Shown here: positions 1 to 64,000 of the stretch, piece by piece
How the letters are laid out: each line of letters starts with the position of its first letter
Position numbering within the stretch: the first letter of the stretch is position 1
NCBI RefSeq assembly: GCF_032050975.1
Contig: NZ_CP116967.1
Span: 1-64,000 of the forward strand
Length of the DNA stretch: 64,000 nucleotides
Direction: 5' to 3'
From: Candidatus Nitrospira allomarina
GTDB taxonomy: Bacteria; Nitrospirota; Nitrospiria; Nitrospirales; UBA8639
Translations under genes and position numbers: made by a program
The notes under the pieces: model-generated
Database searches by the model: none
Told to the model about the DNA's origin: nothing
The model's input: the letters and a program-made list of their open reading frames with translations, nothing else

Positions 1-185
1 ATGTTTTACGAATTCATGAACTGTGGCGCCTATGGAAATGGCCGACTGTCGAAGAAACATTCTTCGACCTAATATCGGATTGGACGAAGACTGGTCTGGC
101 AGATGGGAGTCCGACATTACGACGCTTTCAATAGTCTATAAACCAATAAAACCAATGGGACACGAGGAAAGGTGTTTTTCTGAAT

Positions 186-1184
186 TTATACCACTCCGGA
201 GGCCCGCAGCTTATACACCTCCACGCATCTGTCACAGGCTCCATATTCCACATCCCATCCTGGGTGATTTTCGCGAATAAAATCTAAGACAAAACCTTCG
301 AGCGTCTCATCCATGTTTTCTACCCAGGTATAAGTTGGGAATCGACAAAGAGGACACGGAAACCCCGGGAGGAGCATGGGTTTCGTTGGCACATCCGGCA
401 CCTCACTGTCCTCAACCTCAATGGCTCTCTCAATCACTCGTATCGTATCTGAAGCCATTTCCACTAATTCGGCATGAGTGAGATAATCCGTCTGCCAGAT
501 CCCTTCAAATACGGACTCCACCTGACCGGGAGGAATTTTTCGATACCAAGAACGGAACTCACGAAACCGATATTCCTTGGAAAACATCGGCTCCTTGCCT
601 GTTCGGGCAATCCGGCTATCAACATGAAGATTCCACAGCACACGGTAACGATTTAAAATCAGATGTTCTTCCCCAGGGTTCAACCCCACTTTTGTGTCAG
701 GATCGTAACCAAAAGCCTCATCCAACATGTCAGAAATATGCGTTAACTCATGTCGCAGGTAACGGGTAATGGCTGGATCATAAAATCGCCGAGGGATCAA
801 TTTAATCCCCACCCCTTTTTTCCCGGCCTCTTCAAATTGGCGAGCAAGTTTTTCTTCGACCACTCCCCACTTCCGAAGAACATCAACCCCTTCCTGATCT
901 TCTTTCAATACGCCTCGCACTAACACAATCCCAGTTTTATCTCGCAAAACCGGGAAGTCATCAAAAGCATCACGAAGAATTTCGGCAAACCCCCATTTAG
1001 CGAATAAATGTTGATAGAGGCGTTTGAACTCCGGATCACGGTCATCAAGGGAAAACTTCTCGTAAATGGGATCGGCAAACTCATGAAATTCGTTAAAATA
1101 AGTCGGGTCCCCTTCACGCTCAGTTTTTTCAGCAAACGAATCAATCACCTCCTGAAGGAGGGCGGGTTGAAACCGAATTTCCAT
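186..1184 (-). CDS. putative zinc-binding protein with HExxH motif and C-terminal Cys pairs
   Basis: I do not recognise the family. The protein has 332 residues from the ATG at 1184. That start is preceded by GGAGG seven bases upstream, so I prefer it to a TTG two codons earlier. Around residues 145-149 there is an HELTH sequence followed by acidic residues, which is the HExxH pattern of zinc metalloproteases. The C-terminal part carries CPLC and CDRC pairs that could form a zinc ribbon. There is no signal peptide or membrane segment, so it is probably cytoplasmic. It is divergent from the WD40 gene. Peptidase activity is only inferred from the HExxH, and the motif could be structural. Confidence 0.75.
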   Translation of the reverse strand: MEIRFQPALLQEVIDSFAEKTEREGDPTYFNEFHEFADPIYEKFSLDDRDPEFKRLYQHLFAKWGFAEILRDAFDDFPVLRDKTGIVLVRGVLKEDQEGVDVLRKWGVVEEKLARQFEEAGKKGVGIKLIPRRFYDPAITRYLRHELTHISDMLDEAFGYDPDTKVGLNPGEEHLILNRYRVLWNLHVDSRIARTGKEPMFSKEYRFREFRSWYRKIPPGQVESVFEGIWQTDYLTHAELVEMASDTIRVIERAIEVEDSEVPDVPTKPMLLPGFPCPLCRFPTYTWVENMDETLEGFVLDFIRENHPGWDVEYGACDRCVEVYKLRASGVV

Positions 1185-1438
1185 GAGCAAACCTCCGTTT
1201 ACCGCAAGATCACCACCAGACGAGTTTTGTTTCTCGGAAGGTGATCACCGTAATAATAAATTCACAATAATTTGGGAGGTAGCTACCTTGACTCCCTCGA
1301 AAAGCGCCGTTTAGTATCATAACTAGTTGAATTATAGGAATGCGTTTTCCCTTTTGGCAAGAGAATCCCATTCATCCATTCCTGAATCCGTTTAACCGAT
1401 CCATTTGATGTCAATCTGTTTCCGAAGCGAGGAATTCC

Positions 1439-2533
1439 ATGACCCAGCCCACAAGCCCAGACACACTGAGTTCTAATCCCGGGTTCATTCATACTCCTGA
1501 TTCACAGCCTCCGCCACTCATCGATTCACTAGCCTATTGGAAAGGCGGTATCAGGGAACTGAAGTCATTCCGTGGTCACACACAAGAGATATGGGCTGTC
1601 GCCTTCTCCCCTGATGGACTGACATTAGCAAGCGGAGGGAACGATCGTTTTATCCGAATTTGGGATATTGAGACCGGCCGCCTTCTTCGTTCCCTACGAG
1701 GGCACACACATGTCGTTCGAGAAGTCAAATATAGCCCTGATGGCCAAATAATCGCTTCTGCAAGTGAGGACAGGACCATACGGCTGTGGAATCCTCAAAC
1801 GGGAGAATCTCTCCGGTTACTTTTTACTCGATATGACCATGCGGTATGCAGTATTTCCTTCTCCCCAGACGGGCTCATGCTCGCGAGGGCGGGACAGAAT
1901 AAAGACATTAAAATTTGGGAAGTGACCACAGGCACCGAACTCATGACGCTCCTTGGTAAAGATCAATACGACCATAATTGGAGTGTCTGCACAGCATTTT
2001 CACCTGACGGCATTCACCTAGTGGCCGGCACCGATATCGGGAAAATTAAGCTTTATGAGGTTTTGCCAAGCGGGGAAGAAAAAATTGTACACAACGGCCA
2101 TTGGAGAGATGAGGCCGATGACGAAGAGACCGAAAATCGAGGTTTTTACGTAGATGATCAAGGCGGATTTCAAAAACCCATGGAATATTGGATTGGGGCC
2201 CTCACCTTTACCCCTGACGGGGGCACCATGATCTCAGGAAGTCGTGACTGTACGATTAAATTCTGGGACATGCCGACCATGGAAGAACGCCGCACGTTGA
2301 AAGGTCACTCTGAATGGGTCAGAAATCTTCTTGTGACCAAAGATGGCCAGGTGCTTATCAGCGCCAGCGATGATGGGACCGTCAAAATGTGGGACATCCA
2401 AACCGGCCGTCAATTCCGAACGCTTCGATCGCACAAAGGCCCTGTCAGGGGAGTTGCTCTTTCTTCTGATGGGAAATACCTCGCCACAGCTGGCAATGAC
2501 CGGATCATCACCCTCTGGGAGGGTGGGGAATAA
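1439..2533 (+). CDS. WD40 repeat protein (seven repeats)
   Basis: This 364-residue protein consists of seven WD40 repeats after a short N-terminal leader of about 45 residues. The repeats are recognisable from recurring FSPDG and IWD/LWN/FWD elements, for example FSPDGLTLASGGNDRFIRIW in repeat 1. Seven repeats are enough to close one beta-propeller. No enzymatic domain or signal peptide is attached, so the expected role is a protein-interaction scaffold. It stands alone on the plus strand and converges with the response-regulator gene, with a hairpin between them. The partner cannot be told from sequence. Confidence 0.9.
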   Translation: MTQPTSPDTLSSNPGFIHTPDSQPPPLIDSLAYWKGGIRELKSFRGHTQEIWAVAFSPDGLTLASGGNDRFIRIWDIETGRLLRSLRGHTHVVREVKYSPDGQIIASASEDRTIRLWNPQTGESLRLLFTRYDHAVCSISFSPDGLMLARAGQNKDIKIWEVTTGTELMTLLGKDQYDHNWSVCTAFSPDGIHLVAGTDIGKIKLYEVLPSGEEKIVHNGHWRDEADDEETENRGFYVDDQGGFQKPMEYWIGALTFTPDGGTMISGSRDCTIKFWDMPTMEERRTLKGHSEWVRNLLVTKDGQVLISASDDGTVKMWDIQTGRQFRTLRSHKGPVRGVALSSDGKYLATAGNDRIITLWEGGE

Positions 2534-2572
2534 TTTATTTCCCGTCACAGCAATCCTTAGCTTCGAATGTTC

Positions 2573-2610
2573 AGGGCAGCTCTCTTTCTTCCTAGAAGGG
2601 CTGCCCTTTC
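2573..2610. terminator. hairpin between convergent genes, probable terminator
   Basis: AGGGCAGC at 2573-2580 pairs with GCTGCCCT at 2600-2607, with a small inner CTTC/GAAG stem. It lies directly beyond the stop codons of the convergent WD40 and response-regulator genes. The T-run is short on the plus side and absent on the minus side, so termination efficiency is uncertain. Confidence 0.45.
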
Positions 2611-4069
2611 AACCCTCATTCTCATCGCCACTCTCAGAGTTCGTGTCGTCGCATGCCCGCACAATTCCATACCGTTTACATTTTTCCCAAAGCCCTTTTC
2701 TCGATAATCCTAAAACCTTCGAGGCCGTCAGCCGACTCCACCCTGTTCGATTGAGTATTTCAAGAATATGCCCCCGTTCAAAATGCTCCCGGGCTTCGGC
2801 CAATGTCTCCATCGCCCCATTTTTCACGCCTCTCCTGCCCTCAAGATTCCCGCAAAACCCGCATCCTTTTTGCGGTTCCCCTCCCGCATATGGACATCGA
2901 CTCTGTCCGCAGAGATCCCAAACCTGGATTTCTTGAGTGTGTTGTGCCAATGCTAACGCCCGTTCAATAGTGTTTTCCAATTCGCGGACATTCCCCGGAA
3001 AAGAATACTGCAATAATACCTCGCGAGCTTGACGTGACAAGGCTTTGGGTTCTTGGTGATTTCGACCTGACATCGTCTCCAAAAAATGCTGGGCGATCAT
3101 GAAAATATCTTCTCGACGTTCTCGGAGAGGGGGAAGCTGAACGGGCACCACATTCAATCGATAATAGAGATCTTCCCGGAATCGACCTTGTTCAACTTCT
3201 TTCCGCAAATCCTTCTGCGTTGCACATACTAATCGCACATCCACTTCAATCGTGTCATTTCCCCCGACGCGCTCAAATTGACGTTCCTGGAGAACACGAA
3301 GCAATTTAATCTGGACCAACGGGGAAATTTCCCCAATTTCATCCAAAAAAAGCGTTCCCTGATGAGCAAGTTCGAACCGCCCCTGCCGTTGCCGGAGGGC
3401 CCCCGTAAACGCCCCTTTTTCATGCCCGAACAGTTCAGCCTCCAACAGCGTTTCCGGGAGTGCGGCACAACTGACTTTGACCAAGGCATGGTTTCGGCGG
3501 GCGCTATTGGTATGGATGGCATTGGCAATCAATTCCTTTCCCGTTCCACTTTCCCCGACCACTAAAACGGTCGCGTCAGTGGCCGAGACTAACTTGACTT
3601 TCTCCAGCACCTGCCGCATCCGCTCATTTTTTCCCACAATCCCTTGGAAACTAAATTTCTTTTCCAACGCATCCCGTAACACCCGATTCTCTTCACGAAG
3701 AGCCACCACCGCACAAACCCGCTGCACACTCAACAACAATTCATCCATAGAAAAGGGTTTTGTGATGTAGTCGTAGGCACCGCTTTTCATCGCATCGACA
3801 GCCGTGTCAACGGAACCATGTGCCGTAATGACAATTACTTCCGTGCCGGGGCACTGCTCCCGGCACTGCTTCACGATATGCAGCCCATCCACACCGGGCA
3901 ATCGCAAATCAGTAATGACCAAATTAAACCGTGAAGTCCGCAACCGCTCGAGTCCCTCCAACCCGGAACTGGCCTCCTGTACCACATAACCGATAGCCTT
4001 CAGCGCATCCACCATAGAGACTCGCATCAAGGGCTCATCATCAATTATCAGGACGGAACCGTGAGTCAT
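2609..4069 (-). CDS. sigma-54-dependent response regulator, NtrC/AtoC family
   Basis: This 486-residue regulator has a receiver domain (about 5-120, phospho-acceptor Asp54 in TDLRLPG), an AAA+ domain with Walker A GESGTGKE (172-179), the sigma-54-contacting GAFTGA (219-224) and Walker B TLFLDE, and a Fis-type helix-turn-helix near 433-468. An unusual cysteine cluster (Cys387, 392, 403, 406) lies between the ATPase and the DNA-binding domain and could bind metal or respond to redox state. The start codon overlaps the stop of the upstream sensor kinase by four bases, so the two form a translationally coupled two-component pair. Targets should be sigma-54 promoters; I found no clear -24/-12 site in the neighbouring intergenic regions. 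Confidence 0.95.
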   Translation of the reverse strand: MTHGSVLIIDDEPLMRVSMVDALKAIGYVVQEASSGLEGLERLRTSRFNLVITDLRLPGVDGLHIVKQCREQCPGTEVIVITAHGSVDTAVDAMKSGAYDYITKPFSMDELLLSVQRVCAVVALREENRVLRDALEKKFSFQGIVGKNERMRQVLEKVKLVSATDATVLVVGESGTGKELIANAIHTNSARRNHALVKVSCAALPETLLEAELFGHEKGAFTGALRQRQGRFELAHQGTLFLDEIGEISPLVQIKLLRVLQERQFERVGGNDTIEVDVRLVCATQKDLRKEVEQGRFREDLYYRLNVVPVQLPPLRERREDIFMIAQHFLETMSGRNHQEPKALSRQAREVLLQYSFPGNVRELENTIERALALAQHTQEIQVWDLCGQSRCPYAGGEPQKGCGFCGNLEGRRGVKNGAMETLAEAREHFERGHILEILNRTGWSRLTASKVLGLSRKGLWEKCKRYGIVRACDDTNSESGDENEG

Positions 4070-7000
4070 GTGCCTACCTTTACAGGAATCCCCGCACGCG
4101 ATCGAACCAAGGGCAGGCGAATGGTAAAACGAGTACCTTTTCCCTCTTCACTGTCAACCACCATTTCACCTGCGTGCCGCTGCACAATTCCCAAACTCAC
4201 CGACAATCCCAACCCGGTCCCCTCTCCGGTCCCTTTCGTCGTAAAAAAGGGATCAAAAATATGAGGGCGAATCTCTTGAGGTATTCCGCACCCGGTATCC
4301 TCCACTTCAATTTCATATCCTTCTTCCTGCTTTCTGGTACGCAATGTCACCTGGCCACCTTCTTTAAGTGCCTGAACCGCATTCAGGACTAAGTTCATAA
4401 TCACCTGCTCAATCATATGCGCATCGACCATCACCATCGGCAGTGTCTCATCATAGTCCTTACTCAGAGTGGCATGTTTGACCAGGAATACATGCTCGGT
4501 CAATACCAGAACCCGGTCTAAAATTTGATGAAGATCTGTCATGGCTAATTCCGGTTCACGTTGCTGGGAAAAATCCAGGAGCTGCCGAACGATGCGTTGA
4601 ACGCGTCGCAATCCATCCTCCATAAAATGCAAATATTCCTGGGATCGTTCGGGCGTCAACGTTCCCTTTCGAATATTATATAAACAATTTAAAATTCCCC
4701 CTAACGGATTGTTAATTTCATGTGCGACCCCGGCGGCCAGCTTACCAATGGAGGCTAAACGCTCAGAATTCTGCACCTGGCGTTCCAAATGCTTCCGTTC
4801 CGTGATATCCCTGGCAATACCTAATACTCCTGTGTAAACGCCTTCATCATTGAGAAGCGGGGCTACACTAACCAGAACCGACCGCAACTCTCCCTCTCGA
4901 CTGACCACCTCTACTTCGTAGACTTGCTTTGTCCCAAGATCCAATGTTTCTTTCAAATACCGTCCACGATACCGCTTGGAGAGTAACGAGAGATACGGTT
5001 TTCCAATCAAGTCTTCTTTTCGATATCCCCATGCATCAACTTTCCCATTGACATAAGTAAACCGTAAATCAACGTCCAAGGTATAAATCACGTCATTGGC
5101 ATTTTCTAACAGACTTTCAATGTACAGCTTGGCTTGCTCAATTTCCCGGGTACGCTCTGAGACTTTATCTTCCAGGACCTCATTGTATCGTTGCAGTTCA
5201 GCTTCCAGCTTTTTATGCTCGGTAATATCTCGCAGCTGCACCATGATTGAGGCTCTTCCACCCATATCGATGCGAACCAGGTCCATCTCCATGGACTTCA
5301 TGATGCCTTGCCGGTCATAAACCTCAATCTCTGTCGTGGGGACCTTTGACTCTTCACCACTGACTCGTTCCAACAAATTCTGACTGATCCTCTGGAATGC
5401 CGGAGGAACAAGCTTCACAAAGTACGCGCCTTCTAAATCAGAAGGGACATACCCTAGAATTTCCCGTTCACGCGCATTGACATCCAAAATACGGCCTTCC
5501 GAATCAACCACAAAGATTGAATCGGCAGCCAAATTAAATAACGCCTTATAGCCCGCCTCTGAGTCAGACAGTTGTAGGGTTCGTTCGGCGACAATACCTT
5601 CCAATTGGGTGGTATATCGCTCAACTTCACGCTCCAGAGCCTTTCGGGCAGTGATATCCCTCACAAATCCTCTCGAATACACCACTGAATGGGTTCCCGG
5701 ATCCATCAGCGTCGTTGAATGAATTTCCACATCCATCACTTCACGTGATTGCGTACGAAAAACAGTTTCTATGGAGCGCGCCCCACCCAAGGCCAGCCCT
5801 TGGACATAGGCCCGCACCCCCTCTTGTTGTTCCGCCGGGACAATATCCCAGAGCGACATCTCAAGCATGTCGACAAGCGAATATCCCAGCTTTTGCAACT
5901 CAGTCGTATTGACATGGACGAACCGCCCTGCGGGATCTAATTGATGAATCATTTCCGGAGCATTCTCAATGAGATCACGATATTTCTGCTCCAATCGCCC
6001 AATTTCATCCACTTTCTGATTCAACTCAGAAAACGAATGCTGTAGATTGTCCGCCATGGCATTGAAGGTATCAGCCAAGCGTTCGATTTCATCACCGGTA
6101 CGGATCGCAATTTTTTCCGAAAGATTCCCACCTCCAAATTGCTCAACTCCCTGCGATAAGGCTTGTATGGGCTTCACGATCCGGCCAGCAACCACGACTC
6201 CTGCTCCCCACAAGATGACAAAAACAGAGATTCCATAGAAGATGACCTTACTTAATAATTGATCCAGTGGTGCATACGTCTCGGCAGAATCTTGACTGGT
6301 TAACATATGCCAGGACTTCCCACCAAAACTTTCTGGAGCTAATGGCATCCCCAAATGAAGAGGAGCATAGCCAACAATGGCATTCGGCATACCATGGGAA
6401 TCCGGATCGGCCACCAACCACCCAACTCCACCTTCTTGAAACGCACTGACCACATTCGGGGGCATCACGTGCTCTTCCAAAGAAAACGCGGGACAGAGAA
6501 TCGGCATTCCATCGGATGCGGTTAACATGGCATGACCGGTTTTCCCGGCGGCCACTTCAGAAATCGACCGAAATAACGAATCCCTTCTCAGAAGAATACT
6601 GATAGCTCCCACGACGTTTTGTCGATGATCATCCCAAATCGGGACGCCAACATTCAGGACATGCGTCCCAAACCCTGGATCAAATGACAAATCACTCACA
6701 AACGCCTGGGCATCATGATGTTGAACCACGGCCTCCCACCAGAGACTGTTTCCATGGAAAAAATTGACTTGTGGAAAAGAGCTCAACACCAATGCCCCCT
6801 GCGTATCTACTACAACAATCGCGAGATAATCCGATTTTCGAATTGCGTGCCATTGAATCAGGTAGTCGGTAGCATATTTGTTCAGAAAAACCGGGAACTC
6901 ATCCTTTTTGGATTGGGCCCGCCAACTTTCCTGCCACTGCTGAATTAAAGCCTGAATTTCGTCTGGATTCTTATCAGCATAACTTCGGTTCGAATTCATG

Positions 7001-7251
7001 ATGGCACTTCGAATAAAGGGAATTGTGGCCAGCTGTTGCGCCTCATTAATTCCACGAACAATCTGGGTCTCGACTTTACGAGCCACTTCCACCGCAATCC
7101 CCTTCATGGTGATACCGGCGGCTTCCCTTAGTGCACGCTTTTCTTCAAAATATGTGAGGAGGAGAGAAAGAATAAGGGGCAGAAGACCAACCAGCACCAT
7201 CGCCAGAATCGTCTTGCCCTTTAGTTGGAGGGGAAACCCAAAGCGTTTCAA
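4066..7251 (-). CDS. multi-PAS sensor histidine kinase
   Basis: This 1,061-residue inner-membrane kinase has a transmembrane helix at about 14-34, a large periplasmic Cache-like sensor region to about 330, a second helix near 335-355, HAMP (357-410), three PAS domains starting near 422, 565 and 708 joined by coiled coils, a HisKA domain with phospho-His844 (AAGVAHEINNP) and an HATPase domain (N-box Asn953, DTGCG 985-989, GTGLGLS 1011-1017). It is the cognate kinase of the downstream NtrC-type regulator. The only plausible start is a TTG at 7251, because the first in-frame ATG falls inside the first helix. The TTG overlaps the stop of an 11-codon leader ORF that has a good ribosome site. The ligand is unknown. 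Confidence 0.93.
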   Translation of the reverse strand: MKRFGFPLQLKGKTILAMVLVGLLPLILSLLLTYFEEKRALREAAGITMKGIAVEVARKVETQIVRGINEAQQLATIPFIRSAIMNSNRSYADKNPDEIQALIQQWQESWRAQSKKDEFPVFLNKYATDYLIQWHAIRKSDYLAIVVVDTQGALVLSSFPQVNFFHGNSLWWEAVVQHHDAQAFVSDLSFDPGFGTHVLNVGVPIWDDHRQNVVGAISILLRRDSLFRSISEVAAGKTGHAMLTASDGMPILCPAFSLEEHVMPPNVVSAFQEGGVGWLVADPDSHGMPNAIVGYAPLHLGMPLAPESFGGKSWHMLTSQDSAETYAPLDQLLSKVIFYGISVFVILWGAGVVVAGRIVKPIQALSQGVEQFGGGNLSEKIAIRTGDEIERLADTFNAMADNLQHSFSELNQKVDEIGRLEQKYRDLIENAPEMIHQLDPAGRFVHVNTTELQKLGYSLVDMLEMSLWDIVPAEQQEGVRAYVQGLALGGARSIETVFRTQSREVMDVEIHSTTLMDPGTHSVVYSRGFVRDITARKALEREVERYTTQLEGIVAERTLQLSDSEAGYKALFNLAADSIFVVDSEGRILDVNAREREILGYVPSDLEGAYFVKLVPPAFQRISQNLLERVSGEESKVPTTEIEVYDRQGIMKSMEMDLVRIDMGGRASIMVQLRDITEHKKLEAELQRYNEVLEDKVSERTREIEQAKLYIESLLENANDVIYTLDVDLRFTYVNGKVDAWGYRKEDLIGKPYLSLLSKRYRGRYLKETLDLGTKQVYEVEVVSREGELRSVLVSVAPLLNDEGVYTGVLGIARDITERKHLERQVQNSERLASIGKLAAGVAHEINNPLGGILNCLYNIRKGTLTPERSQEYLHFMEDGLRRVQRIVRQLLDFSQQREPELAMTDLHQILDRVLVLTEHVFLVKHATLSKDYDETLPMVMVDAHMIEQVIMNLVLNAVQALKEGGQVTLRTRKQEEGYEIEVEDTGCGIPQEIRPHIFDPFFTTKGTGEGTGLGLSVSLGIVQRHAGEMVVDSEEGKGTRFTIRLPLVRSRAGIPVKVGT

Positions 7252-7283
7252 TTTGGTAACATCGCAAAATCCATAAAAAACAT
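7248..7283 (-). CDS. possible leader peptide coupled to the sensor kinase
   Basis: An ATG at 7283 opens an 11-codon reading frame (MFFMDFAMLPN) preceded by GGAG at a normal distance. Its TGA stop overlaps the TTG start of the kinase as TTGA. The kinase TTG has no Shine-Dalgarno sequence of its own, so translation may reach it by re-initiation after this short ORF. This is inference from layout only. Confidence 0.4.
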   Translation of the reverse strand: MFFMDFAMLPN

Positions 7284-7353
7284 CTAACTCCTATGATTTT
7301 CTACATTTTGGTACTCCTTTTTCCTTGATGTCAAGAAACGGTAACAAGGACGA

Positions 7354-8280
7354 CTATTTACCTCGGCTTAGCAGCTTTCCCTCTCCACCAGGCCACAGTA
7401 ACAGGAGCGGACTTGCGACAAAAATTGAAGAATAGGTCCCAACCATGACCCCCAAGAGTAAGGCCAATGAAAAATCATGTAAGACTTCCCCTCCCCATAT
7501 GGTTAAGGGCACCAAGACCAGAACCACCGTCAGTGTTGTAATTAATGTTCTGCTTAAGACCTGATTGATTCCATTATTAACAATCGTCGTCGTCGTTTCC
7601 CGTCTCCTCTGACGAAGATTTTCCCGAATCCGGTCAAACACGATAACGGTATCGGTCAAAGAATACCCTGCCAGGGTCAATAGCGCCGTCACCACCAGCA
7701 GCGTAATTTCTGTATTCAACAGAAAATAAATCCCCAACACCGCCAGAACATCATGAAATGTGGCAATGGCTGCAGCCACCCCAAAACGAAACTCAAAACG
7801 AACGGCGACATAGAGGATAATGCCTGCCAGGGAAAGAATGACCGCAATCAAGGCATCCTCTTGCAGTTTCTTTCCAATTGTGGGTCCTATTGAAGTACTC
7901 GAATCCACTACAAATCCGTGATCAGGAAATTCAGCTTGAAAAGCCTGAATGATATTTTCACTGATTCCTTCTTCGATCGTGGTTTCGGTTTTTACACGAA
8001 TCAAGAGCTTCTGGTCCTGGGGAAACTCCTGAAGTTCAGCGGAACCCAATCCATGCGCATCCAAGGCTTTTCTGGCCTCAGCAATCAGGAGCGGTTTATC
8101 AAATTTAAGCTGAACCGCCGTCCCCCCCGCAAAATCGATTCCCAGATTTGCCCATCCAAACAAAATTCCGATAACGGCCACCAATCCCAGAGAAGCCAGA
8201 ATGCCCGATACCGCGAAAGCAATGTTCCGCTTTCCCATAAAATCAATATCTGTTTTCCCAAGAATTTCCATCATGACCAA
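7354..8280 (-). CDS. secF: protein translocase subunit SecF
   Basis: SecF partners SecD in the inner membrane to drive proton-dependent late steps of Sec export. The 308-residue sequence has an N-terminal helix, the SecF-type motif GIDFAGG in the periplasmic loop and five C-terminal helices, including a segment ending TDTVIVFDRIRE that is typical of the SecD/SecF family. The size is normal. It is last in the order tgt, yajC, secD, secF, which is conserved in many bacteria. The 150-base space after secD contains no obvious terminator. Confidence 0.97.
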   Translation of the reverse strand: MVMMEILGKTDIDFMGKRNIAFAVSGILASLGLVAVIGILFGWANLGIDFAGGTAVQLKFDKPLLIAEARKALDAHGLGSAELQEFPQDQKLLIRVKTETTIEEGISENIIQAFQAEFPDHGFVVDSSTSIGPTIGKKLQEDALIAVILSLAGIILYVAVRFEFRFGVAAAIATFHDVLAVLGIYFLLNTEITLLVVTALLTLAGYSLTDTVIVFDRIRENLRQRRRETTTTIVNNGINQVLSRTLITTLTVVLVLVPLTIWGGEVLHDFSLALLLGVMVGTYSSIFVASPLLLLWPGGEGKLLSRGK

Positions 8281-8430
8281 AAATTTCTCCTCCCCAAAGA
8301 ATATCCCCTGTCTTTGTGCTTGCGATAACGCCCTTTCTTAATCGATCCTCGTATTTGAAAAGGCCGCGCCTTGCCTCCCCTCAACCACCAAGGTTCAACC
8401 AATTACTTTCGCCTCAAACAAGGCGACCCA

Positions 8431-10065
8431 TTAGATACTGAGCGAGTCCAACTTTCGTCGGTTCAGGAAATCAAATACCACCTTCGTTCCCACCAACGCC
8501 GTAAACAAGTTAATAGCAATTCCCAAACACAAGGTTACTGCAAACCCTTTAATAGGTCCCGTCCCAAATAAAAACAGCGCCAACCCCGTAATCAGGGTCG
8601 TCACATGGGAATCTACGATCGTCAAAAAGGCTTTATTATACCCGCTATCTACGGCTAAACGAACGGGACGGCCCTGCCGAAGCTCCTCTCGAATTCGCTC
8701 AAATATCAACACATTGGAATCGACTCCCATTCCAATGGTCAAAATAATTCCGGCAATGCCTGGTAAAGTTAAAGTGGCATTAAGCCCTGATAAAGCTCCC
8801 AGCAAACAGATTAAATTGAGAAACACCGCCATATTAGCGATGAGACCGGAGAGCCGGTAATACACAATCATAAAAATGAGGACCAGCGTCCCGGCAATAA
8901 TCGTTGTTCGTAACCCCTTCTCAATTGAATCCTGTCCCAAAGAAGGTCCCACGGTTAAATCCTGCAAGGTTTTCAACGGTGCCGGTAACGCACCAGCCCG
9001 GAGCACCACAGCCAGATCATTCGCTTCTGCAGTGGTAAAGGTGCCTTCAATGATCGCCCGGCCGCCACTAATGCGATCTCGAATAACGGGCGCCGAATAC
9101 ACCTTCCCATCCAGGACCACCGCCATCCGTTTACCGATGTTGGCAGCGGTTAGCTCATCAAACTCTCGTGCCCCTTTGCTATCAAAGGTAATACTGACAA
9201 TCGGCTCATTGAAATCCCCAATCGTCACGCGCGCATCTTGCAACACATCGCCGGTGAGAACGGCATCTTTTTTCACAAGATAGGGAATACTATACGCCCG
9301 ACCATCCGGTTCCGAGATCGCCGTTTCAAAGAGAATTTCTGCCCCATCAGGAATTTTTCCTTCTAAGGTCTTCCTCACCGTATCCTCTTGGCCTTTTTCG
9401 ACTTGAGGCGGTAAATCCAATGCGGCCTTGGACTCCTCCAACAATTTAAATTCTAAAAGAGCCGTTTCTTGAATGAGATCTTTAGCCCGTTGAGGGTCTT
9501 TGACCCCAGGCAATTGAATCGCAATTTGGTTGAGCCCCAATCGTTGAATAAGAGGTTCGGCAACCCCAAATTCATCAATCCGGTTTCTGAGGGTTTCAAG
9601 AGCCTGGTTGATAGCTGAGGTTTTGATTCGATCCACCTCGGTAGAGCGAAGTTCGTATACCAAACGCGTTCCGGACGGATTGTGCGACTCAAAGTTCGGG
9701 AAAGCCTCATCGAGCAGCGTTCGGACTTTCTCCCCTTCGGCTTCTTGTTGAAGGGTGATGACAATCATCTTCGACCCCTCACGACGAACACCCTCCACCA
9801 CGATCGCCTTGTCCTTCAGCAGATCCTCAACAGCCTTACGAATTCGATCAACGGCAATCTCGACCGCTCGTTCCTCTTCGACTTCCAAAACCAGGTGAAT
9901 GCCTCCCTGAAGATCGAGACCCAACGAAAGCCCACGGTGACTTAATACCCGCTTGACCCCATCAGGCAACGACTGGAACAGCCCTGGGAACGAAGGCAGG
10001 GCCAGGATGACGGACACCACCGTGACCACAAAAAGGAGAAACAACCTCCCACGAAGCTTTTTCAT
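8431..10065 (-). CDS. secD: protein translocase subunit SecD
   Basis: This 544-residue protein has an N-terminal transmembrane helix, the SecD motif LGLDLQGGIHLVLEV, a large periplasmic P1 region and a C-terminal block of about five helices containing GMGVDSNVLIFERIREEL. Length and architecture are normal for stand-alone SecD. It acts with SecF and YajC in the inner membrane to complete protein export. The stop of yajC lies 19 bases upstream, so the two are very likely cotranscribed. Confidence 0.98.
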   Translation of the reverse strand: MKKLRGRLFLLFVVTVVSVILALPSFPGLFQSLPDGVKRVLSHRGLSLGLDLQGGIHLVLEVEEERAVEIAVDRIRKAVEDLLKDKAIVVEGVRREGSKMIVITLQQEAEGEKVRTLLDEAFPNFESHNPSGTRLVYELRSTEVDRIKTSAINQALETLRNRIDEFGVAEPLIQRLGLNQIAIQLPGVKDPQRAKDLIQETALLEFKLLEESKAALDLPPQVEKGQEDTVRKTLEGKIPDGAEILFETAISEPDGRAYSIPYLVKKDAVLTGDVLQDARVTIGDFNEPIVSITFDSKGAREFDELTAANIGKRMAVVLDGKVYSAPVIRDRISGGRAIIEGTFTTAEANDLAVVLRAGALPAPLKTLQDLTVGPSLGQDSIEKGLRTTIIAGTLVLIFMIVYYRLSGLIANMAVFLNLICLLGALSGLNATLTLPGIAGIILTIGMGVDSNVLIFERIREELRQGRPVRLAVDSGYNKAFLTIVDSHVTTLITGLALFLFGTGPIKGFAVTLCLGIAINLFTALVGTKVVFDFLNRRKLDSLSI

Positions 10066-10084
10066 TCATCTACCCCTTGATCCA

Positions 10085-10408
10085 TCATGATTCATTCGAC
10101 GTACGGATGCTCGCGATATGATCGCGTTGCAACCGAATTTTTGTATTATCCGCGACTTGTAGGGTAGCCGTTTCCTTATCCAAATTGGTCACGGTTCCCC
10201 AAATTCCCGAAGACGTAATGACCTTATCGCCTTTTTTTAGGCTATCCAACAATTCCCGTTGTTTTTTTTGCCGACGTTGTTGCGGCAAAATTAGCAAAAA
10301 ATAAAACACCACAAAAATCAGAAGAAAAGGAATGAGCGATAATAAGCCGGCGGAGGAATCCGGACCGGCTCCCCCGGCTTGAGCCCAAGCATAGGAATCT
10401 AGGTTCAT
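10085..10408 (-). CDS. yajC: preprotein translocase subunit YajC
   Basis: This 107-residue single-helix membrane protein has the helix LIPFLLIFVVFYFLLILPQQ followed by a basic stretch and a small cytoplasmic domain containing GDKVITSSGIWGTV, the usual YajC signature. It associates with SecDF in the inner membrane. It sits between tgt and secD, its standard place. Confidence 0.97.
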   Translation of the reverse strand: MNLDSYAWAQAGGAGPDSSAGLLSLIPFLLIFVVFYFLLILPQQRRQKKQRELLDSLKKGDKVITSSGIWGTVTNLDKETATLQVADNTKIRLQRDHIASIRTSNES

Positions 10409-10449
10409 AAGTACCTCAATTAAAATGTGTCTGTGGCCAACCCATTCGA

Positions 10450-11625
10450 TCAGGTCGATATTTCCTGAATGAGCGTTTCACTCGTGTCACAATCGCGTCG
10501 GCGGTAAAAATCTTTCCGGTAGTCGTCAAACTGATTCGCGCTAATGGCTTGTCGTAGCCCCTTCATGAGCGAGCCATAGTACCAAAGATTATGGATCGTA
10601 TTCAGACGTACGCCTAACATTTCATGCGATAAAAACAAGTGCCGCAAATAGGCTCTGGAAAACCGTTGGCAGACCGGACACCCACATTCGGCATCAATGG
10701 GATTGGAATCACGGGCATAGCGAGCCTGTTTAATCAACACCTTCCCTGTCGAGGTAAACAGCCAACCGGTGCGCCCATGCCTGGTCGGAATAACGCAATC
10801 AAATAAATCCAACCCCCGAGCCACCCCTTCCACAATATCTTCAGGAAGCCCAACTCCCATTAAGTAGCGGGGACGACCGGGTGGAAGCTGGTCAATCACC
10901 GTCTCGATCATCGCCAACATTGCGGGCTTTTCTTCTCCCAAGGATAATCCACCCAAGGCATAGCCATCCATATTCAAATTGACCAACTCCTGAGTCGACT
11001 CTTGTCTCAATTGGACAAAGACTCCGCCCTGAACAATCCCAAACAACCACTGATGCTCTTTTCTCGGTACCGCAGCGCATCGCTGAGCCCACCTGGTCGT
11101 TCGCTGCACAGCCTCACGTGCTTGCTGTTCGGTACAAGGAAAAGTCGGACAATGGTCAAGAACCATCATAATATCGGAGCCAAGTGCAACCTGGATGGTC
11201 ATACTTTTTTCCGGTGAGAGTAAATGCCACGCACCGTCGATATGAGAACGAAAGCCAACCCCCTCCTCGGTCACCTCACAAAGATCGGCCAGACTCACCA
11301 TCTGGTAGCCACCACTATCGGTCAAAATCGCTCCGGGCCATTGCATGAAAGCATGAAGCCCTCCCAGAGATTCGATGAGTTCATGCCCAGGTCGCAAAAA
11401 TAGATGATAGGCATTTGCCAAAACCATATGAAACCCGCATTCGCGGACTTCATCCGGGTCCAGTCCTTTGACCGTCCCCTGTGAGCCAACCGGCATAAAG
11501 GCAGGAGTATCGATCTCACCATGGGAGGTTAAAAGTCGTCCAACCCTCGCGCGACCAGAAGGCAACGTATGCTGAATATGAAAACGATTGGGACCTGATT
11601 GTGAAGTGGATGGTTCTTTAGACAT
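10450..11625 (-). CDS. tgt: queuine tRNA-ribosyltransferase
   Basis: Tgt exchanges guanine-34 of GUN-anticodon tRNAs for the queuine precursor preQ1. The 391-residue protein shows the substrate-binding DSGGYQ motif, the DCVIPTRHGR segment with the catalytic Asp, and the C-terminal zinc site CGCPVC followed downstream by His. It is slightly longer than the common 370-380 residues because of a short N-terminal extension. It lies between argS and yajC, and the tgt-yajC-secD-secF order supports the assignment. Confidence 0.97.
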   Translation of the reverse strand: MSKEPSTSQSGPNRFHIQHTLPSGRARVGRLLTSHGEIDTPAFMPVGSQGTVKGLDPDEVRECGFHMVLANAYHLFLRPGHELIESLGGLHAFMQWPGAILTDSGGYQMVSLADLCEVTEEGVGFRSHIDGAWHLLSPEKSMTIQVALGSDIMMVLDHCPTFPCTEQQAREAVQRTTRWAQRCAAVPRKEHQWLFGIVQGGVFVQLRQESTQELVNLNMDGYALGGLSLGEEKPAMLAMIETVIDQLPPGRPRYLMGVGLPEDIVEGVARGLDLFDCVIPTRHGRTGWLFTSTGKVLIKQARYARDSNPIDAECGCPVCQRFSRAYLRHLFLSHEMLGVRLNTIHNLWYYGSLMKGLRQAISANQFDDYRKDFYRRRDCDTSETLIQEIST

Positions 11626-11656
11626 TATCTCTGCGTATGCTTAACCTCCATACACG

Positions 11657-13438
11657 TTACATTTTCTCCGGCGCGGAAATTCCCAGGATGGCCAGCCCAT
11701 TACCAATGACCGTCTGGACTTGCCGAAGCAGGGCTAAGCGAGCAGCGGTCAAGTCCGGCGAAATACTTTCATAGATGCGCTCCTGACCCAACGTTGTAGT
11801 ATGCTCACTTGCCCCCAGTTTACTGCTGTCTCCCGTATCCCCGGTGTTCCTCTCAGAATCCAATGAGGGAAGGACCCGATTTTTGTTGTAGTAGGCATGC
11901 AATTGGGCCGCAAGCTCTTGGAGATAAAACGTGACCCGATGGGGCTCCAACGCCATTGCACTGTTTTCAACCACAAAAGGATACTGTGCCAACGTTTTAA
12001 TCAGCCCTAACTCTTCATCCTGGATCAACAAGGCCTGATCGACATCCTGGACAGTCGGAAGGGGTACTTGGCGTTCCTGCGCCACTCGAAAGAGACTGGC
12101 CAATCGCGCATGCGCATACTGAACATAAAAGACGGGATTGTCGGAAGACTGTTGTTTGGCTAATTCCAGATCAAAATCCAAATGCGTATCGGCCCTTCTC
12201 ATCAGGAAAAAGAATTTGGCGGCATCTGGACCCACCTCATCAATCACCTCACGCAGGGTCACAAATTCACCGGCACGTTTTGACATCTCAATTTTTTGAC
12301 CACCACGTCGCAGACTCACCATTTGTACCAGGACGATTCGCAAGGCCTCCTTGGCAAAGCCAAACGCCTGAACCGTCGCTCCCATCCTTGGAATATATCC
12401 ATGATGGTCCGCACCCCAAATATTTATTAACGTATCAAAGCCACGGTCTAATTTTTGTCGATGGTAGGCCATATCGGCCGCTAAGTAGGTATAGCTCCCA
12501 TCCTGTTTTTGAGCCACACGATCCTTTTCATCCCCAAACTGAGATGAACGAAACCACCAGGCACCATCCTCTTCTATGAGCAGATTCTTTTGCCGGAGTT
12601 CGTCCAACGACTGTTGGATAAGACCCGCCGTATGTAAGGATGTCTCGCTAAACCAGGAGTCAAATTCAACACCAAATGTACCCAAATCTTCTTTAATTCG
12701 ATCCAGAAGCGTCTGACTGGCCAATTGAGCACAGAGCGTTTCGGCCTCATCCGATGAGCCATCCAGTAAGGTTTGCCCATGGGTCTTCGCCACAGATTCA
12801 GCCACAATTTTTATATAGTCTCCATGATAGCCATCCTCGGGAAAGGATGACGGTTTTCCCCAATGCTCTCGATAGCGGGCATAGACGGACCGGCCCAACA
12901 ACTGTAATTGACGACCGGCATCGTTAATATAATATTCACGGGAAACCTTAAATCCGACAGATGCCAATAGCCTAGCCATGGCCTGCCCCAATGCCGCTCC
13001 TCGTCCATGTCCGACATGCAAGGGCCCAGTCGGATTCGCACTCACGAACTCCAGGAGAATACGTTTCTCTTTCCCGATGTTGCTGGTGCCATACAACGGT
13101 CCCTTGTCCTGAATCATCCGTAAAACTTGAATCCACCTGAGGGGATGGAGAGTCAAATTTAAAAATCCTGGAGGGGCAACGGTAACGCGGACGAATACAT
13201 CTGAAAACTGGGAGCGAAGACCTGTCGCCAACAGTTCGGCTACTTTCAAAGGCGATTGTCGAACTTGTGAGGCCAATGTCATCGCGACACTAGAAGAAAA
13301 ATCCCCCCATTCCGGTCGCTTAGGAGGTTCCACGACAATGGTTGGAATCGTGTCCAGACTTAATTCCCCGGAATCCCTGACCTTGTCCAGGATAACCGCG
13401 ATGGCCTCAATGACTTGGTTTTGGAGAAATTTCTCCAC
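11657..13438 (-). CDS. argS: arginyl-tRNA synthetase
   Basis: This class I aminoacyl-tRNA synthetase charges tRNA-Arg. The 593-residue sequence has the N-terminal arginyl-tRNA synthetase domain, the HIGH-type motif in NPTGPLHVGHGRGA, a KMSK-like EMSKRAG and a C-terminal anticodon-binding DALR domain. The length is normal. It is followed 31 bases later by tgt, so it probably heads or shares the tgt-sec operon. Confidence 0.98.
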   Translation of the reverse strand: MEKFLQNQVIEAIAVILDKVRDSGELSLDTIPTIVVEPPKRPEWGDFSSSVAMTLASQVRQSPLKVAELLATGLRSQFSDVFVRVTVAPPGFLNLTLHPLRWIQVLRMIQDKGPLYGTSNIGKEKRILLEFVSANPTGPLHVGHGRGAALGQAMARLLASVGFKVSREYYINDAGRQLQLLGRSVYARYREHWGKPSSFPEDGYHGDYIKIVAESVAKTHGQTLLDGSSDEAETLCAQLASQTLLDRIKEDLGTFGVEFDSWFSETSLHTAGLIQQSLDELRQKNLLIEEDGAWWFRSSQFGDEKDRVAQKQDGSYTYLAADMAYHRQKLDRGFDTLINIWGADHHGYIPRMGATVQAFGFAKEALRIVLVQMVSLRRGGQKIEMSKRAGEFVTLREVIDEVGPDAAKFFFLMRRADTHLDFDLELAKQQSSDNPVFYVQYAHARLASLFRVAQERQVPLPTVQDVDQALLIQDEELGLIKTLAQYPFVVENSAMALEPHRVTFYLQELAAQLHAYYNKNRVLPSLDSERNTGDTGDSSKLGASEHTTTLGQERIYESISPDLTAARLALLRQVQTVIGNGLAILGISAPEKM

Positions 13439-13506
13439 GGTGAGATATCCTATCTACGCAGAATATATGGGTTTTTTAATAGCCGCGGCGAATGTAACAC
13501 AGCATT

Positions 13507-14586
13507 CTAGCCAAGGCAAGGCACCGTAAACGTTTCATCAACACACTCGAGGCGTGGGCAGGCCACGGACGCTTTTATACCACTTAACACGTCTTCAACA
13601 TTTGCGAGAACTTCCCTTTGGGAAAAAGAAAGACACGGCATATCCGTACAACACGCAATGGCCGCCTTCCCTAGGCAATGACAGAATTTTCGTATTACGG
13701 CTACATGAGTTCCCCGCGGCGCCCATTTTTCCGGATCAGTGGGGCCGAACAATAATACCGAAGGCACGCCAAAACTTGCAGCTAAATGCGACAAACCGGA
13801 ATCGTGCCCAATAAACAATTTGGCATGTTGTAAATATTGCCCTATCTGAAGCAGATCCATTCCTGCCAAAATGCCATATTCAAGGTGAGTCAGTAGGCCT
13901 TGCACATTTCGAAGGGAATCATTATCTGCAGGTCCACCTACAAGACAAATATTCCATTTCGGATTTGCCAGCATCAGGCCTTTGACAATGCTCGCCCATA
14001 ATGCCGGAGAGGCACATTTGTATCGACTGCCACTTCCAGCATGGAGAAGGATAAGTGGCTCCTTGATAGGTTTAGAAAGTCTCCGCGAGTGTGATTGAGG
14101 CAAAACAAGAGGACCTGTAACACTCCTGTTTATTTCTTTGTCACGGAGGACCTGTGTCGTCTGAACCCACGGTTGGAGTATTTCCACATACCGATCAACC
14201 ATATGATGGTTAACCAATGTTCTGTCATGAGGTGACCGAAGAATACAATTTTGAATTCCCGCAGCCTTCAACCAACTTCGCCAAATACCCTCTGTGTCCT
14301 CCAACCAACCTATGGCTCTATCGCAACGGCGCATAATCATCAGGAAATTTTTCTGAGGGGGATCATTAGTCCCTCGATATGTCAAAAACTTTAGCCTATC
14401 AAAAGAATAGGACTGATGAACTTCCTGCGCATCCACAAGTACATCACCTAATTCCTTATGGCCAAACCAAATCAGTCGGTGGCTGGGAAAGGTAGCCTGT
14501 AAAACCCGAATAGCGGGCAGGGCCAACAAGCCATCCCCTAATGCGCCAGGGTGGACAATCAATAAATTGTGAGGTGGAAGGGACAT
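13507..14586 (-). CDS. glycosyltransferase family 9 (ADP-heptose:LPS heptosyltransferase-like)
   Basis: This 359-residue GT-B protein begins with the GT9 pattern VHPGALGDGLLALPAI and has the C-terminal family motif GHDSGLSHLAASFGVPSVLL followed by LFGPTDP. GT9 enzymes transfer heptose from ADP-heptose to the lipopolysaccharide core at the cytoplasmic face of the inner membrane, which fits a Gram-negative host. The exact acceptor cannot be read from sequence. The start is four bases beyond the mobA stop, which indicates coupling. Confidence 0.9.
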   Translation of the reverse strand: MSLPPHNLLIVHPGALGDGLLALPAIRVLQATFPSHRLIWFGHKELGDVLVDAQEVHQSYSFDRLKFLTYRGTNDPPQKNFLMIMRRCDRAIGWLEDTEGIWRSWLKAAGIQNCILRSPHDRTLVNHHMVDRYVEILQPWVQTTQVLRDKEINRSVTGPLVLPQSHSRRLSKPIKEPLILLHAGSGSRYKCASPALWASIVKGLMLANPKWNICLVGGPADNDSLRNVQGLLTHLEYGILAGMDLLQIGQYLQHAKLFIGHDSGLSHLAASFGVPSVLLFGPTDPEKWAPRGTHVAVIRKFCHCLGKAAIACCTDMPCLSFSQREVLANVEDVLSGIKASVACPRLECVDETFTVPCLG

Positions 14587-14590
14587 ACCA

Positions 14591-15211
14591 TTACTTCAAA
14601 TGAGCATCAGCTTTTCTGGCAAATTCATAATCAGCGGGTGTATTGATATTCAAAAAAGAATACCCATGTGGATCGATGTCCTCGAATAACGGTTCCTCAA
14701 CAATTTGAATGGAAAGGGATGGGTCCTGAATCAGACTTTGAATTCGAAGATTCCCTTTCTGAATCATTTTCTCCATTATGAAGGAGCATCGTTTGGAATA
14801 TCGTGCATGAAGAGGCTGATATCCTGTCGAAAGTTTGGGCATTACCACATCAGTTTCAGGAAGAGCACAAAGCCTTGAAATAACGAAAGGATTTAAAAAT
14901 GGCATATCGCAAGCCACCACAAAAACGGAGGAATAAGATGCTTCCTTAATCCCGGTGTATATTCCACCTAATGAGCCTTTTTGGGGAATGGCGTCAGTCA
15001 CTAATCGAACAGGGAGATGCCCGCAAGGGTAATCTTCTATTGCGGTCACCAGTATTATCTCATCAAATAATTCCCCTATAGTGAGACAAACTTTGTCAAG
15101 AAAGGTAGTTCCTCCCCATTCGAGGGTTCGTTTATCTTTTCCCATCCTCCGGCTTTTCCCGCCAGCCAGGACCACTGCGGAAATGTTTGTAATTTTTTGT
15201 ATATTGGTCAT
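14591..15211 (-). CDS. mobA: molybdenum cofactor guanylyltransferase
   Basis: MobA adds GMP to molybdopterin to make the bis-MGD cofactor of DMSO-reductase-family enzymes. The 206-residue protein carries the nucleotidyltransferase signature LAGGKSRRMGKDK near the N-terminus and VVACDMPF in the middle. A bis-MGD requirement would suit a nitrite or nitrate oxidoreductase elsewhere in the genome. The start is odd: the ATG directly follows the T-run of a strong terminator and has no Shine-Dalgarno sequence. The gene therefore depends either on read-through or on a promoter not recognised here. Confidence 0.9.
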   Translation of the reverse strand: MTNIQKITNISAVVLAGGKSRRMGKDKRTLEWGGTTFLDKVCLTIGELFDEIILVTAIEDYPCGHLPVRLVTDAIPQKGSLGGIYTGIKEASYSSVFVVACDMPFLNPFVISRLCALPETDVVMPKLSTGYQPLHARYSKRCSFIMEKMIQKGNLRIQSLIQDPSLSIQIVEEPLFEDIDPHGYSFLNINTPADYEFARKADAHLK

Positions 15212-15238
15212 AAAAAAAGGGGGTGGTTGCCCACCCCC
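15212..15238 (-). terminator. rho-independent terminator of the cytochrome/bd-like oxidase operon
   Basis: On the minus strand GGGGGTGG pairs with CCACCCCC around a GCAA loop (stem 15219-15226 with 15231-15238), followed by seven T. It lies 37 bases after the stop of the cytochrome c/EB_dh gene and immediately in front of the mobA start codon. Confidence 0.93.
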
Positions 15239-15275
15239 TTCATTTTTTCGGAGAATTCCGAAGTTTACAACATTG

Positions 15276-17147
15276 TTAGACTTTACCTTTACGCCTATTG
15301 GCCCGCCGGGTCAAAATCCACCCTTCCACAAGGACCAACCCAATAGCGGCCAGCGTTGGGTAAATATATGTTTCCTTTTCAATCGGTGGCTCTAACACCA
15401 GATAATAGAAAGCGGAAACTGCCATCTTACGTCCTACGTCCCCATTGTGACCATCCCACACGAAGAAATTAATAGGAATATATTTTCCCAATTCAATGTA
15501 GGCATCCTCTTCGTAGTCACCTTTAAGTGGTCTGGTGACGATAACAGTCCATCTTCCATCCTTCCACTCGGCTTTCACCGTTTTTAATTGTTCGGTGAAA
15601 TCGTCACGATCATCGAAATCTACATCCCACCCTGTACCTTGATAGGCTTTCAATTCCCCGTCAGCCGTCCATTTGGTGATGTCCACGGGAAATCCCTCAT
15701 CGCCCCAGAAATATCTTGGTTTCCGAGGTGCAGGCAATTCCTGCCATTTTATCGGCAATTGGAAGGCAAGCCCATCATTAAAAACCTGATAGGCAGTTTG
15801 TTTGGCAGCGATAGATTCAGGATGTTCAGGATCATCAGCAAACTTCGAGCCTCCGGGAGGCTGCTCCTCTATTCCATAATCACCAAGATTTACCTCATAG
15901 GGCTCCCAGTCTACCTCATCTTGCTGGACACTTTTTGTCCTGTCATCCCAACGGAACATAAACGAAATATGGGTTTCGTTGTAGAGCGATTGAACCCACA
16001 CATCGTCAATTCTGGTTACGAAGTTTCGTGGCTTATGGGTGATCTGGCCCCCCATTGCCACGATCCTACGATCAACCAGGTCCCACCGTTCGTCGTGCTC
16101 GTCAACGGGTAACTCCCCCTCAACGAATTTCGAAGGAACAACGAAATCGACTTTGGGCTTATCCGTTAAAGGATCGATTGACCGGGGTTTGGCTGCTACT
16201 AACTCGGCAGCGATTTCATCCGTCACATTCCCGCCGGCAATATCTACGTCCTTATCCCTTTCACAAAGATGGTTTACATAGTTTGCAATGTGCCATCTAT
16301 CCTCGACGGTAGTATTATCGGCAAACGAAGGCATAGGCGTTCCGCTTACCCCCGTAGAAAATGTCCTGAAAATGTTCTTGACATTATAGGCATCCTGCCG
16401 GCTACCTCTAAAATTCCAACATTTATGCCAGTCGGCAGGTTGAATGGAAAAACCCCAGTCATCCTTGAGGTTGAATGCATTCCCGTCTCCGCGGCCCTCC
16501 AACCCATGGCATTCAATACACTTCATTTCTTTCACAAGTTCGGATCCACGCTTCACCGATTCTGCCGTAGGAGGAACTGGTTCAATTTTATCCAATTGCA
16601 ACACATGAAATTCTTCAAATTCGGTATCTTGCCAACTACGATCTTTAACCAATTCGGTCGTGACAAAGGCCAAGACATCCCTGCGTTGGTCCTCAGTCAA
16701 AATACCTTCCCAGGAAGGCATAGCCGATCCCGGCAATCCATGTGTCACAGTTTGAAATAAATCCACGTCAATGAGAGGTAATTCACCGCTGGCCGTATGA
16801 CGGATTTTAAAAGTACCTGCATTAAAATTACGTGGCCTGGGCCAAAGTCGATCTGCTCCCGGACCGTCTCCCGCCCCGTTAACGCCATGGCACCAAACAC
16901 ATTTGGTGAAATACACTCGCTTCCCTGCTTCAACTTGTTCGGCAGATGGTGGAGCAGGACGGCTCCCCTCGGCAAATCCTTCCGCCATTTCCGCATGGGA
17001 CGTGTTAGCAAAGCCGAGCCCCCCAAAAAGGAGACCGCAACTCAGAAGCCATGCTCCTAGGCCACGTCTACCATATCCGGCTGTATTGGTTTCGTTCATG
17101 ACCATCCTCTTTTCAAAGTGTCCAGTATCGATTTGAATTTCATTCAT
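15276..17147 (-). CDS. dihaem cytochrome c fused to ethylbenzene-dehydrogenase-like haem domain, membrane-anchored
   Basis: I take the ATG at 17147, which has AGGAGG eight bases upstream and follows the stop of the preceding gene by 13 bases; this gives 623 residues. A start at 17231 would overlap the upstream gene. After a hydrophobic export segment come two cytochrome c domains (CVWCH about 83-87, CIECH about 210-214). A long beta-rich region at about 350-590 resembles the EB_dh haem-b domain found in gamma subunits of DMSO-reductase-family enzymes, such as ethylbenzene dehydrogenase and NxrC-type proteins. A C-terminal helix anchors it, so it should face the periplasm. As last gene of the oxidase operon it is a candidate electron-entry subunit; the EB_dh call is by general resemblance. 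Confidence 0.85.
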   Translation of the reverse strand: MNEIQIDTGHFEKRMVMNETNTAGYGRRGLGAWLLSCGLLFGGLGFANTSHAEMAEGFAEGSRPAPPSAEQVEAGKRVYFTKCVWCHGVNGAGDGPGADRLWPRPRNFNAGTFKIRHTASGELPLIDVDLFQTVTHGLPGSAMPSWEGILTEDQRRDVLAFVTTELVKDRSWQDTEFEEFHVLQLDKIEPVPPTAESVKRGSELVKEMKCIECHGLEGRGDGNAFNLKDDWGFSIQPADWHKCWNFRGSRQDAYNVKNIFRTFSTGVSGTPMPSFADNTTVEDRWHIANYVNHLCERDKDVDIAGGNVTDEIAAELVAAKPRSIDPLTDKPKVDFVVPSKFVEGELPVDEHDERWDLVDRRIVAMGGQITHKPRNFVTRIDDVWVQSLYNETHISFMFRWDDRTKSVQQDEVDWEPYEVNLGDYGIEEQPPGGSKFADDPEHPESIAAKQTAYQVFNDGLAFQLPIKWQELPAPRKPRYFWGDEGFPVDITKWTADGELKAYQGTGWDVDFDDRDDFTEQLKTVKAEWKDGRWTVIVTRPLKGDYEEDAYIELGKYIPINFFVWDGHNGDVGRKMAVSAFYYLVLEPPIEKETYIYPTLAAIGLVLVEGWILTRRANRRKGKV

Positions 17148-17160
17148 GTCCGCGTCCTCC

Positions 17161-18129
17161 TTATTCCCAAGTACGCGGGTAATACCCGGTGTGCCAGTAT
17201 TCAAACATGATGACTTTCCAAATTTCATCAACCGTTAAATGCTGTTCCCACGGGGGCATGACGGATGCCCATGGGAATCCTTCACCAGGAAGCCCAATTC
17301 CACCTTTAGCCACCCGCCAGAAAACAAAGGTTTCTTGAAGCTGAGCAATGGTCCCGGCATCTGTAAAATTGGCAGGAATTGGATTAAAGGCAAACGCCCA
17401 GAGGCCGCGACCGTTCAAATTATCCCCATGACAGAAATGGCAATTTTGGAAAAAAATCTCTCCCCCTTCCCGAACATGTTTAATATACCCCTTAGCATTG
17501 GGATCCCAGGGGTTATCTTCCGGATTTTTTACATCCTTCATTAAACGTCCCATATCCTGACTTACGATATGAGCATTGCTGTATGCCTGATCGTATTTCC
17601 CCTCTGGATTAATTCGATAGGGATTCGAGGCAGTTTGCAATACATACGTTTTTCCATGCACTTTTGTTGTCGCCGGTGGGGCTGGATGCACGGTTCTCAA
17701 CTCAATGGGTTCATCAAAGCTGGGAAGGAAAGAATTGTAGGCAAACCCCCAAAGCCCGATTGGTAGCAAAATCAATAAGGCTGTTCGAATGAACTTAGTC
17801 ATTCCAGTTTTGGCGTCCAAAACATTTATGATAGGACGCTTAAACTCCTCCCACTCCTGCTGTGAACCCGACACCCACATAAAAATACCGCAAGCTGAAA
17901 CCGTCCCATAAATGGCCCTCACACTAAAGGGAATGGGCGGATAGATTCGATACTTGAGATAGAACAAATTCACAAAACACCAGACAAAGATACCTGCCCA
18001 AAACTTGGGCAAACCTATGCCTGCTCTTTTAAGAGAATAGTTAATAATAGAAAATACAAGGATGCAGACCGCCAACTCTGAAATCATCTGCATCGGCATG
18101 TAGCCTTCAACTAGTTTAAGCCACGTCAT
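17161..18129 (-). CDS. membrane-bound monohaem cytochrome c
   Basis: This 322-residue protein has four predicted helices in the first 130 residues, then a periplasmic domain with one haem-binding CHFCH (230-234) and a downstream methionine-rich MPPWEQH region suited to an axial Met. The second gene of the same type lies immediately upstream, and the oxidase core gene is upstream of that. It probably passes electrons between the soluble or fused cytochromes and the bd-like core. I know no gene symbol. Confidence 0.85.
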   Translation of the reverse strand: MTWLKLVEGYMPMQMISELAVCILVFSIINYSLKRAGIGLPKFWAGIFVWCFVNLFYLKYRIYPPIPFSVRAIYGTVSACGIFMWVSGSQQEWEEFKRPIINVLDAKTGMTKFIRTALLILLPIGLWGFAYNSFLPSFDEPIELRTVHPAPPATTKVHGKTYVLQTASNPYRINPEGKYDQAYSNAHIVSQDMGRLMKDVKNPEDNPWDPNAKGYIKHVREGGEIFFQNCHFCHGDNLNGRGLWAFAFNPIPANFTDAGTIAQLQETFVFWRVAKGGIGLPGEGFPWASVMPPWEQHLTVDEIWKVIMFEYWHTGYYPRTWE

Positions 18130-18174
18130 TCTTCCTTACTCCTTATAAAGGGTTGTCCCCTAAATTAATATTCC

Positions 18175-19488
18175 TTATTCTTTTGGAGGTAAAGGTTGGC
18201 CTTCTTTTAATTGTGCCAAATAATCAACCATTTTACTGAGAGCCCCGCCTGTCAATCTTACGCCAAAATCTTTTGGCATTTGATTGTCCGGAAAATCTTT
18301 CACAACATAGGCACTTGGGTTTAATATCGATTCAGTAATGTACTCCTTGGGTGATTTGGCTTTACCCTGATAACCTGGATCTTTGAGACGATTTGGGGCA
18401 TTCGACCCCTCCATGAGGAGAGGACCGACTTTTCCCGTGGCACCTTCAATTCCTGGGATGGTATGGCAGGCCGGACAACCGGCTTTCATAAACAGCTTGT
18501 CGTATGGCTCGCTTCCGTCCGCCAAAAGGTTTCCACCACCTCCTCCAGCTTCTTCTTCTCCACCTGCCGCGGGGCGGTCTGCTTCCGGAATAAATTTTTC
18601 ATATGATGCGACGATTTCATCATAAGCTGGAGGTTCTTTCCCTTCCCGGGTGTATATCCAGGTATCCACCGCGGCCAATTCTCCCAAAGTCAATGATATC
18701 GGTGGCTTGTGAATCTTGGGCATGGGGCTTACCGTGTCATTCGACCCCTTCACACCAAAACCAGTCACCACAAAACAGCTTGGACATGCATGGGACTCGG
18801 CGATATATTCTTGAGCATTCGTTGCCGTTCCTGACCCTGGAAAAGCTTCCTTTTGTTCAGTGGTACGTGCCTCAGGATTATTCATGTGATAATTCGGTTC
18901 TTTTAATCTCTCAGGGGCCGTATCGGGAATTCCATAGAGATTCGGGGCACGCTCACTCAAAAAGCCTTTTTGAAATCCATGGCACAATGGGCATTGGCCT
19001 TTGCCGATGGCCCCTTGCGTTTTACTTTGGCCAATTCCACCGAAAATAATTTTTTCCCCTTCATCACCCAGTTGCTGTGCTGACATACTTTGGAAGTCCA
19101 GCTTGACAACAGGAGGAGGAAATCCACCCTCGACTTGAGGCAGCCAATTTCCATATCCAGAGAGAGCGGCTGCCACAAAGAACATGAAGCCTCCAATTTT
19201 CATCAGTGCACTGATGTTGGGAAAGTAAAGCCCCATAACGAAAGTCATGATGGTAATCATGACCAGAGAAACCGGCAATAAACCGCTGTTCCCTTCAAAA
19301 TTATCTACGTAATTTGAAATGGCGATAAACGCCAAAAATGCACAGAAAATTCCAACTATCGTCTGGAAACTCGCCCGTTTCTTTTTTACAGGATCAGATA
19401 TTGTTGCCTGGAAATATAGCAACAACCCAACCAGCATCAGCAATACTGGCCAACCCATTTCTATGGCCCGTCCCAATAACTCAACCAC
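18175..19488 (-). CDS. membrane-bound dihaem cytochrome c with duplicated cytochrome domain
   Basis: The start is a GTG with GGAGG eight bases upstream. The 437-residue protein has four N-terminal helices (to about 112) and two similar periplasmic cytochrome c domains with CPLCH (166-170) and CPACH (338-342). The two halves share an LKEPNY/LKDPGY and YI.ES pattern, which suggests internal duplication, and they are joined by a Gly/Glu-rich linker near 305-322. A CPSC at 235-238 is followed by Phe, not His, and aligns with a non-haem loop in the other half, so it is not a third haem. It follows the bd-like oxidase gene in the operon. Confidence 0.88.
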   Translation of the reverse strand: MVELLGRAIEMGWPVLLMLVGLLLYFQATISDPVKKKRASFQTIVGIFCAFLAFIAISNYVDNFEGNSGLLPVSLVMITIMTFVMGLYFPNISALMKIGGFMFFVAAALSGYGNWLPQVEGGFPPPVVKLDFQSMSAQQLGDEGEKIIFGGIGQSKTQGAIGKGQCPLCHGFQKGFLSERAPNLYGIPDTAPERLKEPNYHMNNPEARTTEQKEAFPGSGTATNAQEYIAESHACPSCFVVTGFGVKGSNDTVSPMPKIHKPPISLTLGELAAVDTWIYTREGKEPPAYDEIVASYEKFIPEADRPAAGGEEEAGGGGGNLLADGSEPYDKLFMKAGCPACHTIPGIEGATGKVGPLLMEGSNAPNRLKDPGYQGKAKSPKEYITESILNPSAYVVKDFPDNQMPKDFGVRLTGGALSKMVDYLAQLKEGQPLPPKE

Positions 19489-19555
19489 AGTGCAATCCTC
19501 CAGCTTGGGGGCTGCCTATTGCAGCCCCACGATTGTTTGTAATTGTATTTTTCGT

Positions 19556-21526
19556 TCAATGACCAGTTGCAGACTGAGGAGATGGAACTGGCTGCCCTGC
19601 CGGCGAAGGAACCGGTACTTTTTTCGCACCAAGAGTTCCCAACCAAAAGACAAACATAATACTGATCCAGAAAAATAACACGTTAAACGAAATAACGTTG
19701 GCCGCAAACCCGATTGTATGGGTATACGCCCATGGAGAGTTATCTCGCATGACCTCGTTGACGTGCCAGAACAATCTCACCGAAGAACGGATATAGCCCA
19801 TCAATCCCATCATCCAGGTGAATGCTGTGGCCAACATGATGATGGCATATTGGGAACGCGGGGGAATTTGTCCCCATCTAATTGGTCCCAACTGTCTTCC
19901 ATTTTTTAGCATTGCAAGATTCAGTGGCGTCATTAACAGCAAACATGACAATGTTCCGGCCACCTGAGGCACCGACAACCCAATTCGCACGTTGGCAGGA
20001 ATGAAATACCCATAACAAGCCAACCAAACATTGTTTAGCTGGGCTATGATGAAAAAACATCCCATAAAAATATTGCCAAATTTGGCCCAGCTAACTGTTG
20101 GTACCCTGTTCCCTCGCTGGTACCATATAAAGCTTAAAACGGTCGTCATAATAATGGCATTAATGCCCCCATTTTTTGCCGACATAACACCATAATTACC
20201 CAGAACCGGATGTTGTTGACCACCCATAGCTTTCAATTCGGCCGGGGTCATGACGATCGTATGTGGCGTAATGAAAACCAGAAGACCAACAACTAAAATA
20301 AACACGAGATACTTAATATACTTCTGGAAACGTTCACCACCGGTCATCCGTCCGAGGGCTTGCCACAAGTAATAATTGGTGGTCAGGAACAGGATTCCGA
20401 TCATGGTGGCTTGAATAATAAACAACCAAGCCAACAACCCACCCATCAAGGTGATTCCCATTTGTTGACGGTAGGCATATACCTCACGCATCAACCAATA
20501 ACCCGCAAAGGGCAATGGGATGAGAAATGCTACACCTAAACTCATTGCGATGTAGCCCATCCAATCGTAATGAGCCCGCTCTTCATCTGTTTTTGAAGAA
20601 AGGAAACGGTAAGCTGCATAGGCTGCCACCACACCACCACCAAAGGCCATGTTTCCGAGAATTCTATGAACATTCAAAGGATTCCACAGCGCCGTATGAA
20701 TCACGTGCCAGATATTTCCAAGATAACGTCCTTGCTCATCTACTCCAGCCGGTGACATCATGAATGCAATCCACGAATTGGCAAGGAACATTAACACTGT
20801 CCCAATCACATTCAGGATGACGGACATGCTGAGATGAACCCATTTCAAGACACCTTCCCGCATCTTGTCCCAACCGTAATAATAAATGTAGAGGGTTGCA
20901 CTTTCCGCCACGAACGTTAAGGCATAGATGTGCATGACCGGCCGGAAAATACTGGATAAATATCCAAAGAAGGCCGGATAGAGCGTGAGGAAGGTAAAGA
21001 TCAAAATCCCACCAAGAATGGCGGTTAAAGAATATGCAGTCAGGCTGATCTTAATAAAATCATAAGCCAATTGATCATATTTTTTGGCCATGGCTTTATC
21101 TTTACTGACCATCCCGGCAAATTCGATACACATGCAAAAGATTGGTACCGCCAACACAAAACTTCCATAATAAAGATGCTGCTGGTTGGCCACCCAAAGA
21201 AGGACACGACTCTCAAAGTTATACCGAGGGTAAAATGTTTCATTGTCTTCCGTTACCGGTGCAGGCATCCCAATGGCTGGACCTTCGGTCTTGTAATAAA
21301 CGTCCCGGCCCATTTCCACCTTTTCCGCTTCACCCTCCTCACCTGCTGCCTTTTGCGCGGCAACTACTTCCGGAGGAGGACCACCAGCCGGTGCACCACC
21401 CCCACCTGCCACGGCGGTGACTGACAGGAAAATCGGCAACAACAGCAGACAGCCCATCACCATCAAGGCCGATACGGCAAACAACTTTTTCTTCCCCCGG
21501 GTCATTTGATTGAACAGGCGACCCAT
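19556..21526 (-). CDS. cytochrome bd-like oxidase, large membrane subunit
   Basis: This 656-residue polytopic protein (about 14 helices) resembles CydA in its core. It has an early QQHLYYG segment with His117, an NSWIAFMMSPAG-type loop, WNPLNVHRILG with His287 and a later GYIRSS segment. These match the CydA positions of the first haem-ligating His, the NxWMQ..P-G stretch and the second conserved His. It is longer than classical CydA and has a signal-like N-terminus with a Gly/Pro-rich stretch. No CydB gene is nearby; membrane-bound cytochromes c follow instead, so electrons probably arrive from cytochrome c and not quinol. Such bd-like oxidases are known from Nitrospira. Translation begins seven bases after AGGAGG. 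Oxygen reduction is inferred, not proven. Confidence 0.85.
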   Translation of the reverse strand: MGRLFNQMTRGKKKLFAVSALMVMGCLLLLPIFLSVTAVAGGGGAPAGGPPPEVVAAQKAAGEEGEAEKVEMGRDVYYKTEGPAIGMPAPVTEDNETFYPRYNFESRVLLWVANQQHLYYGSFVLAVPIFCMCIEFAGMVSKDKAMAKKYDQLAYDFIKISLTAYSLTAILGGILIFTFLTLYPAFFGYLSSIFRPVMHIYALTFVAESATLYIYYYGWDKMREGVLKWVHLSMSVILNVIGTVLMFLANSWIAFMMSPAGVDEQGRYLGNIWHVIHTALWNPLNVHRILGNMAFGGGVVAAYAAYRFLSSKTDEERAHYDWMGYIAMSLGVAFLIPLPFAGYWLMREVYAYRQQMGITLMGGLLAWLFIIQATMIGILFLTTNYYLWQALGRMTGGERFQKYIKYLVFILVVGLLVFITPHTIVMTPAELKAMGGQQHPVLGNYGVMSAKNGGINAIIMTTVLSFIWYQRGNRVPTVSWAKFGNIFMGCFFIIAQLNNVWLACYGYFIPANVRIGLSVPQVAGTLSCLLLMTPLNLAMLKNGRQLGPIRWGQIPPRSQYAIIMLATAFTWMMGLMGYIRSSVRLFWHVNEVMRDNSPWAYTHTIGFAANVISFNVLFFWISIMFVFWLGTLGAKKVPVPSPAGQPVPSPQSATGH

Positions 21527-21628
21527 TGACCTACCTCCTTGTGAAAACGTGTTGAGTTAAACCCATCAAAATTACTTAATATACCGTCTAAATCTAAATT
21601 TTAAGCTCCAAACTCATAGATTTTTTGA

Positions 21629-21745
21629 CTATCGGAACATGTAAAAATAGTCGAGTCCCTGGGCATCCATCAGGACATAATCCAGTGCCTGGAAATATAC
21701 AAAACAAATGACCAATGAAACTATGACATACAGAGCTGTCTGCAT
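21629..21745 (-). CDS. 38-aa single-helix membrane microprotein, candidate oxidase small subunit
   Basis: The ATG at 21745 is preceded by AAGGAGG at good spacing. The frame encodes 38 residues with one hydrophobic helix (about 4-18) and an aromatic tail ending LDYFYMFR. It lies 102 bases upstream of the bd-like oxidase gene on the same strand, with no terminator between. Size, topology and position recall CydX/CcoQ-type small oxidase subunits, but I see no sequence identity with them. Expression is inferred from the strong ribosome site and operon position. Confidence 0.75.
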   Translation of the reverse strand: MQTALYVIVSLVICFVYFQALDYVLMDAQGLDYFYMFR

Positions 21746-21807
21746 GCGCTCCTCCTTGGGGCTAAAAGTATTAAATGATTGACTACCTTATTAGAAGTCA
21801 TGATTTT

Positions 21808-21942
21808 TTAGCAGGGACACTGAATACCGGCAAACCAATAAAAGAACCACAAACTTACCGCGCATGTCAGATAAAAAATGGCTTTACCTATCTTGGTCTC
21901 TAACTCCGTTGACTCCCTTATGACAGCCGTCGAATCCCCCAT
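21808..21942 (-). CDS. 44-aa single-helix membrane microprotein with C-terminal CPC
   Basis: An ATG at 21942 follows GGGAGG at nine bases. The 44-residue product has a charged N-terminus (about 1-20), one helix (about 21-40, rich in Trp and Phe) and ends QCPC, so two cysteines would lie at the membrane face. It is the first gene of the oxidase operon, 62 bases before the 38-aa gene. It could be a small oxidase subunit or a cofactor-assembly factor, with the CPC pair as a possible metal or thiol site. Confidence 0.75.
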   Translation of the reverse strand: MGDSTAVIRESTELETKIGKAIFYLTCAVSLWFFYWFAGIQCPC

Positions 21943-22006
21943 CTTAATTCCTCCCTATGCTTAATTCGCATTCAAAAAATTAAACGATTTCACCTAATAA
22001 ACTTCA

Positions 22007-22036
22007 TTGACACATTATGATTTTTCGTGCTATTCA
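22007..22036 (+). promoter_or_regulatory. sigma-70-type promoter for the 34-aa microprotein
   Basis: TTGACA at 22007-22012 and TATTCA at 22031-22036 with an extended -10 TGC just before it. Transcription would start near 22043, about 29 bases before the ATG at 22072. Confidence 0.5.
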
Positions 22037-22071
22037 AACATTTATTGATCACGTAAAACGAGGGATTACTC

Positions 22072-22176
22072 ATGCGTTCAAATGCAAAAGTGTTCGACAT
22101 TATAGTTTTGGCCGGAATGGTTGTCAATATTCTCCTTGCGGTGTTTCTCATACTCTACTATTTTGATTTTCTTTAA
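22072..22176 (+). CDS. 34-aa single-helix membrane microprotein on the opposite strand
   Basis: The frame encodes 34 residues: a short polar N-terminus (MRSNAKVFD) and one helix of about 22 residues ending LYYFDFL. A GAGGG lies seven bases upstream of the ATG, and a TTGACA/extended -10 promoter lies further upstream. It is the only plus-strand gene in the respiratory island and separates the two oxidase modules, which are otherwise both transcribed leftward. Function is unknown; a small regulatory or structural oxidase peptide is possible. Confidence 0.6.
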   Translation: MRSNAKVFDIIVLAGMVVNILLAVFLILYYFDFL

Positions 22177-22221
22177 TTTTTTTCAGTTTATCTCCACCCA
22201 AAACATTAACGGTTTTCGGTC

Positions 22222-23106
22222 TTAATCTGAACGTGCACACCTGAACCCAATCGTCTCGTCTCTGAAATCAGGAACCATAAAGCTTCTATTGGTTATCCTG
22301 ATATCGACTCCTTGGCTCGTATAGCCACTACCTCTCATTGTCTTGTAGGTAGAAGGAGACCGATTACTCGCCGGCGTAGCAATATTTTCTTGAAGGTAAA
22401 GATCTTCGACATACCAATTATCCGTCCATTCCATAACATTTCCTGCGCCGTCATAAACTCCAAATACACTTTGATCAAGAGGAAAAGCCCCCACCGGAGC
22501 CGACACAACATAACCATCGGCCTCTCCTGCAAAATTGGCAGGATGGCCGCTGAGACCCTCACCCCAGGGCCAGGTGCGACCATCTGTCCCTCGCATAGCC
22601 TTTTCCCATTCCTGTTCAGTAGGAAGACGCTTTCCTCTCCATCGACAATAATCATTCGCATCACTCCATGACACATAGGTAATCGGCTGATGAGGCCCTC
22701 GCAGCAAACCGAGCTTTTCGGCATAGCGGGAAGGCGGACCAGGCTGCCGATGTCCAGTAGCTTCAACAAACTCCATATACCGCTGATAGGTAACCTCGTA
22801 CCGATCAATCCAATATGCATCGAGATGAGCGACGTGCGCAGGCTTTTCATTGAATCCGCCTTGATTACTCCCAAGAATGAATTCCCCAGCAGGAATTTCA
22901 ACCATCTCATCTTCATTTGCCCGACCAGAAAGCGCCACCTCCCTTGATGCCTCAGATGATGTCTCCGAGGCTGAAGAAGGCTGAGATTGAAGATCGCGAT
23001 CCGGTGGCGATGGAGGAGCATCGGTTCCCCTTAATATTCCCAATACCGGCAACCCGGTCATAAATAACACTGCAATCAAAAAAATAAGTTTAAATCGACC
23101 GTCCAT
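22222..23106 (-). CDS. membrane-anchored FGE/SUMF1-like domain protein
   Basis: This 294-residue protein has an N-terminal helix, a Ser/Pro-rich linker and a sulfatase-modifying-factor-type domain from about residue 70, recognisable by EIPAGEFILGS, DAYWIDRYEVT, RLPTEQEWEKA and the closing GFRCA. The cysteine pair that formylglycine-generating enzymes use near the C-terminal end is missing, so it should not oxidise a sulfatase cysteine. Bacterial members without the cysteines often act in other oxidations or as structural partners. It is the last gene of the second oxidase module, after a paralogue. Confidence 0.88.
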   Translation of the reverse strand: MDGRFKLIFLIAVLFMTGLPVLGILRGTDAPPSPPDRDLQSQPSSASETSSEASREVALSGRANEDEMVEIPAGEFILGSNQGGFNEKPAHVAHLDAYWIDRYEVTYQRYMEFVEATGHRQPGPPSRYAEKLGLLRGPHQPITYVSWSDANDYCRWRGKRLPTEQEWEKAMRGTDGRTWPWGEGLSGHPANFAGEADGYVVSAPVGAFPLDQSVFGVYDGAGNVMEWTDNWYVEDLYLQENIATPASNRSPSTYKTMRGSGYTSQGVDIRITNRSFMVPDFRDETIGFRCARSD

Positions 23107-23187
23107 GTTCCCCTATTTCTGGTCCATCAAGGTTGCCTCGAGAAACTATGGGCGATTGGTCTCGCCGACGAGGAGTTTGATTATCGC

Positions 23188-24105
23188 TTATGAGGCTTGA
23201 GGAGTCTCAGTCGGAGGATCCTTTGCGCACCGAAATCCAACACTGGCATCGTTCCTCCACATTTTCGCTGCAAAACGCTTGGTCACCCTGGCGCCTATAC
23301 GAGATTCACGCCAAGAACCTCCACGAATGACTTTATTCTCGTCTTCGTCCTTTGGGCCAGGAGGGTCCCGATATGGAGCCTGCTGATAATAGTCTGGAGC
23401 ATAACTATCCATGACCCACTCAGCCACATTGCCGGTGGCATCATAGAGTCCAAATGGGCTTCTCCCTACTTCATAAGATCCCACGGGAGCTAAAAACTTA
23501 AAGCCATCCTCCTCCCCATCCACATTGGCAAATTGATAATCAAACTTATCACCCCAGGGATAACGGCGCTTTCCTTCTCCCCTTGCCGCTTTTTCCCACT
23601 CCGCTTCTGTGGGCAACCGCTTGCCAGCCCAGCGACAATACCCAAAGGCGTCGTTCCAGCTCACCGCCACCACCGGATAATCGGGCCCGATCAATTTGGC
23701 GACATCATCTTCAAAGACCGGCACCTTAGGTTTGTCCCGTTTCGTCATCTTGATATACCGCTCATAATCTGCCTGCGTGACCTCTTTAAGATCAATGTAA
23801 AACGTTTGGAGGTATACCGGATGGGGTGGCCCTTCATCGGGGTCCCCATCGGCAATGCCCATGGTAAATGGTCCTTCAGGAATTTCTACCATTTCACGAT
23901 TGTCATCCCCCACGAGGGTTTTATACATAGAAAAGTCTTGTGTGGGCATTGGCTGCAACACACGGACATTGGCCGATTGACCGGCCGACAACTCATCCAA
24001 ATCCTTTTTCCCTTTATAGGTCATAACAATCAACATCACGATCATCATGATAAAGGAGCCAAACACAAAAAGTATGGCCCCCATGAGGACCCGTTGATTT
24101 TCCAT
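23188..24105 (-). CDS. membrane-anchored FGE/SUMF1-like domain protein
   Basis: I chose the ATG at 24105 (305 residues), which has AGAGG ten bases upstream; an in-frame GTG lies eight codons earlier. One N-terminal helix is followed by an FGE-like domain with EIPEGPFTMGI, TFYIDLKEVT, RLPTEAEWEKAARG and RGGSWRES, ending GFRCA. The catalytic Cys pair of formylglycine-generating enzyme is absent. The domain should be periplasmic. It is paralogous to the next gene and to a third copy at 38 kb, and is embedded in the operon of the second bd-like oxidase. Confidence 0.88.
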   Translation of the reverse strand: MENQRVLMGAILFVFGSFIMMIVMLIVMTYKGKKDLDELSAGQSANVRVLQPMPTQDFSMYKTLVGDDNREMVEIPEGPFTMGIADGDPDEGPPHPVYLQTFYIDLKEVTQADYERYIKMTKRDKPKVPVFEDDVAKLIGPDYPVVAVSWNDAFGYCRWAGKRLPTEAEWEKAARGEGKRRYPWGDKFDYQFANVDGEEDGFKFLAPVGSYEVGRSPFGLYDATGNVAEWVMDSYAPDYYQQAPYRDPPGPKDEDENKVIRGGSWRESRIGARVTKRFAAKMWRNDASVGFRCAKDPPTETPQAS

Positions 24106-24153
24106 TACTATTTTGCCTCTCGGTTCCACATAATCAGCACAATTTCAGTTTAA

Positions 24154-24531
24154 TTAGGGTTGTAAAGGCCCATGATGCTTAACGTTCGACTCAGGAAGGC
24201 TCTGATTTCGTTGTTGCCAGGTCTCAATGAGCATCGAAATCCAAATTCCCAAAAATCCACCCATCGCCGCCCCTGACGCGGCACCAACGGTCATAGCCTC
24301 AGTTCCACTCAATCCTAATGCCAACAGTCCACCTAAAATTGTCCCGATAAAAATGCTCAAAAAAAATCCACGGCCCCCTACTAGGCCTACCCCGGCGCCA
24401 AGAAGGGCACCCGCTGCCAGCGCGACAGGGAGCCATCCCTCTCCCATAAAGATCCCGATTAACAGGCCCACTGTCCCTAATCCCAGGATACCTAAGAAGA
24501 CATCAAATATTTTCGATGGAGTCATTTTCAC
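24154..24531 (-). CDS. small glycine-rich polytopic membrane protein
   Basis: This 125-residue protein has four hydrophobic segments rich in Gly, Ala and Leu, with repeated GxxxG-like packing motifs (for example LGAGVGLVGGRG and GAASGAAMGGFLG). I do not recognise the family. The start is either a GTG at 24531 or an ATG two codons later. It follows the DUF3047-like gene by three bases, so it belongs to the second oxidase module. It could help assemble or anchor the complex. Confidence 0.7.
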   Translation of the reverse strand: MKMTPSKIFDVFLGILGLGTVGLLIGIFMGEGWLPVALAAGALLGAGVGLVGGRGFFLSIFIGTILGGLLALGLSGTEAMTVGAASGAAMGGFLGIWISMLIETWQQRNQSLPESNVKHHGPLQP

Positions 24532-24534
24532 TTT

Positions 24535-25269
24535 TCATTCCCGCCCGAGATCACCGCTGGATGATTCAGATTGAACCTGAATCGAACCGAAATCCACCTC
24601 CACTCCCGGCCCCCCCAACAAGGAAATACCCCAGGCATGTGGAGCCGGTTCATGGTCATGAATCTTCAAAAAATCTTCATACACATTAACCCGTTCCTCA
24701 ACCCACTTGCCAAGGGATTCAGTCCCACTTCGAATGACAATTTCTGTTGAGCTAAACATGCCACCCTCCTTGACTGACCCTACCGGAAGGGTGGCACTCC
24801 ACACGTATTTCGTGTTCACGGGAATAAACATTAGGTCGACATCCAAGGACGGGTAGATTGCGGCCAGGAAATCGGCATCATCGGTAACACTCTGTATTCT
24901 CCAACGCCAGGTCAGAATAGGGTGTTGTTTCGGATCCCACGTTATATGCTTGGTATATACTCTTTGATTGGCGTTTTTCGCAGAAAGGAAAAAAGTCCCA
25001 CCCTCTTCTTGAATCGTATAGGTTTCATGGGCTGTGACCGTACTTCGCTGCGCTTCCCACCCTTGAGGGAAGCCTTTAGCATCAGGATGCTGAAAATCCT
25101 CCAACACCATCGAACTACTGGAAGATCCTGAGCTCGGGACCTCTTTGGCCCACGCGGCACTACTTCCATTTATCAGAAACCCCACGATCAACCATGTCAA
25201 ACAAGTCACGCTTAACCGGCTCGCCTTCACACCCTCTAAACTATTGTATTGCCAAAAACAGATTCTCAT
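24535..25269 (-). CDS. DUF3047-like exported protein
   Basis: This 244-residue protein has an N-terminal hydrophobic export or anchor segment (about 20-42, ending AAWA) and a soluble beta-rich domain with LTWRWRIQSVTDDADF and a later EDFLKIHDHEPAPHAWGI. That pattern is what I associate with DUF3047, a family of periplasmic proteins of unknown role. Its ATG overlaps the stop of the bd-like oxidase gene by one base (TAATG), which indicates translational coupling. Confidence 0.75.
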   Translation of the reverse strand: MRICFWQYNSLEGVKASRLSVTCLTWLIVGFLINGSSAAWAKEVPSSGSSSSSMVLEDFQHPDAKGFPQGWEAQRSTVTAHETYTIQEEGGTFFLSAKNANQRVYTKHITWDPKQHPILTWRWRIQSVTDDADFLAAIYPSLDVDLMFIPVNTKYVWSATLPVGSVKEGGMFSSTEIVIRSGTESLGKWVEERVNVYEDFLKIHDHEPAPHAWGISLLGGPGVEVDFGSIQVQSESSSGDLGRE

Positions 25270-27140
25270 TACGCGGATTCCTCTTCTGAAATGACCTGAA
25301 TCACCGGAGAAGGCCTTTCAAATTCAGCCGTTCGCCGTTCTACCACTCGCTGATCCCATCGGCTAAGCCAAAACACAAAAAAGACTGACGACCAAAAAAC
25401 AACCATATTGAGGGTGACCATTTTCGCGGCAAATCCCAGGGAAGGGGTAAATGCCCACGAGGATTGATCGGGCATTAATTCAGATATATGCCATCCCAAA
25501 CGACCCACAGACCTGATGTACCCCATCAACCCCATTACCCAGGTAAACGCGGCTGCGACCACAAACAGCGCCACAATCCCACGCGGGGTAATTCGTCCCC
25601 AACGCACAGGCCCATTTATATGGGCGCCCCGCAACATTAATCGATTCAATAATATCCCTCCAACTACCACCGTAGCGGTCGTCATCCCTTGAGGCGATGA
25701 AAGACCCACCCGAACATTTGCCGGAATATAGAATCCGTAAATGGCCAACCACACAATATTGGCAATCCCCATGAGAAATAACATCAATAAGAAAATATTT
25801 CCCTTTGATGCCCACTTGACTGTCATCACACGATTAGCTCGCCGATACAGGATGTAACTCAATGCGGTTAAACAGATCATGACGTTCACCGCACCATTCT
25901 TCGCGGACATCACACCGAATTGACCAATGACCGGGTGCTGGGCCGCACCCATCGCTTTCATCTCACTGCCACTCATGGCAATGGTATGCGGCGTAAACCA
26001 CACCAGGAAACACACCATCAGCGCAAAAAGGATCACCTTAAAGTGGAGATGAAAACGCTCTCCACCTTGAAGGCGCGCCAGGGATTGCCAGATGTAATAG
26101 TTAATTCCCAGAAACAAGACCCCAACCATAATCGCTTGGAGGACAAACAGCCATGACAACATGCCTCCCATCATTGCCATGCCCATCGTTTGCCTGAACT
26201 CAAAGACGGCCCTCATCAACCAGTAGCCGGCAAGCGGCATAGGGAGAAGCGCACACACCACTACTACAAGAAAAACATGTCCAACCCAATCGTAATATGC
26301 CCGGTCCTCCGCAGTTTTTGACATGAAAAACCGGTAGGTCGCATAGGCGACAACCACTGCGCCACCTGACATAATATCCGCCAAAAAACGGTGCGTATTC
26401 AGTGGATTCCATAATGGAGAATGCAGGAGATGCCACACATTCCCCAAAAAATGACCTTGGGCATCAACTCCGGCCGGGGCCATCATAAACGAAGCCCATG
26501 AATTCGCTAACAACAACAAAATGACTCCGGTTCCATTTGAGAGTACACCAAGAGTCATATGCACCCACTTCAGCGCCGGGGTTTTGAGGAAGTTCCATGT
26601 GTAATAGTAGAGGGCCAAGAGGAAGGCTTCACTCACAAACACCATGGCATACACCGGCATAACCGGCTTAAACGTCCCCCCCATGTAACTCATAAATCCC
26701 GGGTAAAGAGTCACAAAGGTTACCAGCATAAGAGAGCCTAACAAGGCCGTAATAGAAAGCGACAAGAGTGCTACCCGCAAAATATCATGGGCCAATCCAT
26801 CCAATTTCTGCTGGGTTGCCTGTTGTTTTCGTGTGATTCCTAAAAATTCCAATAACAAGGCAAACAAAGGAATAGATAAAACAAAGCCTCCGAAATATGT
26901 GTGTTGCTGAGTCACAAACCACACGACCAACCGGTTATCCACTAAAGGATAGGAGGAATAGCCCTGAGGACTTTCCGCGACGGACGGACTGGAAATAGAC
27001 CCTGGAGTTTGGTAGAAAATATCCTGGCTTGTCTGCCCTTCAGTCGAGGGCAAGGCCTGATTATCCAGGCCAAATGCCAACCCGGCCTGAAGCAAAAAGA
27101 AAAGCAGCACACCCACCAATGTTTTCAAAATTGTTCTCAA
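25269..27140 (-). CDS. second cytochrome bd-like oxidase subunit
   Basis: This 623-residue paralogue of the 656-residue protein has the same helix layout and conserved features: QQHTYFGGF with His80, NSWASFMMAPAG, WNPLNTHRFLAD, AQHPV.GQFGVMSAKNG and GYIRSVGR. It has an N-terminal signal-like helix but lacks most of the Gly/Pro-rich insert of its paralogue. The start is a TTG one base after the preceding stop codon. Unlike the first copy it has no cytochrome c genes beside it, only DUF420-like, PCP_red, DUF3047-like and FGE-like genes, so its electron donor probably differs. Confidence 0.85.
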   Translation of the reverse strand: MRTILKTLVGVLLFFLLQAGLAFGLDNQALPSTEGQTSQDIFYQTPGSISSPSVAESPQGYSSYPLVDNRLVVWFVTQQHTYFGGFVLSIPLFALLLEFLGITRKQQATQQKLDGLAHDILRVALLSLSITALLGSLMLVTFVTLYPGFMSYMGGTFKPVMPVYAMVFVSEAFLLALYYYTWNFLKTPALKWVHMTLGVLSNGTGVILLLLANSWASFMMAPAGVDAQGHFLGNVWHLLHSPLWNPLNTHRFLADIMSGGAVVVAYATYRFFMSKTAEDRAYYDWVGHVFLVVVVCALLPMPLAGYWLMRAVFEFRQTMGMAMMGGMLSWLFVLQAIMVGVLFLGINYYIWQSLARLQGGERFHLHFKVILFALMVCFLVWFTPHTIAMSGSEMKAMGAAQHPVIGQFGVMSAKNGAVNVMICLTALSYILYRRANRVMTVKWASKGNIFLLMLFLMGIANIVWLAIYGFYIPANVRVGLSSPQGMTTATVVVGGILLNRLMLRGAHINGPVRWGRITPRGIVALFVVAAAFTWVMGLMGYIRSVGRLGWHISELMPDQSSWAFTPSLGFAAKMVTLNMVVFWSSVFFVFWLSRWDQRVVERRTAEFERPSPVIQVISEEESA

Positions 27141-27141
27141 T

Positions 27142-28215
27142 TTAATTCACCAGATTGCCGTGACCCACTTTGACGTCAGGGATGGAAGTAAGAGTTTCAG
27201 ACGATTTGGAATTTTGGAGTATCCCCATCACAAAGGGACACCGTTGTATGGATTCAGGAATGCCGACGAGCTGTTCTTCATAGGATTTGCGCCAGCCCAG
27301 AAAGAGGGTATACAGCGCCATCAACATGGCCGTACAGGCGGCTATCCCCATAAATCCTCCTTGAGAAATCTGTTCTACCCGCAATACAAAGGCGGCCATT
27401 CCCATGAGAACCAGAAAATACGTCGCTGAAAATGTTAGATTTGGCCACATCCAAAACCAAAGAGATGACAGCCATGTTCGTGGCCTTCCTCCCTGTGTAT
27501 TTTGAGCATATAACAATTCCCCGCTGAAAAACGTCTTCATTCCGATGGAGGCGATCATAACGGGAACGAACAACGATTGAAGGATGGGTTGCAGTTCAAT
27601 CGGCCCCACGGTGAATAGGAGCCATGAACCGGCTATCCCTATCATGGTTGCCAACGCTCCCCATTTCACAATACTTCCTATCTCCTGCGGAATCCATTTT
27701 CGTAACGCCTCTCCGTCCGGAAAGGTTGGGACGACAACCCCTTGTTGCCTCATCCGTTGCACATGACCAATTTCAAAGGCATCCCGAGTCACGGATGTAC
27801 ATGAAATGATGGTTGCCATCATGGCCGGACCTTCCGGATGGAGCAGAAAATCATAGGCCACAAATACTTGAAGAATCGACAAAACCAAGAGGGATAATTG
27901 GATTCCATAGACCAGACCAATCCATCCCACCAACCATGCCCACTGCTGGGCCCCGTCTTCGCACCAGGATTCCATGAGAGAGACTCCACGTCCCTGTCGA
28001 TAGGACCAGATGGCGGTAAGCATACAAATACACCCGGTGAATGCCAGAAGCACCAATGGATCGGAAAGCGGCAAGACAGGCTTGAGAAGGTGATAGATCC
28101 CAAAAGCCACTAAGCCGGGAGCCAGCATCACCAAACGCTTCCGCTTGCGAACGGGTTGGTCCGTTACTAAGGCATTCAATTGCGGAAGGACACGAAGGGA
28201 AAGTCGATGCAACAT
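27142..28215 (-). CDS. polytopic membrane protein of unknown family
   Basis: This 357-residue protein has about eight hydrophobic helices and a cytoplasmic or periplasmic loop near 155-190 with conserved-looking charged residues (TRDAFEIGHVQRMRQQG). I do not recognise the family. It is one base from the second bd-like oxidase gene and probably cotranslated with it, so it may be a partner subunit that replaces CydB. That is inference from position and topology. Confidence 0.75.
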   Translation of the reverse strand: MLHRLSLRVLPQLNALVTDQPVRKRKRLVMLAPGLVAFGIYHLLKPVLPLSDPLVLLAFTGCICMLTAIWSYRQGRGVSLMESWCEDGAQQWAWLVGWIGLVYGIQLSLLVLSILQVFVAYDFLLHPEGPAMMATIISCTSVTRDAFEIGHVQRMRQQGVVVPTFPDGEALRKWIPQEIGSIVKWGALATMIGIAGSWLLFTVGPIELQPILQSLFVPVMIASIGMKTFFSGELLYAQNTQGGRPRTWLSSLWFWMWPNLTFSATYFLVLMGMAAFVLRVEQISQGGFMGIAACTAMLMALYTLFLGWRKSYEEQLVGIPESIQRCPFVMGILQNSKSSETLTSIPDVKVGHGNLVN

Positions 28216-28281
28216 ATCGTTACTCGCTTTGAAGAGATTTCCAGAGATTGATCGTTTGCGCTAATTCGCTCACAAGGCGTT

Positions 28282-28761
28282 TCATGCGCGCCCTGCCGCC
28301 ATACCAAAATAACGGGCTTTCACCTCTTCCATGAGTGCAACCGTAACCGCAGGCATCCCGCGATCCAGAGCGGTTCGCTCCAACTCAATTCTCGCCATTG
28401 CCCGAATTCCTGTCGGAACATTATTGATACGACGCTCCGCATCCGGAGTCCACTCCACCATCCCCTTATTGCGCGCCGACCCAACACGCGCAACCGTCAC
28501 GATCCTTTGTTCCCTGCTAGAGACAAACTCCTCCACCTCCTCACATACGAGAGACACTAAATAGGGTGGAAGTCGGCTCATTTGGTATAAGGCCTCGTCC
28601 GTCCATACGACGTGGGAAACGGCCGGATCCAATTCTTTAGCATTCCCTTCTGCTCCAAGGGAAAATCCACACCGATCGCAATGAAATTTCGCAAACACAG
28701 CATCGGACGGTAACTCTTCAACCTCCACAATTCGTAAAGAATAGTCACAACCACATTGCAT
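28282..28761 (-). CDS. PCP reductase family protein (PCP_red domain)
   Basis: I use the ATG at 28761 (159 residues), six bases after GGTAGG; a TTG lies five codons upstream. The N-terminal part has CGC and CDRC, which could form a small metal site. The C-terminal 50 residues match the PCP_red domain first described at the end of protochlorophyllide reductase ChlB/BchB: WTPDAERRINNVPTGIRAMA. The domain occurs in many non-photosynthetic bacteria, including Nitrospirota, where its role is unknown. It lies between the DUF420-like gene and the polytopic membrane protein of the second oxidase module. Confidence 0.82.
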   Translation of the reverse strand: MQCGCDYSLRIVEVEELPSDAVFAKFHCDRCGFSLGAEGNAKELDPAVSHVVWTDEALYQMSRLPPYLVSLVCEEVEEFVSSREQRIVTVARVGSARNKGMVEWTPDAERRINNVPTGIRAMARIELERTALDRGMPAVTVALMEEVKARYFGMAAGRA

Positions 28762-28768
28762 GAACGGC

Positions 28769-29494
28769 CTACCCAATTTTTCCCGGATAGAGAATATAGA
28801 GCATCGTGTAGGTGAACGTTCCCGTTACGAACAACACACAGTAAATCACCATGGTAAATCGTCCAAGCACTCGATGCCGTCTGGCCCCATTGGGCCAAAT
28901 CCGCTGGATAGATATTTCAATTCCAAACACCAATGCAATGAGAAGAATAAGACCAAGATACACACTGAATTTCCCCATGGAAAATCCAGAGGTCATTACC
29001 CGTGAAAGGAAAAATAAGAGGACAATGGTGGTCACCCCTCCCAGGATCATCACGATTCGTCTCCCGGAAGTCTTTAATATCGCATCCTTCAAGATCCGCT
29101 TCCCTTCCACGAAAGTCTGTGCCCGGAACCCCAACACCATCATATAAATGGCCATCACGAGGCCGATCACGACCAGGAGAATATGAAGCGTCAAGACAGG
29201 CACAAACACTTGATCGTATAACCATTGAGGTCCGCCAAAGCCTTCCTTGCCCTCAAAAGCCAGGACCCCAAGACTGCGAAACAAATAATAACTGATAAAG
29301 AAGGCGAGCATGGCAACCATCCCACCGAACATCAGCCAATGGTGCCGATCATTTTTATGCTGTCTCGCCTGAATCCATCCGACAATAAACAATATCGTAA
29401 AGAACGTCGCCATGAGTTGGCTCACATCCGCTCCAACCGTGGCATGGGTACCGAAAAATCCCGGTTCTCTCAGCCATACTGCCATTTCATCCAT
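28769..29494 (-). CDS. DUF420-like membrane protein
   Basis: This 241-residue protein has six or so helices. The N-terminal half resembles DUF420/CtaM-type proteins, with HWLMFGGMVAMLAFFISYYLF and a later VLTLHILLVVIGLVMA. DUF420 members are associated with haem-copper oxidase maturation. Here it heads a run of genes for the second bd-like oxidase and may assist its assembly. The C-terminal half with more helices is an extension over the usual 130-150 residues. Confidence 0.75.
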   Translation of the reverse strand: MDEMAVWLREPGFFGTHATVGADVSQLMATFFTILFIVGWIQARQHKNDRHHWLMFGGMVAMLAFFISYYLFRSLGVLAFEGKEGFGGPQWLYDQVFVPVLTLHILLVVIGLVMAIYMMVLGFRAQTFVEGKRILKDAILKTSGRRIVMILGGVTTIVLLFFLSRVMTSGFSMGKFSVYLGLILLIALVFGIEISIQRIWPNGARRHRVLGRFTMVIYCVLFVTGTFTYTMLYILYPGKIG

Positions 29495-29516
29495 AATTTG
29501 GTGCCATGCCCTTCTG

Positions 29517-30494
29517 TTATTTCGTGCCTTGAATCATGGCACGCGGTTCTAACTCTTCAACAATTCGAAAGCCGGCTTGCTCCATCCATTGGCGACTGTC
29601 TTGAATCGTAAAACATTCGCCACATTCTGTGTTCACTAAAATATGAACAGCAAAGGCTGTCGTCCAAGCAGGGCTCGTTTTAGCAGGATCCAAGAACCGA
29701 TCTTTAATGATCAGTCGCCCCCCCTCTGTCAAACAGGCAAATACTTTCTTCACCAATGCCGCATTGGTGCTGCCATCCTGATAATGCAGAATATCCGACA
29801 TGAGGGCAAGATCATACGACCCCTGAAATGCATCGACATGAAAGTTGCCGCCTTGCAAGTGGATACGATTACCTAATCCCGCACGATCTACATGGTCTTT
29901 GGTCACCTTCAAGGTTTGCGGAAGATCAAAAACCGTGGCGGACAATCCGGGATGTTCCAGGCAAAAGGCAATGGCATTGGTTCCGGCCCCACCACCAATA
30001 TCTAACATCCGTACCGTTCCATGAATGGGGACACTTTTCGCCAATCCCTGACCACTTCCCTGCCCGATTCGATCCAAGACCGTGAGCACGTGAGCTCCCA
30101 GTTCCGGATTCGTTTCAAAGACATGTTGCGTTACAGGTGACCGTCCGGTTTTTACGGTCTGTTCCAACTGCCCCCAATGATTCCACTCAGCGTCATGCAA
30201 CAGTAATAAATGACCCACATACTCTGAGCTTGATTGCACCAAATGTCTTTCAGCCACAGGGGTATTGACATACAGCTTCTCATCCTTCGTTAACACACGC
30301 ATCGCAACCAGTGCGTTCATGACCAACTCCAAGGCCCGTGGGTTGAGCTTCAGGGAATCGGCGACCTCATTGACCGTGAGCGACTGTCCCTTAAGGGCGG
30401 TAAAGAGATCAAGCTTAACAGCGGTGAGAAGAATTTTGGTTTCCCAGTAGTATCCTATCTGGAAAATATCTGCGAGAGATGATTCACGAATCAC
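29517..30494 (-). CDS. O-methyltransferase-type SAM-dependent methyltransferase
   Basis: This protein has 325 residues from the GTG at 30494, which has GAGG six bases upstream. A longer frame reaching 30668 runs through a promoter and a terminator and is rejected. A winged-helix dimerisation domain (about 1-100) resembles plant and bacterial O-methyltransferases such as hydroxyindole and polyketide methyltransferases. The SAM site follows, with MLDIGGGAGTNAIAF and FDLPQTL, and a later LADR-like KDRF loop. The substrate cannot be told. It is 22 bases upstream of the DUF420-like gene, so it may modify a quinone, haem or other cofactor of that oxidase module. Confidence 0.88.
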   Translation of the reverse strand: MIRESSLADIFQIGYYWETKILLTAVKLDLFTALKGQSLTVNEVADSLKLNPRALELVMNALVAMRVLTKDEKLYVNTPVAERHLVQSSSEYVGHLLLLHDAEWNHWGQLEQTVKTGRSPVTQHVFETNPELGAHVLTVLDRIGQGSGQGLAKSVPIHGTVRMLDIGGGAGTNAIAFCLEHPGLSATVFDLPQTLKVTKDHVDRAGLGNRIHLQGGNFHVDAFQGSYDLALMSDILHYQDGSTNAALVKKVFACLTEGGRLIIKDRFLDPAKTSPAWTTAFAVHILVNTECGECFTIQDSRQWMEQAGFRIVEELEPRAMIQGTK

Positions 30495-30543
30495 ATGGGG
30501 CCTCAAACTCAACTGGCAACATGAAAAATCATTTTCGATGTCG

Positions 30544-30572
30544 ATCTTAACGGGGTCATTTTGCGAGGTCAA
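30544..30572 (-). promoter_or_regulatory. sigma-70-type promoter for the methyltransferase/second oxidase module
   Basis: On the minus strand TTGACC (30572-30567) and TAAGAT (30549-30544) are 17 bases apart. Transcription would start near 30537, giving a leader of about 43 bases before the GTG at 30494. Confidence 0.5.
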
Positions 30573-30610
30573 ATGCTGAACGATCAGAAAAATAGTCTGA
30601 CCTTCTCCAC

Positions 30611-30648
30611 AAAAAACAAGGGCAACTAGCTCATGGCTAGTTGCCCTT
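30611..30648 (-). terminator. rho-independent terminator downstream of a cupredoxin gene
   Basis: A perfect 13-bp stem (AAGGGCAACTAGC at 30618-30630 with its complement at 30636-30648) with a five-base loop is followed on the minus strand by G and six T. It lies 32 bases beyond the stop of the cupredoxin/carboxypeptidase-regulatory-like gene. Confidence 0.93.
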
Positions 30649-30679
30649 GAAGAAATGCTCTGCCTCAATCGAAAGAGAC

Positions 30680-31474
30680 TTATTTAATCTCGAAATTGGC
30701 TTCGACGGTTCCCCCGTCCTTCACATCCACATCGGCTTCCACTTCCCCGGCAATAGGATGCCAGGCCTTTACTTTGTGCTTGCCGGCAGGCACGTCCTTG
30801 ATTTCAAAGGTTCCGTCGGCACCAGCCACGCCATAATGCGCATTGGTCACCGGCAAATACCAGCCTTGCATAAATTCGTGTTGGTCACATTGTAACCGCA
30901 ACACAGATCCCTTTTTCGACATTTTCAATTTGACGTTTTTTTCTAAAGAATCACCTTTTTTGGCCAGACCGATATTAAACTCGGTGCTGGACTTGGCACC
31001 CAATTGATCAAAGCTATGCGGGTTATGCAACACCCCTTCAGCCGACTTAGGATCGCTTGGATCAGCATCGTTATTGACTACCTTAAACAGGCCCTTACTT
31101 ACGGCCACTCCCGTATACGGAATAAACTCGCATAATTCAGCCTCGACCACTTGCGGGGCCTCCTTGTCGGCTTTGTCTAAGAATGCTTTGTCTTGAATAT
31201 CCGTAACCGCCACCACGGCATTCTTTAAACCCTTGCTTCCATCTACTTCCACTTCCTTCAGCAACCGGGTATTCCCATCCGCACTTTTGCTCTCATTTTT
31301 TTTGCAAAAATCCACATTGGGAAATTTTGAGAAGGCAAATTCTTTCGGTGGGGGAACTTCTCCGGCAAATGTGACTTTCCCTTTAATAGTTCCCCCCGCC
31401 TGGGCGACTAATGGGGCAGCAATAAGAATGCAGCCCACTAAAAATGACATAGTTAAAGACTGACGGTTCCTCAT
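30680..31474 (-). CDS. periplasmic amicyanin-type cupredoxin fused to carboxypeptidase-regulatory-like domain
   Basis: This 264-residue protein has a clear signal peptide (cleavage near Ala26). The central part is cupredoxin-like with a possible copper site His150 or His153, Cys196, His199 and Met202 in CDQHEFM, the CxxHxxM spacing seen in amicyanin. The C-terminal 55 residues form a carboxypeptidase-regulatory-like beta-sandwich (GTFEIKDVPAGKHKVKAWHP). It is likely a periplasmic electron carrier or copper-binding protein. It is transcribed alone from its own promoter with a structured leader and ends at a strong terminator. Two diverged paralogues lie at 36-38 kb. Confidence 0.83.
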   Translation of the reverse strand: MRNRQSLTMSFLVGCILIAAPLVAQAGGTIKGKVTFAGEVPPPKEFAFSKFPNVDFCKKNESKSADGNTRLLKEVEVDGSKGLKNAVVAVTDIQDKAFLDKADKEAPQVVEAELCEFIPYTGVAVSKGLFKVVNNDADPSDPKSAEGVLHNPHSFDQLGAKSSTEFNIGLAKKGDSLEKNVKLKMSKKGSVLRLQCDQHEFMQGWYLPVTNAHYGVAGADGTFEIKDVPAGKHKVKAWHPIAGEVEADVDVKDGGTVEANFEIK

Positions 31475-31535
31475 GATTCTTCCTCCTAGTTAAGAATGAA
31501 ATTGAGTTGACGTGGGAAAACAACCTAACTTGATG

Positions 31536-31578
31536 AGATCAGCGCCTTTTACCCCGGCCAGGTAAAAAAAGCTGATCT
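31536..31578 (-). promoter_or_regulatory. structured 5' leader hairpin
   Basis: In the untranslated leader of the cupredoxin gene, AGATCAGC pairs with GCTGATCT, and inside it TTTTACC pairs with GGTAAAA around TGGCCGG. No T-run follows on the minus strand, so it is not a terminator. It may stabilise the mRNA or be a regulatory element. Confidence 0.45.
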
Positions 31579-31610
31579 TGAAATGGATCGTCCGACACCA
31601 CCCACTTCCG

Positions 31611-31640
31611 TATATATCAGGAATAAAAAAAACGTGTCAA
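31611..31640 (-). promoter_or_regulatory. sigma-70-type promoter of the 264-aa cupredoxin gene
   Basis: On the minus strand TTGACA (31640-31635) and TATATA (31616-31611) are separated by 18 bases. The predicted transcript start near 31604 gives a leader of about 130 bases containing the hairpin at 31536-31578. Confidence 0.6.
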
Positions 31641-31766
31641 GAAACCCAACAAGAACTAGGTCCTTTGTGCTAAGCCTTAGGCCTTTTAGTTCGCGGAAAA
31701 ATGAAAAGTCTTGAAACCCTCTATAATCCCCTACAGATCAACAGACCGGTAATTAGGCAGCATCGC

Positions 31767-33677
31767 TCATTTTTGAACAGGGGCTCTGAGTATGGCCATC
31801 ATGTCAGCCACACTCTTTTTCATGTCCTCTGCCTGAAAGACCGGAGCCGAACACAACCGGTCAGTACAGACAAATGCTACGGGTCGTCCGTCATAGGGAA
31901 AAATAATGTCACCCCACTTTGCCTGACCCTCCTTGGGATCAAACCTTTTCACAATTTTTCCAGGACAAAACATTCGCTGGCCTTCCGCCATTAGAATGTT
32001 GGTCATGGCATTGTCAAAATTTCCCACCACCGCAATATGAATAGGAAACCGAAACCATTGATCGATAGCCAAACCGGACAATGCGAGGGGAAGAGGTTGC
32101 CGAGACATGACCGTGGCCTGCAACGTGCTCTCAGCGATGGAGCGATACGTGGGCTTCTCCGTCAAATGAAAAAGATCAAGGTACCAGAGGACGGCTTGGA
32201 AATTCTCCTTCACCGGTTTGTTTGGGAACTTCAGAAGACCAATTTTACCTGGCATCTGTGGATGATCAAAAAATCCTCCATTTGCGGGATCTTGCAATAA
32301 CCGTGGAGTTACTTCGGCAAGGGATTCAGCATATTGCAAAAATTGAGATTGCCCTGTCACTCTAAAGGCCTCAAGTAACGCTTGGCCAAAGAATATGTGA
32401 TCCGATAATAAACCGTAAAGGTTGGGGCCGTCTCCAGGCTCGCCATGAGCGAGCCCCTTCTTCACATCAAAACGCTTCGGAAACAACCTGCTCAATATTT
32501 GAAGAGCCAAATCCCCTATCTTGACCTGTTCCAACACCACTGAGGCATACAAATAGGACCATGCCATCAATGCATTACTCCCTGTGAAAACTCGTCGGTC
32601 CACATATGGAGTACCGATGGCCAATCGTTTGCTCTCATTGAGAGAATAGTACTCGGCTCCAGACATGGACAATATCCCACCAGTTCCTCTGACGTCGGCG
32701 TCCTGACTTTCGTACAACAACCCCGTTTGCGGATCGGTTAAAAACCGCGAAACATATTCAATAATGGCCAAGGCTATGCGTTTAAACTGAAGATCTCCGG
32801 TGAGTTGGAAGGCCTCAACATAATTGCGAAGATTCAGAGCTTGAATCGACAACATCTTTTCAAAATGCGGTTGGCTCCAATCTGCTTGTTCAGCATAGCG
32901 GTAAAACCCGCCCCAAACGGGATCAAGTAAGCCCACTTGCTTTTTTAAGGTATCCAATCCTATCTTGAGCAACCCTGGATCATCTTCAAAAAAGCCATGG
33001 GCCAAAACCATCTGGATGGCTTCGGGTTCAAAGAATTTGGGGGCATCCCGAAACCCTCCATTGACTGGGTCAAATTGGGCTCTCATCATCTCCACACTTT
33101 GTTTGACCATGGCAGCCTGAAGCACATTCGCTTTGGATGGACCGGCTTCCACCTTCTCTCGTACCCGCTCCCATAATTGAGAGGCCTCCTTGAGCAACAC
33201 CGCCTTATCGGTGTCATAGATAGACTGCGCCTCAAGAAGCATGGCTTCCATTTCCTCAGAACCCAAGGCATTCGTTTGAAAAAGAATTTCTCCGGTTGGC
33301 AGGAGGACATTAGTCGTCGGCCATCCCCCCGCTCGGTAACGAGCATCTAAATCGGGACGCTGATCAGTATCGACCCGAACAGGAATAAATTTGGTGTTGA
33401 GCAGCTGTACGATATGAGGGATGGCATAAGTCGTCTGGTCCATCACATGGCAGGCATGACACCAAATAGCGGTGAGATCCAAAATAATTAATTTATCTTC
33501 GGATTGAGCACGTCCGAATGCTTCATTTCCCCATTCATGCCAATGAACAATTGGATGGTCGACAGACTCCCCATGAGGCTGTATTTCAGCATGAAGGGGA
33601 CTGACGAGAAACAACACGCTGAGCCCAGCGACCATCCACAATCTCCAAATTCTCCGGATTCGGCATAAGTGATTCAT
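31767..33677 (-). CDS. exported thioredoxin-fold DUF255/YyaL-type protein
   Basis: I take the ATG at 33677 because it opens a signal peptide (basic MNHLCRIRRIWR, hydrophobic core, SPLHA). The protein then has 636 residues; a frame reaching 33842 adds a stretch without function. The first 130 mature residues are a DUF255 thioredoxin-like domain with ILDLTAIWCHACHVMDQTTY, whose CHAC resembles a CxxC redox site. An alpha/alpha-barrel of six-hairpin type follows, as in YyaL/SPATA20 proteins. Most relatives are cytoplasmic; this one appears periplasmic. It ends a run of copper-protein genes, so a thiol or copper-handling role is possible. Confidence 0.8.
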   Translation of the reverse strand: MNHLCRIRRIWRLWMVAGLSVLFLVSPLHAEIQPHGESVDHPIVHWHEWGNEAFGRAQSEDKLIILDLTAIWCHACHVMDQTTYAIPHIVQLLNTKFIPVRVDTDQRPDLDARYRAGGWPTTNVLLPTGEILFQTNALGSEEMEAMLLEAQSIYDTDKAVLLKEASQLWERVREKVEAGPSKANVLQAAMVKQSVEMMRAQFDPVNGGFRDAPKFFEPEAIQMVLAHGFFEDDPGLLKIGLDTLKKQVGLLDPVWGGFYRYAEQADWSQPHFEKMLSIQALNLRNYVEAFQLTGDLQFKRIALAIIEYVSRFLTDPQTGLLYESQDADVRGTGGILSMSGAEYYSLNESKRLAIGTPYVDRRVFTGSNALMAWSYLYASVVLEQVKIGDLALQILSRLFPKRFDVKKGLAHGEPGDGPNLYGLLSDHIFFGQALLEAFRVTGQSQFLQYAESLAEVTPRLLQDPANGGFFDHPQMPGKIGLLKFPNKPVKENFQAVLWYLDLFHLTEKPTYRSIAESTLQATVMSRQPLPLALSGLAIDQWFRFPIHIAVVGNFDNAMTNILMAEGQRMFCPGKIVKRFDPKEGQAKWGDIIFPYDGRPVAFVCTDRLCSAPVFQAEDMKKSVADMMAILRAPVQK

Positions 33678-33847
33678 ACCCACCGTCACCGGGACAAATG
33701 CGAACTTGATGATCGTGCGCCAGAATTGGTCGAAAGGGGACCAGTGCCTAATAAACTGCACAAATTGGGGAAACATGTTCACACCCTTTATCCGATCATA
33801 CCTGTCTATCTTCAGGAAGACCTTTTTTAGGGCCGCAAACAACCCGG

Positions 33848-35191
33848 TTAAAGACCGATCTCCTTTTCCAAAATCTTCACAATAGCGGCGGCGGCAGTCA
33901 CCCGCACCGCTTCATCAGTATCTCGCAGGAGGCGCTTTAAGGTCGGGAGGAGCGTACGATCGCCAATACGACCCAATGCGCGGGAGGCCCCAATCCTAGG
34001 ACGAGGCAATGGATCATTGAGAGCCAATATAAGAACATTGAGAACGTTAGGACCTTTTCCATTTGCAAGCGCCTTGACCGCACCCGACCGAATGGCCGGA
34101 TTTTGGTCATTGAGGAGATGCTGAACGGTATCCTTGACCACTGAATAAGGGGCTCCTGACCGTAACAATGACGCCACGGCCGCCGCTTGCACACCGGAAT
34201 TCGAATCGGCCAACGCCCTGGTTAACGGGGTTAACACTTGATGTGGTTCGTAATACCCCATGCTAAAAGCTGCCACACTCCGCACCGCAGGAATACGATC
34301 AAACAAAACTGCCTTCAGTGTCTGCAAAGATTCAGGAGCATGCAATTTTCCCAAGGATGCAATGGCCGCAGCACGGATAGACGGTTGAGAATCGGAAATA
34401 GTTTTTTCCAAGATCGGTATCGCACGACGATCCCCTAACTCACCAAATGCACGGATAGCCGCGCCCCGTTCATACCCTTCTTCGCTGGTCGCCCCTTGCT
34501 CCAAACGAACCCAGTATTCCTTATGACCGAGCTCATATAATGCTCTTGCTGCAGCAATTTGGACCAGATGCTGCTCATCGTTCAACGATGGTCTAATGAG
34601 GGGCTCAAGACTCCTGTCGCCGGATTGTCCTAGCCCAATTAAAACGGTTGCCCGCACCAAACCGGCTCCGTCCTTCAATGCTTCACGAAACGCCTTGGAA
34701 CGCTGCCCTGCTTTTCTTTGCCCTAAGGCTTCTGCCACTAATGCTCTAATCATGCCGGTTTCATCAGTTAAGCCTTTTTCTAAATATTCCACGGCCTGAT
34801 CGGATTCGATTTCCTTTAATGCCGTATAGGCAGCGCCCCGCATTTGTTCCCGCATGTCGGAACGGACAGGCAATATACTGGCAATGGCAAGCTGGCGTAA
34901 GAACGGTTCGTCTTCCCGTTTTGTCCCGGCAATGGCTTTCTCATAAACCTCAATGGCTTCGGGAGTCTTTCCCAAGCGCGCTAATGCTAGGATGTATAGA
35001 CGAGAAGCCTGCAAGAGGGGCGTGCTCTCTTTGTATAAAGGCTTAACAAGGTCAACGACCTGTTGAAATTGATCCTGATCGTAGGCTTTTTGCGCCTGAA
35101 TGAGGGTTGAATCATGTGCCTCTTCCGCCAACACCGACCCTGAGAGAGCCCACAGAACACCAAGAACGAGCACAACATTCATACGATTCAT
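33848..35191 (-). CDS. exported HEAT-repeat protein
   Basis: A signal peptide starts at the ATG at 35191 or, better placed behind AAGGA, at 35182 (MNVVLVLGVLWALSGSVLA). A frame reaching 35341 would overlap the upstream gene. The product has about 447 residues: a short TPR-like segment (FQQVVDLVKPLYKES, ALARLGKTPEAIEVYEKA) followed by roughly ten HEAT/PBS-lyase-type repeats with recurring DxxxxVRxxAAxALG patterns. It is probably a periplasmic scaffold. It lies in the operon of the two tandem cupredoxins, which suggests a role with the copper proteins. Confidence 0.85.
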   Translation of the reverse strand: MNRMNVVLVLGVLWALSGSVLAEEAHDSTLIQAQKAYDQDQFQQVVDLVKPLYKESTPLLQASRLYILALARLGKTPEAIEVYEKAIAGTKREDEPFLRQLAIASILPVRSDMREQMRGAAYTALKEIESDQAVEYLEKGLTDETGMIRALVAEALGQRKAGQRSKAFREALKDGAGLVRATVLIGLGQSGDRSLEPLIRPSLNDEQHLVQIAAARALYELGHKEYWVRLEQGATSEEGYERGAAIRAFGELGDRRAIPILEKTISDSQPSIRAAAIASLGKLHAPESLQTLKAVLFDRIPAVRSVAAFSMGYYEPHQVLTPLTRALADSNSGVQAAAVASLLRSGAPYSVVKDTVQHLLNDQNPAIRSGAVKALANGKGPNVLNVLILALNDPLPRPRIGASRALGRIGDRTLLPTLKRLLRDTDEAVRVTAAAAIVKILEKEIGL

Positions 35192-35231
35192 CCTTAATTG
35201 TTCACCCCCATCTCCTAGGCATAACATATTT

Positions 35232-35906
35232 CTACCCTCTCGGAATCGGGGCTTCCTGAGCCTCAATAATTCGATAGCCCAAAGGCGCTTCAAAGTAATA
35301 ATCTGGTTGCGAAGAAACCACCACATGACGATATTCCACAAACCAATCCCGATCCTGACTTAAGAGCTTCAAGAGAATCTCCCGTTGAGGGTCCACCCAT
35401 TCGAAATAACGTTCCAGTTGGCCAAACCGATCCTGGACCTCCACATCATAAAGCAGGGCCGATTGATCGCCTACCACGGATTCCCCAATAACCGTTCGAC
35501 TCGTCTCTCCTTCCAACTTGGCAGAAAATGGTAACAAATAATCCAAAGTTAGGGGAACGCTCACAATCATTCGGCGCTGCGAAAACACATACCAGGTTTT
35601 TTGTTCATCCAATCGAATAATGAGGATACTCGCATAGCCTAACTCTGTTCGTATTCCTCCAGCCGGTTCAATACGATATCGATCATTTTTCACAAACAAC
35701 TGGGCATTGGCGATACGTCCTCCGGTTTTCCACATCAGTCTGGCCGAAAATTCTTTGGGACCATTGTGGGGGAAATTAGAAGAACTGGTAAAGCCCCAGG
35801 CTAACGGGAACCAGGCCACCGTTCCGAAAATGGCACAAACAAGGAACCCTGCAAACTTTTTGTCACAAGCTCGGGAGAGAAGGAAAGAAATGTCTATCCA
35901 TTTCAT
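35232..35906 (-). CDS. exported LolA/DUF4412-like lipid-binding-fold protein
   Basis: This 224-residue protein has an N-terminal hydrophobic export segment (about 20-40) and a single beta-rich domain with FSARLMWKTGGRIANAQLFV, QKTWYVFSQRRM and FEWVDPQREILLKL. This pattern resembles the LolA-like/outer-membrane-lipoprotein-sorting fold and DUF4412. The ATG overlaps the stop of the preceding cupredoxin gene by four bases, so they are translationally coupled. It may bind a hydrophobic ligand in the periplasm; the family call is tentative. Confidence 0.75.
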   Translation of the reverse strand: MKWIDISFLLSRACDKKFAGFLVCAIFGTVAWFPLAWGFTSSSNFPHNGPKEFSARLMWKTGGRIANAQLFVKNDRYRIEPAGGIRTELGYASILIIRLDEQKTWYVFSQRRMIVSVPLTLDYLLPFSAKLEGETSRTVIGESVVGDQSALLYDVEVQDRFGQLERYFEWVDPQREILLKLLSQDRDWFVEYRHVVVSSQPDYYFEAPLGYRIIEAQEAPIPRG

Positions 35907-36829
35907 GGCCTTTGGTGTTCAACCAGAGGCTCTATCAAAACGGGGTGGCCCAAGGCAGCGGGAGTAAATCTCGGCGGCGTCCGGATGGTGTGCGCTGTCC
36001 AACGACCCACGGGAGATTCTAAGGAAAAATCCTTCCGCACGGTTTGGTTTGGTTCCACGGAAAATTCATAAATCTGCTCATGTTTGACACTTGGATGCCA
36101 GGCCCGAATGCGATAACTTCCAGGCGGGAGTGAAGAAATGACATACTCTCCCTTATCATTAGTAAAGCTGAAATAGGGATTATCCACCGCAATCGCCCAG
36201 CTTTCCATGTAGGCGTGGAACCCGCACTGCATCACAAATGTTTTTCGGCCTTTGCTCAGTTGAAATTGATGAACCAAAGATTGCCCCGGCAGGTGCTCAT
36301 GTGTCGCATGGATATTCTCACGTTGATGCCGAGGATTAAAGGGTAGAGGAGAATTAAATAACACCCGCGTCCCTTGGCTCAACGACGTCTCATAGGCTTG
36401 AATATCATGCATGACCGGATCCATATTCACCACTTCAATTCCATGCTCATTACGCACCACCGTCGTAAAGGGCAGAAATTGGCAATCCCGAGCTTCCACC
36501 CTCGGAATAGAAAGGGAAAAAGGTTTCCCGGCCTTAACGCCTTCAACCACCATCACGACCCCTTGAAGTTGATTCTCATCATTCACCACGAAATCCTTAA
36601 GTAGCCGCCAGCCCTGACCATCAGAAATGCGGCCGCAATACTCTGGATCAGGGAACGTCACCAGATTATACGCTTTAGGAGAAGGCGGAATGCCCTTGAG
36701 GGTCACAGTACCGACAATAGTGGCCCCGTCCGTTACCTCAATAACTTCATAAGCGAAAGCGGTCGAACTGGTTATCCAGAGGAGACCTATGACGGCAATT
36801 TCTACCATTCGATTTTTATTCATGATCAA
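35903..36829 (-). CDS. periplasmic amicyanin-type cupredoxin/carboxypeptidase-regulatory-like protein
   Basis: This 308-residue protein starts at a TTG that has GAGGG six bases upstream (an ATG lies two codons later). It has a signal peptide ending SSTAFA. Its cupredoxin region contains a probable type-1 copper site: His141 in PVMHDIQ, Cys202, His205 and Met208 in CGFHAYM. The C-terminal part is a carboxypeptidase-regulatory-like domain (GEYVISSLPPGSYRIRAWHP). Paired Cys65 and Cys116 may form a disulfide. It is one of two tandem paralogues, nine bases behind the other, and probably carries electrons or copper in the periplasm. Confidence 0.83.
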   Translation of the reverse strand: MIMNKNRMVEIAVIGLLWITSSTAFAYEVIEVTDGATIVGTVTLKGIPPSPKAYNLVTFPDPEYCGRISDGQGWRLLKDFVVNDENQLQGVVMVVEGVKAGKPFSLSIPRVEARDCQFLPFTTVVRNEHGIEVVNMDPVMHDIQAYETSLSQGTRVLFNSPLPFNPRHQRENIHATHEHLPGQSLVHQFQLSKGRKTFVMQCGFHAYMESWAIAVDNPYFSFTNDKGEYVISSLPPGSYRIRAWHPSVKHEQIYEFSVEPNQTVRKDFSLESPVGRWTAHTIRTPPRFTPAALGHPVLIEPLVEHQRP

Positions 36830-36838
36830 CTCATGCCC

Positions 36839-37756
36839 TCAGGGAACTTGCCGTCGTAACGACGGAATAATCTCAACGCCCTCTCCAAGCATTTCCAGTC
36901 CAAAATGTGGGTTCTCCTGCATTTCATGCACGCTTCTCCTCCCTTGGGGAGATTCATATTGGAAATCCAATGTCAGCGTTTTTCCCGGTTCCACACGAAC
37001 GGTTTTTTCCAAATAGGTTTTCATACCAGGGTGCCAGACAGTCACTTGATATTCTCCTGCGGGAATATCGCGAATTTCGTAGGCCCCATCCTCTTTGGAA
37101 ATCGAATAATAGGGATTATCCACCACTAATCCCCATGAAAACATATAGGGATGAAAACCACATTGCATGACAAAAACATCCCGTCCTTTTCGCAAATGGA
37201 TTTTTTCAATCATCGGTTTTCCGGGCAGATGGGTATGGACGTTTTTTCCAAACATACCAACCACATTATGAAAGGGGTTCATGGGCAATGGACGATTAAA
37301 CAAGACCCTGGCCCCTCGTTCTCTGGCCGTTTCATATCCCTGAATATCATGCTCTACCGGATCCATATTGATCACGGTTATTTCATCCTGGTCCTTTAAC
37401 ACATTGACAAATGGTAAAAAATCACAATCAATGGCTTCAACCTCCACCTTTGGTAAAGAAAACGGTTTGCCTTTTTCTACCCCTTTCACCATCACTACCG
37501 CATCCTTAAGCGACCCTTGAGGCCCAATAATAAAATCCTCAACAATGCGCCACCCAGTACCGGTAGAAATTCTTCCACAATATACGGCATCCGGGATCGT
37601 GACGAGATTAAACGCCATCGGTCTTGGGCGTTCCCCATGAATGCGAACATGGCCTTGAATGGCCCCCCCATTTCTGACCGGGCCCTCCTGATAGGCCAAC
37701 CCCATGGATGACACATTCATCAGGAACATCACGATCACCATGACCCTCATCATCAT
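36839..37756 (-). CDS. periplasmic amicyanin-type cupredoxin/carboxypeptidase-regulatory-like protein
   Basis: This 305-residue paralogue is first of the operon running to 31.8 kb. It has a signal peptide (MMMRVMVIVMFLMNVSSMGLA) and a cupredoxin region with ligands His136 (PVEHDIQ), Cys199, His202 and Met205 in CGFHPYM. A His-containing loop HTHLPG precedes the Cys ligand, and a C-terminal carboxypeptidase-regulatory-like domain follows. The AGGAGGG upstream of the ATG gives good translation. The 300-base upstream region shows no convincing promoter to me. Confidence 0.83.
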   Translation of the reverse strand: MMMRVMVIVMFLMNVSSMGLAYQEGPVRNGGAIQGHVRIHGERPRPMAFNLVTIPDAVYCGRISTGTGWRIVEDFIIGPQGSLKDAVVMVKGVEKGKPFSLPKVEVEAIDCDFLPFVNVLKDQDEITVINMDPVEHDIQGYETARERGARVLFNRPLPMNPFHNVVGMFGKNVHTHLPGKPMIEKIHLRKGRDVFVMQCGFHPYMFSWGLVVDNPYYSISKEDGAYEIRDIPAGEYQVTVWHPGMKTYLEKTVRVEPGKTLTLDFQYESPQGRRSVHEMQENPHFGLEMLGEGVEIIPSLRRQVP

Positions 37757-38055
37757 TCCAATTCCCTCCTTCCTATCACCACAAATAAATAGCTATGTGT
37801 AATACCTGTCGGCTTTCACAAAATACTACGAGCGGGAAACACCAGGAATCACATGCTGTATGAAACCTCTCCTCTCATGTCACCCTACCACATTTGGGTC
37901 ATCGGAACTTCAACTCTAAGCCCCCTTGATAACTCAAACCCTCTTAAACTCCCACTATCCACTATGTCCGGGAGAAAAGGGTTTATAAGAATAACCAATT
38001 TTGTGAGAAGGAATAGAAACCAGCTCAGAAACAAGAATACATCCACTTCTTACAA

Positions 38056-38997
38056 TCAAGGAGTTGAGGTCGAATGGGTAAGATCGTCTTTCAAGCCAGC
38101 AGCACACCGAAAGCCAAGCCAGTTAGCCTGTGTCTCAGGAGCGGTTCCATTGCGCTGAGCGGTCCGTACGGTCGGAGTACTGTCCATCCAGCCACCTCCA
38201 CGAAATACCCGATGTTCACCGGTAGAAGGGCCTTGGGGATTCCTGTCCGGAGCAGTTTGATAATAGGCCGGATCGTACCAATCGTTCACCCATTCTGCGA
38301 CATTCCCTGCCATCTGGAAAACGTTATAGGGACTGATACCGATTTCATACTTATCGACAGAAATAATAGGTGGATAAAGAAGCAACCGCTCGGGACGATC
38401 ACGGACCGGACCGGATATGCCCGATCTCCCAAAATTGGCTCGCGTCAGACCTGCCGGCGTATTTCCCCACGGATAAATTCGTCCATCTGTTCCCCTGGCC
38501 GCTTTTTCCCATTCGGCTTCCGTAGGGAGCCGCTTGCCGGCCCACCGGCAATAGGCATCAGCTTCATACCAGGTGACATGCATCACGGGATGATGGGCCA
38601 TACTCTCCTGAAAGTTTCCCCCATCAAATTTCCAATCCGGCAATGGCGGACGGCCCGTGTCAACGACAAAACGCAAATATTCCAAAGCGGTTACTTCATA
38701 GGCATCAATCTCAAAAGCATCCAGATACACCTGGCGTTGAGGCATCTCAGGCCGGTAAGCCTTCCTATCAATTTTCTTATTACTTCCCATCGTAAACCAA
38801 CCGGCTGGAATCACCACTCTCTTTTCTTTGGTAGGCCATTGCGTCCGCTGCAAAGCCAACCTTTTGCCCTCCTCCGTCCACTCCGGCCGTATGTCAGACA
38901 CATCCAGTGCCCACGACATCATTCCGGAAATGAGGGTAAACCCAACCACCATCAAGCCCATTACCACAAGGTACTTCCTGCTTTGTCCTTCACGCAT
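38056..38997 (-). CDS. membrane-anchored FGE/SUMF1-like domain protein, third copy
   Basis: The ATG at 38997 lies behind GGAGGGG; an upstream TTG falls inside that ribosome site and is rejected. The product has 313 residues: an N-terminal helix (about 12-30) and an FGE-like domain with VIPAGWFTMGS, DAFEIDAYEVT, RLPTEAEWEKAARGTDG and FRGGGWMDS, ending GFRCA. The formylglycine-forming Cys pair is absent. It is paralogous to the two copies at 22-24 kb but sits among the copper-protein genes. Confidence 0.88.
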   Translation of the reverse strand: MREGQSRKYLVVMGLMVVGFTLISGMMSWALDVSDIRPEWTEEGKRLALQRTQWPTKEKRVVIPAGWFTMGSNKKIDRKAYRPEMPQRQVYLDAFEIDAYEVTALEYLRFVVDTGRPPLPDWKFDGGNFQESMAHHPVMHVTWYEADAYCRWAGKRLPTEAEWEKAARGTDGRIYPWGNTPAGLTRANFGRSGISGPVRDRPERLLLYPPIISVDKYEIGISPYNVFQMAGNVAEWVNDWYDPAYYQTAPDRNPQGPSTGEHRVFRGGGWMDSTPTVRTAQRNGTAPETQANWLGFRCAAGLKDDLTHSTSTP

Positions 38998-39426
38998 AGA
39001 CCCCTCCAAATTAATCCGACGACTAAGACGCCACTGATGGAAAAATTGGAGAATTCACCATCCCAACGACAAACACTGATCTCTTCGTGTTGTTCTGGAA
39101 TAAGGCATTTGCTGGGAACCCCAATATTTGTGTTTCAGTATGGTCGTTTAATGGACCAAATCGTAGCTTCACCTTTCAGTGAGGTCAAGGCGTCTAAGAC
39201 AACCACCCAAATCCGCCTTTACTCATTGCCTGAATGGATTTAGTCCGTACTCAGGATTCAAAAAATAATACGAAAGATGGATTATCCAGATATTCCGTAT
39301 ACGAGAAAGTCTTCCTACATGAATATTATAACAATTGATCTGTTACCATTTTCAAATTTCTTTAAAATTGAACCCTGAGTTGCTTGGCTTTAAAAAACCG
39401 AAGACGTCCGTTTTAATATACCTAAA
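38998..39426. other. intergenic region without recognised gene
   Basis: No convincing coding frame or RNA gene is seen. On the minus strand a TATAAT (39330-39325) with a TTGAAA 19 bases upstream may be the promoter of the FGE-like gene, which would give a leader of about 320 bases. The stretch ends at the terminator of the multicopper oxidase gene. Confidence 0.4.
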
Positions 39427-39460
39427 GAAAAAAAATGGGGGATTCTTGCGAATCCCCCAT
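39427..39460 (-). terminator. rho-independent terminator of the giant multicopper oxidase gene
   Basis: An 11-bp perfect stem (ATGGGGGATTC at 39435-39445 with its complement at 39450-39460) around a four-base loop is followed on the minus strand by eight T. It lies 26 bases after the stop of the multicopper oxidase gene. Confidence 0.94.
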
Positions 39461-39486
39461 TCGTAAAACCTTAATGGTGAAACTGC

Positions 39487-42400
39487 CTATTTGGCTGCCA
39501 CAGGCAACACCCGGCCAGTCTCCACCACGTCGTTCGAAGCTTGCTTCACATCCCTGGAACCTCCTTCAAGAGGCAGGATCCGTTGGTCATTTTTAGGTAG
39601 GACCCTTAAATACCCCCACTGACCCGACTGGGAGTAAGGTAGGCGCTGATTATTCCAGACATAATCTGCGGGAAGCATATCACGCCCTCCAGCGGACGGA
39701 ATAAACACGTCAATCGTTTCCGAACCAGCGAATTCGACCACACTGATTTCGTCGGCTCCCGGCATGAAGGGTTCAATTGGCCATTCATGCTTTTCCACAC
39801 TAAACATCCCGTTTTGTTCGCTGCTGGCACCGAACACATGAATCCTCACAGGATCTCCTGCATGTGCGTGGATAATCGGAGTAACCGGATCTTGTGGATT
39901 ATCCACCTCACAGGGTTGAAACATGCGTCCAAGTGTACAGCCTGCCTCTTCTCTGTGAAGATAGGGTTCGGAACGATAATTGACACCGGTGAGGCCGGCG
40001 ACATTCTGAACATACGGCATAAAACTGGTACCGATGATGTTGTCTTCATCTTGAAAGAGTAAAGCTACATCACGATAATTTCGGCGGTTTTCTTGACCGG
40101 GAATGGTCTGATCAACAATCACATCCGCTTCCCAGCTATTTTTAAGGGAAATGTCGGCACCGGTCTTTGGATCCCGGTATTGCGACCCTTTCGGTCCGAT
40201 GATGACTGCCCCGAACAAGCCGTTTCGCGGGTTTAACATCACATTTCCCCAATCCCAAACCAGAGATGAAATCTCCCCGTTAAATGGATCAGCGTAATAG
40301 GTGTACGTCTTTGATTCCCCTGGAGCAATCGTTTGATCCCCTGGGTTATTTCCGACGTTGGCCCCCAATGAATCTTTCGGATTAAAGGCCAGTGAAATTG
40401 CGGAGAAGGATGCACGGCTCTCCTTCATTTTATTCTTGAGATTTACTTTGATGCAATCTCCCACGTTTGCTCGAATAGTCAATGGCATCGGATGGTAATC
40501 CCCTGCCACTTTAGTGACTTCATCTTCAAGGACGTAGATCTTGCCCTCAGGATTTCTTAGCTCGATGGTTCTTTCAAAGTCGATCTCAATGGATTCCGGA
40601 GCACTAGGATTAAAACTCATCCCTGGAAAGTCCATGGCGACCACATTAAATGATTTCACAGGAGCCTCTTCAGGACAAACAGGGAGGGGTTTGGGAATCT
40701 CATTTCGACCTGAATACCCTGCAGGGAGCGGTTTCAGATCCTCGGTTTCCTTATCCAAGACTCGGAGAATTCCCCAACCTCCCTCGGAGAATTTTGAAGA
40801 CCGTCCATTAAAATGAATATAGTCTCCAGGCTGCAGACGAGGACCGCCTGCCTTTGGAACGACCAAATCATATCGCTCGGCAATACCAATATGCATGGAA
40901 TTTTTCCTATTGGCATCACCGGCATACCGCTCGCTTAAAAACGTGTGCCCTGAAATGGTCCAGGTCATCGTTTCATTCATGAGGGTATGCAAAAGACGGA
41001 ATACCACGGTATCTCCCAGGTAGGCCCGTACCAACGGCGTGTCGGGATCACCGTGCTCAGTGCTACTAAATATTTTTGAAGCATCGGGATTCACGGCCAA
41101 ACGTTGGGCAATGGGTTCCGCCCTGAAATTGAGGCCGCTTCCCGTCGTATGCGTCCCTCCATTGAGGAAGGGCATTGGGGTCATGAGAATTTTTTCCGGC
41201 ATCATAAATGACACCGTTTTCCCTGCTTCCAAGGCTACCTCGACAGGTTGCCCAGGCGGGTTACCAGCCGTCACAATGTTAACGGTATGTGGAACGGTAT
41301 CATGAACTTGGACCACCATTTCCCGGAAGCTATTATCTACACCATAGCCGACCGGTTCAACCGTATGAATATCTGCAATGGGACCACTCCTGACTAGTTT
41401 CCCAGTCTTAGGATCATGGTAAGTTGATCCCACCGGTTCCACAACTAATGTTCCGAATCCACCATGTGGCCACGTGGTGGCCCCGAAGGCATGGTCATGC
41501 CAGAACACCGTTCCCACGTCAGCATCCGCCCAAAGTCGTGAGCGAACAAACTCCACGGTCACGATATCCCCGGCGGGATGATCATGCTGCAGGGGTCGAA
41601 CAAAGGAAATGGTATCTCCTTTAATAGATTTTATGCGACGGATCTCGTTGCCTTTGACATTATCGGCACCGACCAGCAATTCGGTATTGACATGGTATTG
41701 CGCTGCATTTTTAACCTTAATGCTGGACTCACCCTTTTTTGCCTTGCCCTTTAAAACGGTATTCATGGGCACGGGCAAACCTTTTTTAGTCTTTTTCTCC
41801 AGCATGGTAAACGGACGAACAGACTGTTCGTAGGAAAACCCGGTAATCACTCCATCCGATGCCTGGTTGTCAAATTGGAGAAAATGTGGATGAATGTTAA
41901 TTTTAGAGGATTGGAAATTTGTAAAATCGTCATCCAACCATTCGCTGGTCAACGTATAGTCCACACAATCATAAATGTTGGCACGAAACACCAACGGCAA
42001 TTTTTTGTCGTTATTTTTTCGGACTTCTTCTTCCTCTTCATGGAGGACATAAATCAACCCGTAAGGATCAATGACAGGAGCTTCCTTACCCTGGGCCCCG
42101 GCCATTTCAATGGGAGTATTGATGAAATGAATGTTGTAATATTTTCGTCCGGCATTTTCCGGACACAAACTCCACCGGCCATTTTCTCCCGGTTTGGCAG
42201 GCTCAGAGGTTCGTAGACCATTTTCATCCTGATGAATCATTTCCAACCATGGGGCCGGATTGTGATTTGGTGGGAACATGACCCGTTTACCGAAATGTGG
42301 AGTCAAATGCGGCCATGATACCTTCCCCGTCCTTGGCTCAAAGAGAATTGGGCGCCGTTTTCCTGGAGTGGGCGAATGGTATTTTGGGTTCTCGATTGTG

Positions 42401-44364
42401 CTCTCTTTCTCAGACATGGCTTTATGACCATCCCAGGCCCAATCCAATACCGTCGCATCATAAGAAATAATTTGGCCCTTTTCGTCATCTTTATGACCGG
42501 GTTTCCCTTGGGCCGGCAACTGAATTTCCACCCATTCCTTAATATTGACGACCGCTGGGTTCGATTTCCAATTGCTCTTTCCCTTTTCTACGATGGTGAA
42601 TGTTTTCCCAAACCAATCGACGGTTTTACCAATCAATTGATCGGAAGTGACCCCCACATGCATCCGACCTTTTCTATCAGGCAATTCCCTGAGGTTTGGC
42701 ATGACATCCGTACGGTTGTCATCTGTCTGGAGGGTATTATATACCCGCCAATACCCCCACATTCCTGCCACATAATGATGAGCGACATGGCAGTGAAACA
42801 GGAAGTCACCGGCCAGTTGTTGGCATAAGCCAGACCCACATTCCGTCTCCAAATCCAACGCTTCTGATGGCCCGATCACTTCTACATCAACCCGGTCAGT
42901 TTTTGTCCTGATAACCGGATATTTAACCGGACCATTTTTCGCGGCATGCCACATCGGCATTTGATCAATCGCCCGCGGGCTTCTTGGCCATCGGATCGTC
43001 CCGCCATGCGGATGGTGAGAATGGAATACCTCAGACCCTCCGTGAACCAACCTGAACTTGGCAGGGTCCCCAAGATAGGATCGAGGAATCGTCGTTGGTG
43101 CATCACCAAAGGTATAGGAACTATATCCCATAGATTCGTCCTCAAACCCGAAATATTCATGCTGCACATGCATGTTGTTGATGCCAAATGGCTCACTTCG
43201 ATAATTAAGAGCTCGAGCTCCTGGCCGATAGGCATCGGTGAGAGGATCCCGTTGGGGTAAGAAATCACCATGTTTGTTTACCGGACGAAACGCCTCGTCA
43301 CCCACCTCATGATAAATCAACACGAACTCACGGAAATCAGGTCCCGTTCCATTTTTAATTATGGCTTGCCACCCACTGGCCATAGGGGTTGGATCTCCGT
43401 CTCCCAACGGATTCAGATATTCGGAACCATGCGGTTCAACCACGAATGTCCCCATAAGACCCATGACCGTCAACTCCCGATCATTACTAAATGTATGAAA
43501 TTGGCGACCACCCTCCTGGGTGTCAGGATGAATGTACCATTCCATTTCTACAACTTGCCCTTCTTCAGCCACCGTGTCGCGATTGGTTGTCGTAGCAGGC
43601 TGCCCGGTCTTGCTGATAACCATATTCGATCCATGGATGTGAAGACTGGCCTCCTCACCAAACTCAAGTTGGTTTCGGAAGGTGAATTTTACACAATCCC
43701 CTTGATTTCCTCTGATCACCAGAGGTTGAATCCATTGGTCTTGAAGACCGTTCGTGACCGCACCCGGGTCACCATGGCCATCCACCTCTCTCGCTTCTGC
43801 ATTCTTGGCTTCCTCTTCCCGCACCTTATCGATATTTTCGGTTAGCACATACATATAGCCAGGATAGTAATCAAGCCATTGATTGAGAGTAATCTCGGCA
43901 TTGATGGCCGAGATATCATATTCCCTGACCGGCGCAGTTGCAGGACAATTTCCGCCACTCGCTGCAACAGGCTCCACATTACGATCCGAGGCCAACAGTA
44001 AATCCTGGCCTCCCGCCCCATATTGGTGCATATTGGTCATCGTGTTGTAAAAACCGGTAGCCGTATGGTCACCACCATGTTGAGCGCCAGACTCATTCTC
44101 CATTCTCAGCATGATCCGATCATGTTGGCGTTCCACCATGGCCGCTCGATTCGGCCGGCCTTCCTTGGTGTCCTCCATGATGGTCTGGCCCTTCAAACGC
44201 TCCGCCCATTCAGGTGACTCTTGATGAACCATTCCCGTGCTATGAATAACTTTGTCCTGATTTTCTTCAGCCAGGAGGGTTCCTCCTGATAAAAAACTGG
44301 ACCCCCCGACTAACAATCCAATGGAAAGTGTGGTGATCGCTTTCCTAGATTTCATGTGAAACAT
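39487..44364 (-). CDS. giant exported multicopper oxidase, MofA/MnxG-like layout
   Basis: This 1,625-residue protein has an N-terminal signal peptide (to about 32) and several cupredoxin-type domains. Copper motifs are HIHG (242-245), HSHHPHGG (448-455), HCHVAHHYVAGM (524-535, with the Cys of a type-1 site between trinuclear ligands), HPHFLQFD (825-832) and HDH (956-958). The final third has no complete copper set. The HCHxxxH motif, normally C-terminal in laccases, here lies in the first third and two HxH motifs follow it, a rearranged order. Size and order recall MofA (about 1,660 residues) and MnxG, linked to Mn(II) oxidation. Fe(II) or Cu(I) oxidation remains possible. It is a single-gene transcript with its own promoter and terminator. 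Confidence 0.9.
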   Translation of the reverse strand: MFHMKSRKAITTLSIGLLVGGSSFLSGGTLLAEENQDKVIHSTGMVHQESPEWAERLKGQTIMEDTKEGRPNRAAMVERQHDRIMLRMENESGAQHGGDHTATGFYNTMTNMHQYGAGGQDLLLASDRNVEPVAASGGNCPATAPVREYDISAINAEITLNQWLDYYPGYMYVLTENIDKVREEEAKNAEAREVDGHGDPGAVTNGLQDQWIQPLVIRGNQGDCVKFTFRNQLEFGEEASLHIHGSNMVISKTGQPATTTNRDTVAEEGQVVEMEWYIHPDTQEGGRQFHTFSNDRELTVMGLMGTFVVEPHGSEYLNPLGDGDPTPMASGWQAIIKNGTGPDFREFVLIYHEVGDEAFRPVNKHGDFLPQRDPLTDAYRPGARALNYRSEPFGINNMHVQHEYFGFEDESMGYSSYTFGDAPTTIPRSYLGDPAKFRLVHGGSEVFHSHHPHGGTIRWPRSPRAIDQMPMWHAAKNGPVKYPVIRTKTDRVDVEVIGPSEALDLETECGSGLCQQLAGDFLFHCHVAHHYVAGMWGYWRVYNTLQTDDNRTDVMPNLRELPDRKGRMHVGVTSDQLIGKTVDWFGKTFTIVEKGKSNWKSNPAVVNIKEWVEIQLPAQGKPGHKDDEKGQIISYDATVLDWAWDGHKAMSEKESTIENPKYHSPTPGKRRPILFEPRTGKVSWPHLTPHFGKRVMFPPNHNPAPWLEMIHQDENGLRTSEPAKPGENGRWSLCPENAGRKYYNIHFINTPIEMAGAQGKEAPVIDPYGLIYVLHEEEEEVRKNNDKKLPLVFRANIYDCVDYTLTSEWLDDDFTNFQSSKINIHPHFLQFDNQASDGVITGFSYEQSVRPFTMLEKKTKKGLPVPMNTVLKGKAKKGESSIKVKNAAQYHVNTELLVGADNVKGNEIRRIKSIKGDTISFVRPLQHDHPAGDIVTVEFVRSRLWADADVGTVFWHDHAFGATTWPHGGFGTLVVEPVGSTYHDPKTGKLVRSGPIADIHTVEPVGYGVDNSFREMVVQVHDTVPHTVNIVTAGNPPGQPVEVALEAGKTVSFMMPEKILMTPMPFLNGGTHTTGSGLNFRAEPIAQRLAVNPDASKIFSSTEHGDPDTPLVRAYLGDTVVFRLLHTLMNETMTWTISGHTFLSERYAGDANRKNSMHIGIAERYDLVVPKAGGPRLQPGDYIHFNGRSSKFSEGGWGILRVLDKETEDLKPLPAGYSGRNEIPKPLPVCPEEAPVKSFNVVAMDFPGMSFNPSAPESIEIDFERTIELRNPEGKIYVLEDEVTKVAGDYHPMPLTIRANVGDCIKVNLKNKMKESRASFSAISLAFNPKDSLGANVGNNPGDQTIAPGESKTYTYYADPFNGEISSLVWDWGNVMLNPRNGLFGAVIIGPKGSQYRDPKTGADISLKNSWEADVIVDQTIPGQENRRNYRDVALLFQDEDNIIGTSFMPYVQNVAGLTGVNYRSEPYLHREEAGCTLGRMFQPCEVDNPQDPVTPIIHAHAGDPVRIHVFGASSEQNGMFSVEKHEWPIEPFMPGADEISVVEFAGSETIDVFIPSAGGRDMLPADYVWNNQRLPYSQSGQWGYLRVLPKNDQRILPLEGGSRDVKQASNDVVETGRVLPVAAK

Positions 44365-44462
44365 GGACCGGCCTCCTTAAGGTGAAATAAACTGACAAAC
44401 CAAAGACTTATTCAACCAATCAAACAGTCAATAATATTCCCTGAAAATGTTGGAGAGCGCAA

Positions 44463-44491
44463 AAGGTAATCCAATCGCTTGAGGCTGTCAA
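44463..44491 (-). promoter_or_regulatory. sigma-70-type promoter of the multicopper oxidase gene
   Basis: On the minus strand TTGACA (44491-44486) and TACCTT (44468-44463) are 17 bases apart. The transcript would begin near 44456, about 92 bases before the ATG at 44364, which has GGAGG seven bases upstream. Confidence 0.55.
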
Positions 44492-44638
44492 GTCTGAAAG
44501 ATATGAGTTTGATTTAATTGAATTTCTCACAACTACTATAATAAATGGCATACCCGAAACGAATATGGGAAATAGCCAATTTCTCACCGATTAACGGCTA
44601 ATAATTCACTCCAGCCTTAAACTTTCGATTTTAATAAG

Positions 44639-45493
44639 CTACGACAGTGTGAGCCCAGCGACATACGAGGAAAACTCTTTCTGAAGATCAGTGGAAATGG
44701 GGCCTGGCTTTCCATCCTGTATGAGTTGTTCATTCACCTGAATGACAGGCAAAACCTCAATTGTTGTGCCCACGAGAAAGACTTCGTCAGATTGAAGGAC
44801 TTCCGAAATAGGAATTGATCGAAATTGGACGTCCAAGCCTTTTGCCTGAGCTAACGTCGCCACCTGTTGCTGTGTCACGCCAGCCAGGACCAAATGATTC
44901 CTTTCTGGAGTAATAAGCACGCCATTTTTCACCACAAAGATATTACTCGTAGCCCCCTCAGTCACCTGTCCGTCTCTTACAAATATCGCCTCAAAGGCCT
45001 TGGCATCACGGGCCTGTTGCTTGGCCAGGACATTCGGAAGCAAATTAAGGCTTTTAATATCACAGCGATGCCATCGAGTATCAGGTAGGGTAATAACACT
45101 TACGCCATGCTGAAAGACGTCAGTCGGCAATCCAACCATTTGTCGAAATGCCAAGAAGACGGTAGGTTCTCCATTAGAAGGGAAAGTATGCTCACGCGGA
45201 GCCACACCTCTGGTTACCTGAATATAGATCTTTCCCTCCTGATACCCACTCTGCTGAAGACCGGAAAGAAGGAGGCGCAGAAATTGGGGTGGCTCTAAAG
45301 AAAATTGGATCCGGGTTTCTTGGGCACTCCTGACCAACCTATTGAAATGCTCATTCCAAAAAGCAGGAACCCCATGATAGGCACGAATCACTTCATAGAT
45401 GCCATCCCCAAATAAGAATCCACGATCATCCGGAGAGATCTTAATCTCCTCCAATGGAGAAAAGTGCCCATTGAAATACCCAATATCCGGCAT
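44639..45493 (-). CDS. aminotransferase class IV, D-amino-acid transaminase type
   Basis: This 284-residue PLP enzyme opens with YFNGHFSPLEEIKISPDDRG and FLFGDGIYEVIR, and has the lysine segment RWHRCDIKSLNLLPN with Lys as the Schiff-base residue, which is very close to D-alanine aminotransferases of Bacillus type. Such enzymes supply D-glutamate and D-alanine. Branched-chain or aminodeoxychorismate lyase activity in the same fold cannot be excluded. It is downstream of the small 104-aa gene and probably last in the DUF192-Rieske operon. Confidence 0.88.
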   Translation of the reverse strand: MPDIGYFNGHFSPLEEIKISPDDRGFLFGDGIYEVIRAYHGVPAFWNEHFNRLVRSAQETRIQFSLEPPQFLRLLLSGLQQSGYQEGKIYIQVTRGVAPREHTFPSNGEPTVFLAFRQMVGLPTDVFQHGVSVITLPDTRWHRCDIKSLNLLPNVLAKQQARDAKAFEAIFVRDGQVTEGATSNIFVVKNGVLITPERNHLVLAGVTQQQVATLAQAKGLDVQFRSIPISEVLQSDEVFLVGTTIEVLPVIQVNEQLIQDGKPGPISTDLQKEFSSYVAGLTLS

Positions 45494-45506
45494 GCCCTAA
45501 CTTCAT

Positions 45507-45821
45507 TCAGGAAGACAGAGGGGAGACAATGACCTTAAAAATCCGTCGATCTTCAGCGGTAAACTTCCATGCCATCCTTTTACTAAACTCCAAATGATGC
45601 GTTCCAAGTTCCAATGCCCGAAATTCAAATGATCGCCGGCCGGAATCTACCGCATTATTACTGACCGTTCGAAGAAACTCATCTTCCACTAATCCCAGCA
45701 CTTTGGGGTCATAACTTGGCACCCATTGTTCCCCACGGGTCCGATCTTCCCATAAATGCACCATAAATGTGTCCGACTGGAAAACCTGAATCGCTTTCGC
45801 CTGAACTTGATCTATATTCAT
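45507..45821 (-). CDS. conserved-looking protein of unknown function
   Basis: This 104-residue cytoplasmic protein with no signal or helix has a ribosome site AGGTG before its ATG. The composition is that of a small globular domain rich in charged and aromatic residues (MVHLWEDRTRGEQWVPSYD). I do not recognise it. It is 13 bases from the transaminase and 48 bases from the Rieske gene. Confidence 0.7.
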   Translation of the reverse strand: MNIDQVQAKAIQVFQSDTFMVHLWEDRTRGEQWVPSYDPKVLGLVEDEFLRTVSNNAVDSGRRSFEFRALELGTHHLEFSKRMAWKFTAEDRRIFKVIVSPLSS

Positions 45822-45869
45822 GCACTCACCTTACCTAAAACTTAGCTCATGGTCCGTCTGTGAAGTCCA

Positions 45870-46262
45870 CTATTCTCCAGTTAGCCAATCACGTTTTTTT
45901 AAACAAACAAACACATTTCCCTTATCAATCAGTACATCATAGTTGACCACACAATACCCTCCGCCATCCGGACCAAATCCCGAGCGAATGTCAAATTGCT
46001 GATGATGCCACGGACAAGAAACCAGAAAGCCCTTCAACCGGCCCTTTCCCAAAGAGGCTCCTTGGTGGGGACAGATATCATTGATAGCAAAGCAACGATC
46101 ATCAACCCGAAAAATAGCCACGCTTTTCCCGTCGACTTTGAATACCCGTCCCTTTCCTTTTGGAATATCCTCCAGCTTCCCAACATAAATAAATCCCTCT
46201 TTTGGACTCAGCGGTTCACATACCCTGCAGTCCATACCCTTTTCAAAATCTGAATCATTCAT
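45870..46262 (-). CDS. Rieske [2Fe-2S] ferredoxin-like protein
   Basis: This small Rieske protein has 130 residues from the ATG at 46262; a TTG eight codons upstream is the alternative. The cluster ligands are CPHQG (Cys-x-His) and CPWHH (Cys-x2-His), 19 residues apart, as in NirD and biphenyl-dioxygenase ferredoxin types. A Cys pair near the N-terminus (MDCRVCE) is additional. There is no signal peptide, so it should be a cytoplasmic electron carrier. It lies between DUF192 and the 104-aa gene. Its redox partner is unknown. Confidence 0.9.
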   Translation of the reverse strand: MNDSDFEKGMDCRVCEPLSPKEGFIYVGKLEDIPKGKGRVFKVDGKSVAIFRVDDRCFAINDICPHQGASLGKGRLKGFLVSCPWHHQQFDIRSGFGPDGGGYCVVNYDVLIDKGNVFVCLKKRDWLTGE

Positions 46263-46275
46263 AGCCGGTTCTTCT

Positions 46276-46773
46276 TTAAGAGACAAGCAATGTAAAGGTG
46301 ACCTGTGCCCCTATCTGAACTTTGGCTTGGTCCACAAACCCAGCATTGGCTTCCACAATATAGCGTGCATCTTGCGGCGGGGGCCCATACCAGGGGCATT
46401 CTCTTTCGTTGCAGGGAAGAGCCCTTTCGACTATATGCACGACAACCTTACTCTCATCAACCCAAATCACATCAACAGGAAATTGAAACTCTTTTGTCCA
46501 GACCCGATGGGGACCAGAATTGTCAAAAATATAAATCATTCCCTCACCGGGAGGAAGAATATTTCTAAACGCTAATCCGAATAAAAGTTTTTCCGGTGTA
46601 TCAGCAACCTCTGCTTTCAACACCCCACCGCTGGGAAAATTTATATTGATGACTTGCGTCTGTTCGGGAGCATTAAACAATAGTGCACCGGAAATCAGGA
46701 ACAACGCCATTACCAAAAGAAAGAAAATTCGCTTTTTACTTGGGACCCCTTTACCTTGTAGAAAAGATAACAT
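46276..46773 (-). CDS. exported DUF192 family protein
   Basis: This 165-residue protein has a basic N-terminus and one helix (about 15-32). It then has a DUF192 domain recognisable by LKAEVADTPEKLLFGLAFR, GEGMIYIFDNSGPHRVWTKE and VDVIWVDESKVV. DUF192 proteins are small periplasmic or anchored proteins of unknown role. A Cys pair (LPCNERECPW) could bind metal. It leads the DUF192-Rieske-104 aa-transaminase run. Confidence 0.9.
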   Translation of the reverse strand: MLSFLQGKGVPSKKRIFFLLVMALFLISGALLFNAPEQTQVININFPSGGVLKAEVADTPEKLLFGLAFRNILPPGEGMIYIFDNSGPHRVWTKEFQFPVDVIWVDESKVVVHIVERALPCNERECPWYGPPPQDARYIVEANAGFVDQAKVQIGAQVTFTLLVS

Positions 46774-46862
46774 TGTTCTAAATATTTCCTTATTTTTCTA
46801 AAACCCTTTTGCCTCAAGCCTTGGGCCTTTGCTCTAGCGGCGCATTTCTATTATTTCGCGAT

Positions 46863-46908
46863 TTGCTCAAGAAACACACCCACGATAAGATATCATGTAA
46901 GTTGATAT
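46863..46908 (+). promoter_or_regulatory. weak promoter with overlapping palindrome
   Basis: TTGCTC (46863-46868) and TAAGAT (46886-46891) are 17 bases apart upstream of the 110-aa gene. ATATCA (46890-46895) and TGATAT (46903-46908) form an inverted repeat across the start region that could be an operator. Both calls are weak. Confidence 0.3.
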
Positions 46909-46995
46909 GATTTCAGCCAAGATGAAGGATGGCAAAAGAGCCTTGGCACCATCTCCCCCAAGGAAAAATCTTACTTCATACCATGGAGGCCTCGT

Positions 46996-47328
46996 ATGCG
47001 CTACCTCCCAAGTTTATTGCTCACGCTTTCTCTAGTTCTCTTTTCCTCTACCAGCACCTCTGCTTCCCCATCGATTTCTACGGCCATCGATCGGTTTGTC
47101 TCAAACCTCTACCCCAAGGGCAGCCATTACTTCTGGGTGATCAATAACACCACAACCGAGTCTCCCGAAGAAATGATTGTCGATCTCAACACTAGTGTCA
47201 GAAATTTACCGGAGGATGAACCGACGGAGAGTCGGTTTTTATTATTGGTTGTCGAAGGAGAACTGCTTGCGGCTCAGAAAATTCCGTTAAACGCTATTGT
47301 GGATTGTCAGAGTGACGAGGAAGTGTAG
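46996..47328 (+). CDS. small exported protein of unknown function
   Basis: This 110-residue protein has a signal peptide (MRYLPSLLLTLSLVLFSSTS) and a short mature part rich in beta-prone residues with NNTTTESPEEMIVDL and RFLLLVVEGELLA. A GGAGG lies six bases upstream of the ATG. I do not recognise the family. It converges with the small cupredoxin gene across a bidirectional terminator. Confidence 0.7.
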   Translation: MRYLPSLLLTLSLVLFSSTSTSASPSISTAIDRFVSNLYPKGSHYFWVINNTTTESPEEMIVDLNTSVRNLPEDEPTESRFLLLVVEGELLAAQKIPLNAIVDCQSDEEV

Positions 47329-47349
47329 TTAATAAACAAATTCAGGTAT

Positions 47350-47388
47350 AAAAAAGCCCCATCCTTTGAAATAGGATGGGGCTTTTTT
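47350..47388. terminator. bidirectional rho-independent terminator
   Basis: GCCCCATCCT (47356-47365) pairs with its complement (47373-47382) around seven bases. Six A precede and six T follow, so it can stop transcription from both the 110-aa gene (+) and the cupredoxin gene (-). Confidence 0.93.
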
Positions 47389-47413
47389 ATACAAAATTAC
47401 GTCCAAGCAATAG

Positions 47414-47911
47414 CTACTTGGTCAGAATCAATAACTGTCCACCCAGGTGGGCTGCATGTAATTGACACTTGTAGTTCAATAAATTGTTCGAGGTCACATA
47501 CGTGAGATCACTCATGGGAATACCGATATATTTGGTTTCCCCAGGTGCCAAAACCAGCTTAATATGCATCGACGTTGGAGCGGCAAAAGCTGAATCAGCG
47601 GAAAGCTCAAAACCATGTTCTTTGTCCATATTGTTGGTTACTTTGAACAAAATAGGTCTTCCTGCTCTCCCACCTGTCGCAGAGGCCACAAGACTCAAGA
47701 TGGATGTCGCGGGGTACCAGACTTTCTTTCCACCAATTTCCATGGCATTAAACTCAAGATCAACATCCAATTTTGTAAACGGCTGGCCCACGACTGACCC
47801 CGTTTCAAGGTCACCAATTTCCACACCACCGGACTGTAACGCAAATGCGCCTGAACTACCGACCGCAACGAAAACCGCACTTAAAAGGACGGATAGAAGC
47901 ACTCTGTGCAT
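47414..47911 (-). CDS. small periplasmic cupredoxin-like protein with CxxHxxH site
   Basis: This 165-residue protein has a signal peptide ending near Ala24. The domain from about 85 follows the cupredoxin pattern: NNMDKEHGFEL with His99, LAPGETKYIGI, then CQLHAAHLGG with Cys149, His152 and His155. Spacing matches amicyanin CxxHxxM but the axial Met is replaced by His. That would give unusual copper properties if the site binds copper. It is a single gene with its own terminator. The copper call is inference from motif spacing. Confidence 0.75.
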   Translation of the reverse strand: MHRVLLSVLLSAVFVAVGSSGAFALQSGGVEIGDLETGSVVGQPFTKLDVDLEFNAMEIGGKKVWYPATSILSLVASATGGRAGRPILFKVTNNMDKEHGFELSADSAFAAPTSMHIKLVLAPGETKYIGIPMSDLTYVTSNNLLNYKCQLHAAHLGGQLLILTK

Positions 47912-48404
47912 CGCCTACCTCCTCATGAGAAGCTGTTGATAATGAAGGTTTTACCTAAGAACGCAAGCCAATTTTCTGATTTATATGGTTTAAGTTTCAA
48001 CAAGAGGGTTGGTTATAGCATATGGCATTCTTCGACGCAAGAAGGTTTTTATCATTGTGATTCATGTCGGATAAAAACAAAAAAGTGCTTTCTAAGTTCC
48101 TTTCAGAAGAGAATCAAAGATTCCTCAACCATTTTTAAATAATTTTAAATAATTTCTTTGTGAAATAAGTCTTTTCTTCCATGGTGTCGGAGTTTTTGAG
48201 ACAAGAGATACTTTTTGTGACATTTTCCTCCTAATCTCAATGGACTTTTGTCTCCAATTTCTCCAATCACCTTACTTACAATAGCCCACCATGGATGAAT
48301 GGCCACTTTACAAATAAGCCCCAAAAGAACCATCAACAATACAAAGGGATGAATAGCGTCTCCTTGACTTTCTCTTGTGATAAACCCCACTAAATCGACA
48401 CTGA
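47912..48404. other. intergenic stretch with one doubtful small frame
   Basis: The only candidate is an 81-residue frame on the minus strand at 48145-48390. It has one hydrophobic stretch (FVLLMVLLGLICKVAI), a basic tail and a GTG start without a ribosome site. I cannot say it is a gene. No RNA gene or clear promoter was recognised. Confidence 0.3.
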
Positions 48405-49043
48405 TTATCCATGCACAAACATATTATGTTCCCGCTCCCATCCAATGGACGATTCAGGCCCATGTCCAGGTATTACGAGGGTACTTTCTTTAAGGGTGTA
48501 CAAACGCTCTCGAATCGATTGCTCAATTACCTGGCCATCTCCACCCCACAGGTCGGTTCTGCCAATTCCACCACGAAACAAGGTGTCTCCGGAAAACACC
48601 AGATTTTGGCTTTCAAAGAAAAAACATACCGACCCAGGAGTATGGCCAGGAGTATGGATCACGATTCCAGAATAGGAACCCACACGCACCTCTGATTCAT
48701 CTTTAATCCAGCGGTCCGGCGGAGGGGCAGGCACATATGGGATGCTGAACATTCGGCATTGAATTTCCAGCATGTCCCAAAGATTTTGATCCTGGGAATG
48801 CAAGTACAGAGGTGCCCCCGTCGCTTGCTTAATATGACCGGAGGCTAAAAAATGGTCAAAATGAGCATGGGTATGCAAAACGGAGGTGACGGTGAATCCC
48901 AGGGCATCAATTTCCTTGAGTATGCGCTCAGGATTCCCGCCTGGGTCCACCACAATGGCCTGCTTAGTTTCTTTGTCACCGATAATCGAACAATTACATG
49001 AAAGTGGAGGGACGGGGAAAGTTATCCGAATGAGCTGATTCAT
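48405..49043 (-). CDS. metallo-beta-lactamase-fold hydrolase, glyoxalase II type
   Basis: This 212-residue hydrolase has the zinc motif HTHAHFDH, then TPGHTPGSVCFF, FSGDTLFRGGIGRTD and VIPGHGPES, the set typical of small glyoxalase II/YcbL-like enzymes. It probably hydrolyses a thioester such as S-lactoylglutathione or a related thiol ester. There is no signal peptide. It is divergent from the coiled-coil lipoprotein gene. Confidence 0.93.
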   Translation of the reverse strand: MNQLIRITFPVPPLSCNCSIIGDKETKQAIVVDPGGNPERILKEIDALGFTVTSVLHTHAHFDHFLASGHIKQATGAPLYLHSQDQNLWDMLEIQCRMFSIPYVPAPPPDRWIKDESEVRVGSYSGIVIHTPGHTPGSVCFFFESQNLVFSGDTLFRGGIGRTDLWGGDGQVIEQSIRERLYTLKESTLVIPGHGPESSIGWEREHNMFVHG

Positions 49044-49276
49044 CGCGATCTCCTTAAAGCGGCACTGATAAGGCAGTGGATTAAACTTGAATGAACACCT
49101 ACTTTAGTGCAGATTTACACAATTTCCCACTGGAATTTCAGACAAATCCTCTTCTTTAAAATATGCCTCAATATTGAAGTTTGAAATAAGAACAGTTTAA
49201 GCCTAAAATACCTAATAAAAGGTACCCATTTGATCCAACCACAACACAATCTTCCCTACACGGATATGCTGAGCCG

Positions 49277-50143
49277 GTGAAAACTCAAGCATTCCAGCGC
49301 TGCCCAACATCCCAGCAGAGGCCAGATATTCTCCCCTGCCCAAGAAGCAAAGCCCTATTCATTGGTGCAGGGATGCTCATCTTTATGCTGATGGGTTGTC
49401 CTCAAAATAACTCCGGGCTTGAAGAAGAAAATATTCAGCTCAAAAAGCAGGCCATCAAACTGGAGTCGGTTATTCATTCCCTCCAAGAGGGAAACAAAGT
49501 TATGCAGCAACAAATCGACTTGCTGAATCAAGAATCTAGAAAAACTGCAGAATCCTATGAATCTCAGCTACGAGATGCAGAAGTGACCCACCAGGAACAA
49601 CTTCGAGACGCACAGGCTCAAATGGCTGAATTGGCGAATAGCCCAAAAAAAGATGGAGCCAGGATTAAAACCTTGGAACAAGAACACCGAAAGTTGGAAG
49701 GAGAAAACAAATGGCTCAGGAGCCAACGGGACCAGATGAGGAAGACACTGACTCTTCATCAAATTGGTGGTCAAAGTCAGGAGTTGCCGTTTCCCTATTC
49801 CTCGGCTTCAGAAATCATAGAAGGCGCACTCACAAAAAATGGCTATTCAATACTTGCCAGCATGCAAACAGATCAAAAGGCCGTCTATATTACTGATCGC
49901 AAAACGTCTCTTCCTCCTTCGCTGGAACTATCAGGCTTTCGCAACCAATACCTCCTCGCGATTGAGAAAGGACCTTCCGATCATACTACTATCTGGGTCC
50001 GTGCCGAATTTGAAAAACTTTCCAAAAACGGGCAGATGTTCTCAGCCCAGCAATCTGAAATCACCGACATCGAATTACGCCTCATTCAAGAAATCCATCA
50101 AGCCCTGTCTACCGGAGCGGCAGCCCAGGCCAAGAACTTTTAA
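49277..50143 (+). CDS. coiled-coil lipoprotein
   Basis: This 288-residue protein starts at GTG 49277. A lipobox-like LMGC (Cys41) follows the hydrophobic segment ALFIGAGMLIFMLMG, so it is a likely lipoprotein with an unusually long n-region. Residues about 47-150 form a long coiled coil rich in Glu, Gln and Lys. The C-terminal 110 residues are a small alpha/beta domain. I do not recognise the family. The role is probably structural, at the envelope. Confidence 0.78.
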   Translation: MKTQAFQRCPTSQQRPDILPCPRSKALFIGAGMLIFMLMGCPQNNSGLEEENIQLKKQAIKLESVIHSLQEGNKVMQQQIDLLNQESRKTAESYESQLRDAEVTHQEQLRDAQAQMAELANSPKKDGARIKTLEQEHRKLEGENKWLRSQRDQMRKTLTLHQIGGQSQELPFPYSSASEIIEGALTKNGYSILASMQTDQKAVYITDRKTSLPPSLELSGFRNQYLLAIEKGPSDHTTIWVRAEFEKLSKNGQMFSAQQSEITDIELRLIQEIHQALSTGAAAQAKNF

Positions 50144-50247
50144 ATTCCTGGCAAGCAGAAGCCCTCAACCCAGCATTCAACCAATCTACCCAAACTCCTT
50201 CTATCGACCAGGTCACTGAAAAACAGAACCAATTTTGCCGGTTACAG

Positions 50248-51759
50248 TCATGGGTTCGTCGATGGCCCCTGAGACGCGAGGAGATAGCCCTGGGCAAGCA
50301 ACTCGGCTTCCTGTTTGACAAGTGAACTCGCCCCAGGAAACACCTGACCGATAAATTCCACAAATACATTAATTTTGAGCAGGAAAAAATCATATTCGGA
50401 TTCAGATGTTCGAGGATGGGCAAACCAAAATTCAACGAATTGTTCCAAGGAAATCCCATATTGATCCAAAATAGCACAGGCACTGGGAAACATTACCTTC
50501 ACATCTCCACCCCATGAGAGAATCTCATATGGTAAATACTGAGTCGCATACACATGAAGCCCCTCCTTCATTTCGGCATCCCATTGGCTAGGAACATCCA
50601 GCCGGCCACTCAGGACTTCACTGACCAATGCCATGCATTCTCTATATTGGCGGGTTAATACATCACGAGTTTCCCGAGAAGGCTCGACGTTTTCTACTGG
50701 ACAGGTTGCTGCCTTCTGAAGATTTGTGGCGGGCGAAGGTACCCGAGCAGGCACATGCACAAAGGGCTCCATCATCTTCAATACCGTTTTCATTTCCCGA
50801 CAAATGAGCGGTATTGTCTTATTATCGACTTCTAAGGCGATGCCTTTCAGATTGAGTAGACGAGATTCCCTTATCACCCGAGCCAAAAGCATAAGTAATT
50901 CGTCCGGAATGGGAGCTTCATGGGCGTCGATCCAATCCGGAGGATTCTCAAATGGTCCTGACCCCACATGTGTCGGTATATGCGGATGGCAATCCAGACC
51001 TGCGATATGAATTTGGATCACTCTCTCCAGGGGAAATCTCTTAAGAAAATCTTCGAAAAATGATTCCAGGCACTGGTTCCGCCAAGCACCCGAATATCGA
51101 TAGACCGTCCAAACATGCCCTAGATCCAGGACCAACCCACAGGGCGCTTTGCCGGTAATGTTGGAGAAAAATTCTGCATACGGCATTTCACCCATCAAAA
51201 AATAGGTTAATGGTGGGTTCTCCAAAAGCAGCAATGGCGAATTAGCCTGGGGCCCCCATGCACATTCATCAAGCTGCAACTGAACGTTCCACGCCTGGTA
51301 AGCCGTAATGTCAGCAGAAGCTCTGGTAAAAACAGGAGGCAAATAGGTCCCAAATGAAAGACCGGCTATTTCTTTGGCCGCACATTCTTGATTGACCCAA
51401 TGAGCCTTTAACATTCGAAGATTGCAGGCGATAGCCCGTAATCGCCCTTGAGAATTGTATGCGGTGTCCCAATCAGGTTGCGTGACCCAAACCCCTTCGG
51501 CATGGTAAGCCAAAGGAGTGTCAGGAAACCGAGCTCGAACCATCTCCAAAGCTTCAGAAGCCGCATGAAAAATTTCAAGATAACCCATAGGGATTTGTTC
51601 ACGTCGAAGTTCCTGATACAAGTCAAAGACATCAGGAGAATACACATCCACCGATAAGCCCACACCCAGAAATGGAATCCTGCCTGCGCGCCGAAGAAAC
51701 TCTTCATGGACAGCCTCTCGACGTGATGGGTCGGTTGAATAGCTCAAACGTTTCTTCAT
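50248..51759 (-). CDS. DUF692 family protein with C-terminal extension
   Basis: This 503-residue protein has a TIM-barrel DUF692 domain in the first 330 residues, with LGVGLSVDVY, YHAEGVWV, LLLENPP, LVLDLGHVW, QIHIAGLDCH and DAHEAPIPDE. Characterised relatives (MbnB, TglH) are iron enzymes that modify cysteine or peptide precursors. The metal-ligand His/Asp/Glu pattern is present. The last 150 residues are an extension with no recognised domain. No obvious substrate peptide gene lies next to it, although the 265-base space upstream was checked. Confidence 0.85.
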   Translation of the reverse strand: MKKRLSYSTDPSRREAVHEEFLRRAGRIPFLGVGLSVDVYSPDVFDLYQELRREQIPMGYLEIFHAASEALEMVRARFPDTPLAYHAEGVWVTQPDWDTAYNSQGRLRAIACNLRMLKAHWVNQECAAKEIAGLSFGTYLPPVFTRASADITAYQAWNVQLQLDECAWGPQANSPLLLLENPPLTYFLMGEMPYAEFFSNITGKAPCGLVLDLGHVWTVYRYSGAWRNQCLESFFEDFLKRFPLERVIQIHIAGLDCHPHIPTHVGSGPFENPPDWIDAHEAPIPDELLMLLARVIRESRLLNLKGIALEVDNKTIPLICREMKTVLKMMEPFVHVPARVPSPATNLQKAATCPVENVEPSRETRDVLTRQYRECMALVSEVLSGRLDVPSQWDAEMKEGLHVYATQYLPYEILSWGGDVKVMFPSACAILDQYGISLEQFVEFWFAHPRTSESEYDFFLLKINVFVEFIGQVFPGASSLVKQEAELLAQGYLLASQGPSTNP

Positions 51760-52024
51760 TTCAGGGACTTAAGAAGCATTAGGAAGGAACAATTTCCGAG
51801 GAGGACATTTAAAAAATGCCCGTCCGGCAAGCTCAAAATTACAAGAACGAAGAAGGATTAGGAAGGAGGCGTGATCACAGCCGCGTGGCGAACGCGCTGG
51901 GGTTGCCATTGTTCGCTACTTTTTCTTTATTGTCAGTAGCAGAACACTCACACCCATCGCTTACACTTCCCAAGAGTCTTCTAAGATCAGTCGAAGGCGC
52001 AAAACCTCCGGGAAGGACCTGAAA

Positions 52025-53464
52025 TTAGGACGCTCGAGACGCTCGAAAGGATTGTCCGGCTTGGAGATACCGGTGAATCCCGGCCGCAGACTTTCTTCCT
52101 TCTGCAATTGCCCAGACAATCAGTGACGCACCCCGCTTGGTGTCTCCGGTGGCAAACACCCCATCCACACTAGTCATGAAGTGTTCATCAACGGCAACAT
52201 TCCCTCGAGGATCATATTGAAGCCCAAAAGAATCCAGGAGGCCGTTCTTCACCGGCCCGATAAACCCCATCGCCAACAACACCAGGTCCACATTTATCTT
52301 GATCTCGGACCCCGGCACAGGAACCACCTTCCCATTCTCAAAATTCACACGGGTCGCATGCAAACTAGTCAGATGTCCGTTTTCCCCTGAAAATTTTGTG
52401 GTGGCAATACTCCATTCACGATCACACCCTTCCTCGTGGGCATGAGACGTTCGTAATTGCATCGGCCATAAGGGCCATGGTGTCGACACAGCCCGAGTCG
52501 GTGGCGGTTGGGGTAGTAACTCGAATTGATGGGCTTCCAGGCACCCTTGACGATGAGCCGTTCCCAGACAATCTGAGCCGGTATCACCACCACCAATAAT
52601 GACCACCCGTTTGCCCTGAGCCGATATGTGCTCCCCAGGAACGGTATCCCCGGCCACTCGCTTATTCTGCTGGGTCAGATAGTCCATGGCGAGATGAACG
52701 CCTTTAAGGTCTCTCCCTGGAACCGGCAATTCTCTCGGTTGCTCAGCTCCCATTGCAAGTAACACGGCATCATATTCATGACGGAGGTCCTGAACGGTGG
52801 CGTCCACACCCACACACACGCCAGTCTGAAACGTCACACCCTCCTTTCGCATTTGCTCCAAACGCCGGTCTAATACCCACTTCTCCATTTTGAAATCCGG
52901 GATTCCATAGCGAAGCAAGCCTCCAATCCGATCAGCCTTCTCCAAAACTGTGACTTCATGCCCCGTCCGGGCTAATTGTTGTGCCGCGGCCAATCCTGCT
53001 GGACCCGACCCGACAATCGCAACGCGCTTCCCGGAAGAACCAACCGGTAACACCGGTTCGACCCAACCTTCCTCAAATCCTTTATCAATAATATTCCATT
53101 CAATGACACGAATGGAGACCGGATCGCTATTAATGCCTAACACACATGCCGATTCGCATGGAGCCGGACATAGGCGCCCGGTGAACTCAGGAAAGTTATT
53201 GGTCGCATGAAGCGCTTTAAGGGCATCTTTCCATCGACCTCGATGCACGAGATCATTCCATTCCGGGATCAAATTTTCCACAGGACAACCGGCGGGACTT
53301 TGGCAAAATGGCACACCACAGTCCATACAGCGGGCCCCTTGAACTTTTAACTTTTCGTCCGGAAATGGGTCATACAATTCCTTCCAATCTAGAACCCGCT
53401 CCGCAACCGGCCGTCGTTGAGGTCCTTCCCGTTTATATTTCAAAAACCCACGAGGATCAGCCAC
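52025..53464 (-). CDS. gltD: glutamate synthase small subunit
   Basis: GltD transfers electrons from NADPH to GltB. The 479-residue protein has the N-terminal [4Fe-4S] cysteine regions CMDCGVPFC...CPVEN and CPAPCESAC, an FAD-binding [14 protein letters not shown] and an NADPH-binding [13 protein letters not shown]. The length is normal. It overlaps the end of gltB by eight bases, so the two are coupled. Confidence 0.98.
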
Positions 53465-56400
53465 GGGTCACCGCCTCACGTTTCCGTTGAGCATGCTCTT
53501 TGGCCAAAGCCGTTTTCCGTTCCTGCAGCACTCGCTTGTAATCACTCGGCATGACTTTGACAAATTTCGGCAACATCATATCCCACGATTCCAGCACCCG
53601 CTTGGCATTGACACTTTGGGTGTGCCGAAAATGGGCTTCAATCATCGCACGTAGGGTCTGTTGGTCTTCGGATGACACGACAGGCTCTAATTCCACCATG
53701 CCCATATTGCAACGTGCAGGGAATTGTCCATCCTCATCTAAGACATAAGCGTCCCCTCCGGACATCCCTGCTGCAAAATTTCGTCCCGTTTTCCCCAGAA
53801 CCACCACCACCCCCCCGGTCATATATTCACACCCATGATCGCCGGTTCCATCGATAACAGCTCGTGCGCCACTATTCCGAACAGCAAACCGTTCTCCCGC
53901 AATGCCATAAAAATACCCTTCACCACCAGTCGCCCCATATAAGGACGTGTTCCCGATCAGAATCGTGTCTTCCGGCAAATACGTCACCCCTTTCGGGGGA
54001 ACTACAATAATGGTTCCTCCAGAGAGGCCCTTTCCCAAATAGTCATTCGATTCACCTTCCAGAGTCAGCGTAATACCCTTTGACAAAAATGCTCCAAAGG
54101 ATTGTCCGGCCGATCCGGTAAATTTAATCCGAATCGTGTCGGGAGGAAGCCCTTCCGGCCCATACCGGCGTGCAATGTGGCTTGACAGAACAGTACCGGT
54201 GGTCCGGTTCACATTTCGTATGGGCAGATCCAGCGAAACAGGGTCACCCCGGTCAATGGCAGATTGACACAATTCTACCAATTGATTATCTAAAATTTCT
54301 TTCAGACCGTGATCTTGTGCTTGCACACAGGAGGTGGCCACTTCAGGTCCGACATTCGGCTTCACCAATAACGGAGATAAATCCAATCCTTTGGCTTTCC
54401 AATGATCCACAGCTTTTTGCACTTTGAGCTTGTCCACCCGTCCGATCATCTCGCGCATGGTCCTAAATCCGAGTTTTGCCATCAGGGAACGGATCTCTTC
54501 TGCCACAAACATAAAGAAGTTCACAACATGTTCTGGTTTTCCCGTAAATTGTTTTCGTAACTCCTCATCTTGGGTAGCCACTCCTACCGGACAGGTATTG
54601 AGGTGGCATTTCCTCATCATGATGCATCCTTCAACAATGAGGGGGGCCGTGGAAAAACCGAACTCTTCCGCTCCCAAAAGGGTTGCAATGACCACATCAC
54701 GCCCAGTTTTCATTTGGCCGTCGGTTTCCACTCGAATTCGTCCACGCAGATTATTGAGCACGAGCGTCTGATGGGTTTCCGCCAGACCTAATTCCCAGGG
54801 GACTCCCGCGTACTTAATGGACGATAAGGGAGACGCCCCCGTTCCTCCGGAATCTCCACTTATGAGAACCTTATCGGCATGAGCCTTTGCCACGCCTGCA
54901 GCCACGGTTCCAACTCCGACCTCTGCCACGAGTTTTACGGAAATCGCGGCTTCAGGATTGGAATTTTTAAGGTCGAAAATGAGTTGTTTCAGATCTTCAA
55001 TGGAATAAATATCATGATGGGGAGGAGGAGAGATCAGTTGCACGCCAGGCGTGGAATAGCGAAGTTTGGCAATAAATTCATCGACTTTGTGTCCCGGCAA
55101 TTGCCCGCCCTCGCCGGGCTTGGCACCCTGGGCCATTTTAATTTGTAACTCCTTGGCATTCACCAGGTAATGCGCCGTTACCCCAAAACGACCCGATGCC
55201 ACTTGCTTAATATAAGAATTCTTGGAATCGCCGTTCGGCAAAGGTGTAAATCGCTCCGGATCCTCACCACCTTCGCCGGTATTGCTTTTGGCGCCTATGC
55301 GATTCATGGCAATGGCCAAAGTCTCATGCGCTTCTTTGCTGATTGCCCCAAACGACATGGCTCCGGTGGTAAATCGCTTCACAATTTCGCTGGCAGGCTC
55401 CACGTCTTCAAGAGCGACCGGTTCGCCCGCCCAGTTAAACTCAAACAGTCCGCGAAGATTGGAGCGCCGTTGATCCTCTTTATTCACCAGGGCTGAAAAA
55501 TCCGCATAGGCTTTGGCATCATTCGCCCGCGAGGCATGCTGAAGTTTGTAAATGGTTTCAGGATTCCAATTATGGTGCTCTCCCTGAATCCGGTAATGAA
55601 TCTCGCCGCCAAAATCTAGATGCCGCATGGGGACCGGACGATACGCCAGCGCATGTCGGCGCAAGGTCTCTTCCCCCACCTCACTGAGACCAATTCCTTC
55701 GATCCGTGAAGCCGTTCCGGTAAAGAACCGATCAATCAGTTCGCTATTCAGGCCAATGGCCTCAAAAATTTGAGCTCCACAATAGGACTGGACTGTGGAA
55801 ATTCCCATCTTCGAGAATATTTTCAGCAATCCTTTATTGACCGCCTTAATGAACTTTGATTCAGCCGTTGCCGCATCCACGCTTTCAGGAAAATACCCTT
55901 CCCGTTCCATATCCACGAGGGACTCAAACACCAAATAAGGATTGATGGCCCCGGCTCCATAACCGATAAGACAGGCGAAATGATGCACATCACGCGGTTC
56001 ACCTGTTTCCAGAATCAGGCCGACCTCTGTCCGGGTTTCTTCTCGAACCAGATGATGATGCACAGCCGAAACACCTAATAGACTAGGAATGGGCGCCCAC
56101 TCGGCATTGACGCCTCTATCGCTCAAAATAAGAAACTTTTCGCCATCCTTAATGGCTTTTGAGGCTTGCTGGCATAATTGATCAAGAGCGGCCGCCATGC
56201 CCTCTGGTCCTTCCACAACTTTAAAAAGCAAGGACAGTGTCTTACTTTTAAAGTGAGGATCCCCAATCATGCGAATCTTTTGCAGATCAACATTGCTAAG
56301 GATCGGTTGCTGCAATTTGATTCTTCGGCATGCCTCTGGAATCTCTGCAATGACATTCGGTTTTGGCCCGATGTTGGTGACAAGAGACATCACCAGATGC

Positions 56401-58037
56401 TCACGGATCGGGTCGATAGGAGGATTCGTCACCTGAGCAAACAATTGTTTGAAGTATTTAAAAAGAAGTTGGGGCCGTTCGGACAACACGGCTAAAGGGG
56501 TATCCGTTCCCATTGAAGAAATAGGCTCTTCACCCGTGACTGCCATTGGGATCAACACCATTTTCAACTCTTCTACGGTGAACCCGAAGGCTTGCTGACG
56601 TTGGCGTAGCGTCGGGTGATCGGGTTGCGGCACATTGAGTGGCTCAGGCAGTTCATCTAAGGATACCCGATATTGCGTTAACCATTGTCGATAGGGCTTA
56701 CGTTTGGTGATATCGGCTTTAATTTCCTCGTCGTCAAGAATACGTCCCTGGACGGTATCCACAACAAACATGCGACCCGGTTGCAGACGTCCCTTCATGC
56801 GAATGGTCTTAGGATCAACCGGAAGCACTCCCGCCTCTGAAGCCAACACCACGACATCATCTTTGGTGATTTGATAACGACAGGGACGCAGACCATTCCG
56901 ATCCAAGGTGGCACCCACGAGCTTTCCATCCGTAAAGCACACCGCCGCAGGTCCATCCCACGGTTCCATCACCGCCGCGTGATATTCATAAAACCCTCGA
57001 CGGTCAAAATCCATTTGGGGATTTCCCACCCACGGTTCCGGAATCAGCATCATCATGGCATGGGGTAAGGACCGGCCGGCCATTACCAAAAATTCTATGG
57101 CATTATCCAAACAGGCCGAATCGCTTTGCGTGGAATCATCAATGATGGGAAATAACTTTTTGAGATCATCCCCGAACAGATCAGAGGCAAGCCTCCCCTG
57201 TCGGGCGCGCATCCAATTAACATTCCCTTTCAAAGTATTAATTTCGCCATTATGGACGGAGTAGCGGTAGGGATGGGCTAAGGCCCAGGTCGGAAACGTG
57301 TTGGTACTAAAGCGAGAATGCACCAGGGCCAGCGCCGATGTAAATGTGGGATCCGCAAGATCGGGATAAAACAGTGCAACTTGTTCCGGCAACAGCATCC
57401 CCTTATAAACAATCGTGTTTCCGGACAAACTGGAGATATAGACCCATTCCTTCCCGGGGAGAGCTGATTCGCGAATGGCACGGGTTATTCGTTTACGAAT
57501 GACATACAGCTTACGTTCAAACTGCATGGGATTCAGTAATTCACGTGCCACAAAAAACTGTCGAATGACGGGCATCGTTTGTCGAGCTTGATCTCCTATT
57601 TGATCCTCTTTGGCCGGCACATCCCGCCACCCCAAAAAATGCTGCCCCTCTTCACGTACGATCGTTTCAAAGATGGCTTCGCACTGTTGCCTGGTCCTGG
57701 CATCCTGCGGCAAAAATACCATGCCGACCCCATAGGCTCCGGCTACAGGAAGGTCGACGCCCGTTTCGGCGGCAACCCGATGAAAAAATTCGTGGGGTAT
57801 CTGAGAGAGAATTCCTGCTCCATCACCGGTACATGGGTCACACCCTTGTGCACCCCGATGAGTGAGATTTTTATTGACCTCCAGACCCTTCTCTATGATG
57901 TCATGTGATTTTTGCCCCTTCATATGGGCCACAAACCCGATTCCACAGCCATCATGCTCATTTCCGGGATGGTAGAGGCCTTGAACTGAAGGAAATCCAG
58001 GGAGATTCCACACTGGTTGATTAGTCACCTGTTTCAC
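53457..58037 (-). CDS. gltB: glutamate synthase large subunit
   Basis: GltB makes two glutamates from glutamine and 2-oxoglutarate. The 1,526-residue protein has a propeptide of about 30 residues before the catalytic Cys31 of the class II amidotransferase domain ([13 protein letters not shown]), a central region, the FMN-binding synthase domain ([19 protein letters not shown]), the 3Fe-4S cysteines [15 protein letters not shown] and the C-terminal beta-helix. The start is GTG with AGGTG upstream. It forms an operon with gltD. Confidence 0.98.
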
Positions 58038-58303
58038 GTTTCACCTAAAATGTTGTTGGCCATCATTAAAAAGGAGATTAAGGCACGCTACCCCTTAATA
58101 GAGTCTCTATGGGCCATGGTGTCGTTGTGTGGTCCCGGAGAGCGACGGAAGAAAAGGGAAGTCTAAAACAAAATTGTAAACGACAAGATTAATGGATGGT
58201 CAAAAAATCTGTCAAGACGATCCATTTTCCGGTACGCAATATTTCCCTCACATGCATGCGGGTTTTCAAAAAATGCTGATTGATTTCCAAGCTATGGTTC
58301 AGC

Positions 58304-58332
58304 TTGACAATCCACAGGCTAGCCCCTAGTAT
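58304..58332 (+). promoter_or_regulatory. sigma-70-type promoter giving a leaderless mRNA
   Basis: TTGACA (58304-58309) and TAGTAT (58327-58332) are exactly 17 bases apart. The expected start point (58339-58340) coincides with the ATG of the polyprenyl synthase gene at 58340. Confidence 0.65.
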
Positions 58333-58339
58333 CGCCGCC

Positions 58340-59344
58340 ATGCATCAGGAACCAGCCCTAAGAGACCTGGAGTCCATGGAGGATGTGTGGGAAGCCTTTC
58401 GGCCGGACCTCATTGAGGTTGAAAGCCAAATTACCACACACCTTGAATCGCATGCCCCCCTCATCAATACCGTCGCTGGGCACATCTTTGCCAGCGGAGG
58501 AAAACGCATCCGCCCCCTGCTCCTGATTCTCTGTGCCCGACTCTGTGGATTTCTTCAAAAAGATTTTTTGTTGCTGGGCAGTCTCGTCGAATTTATCCAT
58601 ACGGCCACGTTGCTACATGACGATGTGTTAGATGAAGCCGATCTTAGACGGGGACAACCCACTGCGAGAAAAATCTGGGGCAATCAAGCCAGTATTCTGG
58701 TGGGGGATTATTTATATTCCCAGGCCATGGCCCTGATTGCCACCTTTCACAACCATGGTATCAACGAAGCCTTAGCGGATGCTTGCCGAAAGATGGCAGA
58801 AGGGGAAGTCCTTCAACTCTGCGCCAACAGTCAACCGCACCTGTCTGAGGCCGCCTATCTTAAAATTGTTGAATATAAAACTGCTGCCCTGGTCGCTGCC
58901 TCCTGTAAGGTCGGGGCGATCGTGGGAGGTGCCTCGATAGAAGAACAAGCCGCCCTCTATCGGTTTGGCTACCATCTTGGAATGGCATTCCAATTGGCTG
59001 ATGATCGCTTGGATTATTCCGCAGATCGGGCAAAGCTCGGCAAAGCCCTTGGTCAGGATATTCGCCAGGGTATGATTACCATTCCCCTACTTCACCTTCT
59101 CCAGACTTGTTCCCCCCAAGACAACCAATGGATCACTGAAAAGATCTTAGCACATGCCATAGAGGATGAAGACGTCACGAAAATCATCCAATTAATGCAG
59201 AAACAAGGTTCTCTGTCCTATTCCACTGCTCGAGCGCGAGAATACGTAGAAGCCGCGGCCCTCGACCTTGAACCGTTCCCCGCCTGTATGGCCAAACGTT
59301 CTCTCTCTATCACCGCCTGCTACATGGTCAACCGCGACCAATAA
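58340..59344 (+). CDS. polyprenyl diphosphate synthase
   Basis: This 334-residue all-alpha prenyltransferase has a first Asp-rich motif in LLHDDVLDEADLRRG and a second in LADDRLDYSADR. The residues around GGKRIRP are also typical. It makes the long prenyl chain for quinones or undecaprenyl carriers, like IspB/HepT-type enzymes; chain length cannot be read by eye. The start is the ATG at 58340. A longer frame beginning at 58280 would start upstream of the promoter. No Shine-Dalgarno sequence precedes it, consistent with leaderless translation. Confidence 0.95.
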   Translation: MHQEPALRDLESMEDVWEAFRPDLIEVESQITTHLESHAPLINTVAGHIFASGGKRIRPLLLILCARLCGFLQKDFLLLGSLVEFIHTATLLHDDVLDEADLRRGQPTARKIWGNQASILVGDYLYSQAMALIATFHNHGINEALADACRKMAEGEVLQLCANSQPHLSEAAYLKIVEYKTAALVAASCKVGAIVGGASIEEQAALYRFGYHLGMAFQLADDRLDYSADRAKLGKALGQDIRQGMITIPLLHLLQTCSPQDNQWITEKILAHAIEDEDVTKIIQLMQKQGSLSYSTARAREYVEAAALDLEPFPACMAKRSLSITACYMVNRDQ

Positions 59345-59559
59345 TACCCCAATACCCCCCAAAATTATTCGTAGTTCCCTTTTCGAAGTATTTGAATCGA
59401 GAATTGGCTCATTCTTCGCCTAAGTCGATCCTACACCTCCTGCTTTTCCGACCAGTTTTTAGCGGAAACCCATTTTAGCTTTTGAAAATCACCAAAACGT
59501 TTTTTTAAGACAACGCGTCTTACTCGTTTATCAAATTACCATGTCTAAACGGTTATTTG
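59345..59559. other. intergenic region between polyprenyl synthase and repeat copy 1
   Basis: This stretch is AT-rich. I see no coding frame, terminator or RNA gene. Together with the following repeat and the space to 59959 it makes over 600 bases without a gene. Confidence 0.5.
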
Positions 59560-59757
59560 ATGTTGCCGGGTCTCGCCCCGGCAGGCGAGGTCCTTTTGTT
59601 TCGGCAAAAGGACCCAAAACCATTGACGCCCAGTCCGACCTCATAAGATAGGACGGCCGCGGGATACAAGAGGGCGGTCCAACTCGCTCCGCTCAGACAA
59701 GGCCCGCCGAGATAGAAGAGCGTCCGTCCCCATGGTCGGACAGCAGGCGTCGGAAAC
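59560..59757 (-). repeat. dispersed repeat, copy 1 (inverted relative to copy 2)
   Basis: Read on the minus strand it contains CGCCTGCTGTCCG, CTTGTCTGAGCGGAGCGAGT, then TTTTGCCGAAACAAAAG and CTGCCGG.GCGAGA.CCGGCA. The same elements occur in the same order on the plus strand at 60454-60755, with single-base differences. It is not protein coding in any supported frame. Confidence 0.85.
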
Positions 59758-59959
59758 AAATGCCCATCACACCAAGGGAAAAGCGGCTGGCAGGCGCTGT
59801 ACCAAAGGCACGGAGCAAATGGAGAGTTCCATTTTTGCTCAAAAAGTGGACAGGAAGGATCCCATCTACCAATCTATATACAGAATGGGGTATTCGGTAC
59901 CATTTTTGTCTTGGTGTGATAGTTCATAGTTATTTGATCTATCACCTAACGGATCGGGC

Positions 59960-60442
59960 TTACCTAAGTTGTACAACTCCAATGGCCTTATCTATGCCTT
60001 CAACTTTCATCTTATACGACGCACCCTGATTGTAGATTAGGACCGAGGGCATGAAGCTATAGTGATAATGATACCAATATTCCGTCTGCTGCCAGATTTG
60101 TCCGTTTAACAGCTTAACGATCGTCTCTCCTTCCCAACCCTCGAAATCTCCATCGATCTGGCTTTTGATTACATTGGGGACTGCTCGGCTCGGCGGCGCT
60201 TGCTTAACAGTTTCCTTGGCGCCCTCAGCCTTGCCGAAATCGAACCCGTTGCGGAAGGTCTGGATTAGAGCTAGACGTAGCGCCTCCTTCTCTTCGGGGG
60301 TTAACTTGGTGATACCCAGGGCCAACTGCTGTGATGAGGTCAATAACTTATCGAGGGTGATTTCCTGGTACGTTTCGGCCCACGAAATCGCTGAGAAGTG
60401 CAAAGCGATTACAATCGTACATGCGAGACATCGTTTCATCAT
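59960..60442 (-). CDS. small secreted protein flanked by inverted repeats
   Basis: This protein has 160 residues from the ATG at 60442 (or the adjacent ATG at 60439), which opens a signal peptide MMKRCLACTIVIALHFSAIS with cleavage near SWA. A longer frame to 60682 runs through the repeat and is rejected. The mature part has an alpha-helical region (LDKLLTSSQQLALGITKLTP and following) and a C-terminal beta region with QIWQQTEYWYHYHYSF. I do not recognise it. It lies between two inverted copies of a dispersed repeat, so it may have been acquired as a cassette. Confidence 0.75.
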   Translation of the reverse strand: MMKRCLACTIVIALHFSAISWAETYQEITLDKLLTSSQQLALGITKLTPEEKEALRLALIQTFRNGFDFGKAEGAKETVKQAPPSRAVPNVIKSQIDGDFEGWEGETIVKLLNGQIWQQTEYWYHYHYSFMPSVLIYNQGASYKMKVEGIDKAIGVVQLR

Positions 60443-60453
60443 TTCAGATGTCA

Positions 60454-60755
60454 CGCCTGCCGTCCGGCCCCATGGGTGGACGCTCAAAAAATCGGTGGGA
60501 CTTGTCTGAGCGGAGCGAGTTGGCCCGCCATAAGTAAGGGACATTATCTCACAGTCTCCCCTGGCCTCGTGGTGTGGCCGAGCAGTGCAGCCGACACCGG
60601 AGAAAAGGCGCGCAGTGTTTGAGCGCAGCGAGTTTGCGCGCCGCCGGAGTCGGCGAACCGCGCAGGGGACCCGAAGGGCCACACCACGGCCAACAGGGTT
60701 TTGGCTACTTTTGCCGAAACAAAAGTGGCTCGGCTGCCGGGCCGAGAACCGGCAT
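60454..60755 (+). repeat. dispersed repeat, copy 2
   Basis: It contains CGCCTGCCGTCCGG, CTTGTCTGAGCGGAGCGAGT, a second related TTTGAGCGCAGCGAGTTT element, then TTTTGCCGAAACAAAAG and CTGCCGGGCCGAGAACCGGC. The middle is about 100 bases longer than in copy 1. It ends right at the stop codon (60756-60758) of the Tam41-like gene. Confidence 0.85.
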
Positions 60756-61709
60756 CTACCGAAATGCCCCTTGGCGATAAAGACGCCAGAATGTCGTGAG
60801 CCCGGCCCAAATGGGATGTCGCCGCTGGGCGGGGGTCAATTCAATTTTCACTCCGGAATGCCGCTCGATTTTCCAGATAAGGTAGTCCGCCCCCCCTTGG
60901 AACGTAAAGGCGGCTTTCATAAGCCGCAAAACAGATAACACCTTCCCCTGCACTTTTCGAACAGCCCAGGCTATGCGATTCTTGATATATTCCCACCTGG
61001 AATGTTCCATCTCATACATAGTTATGTCATCCCGCTGAATGACCTTGATCTTTGGGAAATTTCCTAAAAAGGTCGCATGGGCGACTTGTTCATAATAAGC
61101 GTGGTTACTGTCCCACAATGTTACAATTCGCCCTTTTGATTCGGCACGCAATTCGGCGCCATAACTGAGGGTCAAACCAATACTCCATGCATCCTTGGCA
61201 GAAAATTTTTGTGGCATTCGCGGAATCACGTTCCCCAAAAAGGTTAAGACCGCCCTGCCCAGCCCTAAGATAATCCGTTGACTCATCGCTTGGTTCGGAC
61301 ATGCCATCACAGCCGTCGGCTGCGCGAAGCGCCCCCAAAAGTATGAATGAAACCACTTTGGAGTCACACTTCGCTCAAAATCCTCTAACGAGAGCACGGC
61401 ATACTTCATACGAACGATTCGCCCTTCCAGGTTCACTTCTCCATAGAACACATTCGGTGGGAGCCAACGATTGAGGAGAGCTAACCAAATAGACGGGTAG
61501 ACCGAGGCATACTGATCCACAATGACATAACAATCCACTAATCCGTCCTGATCCGTTCCCACCCGCAAGCACGAGCCATATAATAAGATTCCTTGAACCG
61601 CCTGCCCGTATTTTGTAGCCAGAAAATTTCCCGCTGCTTGAATGGACGCAGGAATGGGTCGAGTGCTCGGTTGGCTAACGATTTCGAGGACTGATAGAGA
61701 ACCGTCCAT
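60756..61709 (-). CDS. Tam41-like nucleotidyltransferase, candidate CDP-diacylglycerol synthase
   Basis: This 317-residue protein has a nucleotidyltransferase motif LLYGSCLRVG (Gly45, Ser46) followed by DCYVIVD with Asp59 and Asp65. The next stretches (WLALLNRWLPPNVFYGEV, GRIVRMKYAVLSLEDFER, YFWGRFAQP) follow the pattern of mitochondrial Tam41/Mmp37, the eukaryotic CDP-diacylglycerol synthase of the cardiolipin pathway. It would convert phosphatidate and CTP to CDP-diacylglycerol at the inner membrane. It is unrelated to CdsA. Placement after a diacylglycerol-kinase-family gene and a CDP-alcohol phosphotransferase supports this. The assignment rests on motif recognition. Confidence 0.78.
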   Translation of the reverse strand: MDGSLSVLEIVSQPSTRPIPASIQAAGNFLATKYGQAVQGILLYGSCLRVGTDQDGLVDCYVIVDQYASVYPSIWLALLNRWLPPNVFYGEVNLEGRIVRMKYAVLSLEDFERSVTPKWFHSYFWGRFAQPTAVMACPNQAMSQRIILGLGRAVLTFLGNVIPRMPQKFSAKDAWSIGLTLSYGAELRAESKGRIVTLWDSNHAYYEQVAHATFLGNFPKIKVIQRDDITMYEMEHSRWEYIKNRIAWAVRKVQGKVLSVLRLMKAAFTFQGGADYLIWKIERHSGVKIELTPAQRRHPIWAGLTTFWRLYRQGAFR

Positions 61710-61714
61710 AACAG

Positions 61715-62695
61715 TTATTCGGTCTTCAGCCTGACAAATGACAGCTCGCCGGGAGAATCCAGGGTTAGAGGCTCTTCAGGCATGGAAGAGGCGTACACTT
61801 CGCCATCCAAGACAAATCCACTGTTTAACACCAAGCGAAGCTCTGAGAGGTTTTCACTGTCATAGCCATGTTCTGTCGTTGCTAAAGGATGCGTCGTTCC
61901 ACGAAACAAGGTTGGTAAGGCACGCCACAAATAGCGGTACGGCACTCGAAGACTCGTATAGTGTAAAGGCCTGGATTGCTTGCCCCAAAACGGCTTCATC
62001 CCTAAAAATAAGCGATTCAAGGTGGTGACCAGCAAGACTAAATACTCATGCTGGAGAGGTGCTGATTCTCCAGTTGCCACACCCACCGTGATCGGATTCA
62101 ATCCTTTTCGGGACCCGATGGCCAACGCCAATAAAAATTTCAACAGAATCAACCCTGCCCCCCATTCCCCTAACCGGCCTATCGACTGTTTGGTTTCGAG
62201 GCCTAGTTGGGTCCCATGATAAATGGCTCCGGCCCCGAAAAACATTCCATGCAGGGGCTCGCGGTTTTCTGGAAATCGAATACGAAGAACCGGTCGTGTT
62301 TCAAACGATAATCTCGGAGTCATGGCTTCGGCCTGTACTAACAATTGGTCAAGCGTGTTTGGCTCAAATTTCCCTAAACCCACATCCCCCGCAATCAGAT
62401 TAGCCGTCCCTGAGGGCAACACAGCCAACCGGGGCATGACAGCAAAAGGACGATAATGAAACAAAGCTCCCAGGGTGGCTTGAATGGTCCCATCCCCTCC
62501 ATTGACGACCACACAATTCACCTGGCGGTCAGCAAACATCTTCAGCGATTCTAGGATATCTGCAGGCGTGTTGACCTCAGCCCGCTGCACTTCTGGGTAT
62601 TTGGTGTAAATTTCTTGGAAAAGGTCCGGCTTCCGCCTATTACGACCACTCAACGAATTATGAAGGATCCCCACATGCATCGTAGACCAGTCCAA
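61715..62695 (-). CDS. diacylglycerol kinase catalytic-domain lipid kinase
   Basis: This 326-residue protein has the DAGK catalytic motif VVVNGGDGTIQATLGAL and the LPSGTANLIAGDVGLG loop, the signature of DgkB/YegS-type lipid kinases. It would phosphorylate diacylglycerol or a related lipid, giving phosphatidate for the next enzyme. Five bases separate its stop from the Tam41-like start, so the two are cotranscribed. Confidence 0.9.
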   Translation of the reverse strand: MDWSTMHVGILHNSLSGRNRRKPDLFQEIYTKYPEVQRAEVNTPADILESLKMFADRQVNCVVVNGGDGTIQATLGALFHYRPFAVMPRLAVLPSGTANLIAGDVGLGKFEPNTLDQLLVQAEAMTPRLSFETRPVLRIRFPENREPLHGMFFGAGAIYHGTQLGLETKQSIGRLGEWGAGLILLKFLLALAIGSRKGLNPITVGVATGESAPLQHEYLVLLVTTLNRLFLGMKPFWGKQSRPLHYTSLRVPYRYLWRALPTLFRGTTHPLATTEHGYDSENLSELRLVLNSGFVLDGEVYASSMPEEPLTLDSPGELSFVRLKTE

Positions 62696-62787
62696 CCGAC
62701 CTCAAGCGACGGCAAGGATGAAATGGGAATTATTGACATTGGGGAATACGGGCAAGACGTAATAATGTGCAAAGTCCACATGAAAGA

Positions 62788-63993
62788 TCATTTGATCGTG
62801 ACCGGAGGATTAGTAAACATTCTCACTGCCAGGGAATTTCGATTGACTGGATCGATCTCAGCCAACCAGGAAGTCAGGCCACCCATCCTGGCTTTCCCCC
62901 AACCCGCCATAAGAAGTCTCGCGATGAGAATCAGGGTTGAACCCACCGTCCAAATGGCCACAGCCTCCAAGCCCAAATCGGGACGTCCAAAAAGAAGGCT
63001 GGCCGTTAAGAGGATGAGATTAGGATTACGCCGAGCCGTGACAAGCCTGAAATAGGAATCCAGGGGTTTCCAACAAAAGATGACAAATCCCCCCAACCAC
63101 CATTGAAAAATTCCTTCAACCATGCGTCCCAACACATATCCGATCAAAATGATTCCAATGGTGGTTTCCACCGTCAACCATGAGAGCAAAGGGGCAAATG
63201 CGGTGAGACCCACTCCCCAAGCTAAATACCAAAGTGGAGGGTGAATTAAATCAATGCCATGATCAAAAATATTCCCCCATTTACTGGAGGTCACCGTTAC
63301 TCGAGCTAATTTTCCGTCCACCGTATCGAGAAACGTCATGATCCAGCCAAGGACAAGTCCCCAGAAAAACTGCCCAAAAGTGAACAACACGCCTGCTGCA
63401 ATAACAAGTAATAAGCTCAGCGATGTTACCTGATTAGGCGAAATTCCCCAAAGCGCACAAAGCCGTGTGGCCCATTTGGCCGGAACGGGCCAAAGAAACT
63501 TCGTCACCAGATCAGTGACGCCTTTATACGATCCCGTAAATAAATGTTCTTCCAAAGCCACTCGGTTATTTTCGCGAATGGGGAACACATAGGGATGATC
63601 AGTTTTTCGCAATTCGTTGGAAAAGGAAATAGAAAGATCCTGCAATGTCACAGATTGTAAGTTTGCAACATCTCGTGTGTGTTCTCGTTGAATCCCATCA
63701 CACGTTGCGACAGCCAAGGAGGAATCCACATGGGCCACAACCGGGCATAATCCGCTTTGAGCCTCAACTTCCAGAACAACATTGGGTTGCTTTAAGAGAA
63801 AGGAGAATATTCGCGCATCAAATAAATAATCCCCTCTAATAATCAGAAGTGAATGATCGGATGGAAGTTCGTCGAGATTATTGAGAAAATTTCCAACCCC
63901 TAATCGGCTTAACATGCGTTGATACCGGATACGGGATGTCAAATTCCACAAACGGATCTTCGGATCCTTAATAATATAGGCAGACACAGTCAT
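62788..63993 (-). CDS. CDP-alcohol phosphatidyltransferase with degenerate N-terminal nucleotidyltransferase domain
   Basis: This 401-residue protein has the complete CDP-alcohol phosphotransferase motif DGKLAR...G...D...D (within TVDGKLARVTVTSSKWGNIF and the following DHGID) in a C-terminal domain of about six helices. The first 150 residues resemble the nucleotidyltransferase half of bifunctional IPCT-DIPPS-type enzymes (LLIIRGDYLFDARIFSFLL), but the glycine-rich GGxGxR start is missing, so this half is probably inactive or regulatory. It would join a CDP-activated lipid to an alcohol; the product is not clear. It is the first gene of the lipid operon. Confidence 0.88.
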   Translation of the reverse strand: MTVSAYIIKDPKIRLWNLTSRIRYQRMLSRLGVGNFLNNLDELPSDHSLLIIRGDYLFDARIFSFLLKQPNVVLEVEAQSGLCPVVAHVDSSLAVATCDGIQREHTRDVANLQSVTLQDLSISFSNELRKTDHPYVFPIRENNRVALEEHLFTGSYKGVTDLVTKFLWPVPAKWATRLCALWGISPNQVTSLSLLLVIAAGVLFTFGQFFWGLVLGWIMTFLDTVDGKLARVTVTSSKWGNIFDHGIDLIHPPLWYLAWGVGLTAFAPLLSWLTVETTIGIILIGYVLGRMVEGIFQWWLGGFVIFCWKPLDSYFRLVTARRNPNLILLTASLLFGRPDLGLEAVAIWTVGSTLILIARLLMAGWGKARMGGLTSWLAEIDPVNRNSLAVRMFTNPPVTIK

Positions 63994-64000
63994 TGAACTA

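Follow-up and report, generated by a model that had tools for sequence, protein, structure and literature searches.

The locus raises the question of what is encoded by the very short reading frames that lie directly in front of a gene for a CydA-like membrane protein, and whether their products belong with that protein. The stretch of DNA analysed, hereafter the window, comprises 64,000 nt of the closed 4.55-Mb genome of Candidatus Nitrospira allomarina, which gene content and the literature would place in the Nitrospirales. On its minus strand, genes for a 44-aa and a 38-aa microprotein are followed by those for the 656-aa CydA-like membrane protein bd-like_3, the presumed core (19556..21526), a 437-aa membrane diheme cytochrome c (18175..19488), a 322-aa membrane monoheme cytochrome c (17161..18129) and a 651-aa alternative NxrC-like protein (15276..17231); the latter contains two heme c motifs and an EB_dh / DMSO reductase II heme b domain and corresponds to alt_NxrC_2 of PMC6606698. 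The first two gaps measure 62 and 102 nt. The first operon gene (21808..21942, minus strand; ATG start, TAA stop) encodes the 44-aa protein (44-type), which has one helix at residues 21-38 (mean Kyte-Doolittle value 1.64 over 18 residues) and a C-terminal CPC; it is preceded by the Shine-Dalgarno site GGGAGGA (21949..21955). The 38-aa protein (38-type; 21629..21745, minus strand; ATG start, TAG stop) has its single helix at residues 4-21 (mean 2.33), a C-terminal motif D-x3-M-x2-Q-G-L and the Shine-Dalgarno site AAGGAGG (21751..21757). Both frames were found as given in the preliminary description: each has a strong ribosome site and a single helix, and each lies upstream of the 656-aa gene on its strand. 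That description counted two microproteins; there are three, the overlooked one being encoded by a divergent single-helix gene of 34 aa (34-type; 22072..22176, plus strand) with the Shine-Dalgarno-like sequence GAGGGA at 22060..22065.

How far can the window by itself vouch for such frames? When all of it was scanned for frames that begin with ATG, span 30-60 aa, have a strong Shine-Dalgarno site and include an 18-residue stretch scoring at least 2.0, one frame qualified, that of 38 aa; 20 first-order Markov sequences yielded 0.1 such frames on average. Lowering the cut to 1.4 admitted four frames, the 44-aa and 38-aa frames and two others, so that the evidence from the single sequence is modest. 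At the sequence level, the decisive evidence for these two frames is comparative and comes from orthologous loci and dN/dS ratios.

Iterated profiles were run against every frame in the 1.6 kb upstream of each collected bd-like gene; the resulting counts should be read with the caveat that loose matches come easily for single helices and that members were admitted to the families iteratively, at E 0.01. The same 11,302 frames, when reversed or shuffled, produced no profile match, and the window contained exactly one match per microprotein family. In Nitrospirales, every ortholog locus with 500 nt or more of upstream sequence carries all three microproteins beside the bd-like gene (92 of 92); four of the 96 loci were omitted from the count because their upstream sequence was too short. 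A Shine-Dalgarno-like site was kept by 89 of 93 44-type and 92 of 93 38-type Nitrospirales sequences. The proposed test for refutation, by loss of frames, starts, ribosome sites or helix in relatives, was run and did not refute the proposal. The 38-type protein of some f3 genera (L054, L056, L058, L059) is 67-70 aa long and carries an additional N-terminal hydrophobic stretch.

None of the microproteins occurred beside bd-like paralogs (0 of 18 loci) or beside more distant bd-like genes (0 of 18 loci). Among the paralogs is a duplicate in the window's own genome (L002, G000:C1:346861-348765) that is 80% identical and has none of the three adjoining it; a closely similar core may therefore manage without the microproteins or borrow them. 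Among 20 Nitrospirota genomes lacking a bd-like match at 1e-60, the 38-type profile had no matches and the 44-type profile two weak ones (E 0.04 and 0.1).

The proposed Ka/Ks test of the 44-aa and 38-aa frames was run and indicated purifying selection, with dN/dS of 0.06-0.08 for the 44-type and 0.14-0.22 for the 38-type (families f1 and f3). The 34-type is the most conserved of the three (0.04-0.05 in the same families). Near-fixed over the broad alignments are G19 and an FF/W cluster in the 44-type, D22, M26, Q29, G30 and L31 in the 38-type, and D9, G15 and N19 in the 34-type. Judged by these substitution patterns, purifying selection on the trio is strong at the protein level. As the 44-aa and 38-aa frames occupy the 5′ part of the operon behind a predicted promoter, one might take them for regulatory upstream ORFs or leader peptides. 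Against this reading stand protein conservation across phyla, hydrophobic helices, fixed residues and dN/dS of 0.06-0.22, and the genes occur away from the operon, too; we find this explanation scarcely credible.

The three families reach well beyond Nitrospirales. In other orders of the class, the 44-type and the 38-type were each found near the bd-like gene in 17 of 18 cases and the 34-type in 7 of 18; in the remaining genomes the 34-type was located elsewhere (11 of 11, with E values between 1e-10 and 1e-13), in most of them on the contig of the bd-like gene. Loci from other Nitrospirota classes had the 44-, 38- and 34-types in 5, 5 and 4 of 5 cases, respectively. Eighteen of 24 Nitrospinota genomes contained the 38-type, which adjoins the bd-like gene in most of the fetched loci; the 44-type was missing from most loci of this phylum. 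At two Nitrospinota loci (L215, L217), none of the trio stood beside the bd-like gene, and the 44- and 38-types were sited elsewhere in those genomes. A scan of species genomes with a distant query, from which the best 80 of at least 551 loci were taken, returned records of Nitrospirota, Nitrospinota and Alpha-, Beta-, Gamma- and Deltaproteobacteria. Searching these best 80 loci over their whole length found the 44-type in 57, the 38-type in 72 and the 34-type in 56; of the 23 among them without the 44-type, nine had less than about 350 nt of upstream sequence. In other Nitrospirota, in Nitrospinota and in Alpha- to Deltaproteobacteria, the homologs are again found with the bd-like/cytochrome c/NxrC-like operon. 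No plasmid record matched the bd-like protein at E 1e-40. Across several phyla, the microprotein genes go with this bd-like operon and not with its paralogs. Such a pattern suits small subunits of the complex, and the trio would serve as markers of true orthologs among the many bd-like paralogs.

We consider it likely that the proteins of 44, 38 and 34 aa, with one helix each, are small subunits of a single membrane complex built around the CydA-like core. In this complex, the 656-aa core would be combined with both membrane cytochromes c and with the NxrC-like heme b protein, the genes of which follow its own. Each helix would dock on the core in the way CydX, CydH and CydS dock on canonical CydA, and the docked helices would stabilise the heme pockets as well as the cytochrome contact. 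As subunit families that seem to have been overlooked and can be traced across phyla, the three would offer tags for purifying and solving the complex, and they would be chains that cryo-EM or multimer models of it should include.

The genes downstream of the core are linked almost as tightly as the core itself, the diheme cytochrome c being kept at 81 of 84 loci and the NxrC-like gene at 72 of 84. The trio might be part of the cytochrome c / NxrC-like module, or of a supercomplex formed with it, without contacting the CydA-like protein. Gene order alone cannot separate membership of the module from that of the core, but the 44- and 38-type genes usually lie immediately upstream of the CydA-like gene and have a precedent in CydX-type subunits; we give the module reading a lesser, though appreciable, probability.

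The placement of the 34-type gene varies even where it is linked: it is divergent in some loci, first and co-directional in L186, L230, L231, L249, L251 and L276, behind the operon in L248, L257 and L259, and about 4 kb upstream in gammaproteobacteria, near a carboxypeptidase-regulatory-like gene. That the 34-type can be separated from the operon (2-4 kb away or on another contig), and the 44- and 38-types as well in the two Nitrospinota genomes, would also suit assembly or insertion factors serving heme loading or the maturation of the cytochrome c / NxrC module, rather than stoichiometric subunits; their metal-binding-like tails (CPC, His) could deliver cofactors. However, these proteins have no soluble or catalytic domain and little beyond one helix with conserved residues, such as G15 and N19 of the 34-type, and the known terminal-oxidase proteins of this size are mostly subunits. 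We regard assembly factors as improbable and retain the reading of three subunits.

The core itself matches the Pfam family Cyt_bd_oxida_I (PF01654) with E 4.3e-14. Its AlphaFold2 model, computed from 78 sequences (pLDDT 80.8, pTM 0.80), superimposed on CydA chains with Z 29-34 and an rmsd of 3.2-4.0 over 345-358 residues; as modelled, the 656-aa protein has the CydA fold. The next structural matches of the model, ActF/ActC of alternative complex III (Z 18-21), hint at a shared ancestry of these folds with CydA. Core residue H117 aligns with H21 of 5doq_A and H287 with or next to H186, residues that serve as heme ligands in CydA; both core residues are invariant in the 78 sequences.

The window operon matches the bd-like_3 / alt_NxrC_2 cluster of N. 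moscoviensis, which, according to PMC6606698, ranks within the 40 most highly transcribed loci of that organism. A closely related layout is reported as conserved in Nitrospina and anammox bacteria (PMC3578206, PMC8026999). The bd-like/NxrC cluster is also described as conserved in other nitrite oxidisers (PMC8026999), which makes additional subunits of it worth knowing. TO_1 of Ca. Manganitrophaceae (PMC9040806) would seem to be the same complex. Descriptions of the cluster and of TO_1 share a make-up of CydA-like protein, cytochromes c and NxrC-like protein (periplasmic cytochrome b) (PMC6606698, PMC3578206, PMC8026999, PMC9040806). The available parts of these four papers contain no mention of small single-helix genes in the cluster, and among openly licensed papers we found no mention of these microproteins.

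In PMC12342949 and PMC10839748, bd-like proteins are read as a terminal oxidase of the OR-N type, and by this naming the core would be of OR-N type. Quinone-linked reverse electron transport or a role as NXR anchor are alternatives raised in PMC6606698 and PMC3578206. Since the literature is divided on bd-like function, "oxidase" serves as a label, and the complex may act in cytochrome c / NxrC electron transfer or in reverse flow. Of the earlier proposal that the microproteins are small subunits of a bd-like oxidase, the subunit half gains support from the linkage to this operon; the other half is a matter of naming.

Are the microproteins members of a known family of small subunits? The closest likeness is to CydX (YbgT_YccB) of cytochrome bd-I, a 37-aa single-helix protein encoded together with a CydA, whose motif YxxWxxGx15E/D is described for 97% of homologs (PMC4325964). 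YxxWxxG was present in none of 155 44-type, 169 38-type and 98 34-type distinct sequences, and the YbgT_YccB profile had no match at E up to 1 among the window proteins or 38, 38 and 27 members of the respective families. The CydX gene lies in the cydAB operon downstream of cydB, whereas the 44- and 38-aa genes precede the CydA-like gene, which is followed by cytochromes c and no cydB; moreover, CydX is one family and the window trio represents three. Unrelated short helices have been recruited to bd oxidases repeatedly, as PMC4325964 describes for CydY and CydZ (DUF2474). Membership in CydX, CydZ or CcoQ families was also tried with Pfam and NCBIfam models on the single proteins and on the 38, 38 and 27 members, which gave scattered weak matches and no family in more than four members. 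CydS and CydH are further short helices recruited to bd oxidases. The trio differs from CydY, CydZ, CydS and CydH in having no profile match to these families, the window proteins lack a tryptophan at the helix start, and cytochromes c here take the place of CydB next to the core. CcoQ and CcoM are short single-helix subunits of cbb3 oxidase; their models matched one member each at chance level (E 0.2 and 0.03, respectively), and the best structural match of the window's core is CydA, not a heme-copper oxidase. A profile search against the PDB returned no chain for the 44- and 34-types and two chance-level chains for the 38-type. By these searches, the trio is outside any convincing Pfam or NCBIfam family or PDB chain. 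The three proteins look CydX-like in kind, analogous to CydX and, on the tests made, not members of its family.

Lysine and arginine residues per protein numbered 2.61 on the N-side and 0.11 on the C-side of the helix in the 44-type and 2.94 and 0.16 in the 34-type; with the positive charges at the N-terminus, the C-termini of both should face the periplasm. This predicted orientation is that of CydX, with its N-terminus inside and its C-terminus periplasmic (PMC4325964). The 38-type showed no clear orientation (K+R higher on the N-side in 42 of 167 sequences and on the C-side in 80 of 167). The tail of the 44-type would accordingly be exposed on the periplasmic side, at the presumed place of electron hand-over by the cytochromes c, and could be a metal ligand. 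The preliminary description had pointed to its CPC as a potential metal or thiol site. The motif is indeed present, but it is a trait of Nitrospirales (91 of 93 sequences, with HH in the other two, family f4) and not of the whole family. Elsewhere in the Nitrospirota, 16 of 18 and 5 of 5 sequences have a His among their last eight residues; the distant set has one there in 26 of 54 cases and neither CPC nor His in the other 28. A metal- or heme-facing role of the tail is possible on this residue pattern, though not general. We also searched the bd-like, 437-aa, 322-aa and NxrC-like proteins for a Cys that might have arisen along with CPC as its partner, and no alignment column tracked CPC cleanly; a bd-like Cys near residue 131 and C271/C323 of the NxrC-like protein are present in lineages without CPC as well. 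A bolder idea, which we regard as a long shot, is that the periplasmic tail of the 44-aa protein forms a minimal metal site in electron transfer between cytochrome c/NxrC and the core and that the three helices replace a conventional second subunit. If true, chemolithotrophs of several phyla would possess a respiratory complex of a new type, in which a CydA fold is combined with microproteins.

A further peculiarity concerns the 34-aa gene, within which a predicted sigma-70-type promoter with perfect TTGACA-17-TATAAT lies in antisense (22099..22127, minus strand), aimed at the operon. Both hexamers were perfect in 85 of 86 loci (tally of f1 and f3, from 91 Nitrospirales sequences). Third codon positions within the hexamers were identical in 89-90 of 91 sequences, several neighbouring third positions in 57-78 of 91. 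The overlapping codons had a pS of 0.23-0.24 and the C-terminal codons one of 0.65 (f1) and 0.47 (f3), with pN of 0.03-0.04; outside the promoter, pN/pS was 0.05 (f1) and 0.09 (f3). The frozen synonymous sites and the low pN beyond the promoter suggest that the 34-aa protein and the embedded DNA element each appear to be under selection. As the hexamers occupy the most conserved part of the 34-aa frame, the frame could be suspected of being a by-product of a conserved antisense promoter. This is very improbable, given the f1 values for the 14 C-terminal codons outside the promoter (pS 0.65, pN 0.03) and the homologs elsewhere that are co-directional or distant; in distant 34-type genes the embedded promoter was found no more often than the shuffled mean. 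The operon is probably transcribed from a promoter inside the divergent 34-aa gene, and the predicted transcript, starting near 22092, would overlap the start codon of that gene in antisense. Such an arrangement would keep the core and its small subunits under one control region, and, with the promoter frozen inside a microprotein gene and the divergent 5′ ends overlapping, the sequence would clearly be constrained both as coding and as regulatory DNA.

Several additional observations concern the neighbourhood of the operon. The operon of bd-like, cytochrome c and NxrC-like genes is present as two copies in tandem at proteobacterial loci (L228, L230, L231, L232, L239, L241, L244, L254, L256, L276, L279), in which the core fragment of the upstream copy is just 32-41% identical to the window's core. 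Window positions 30680-31474 encode a 264-aa protein that, by its sequence, is presumably carboxypeptidase-regulatory-like. Homologs of it lie upstream of the operon in gammaproteobacteria (L263, L264, L265, L267, L269, L270, L271, L273, L280, L287, L290, L293), several of them adjoining the 34-type gene. Finally, two genes for formylglycine-generating-enzyme-like (SUMF1) proteins lie between the two bd-like genes (window 22222-24129), and SUMF1-like homologs are located upstream of the operon in L210-L212.

Follow-up and report, generated by a model that had tools for sequence, protein, structure and literature searches.

The multicopper oxidase gene and its architecture

The window, which is the whole stretch of DNA analyzed here, comprises the first 64,000 nucleotides of contig NZ_CP116967.1 from Candidatus Nitrospira allomarina. 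A gene on its minus strand (39487-44364) encodes a MnxG-type multicopper oxidase (MCO) of 1,625 aa. An earlier note on this DNA had described this open reading frame as encoding a large multidomain oxidase akin to MnxG, and had named Mn(II), Fe(II) and Cu(I) as candidate substrates of the secreted protein. The frame is real: it starts with ATG, follows a strong ribosome-binding site (by eye) and stays open throughout. Residues 1-33 (44266-44364, minus strand) were assigned by inspection as an N-terminal Sec-type signal peptide, and export of the protein is plausible from this sequence.

Only weak Cu-oxidase matches were obtained with Pfam. The alignment to MnxG that had been suggested as a check covers the full length: in a phmmer search against the PDB, MnxG (9bxa) matched the MCO in six stretches (E 1.5e-76), and the profile of the MCO family matched it with E 2e-104 in stretches spanning the whole length. 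The AlphaFold model of domains 1-4, built with 40 homologues whose rows were too alike, is poor (pLDDT 55); its best Foldseek match is 9bxa (E 7e-23, 1,093 columns), with ceruloplasmin as the runner-up (E 1e-7). Judged by sequence, the protein is distantly related to Bacillus MnxG over its full length, and an architecture of the MnxG type is very probable, with complete type 1 (T1) and trinuclear ligands. The gene is a fresh member of an already-known kind.

Cupredoxin domain 1 (residues 147-312; 43429-43926) has a Cu-oxidase_3 match. Domain 2 (about 340-545; 42730-43347) holds the T1 copper and half of the trinuclear cluster, and domain 3 (736-975; 41440-42159) holds the remaining half. Domains 4 (about 1005-1205; 40750-41352) and 5-6 (about 1235-1600; 39565-40662) were recognised by homology to MnxG, the latter two without copper ligands. 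All of these are on the minus strand, as are the motifs within them.

The copper ligands were assigned by aligning Nitrospiria representatives with distant homologues from plasmids, including the Priestia megaterium MnxG, which was verified and adjoins verified mnxE and mnxF. All 12 expected ligands, four for T1 and eight trinuclear His, are present in the MCO. They reside in HxxHxH at 448-453 (43006-43023; T1 H448, trinuclear H451 and H453), HCHxxxHxxxxM at 524-535 (42760-42795; trinuclear H524 and H526, T1 C525, H530 and M535), and the trinuclear motifs HPH at 825-827 (41884-41892) and HDH at 956-958 (41491-41499). Each ligand is kept in 134-135 of 135 distinct Nitrospiria homologues, in which the mean column identity to the MCO is 77%, and the 12 are also kept in Priestia megaterium MnxG and most other distant homologues. 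Such conservation far exceeds what chance would give. A missing T1 or trinuclear ligand, named in the note as an argument against the assignment, was not found at the sequence level, and the predicted ligand set supports an O2-reducing oxidase.

The motifs reported at 242, 448, 524, 825 and 956 are exactly at these positions. Their order was regarded as rearranged and is indeed that of MnxG, but it is not new, since bacterial six-domain MCOs have been described with the same arrangement, in which domain 2 houses T1 and the trinuclear cluster is shared between domains 2 and 3 (PMC3600357). Further HxH motifs, overlooked by the note, were found at 451, 927 and 1499. Residues 451 and 453 are true copper ligands; at 927 and 1499 HxH is not conserved in the homologues, so neither was accepted as a copper site. 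The motif HIHG at 242-245 (43630-43641), aligned as a trinuclear half-site, is not supported as a functional site. It is decayed and conserved at 80%, and a second trinuclear site was rejected because the partner motif reads HTF or HSY in Nitrospirales and domain 6 is without partner ligands. The second motif of domain 1 is complete (HSH) mainly in homologues from other orders. HIHG therefore probably lies outside copper binding, and we read it as the relic of a ceruloplasmin-like site.

The conserved locus and its cupredoxins

The MCO gene is followed on the minus strand by a FGE-sulfatase-like gene (38056-39009), found at this spot only in the subclade with the window's MCO type, and by a gene for a partner cupredoxin with a carboxypeptidase-regulatory-like domain (36839-37756). 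Then come, on the same strand, a second cupredoxin of the same family (35903-36829), a conserved locus protein (35232-35906), a HEAT-repeat protein (33848-35341), a third cupredoxin of the family (30680-31474), two more locus genes (25269-27140 and 19556-21526), two cytochrome c genes (17161-19488) and an alternative NxrC-like protein with cytochrome c and EB_dh domains (15276-17231). The copper and cytochrome genes that had been noticed nearby are present. The locus headed by the MCO comprises cupredoxins, HEAT, O-methyltransferase (OMT), DUF420, PCP_red, two cytochrome bd-like oxidases, two cytochromes c and the alternative NxrC-like protein. The order MCO, cupredoxin, cupredoxin, HEAT, cupredoxin, OMT, DUF420, PCP_red and bd-like_4 is conserved; N. 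defluvii and N. moscoviensis share it with many others. The counterpart of the locus in N. moscoviensis is the region of alt_NxrC_2 and bd-like_3/4, where core genes of the alt_NxrC_2/bd-like_3 cluster are among the 40 most transcribed (PMC6606698). We found no earlier report of the MCO heading a conserved locus toward alternative-NxrC and bd-like oxidase genes.

Several other genes of the window were also noted. A small exported protein at 47414-47911 has a KCQLHAAH motif and no Pfam match. Most of the GTDB family retains it next to the MCO locus, and it resembles a cupredoxin whose ligand set is unusual. Three FGE-sulfatase-like genes are present in the cluster (22222-24129 and 38056-39009), and relatives of the third adjoin MCO genes in several Nitrospira. 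At 50248-51759, near gltBD, a MNIO-type (MbnB/TglH/ChrH) enzyme of 503 residues is encoded, which is unusually long for its family.

The partner cupredoxin at 36839-37756 carries the T1 ligands H and C-x2-H-x2-M, which are invariant among 45 sequences of its family (H115, C178, H181 and M184 in the numbering of the aligned fragment). Its AlphaFold model is confident (pLDDT 88), and the fold matches copper nitrite reductase (NirK), purple cupredoxin, pseudoazurin and amicyanin. With a His and Cys/His/Met set in a predicted cupredoxin fold, it qualifies as a T1 cupredoxin. A cupredoxin gene on the same strand is found within 1.6 kb downstream in 86 of 108 distinct MCO copies, these being the distinct ones with enough downstream sequence; in seven of the 22 exceptions, all of the window's MCO type, the FGE-like gene lies between the MCO and the cupredoxin. 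All three MCO loci of this genome have the cupredoxin neighbour, and the cupredoxin family has only eight loci in 4.55 Mb. The neighbour is absent beside the MCO in all plasmid outgroups, and some MCO paralogue groups are also without it, e.g. copy 2 of N. defluvii. A cupredoxin with a complete T1 site beside most MCO copies has, as far as we found, not been reported earlier.

The strong terminator described in the note was recovered 3' of the MCO gene (39433-39462, minus strand, -22.6 kcal/mol, z -5.1). The promoter claimed for the gene was not: a sigma-70 scan of the 274-bp gap upstream gave no site, and a TTGACA at about 44491, seen by eye, has a poor -10. As a general rule, control as a single gene was rejected on the grounds of the conserved MCO-cupredoxin order; most relatives have the cupredoxin gene directly after the MCO, within a long conserved locus. 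Such control would be at most local to the subclade with the FGE gene in between.

Distribution of the family

The MCO family was found in 58 of 60 sampled Nitrospirales genomes, with N. moscoviensis and N. defluvii among the named hits. Such genes have already been reported in Nitrospira, Nitrospina and Manganitrophaceae; Luecker 2013 (PMC3578206) noted a MCO of this type in NXR-linked clusters of both Nitrospina gracilis and Nitrospira defluvii. In our sample of the phylum, strong matches came from the same class and only weak ones from other classes. Members of other orders of Nitrospiria also carry the family, and published taxonomy places the order to which the Mn-oxidizing lineage belongs in this class. 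More widely, the family extends to Streptomyces, haloarchaea and Methylobacterium, where its gene settings are different. One giant homologue on a Streptomyces plasmid (4149-9623, 33% identity) has a similar domain-3 insert and adjoins copC.

The present genome carries three MCO copies, one of them split. In this third copy (contig 1, 330269-335096) a frameshift leaves two overlapping ORFs, and the cupredoxin neighbour is intact.

The domain-3 insert and a probable replacement at the locus

Domain 3 contains an insert of about 80 aa (41560-41802, minus strand) between both of its His motifs. These extra residues between the trinuclear motifs were found in all Nitrospiria members examined, and MnxG is without them. 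Most other members of the GTDB family, along with some members of the same genus, have at the same slot an MCO copy with a LysM domain (PF01476, E 1.3e-13) inside this insert. The nested LysM amounts to a cell-wall anchor within the catalytic domain of an MCO. No earlier report was found of this LysM-bearing version at the same slot in sister genomes.

The clade to which the window's MCO belongs is placed outside that of the LysM versions, each with SH-aLRT support of 100, and a tree uniting the two was rejected (AU p 3e-8). The neighbouring genes unite the window's genome with its LysM-bearing genus-mates with full support. A second MCO copy of the genome, 2.5 Mb away, is without LysM, yet falls inside the LysM clade. 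The nearest match of the FGE-like protein (38056-39009) outside the subclade is 76% identical and comes from a soil Nitrospirae contig on which an MCO is also encoded. The simplest reading of these trees is an in-place replacement of the locus's MCO in one subclade; differential loss of old paralogues would be a weaker alternative. For the apparent in-place replacement of the LysM version by the present type together with the FGE-like gene, no earlier report was found either.

Proposed function and alternatives

We infer that the MCO and the adjoining blue-copper protein (36839-37756) form a two-protein electron-transfer unit. From the positions of the ligands, electrons would enter at the T1 copper of domain 2 (H448, C525, H530, M535) and pass over the HCH bridge to the trinuclear cluster where domains 2 and 3 meet (H451, H453, H524, H526, H825, H827, H956, H958), which would reduce O2 to water. 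The blue-copper protein may either feed the T1 site or pass on electrons from a reductant, and the candidate final electron source is a metal ion (Mn(II) or Cu(I)) or the respiratory chain. The unit would belong to the periplasmic copper and cytochrome equipment around nitrite oxidation in Nitrospirales. Nitrite oxidation is not the whole story, since the MCO and cupredoxin also occur in class members outside Nitrospirales, where no NXR-associated genes were seen beside them. A functional link between the two proteins has, in our estimate, about an even chance; their linkage could also reflect copper delivery or shared regulation instead of electron transfer. The fixed blue-copper neighbour favours protein-to-protein transfer. 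The full reading, a complete exported MnxG-type MCO as one half of an electron-transfer unit with the adjoining cupredoxin, we put at a little under even.

The enzyme might instead be a Mn(II) oxidase like MnxG, with Mn(III) or Mn oxides as its products; the reaction could be incidental or serve to remove superoxide, as has been suggested for Nitrospina and Nitrospira. Among solved proteins, MnxG is the closest in both sequence and fold, Mn(III)-based ROS defence was proposed for this very gene family (Luecker 2013, PMC3578206), and Nitrospira MAGs encoding MnxG have been linked to Mn removal in sand filters, where Mn oxidation was suggested (PMC12070406). The Manganitrophaceae, with two novel MCOs each, and the carriers in other orders of the class also point this way. 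However, the MCO scores 132.8 bits against the cut-off of 3100 for the NCBIfam MnxG equivalog NF041487, and MnxE and MnxF, with queries verified as such and no distant positive control, had no match in the genome; for these two reasons the MCO was not filed as MnxG itself. Moreover, the 80-aa insert of domain 3 is foreign to MnxG, the relatives in Streptomyces, haloarchaea and Methylobacterium sit in other gene settings, and Mn oxidation has been shown for no cultured member of the family-level group. We regard a Mn(II) oxidase as somewhat unlikely.

Periplasmic Cu(I) oxidation, which would protect or supply the copper-rich respiratory chain, conforms to the many blue-copper genes around the MCO and to distant homologues that adjoin CopC and YcnI genes in Streptomyces or lie near CopC in Priestia; many MCOs are cuprous oxidases. 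Yet the neighbours of the MCO are electron carriers and not chaperones, the scanned genes next to it include none recognised as a copper ATPase, CopB or Cus gene, and the genome has other, ordinary MCO-domain proteins that could oxidize Cu(I), so that we consider this role quite unlikely. A cupredoxin scaffold that is structural or inactive, like that of coagulation factor V, would fit domains 4-6 without copper ligands and the decayed half-site of domain 1, but the near-absolute conservation of all 12 catalytic ligands across the class makes it very improbable.

The electron-transfer unit, our preferred reading, can be extended to a wider picture, which we consider fairly unlikely when taken as a whole. 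Nitrospirales would possess a periplasmic O2-reducing branch at the edge of nitrite oxidation, consisting of a giant MnxG-type oxidase and its own blue-copper protein; the oxidase would have been swapped in place between lineages, and in the main lineage of the family it would be tethered by a LysM nested in the trinuclear domain. Nitrospira are the dominant organisms in nitrite oxidation and in water filters, and whether they contribute to Mn removal is debated (PMC12070406). The family, present in nearly all sampled Nitrospirales genomes and usually with a blue-copper partner, provides a concrete pair of candidate proteins that may take electrons from Mn(II), Cu(I) or the respiratory chain. 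The name MnxG in annotations is no proof of Mn oxidation.

Comparison with known systems

MnxG of Bacillus sp. PL-12 (9bxa) and of Priestia megaterium is homologous to the MCO over the full length, and both have T1 in domain 2, the trinuclear cluster between domains 2 and 3, and ligand-free domains 4-6, over which the identity is about 28%. The MCO differs from MnxG in being 400 residues longer, in the insert of domain 3 and in a longer linker between domains 2 and 3. It has a cupredoxin partner instead of MnxE and MnxF, which were not found in the genome in a search with no distant positive control.

Ceruloplasmin and hephaestin have the six-domain cupredoxin plan that is predicted for the MCO. 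In ceruloplasmin the trinuclear cluster lies between domains 1 and 6, whereas domain 6 of the MCO is without ligands and domain 1 is decayed. A ceruloplasmin-type assignment was rejected, as HCHxxxH is lacking in domain 6 and the half-site of domain 1 is incomplete and 80% conserved.

The partner protein shares the cupredoxin fold with amicyanin, pseudoazurin and purple cupredoxin, and its T1 set of His and C-x2-H-x2-M with amicyanin. In contrast to these three, it is fused to a carboxypeptidase-regulatory-like beta domain and adjoins a giant MCO.

The NXR-linked MCO genes of Nitrospina gracilis and Nitrospira defluvii (PMC3578206) are of the same type as the window's and sit in a cluster of the same type, and the syntenic copy of N. 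defluvii is 75% identical. Compared with the MCO of N. defluvii and Nitrospina gracilis, the gene at the locus in the window's subclade is of a different lineage and has the FGE gene alongside.
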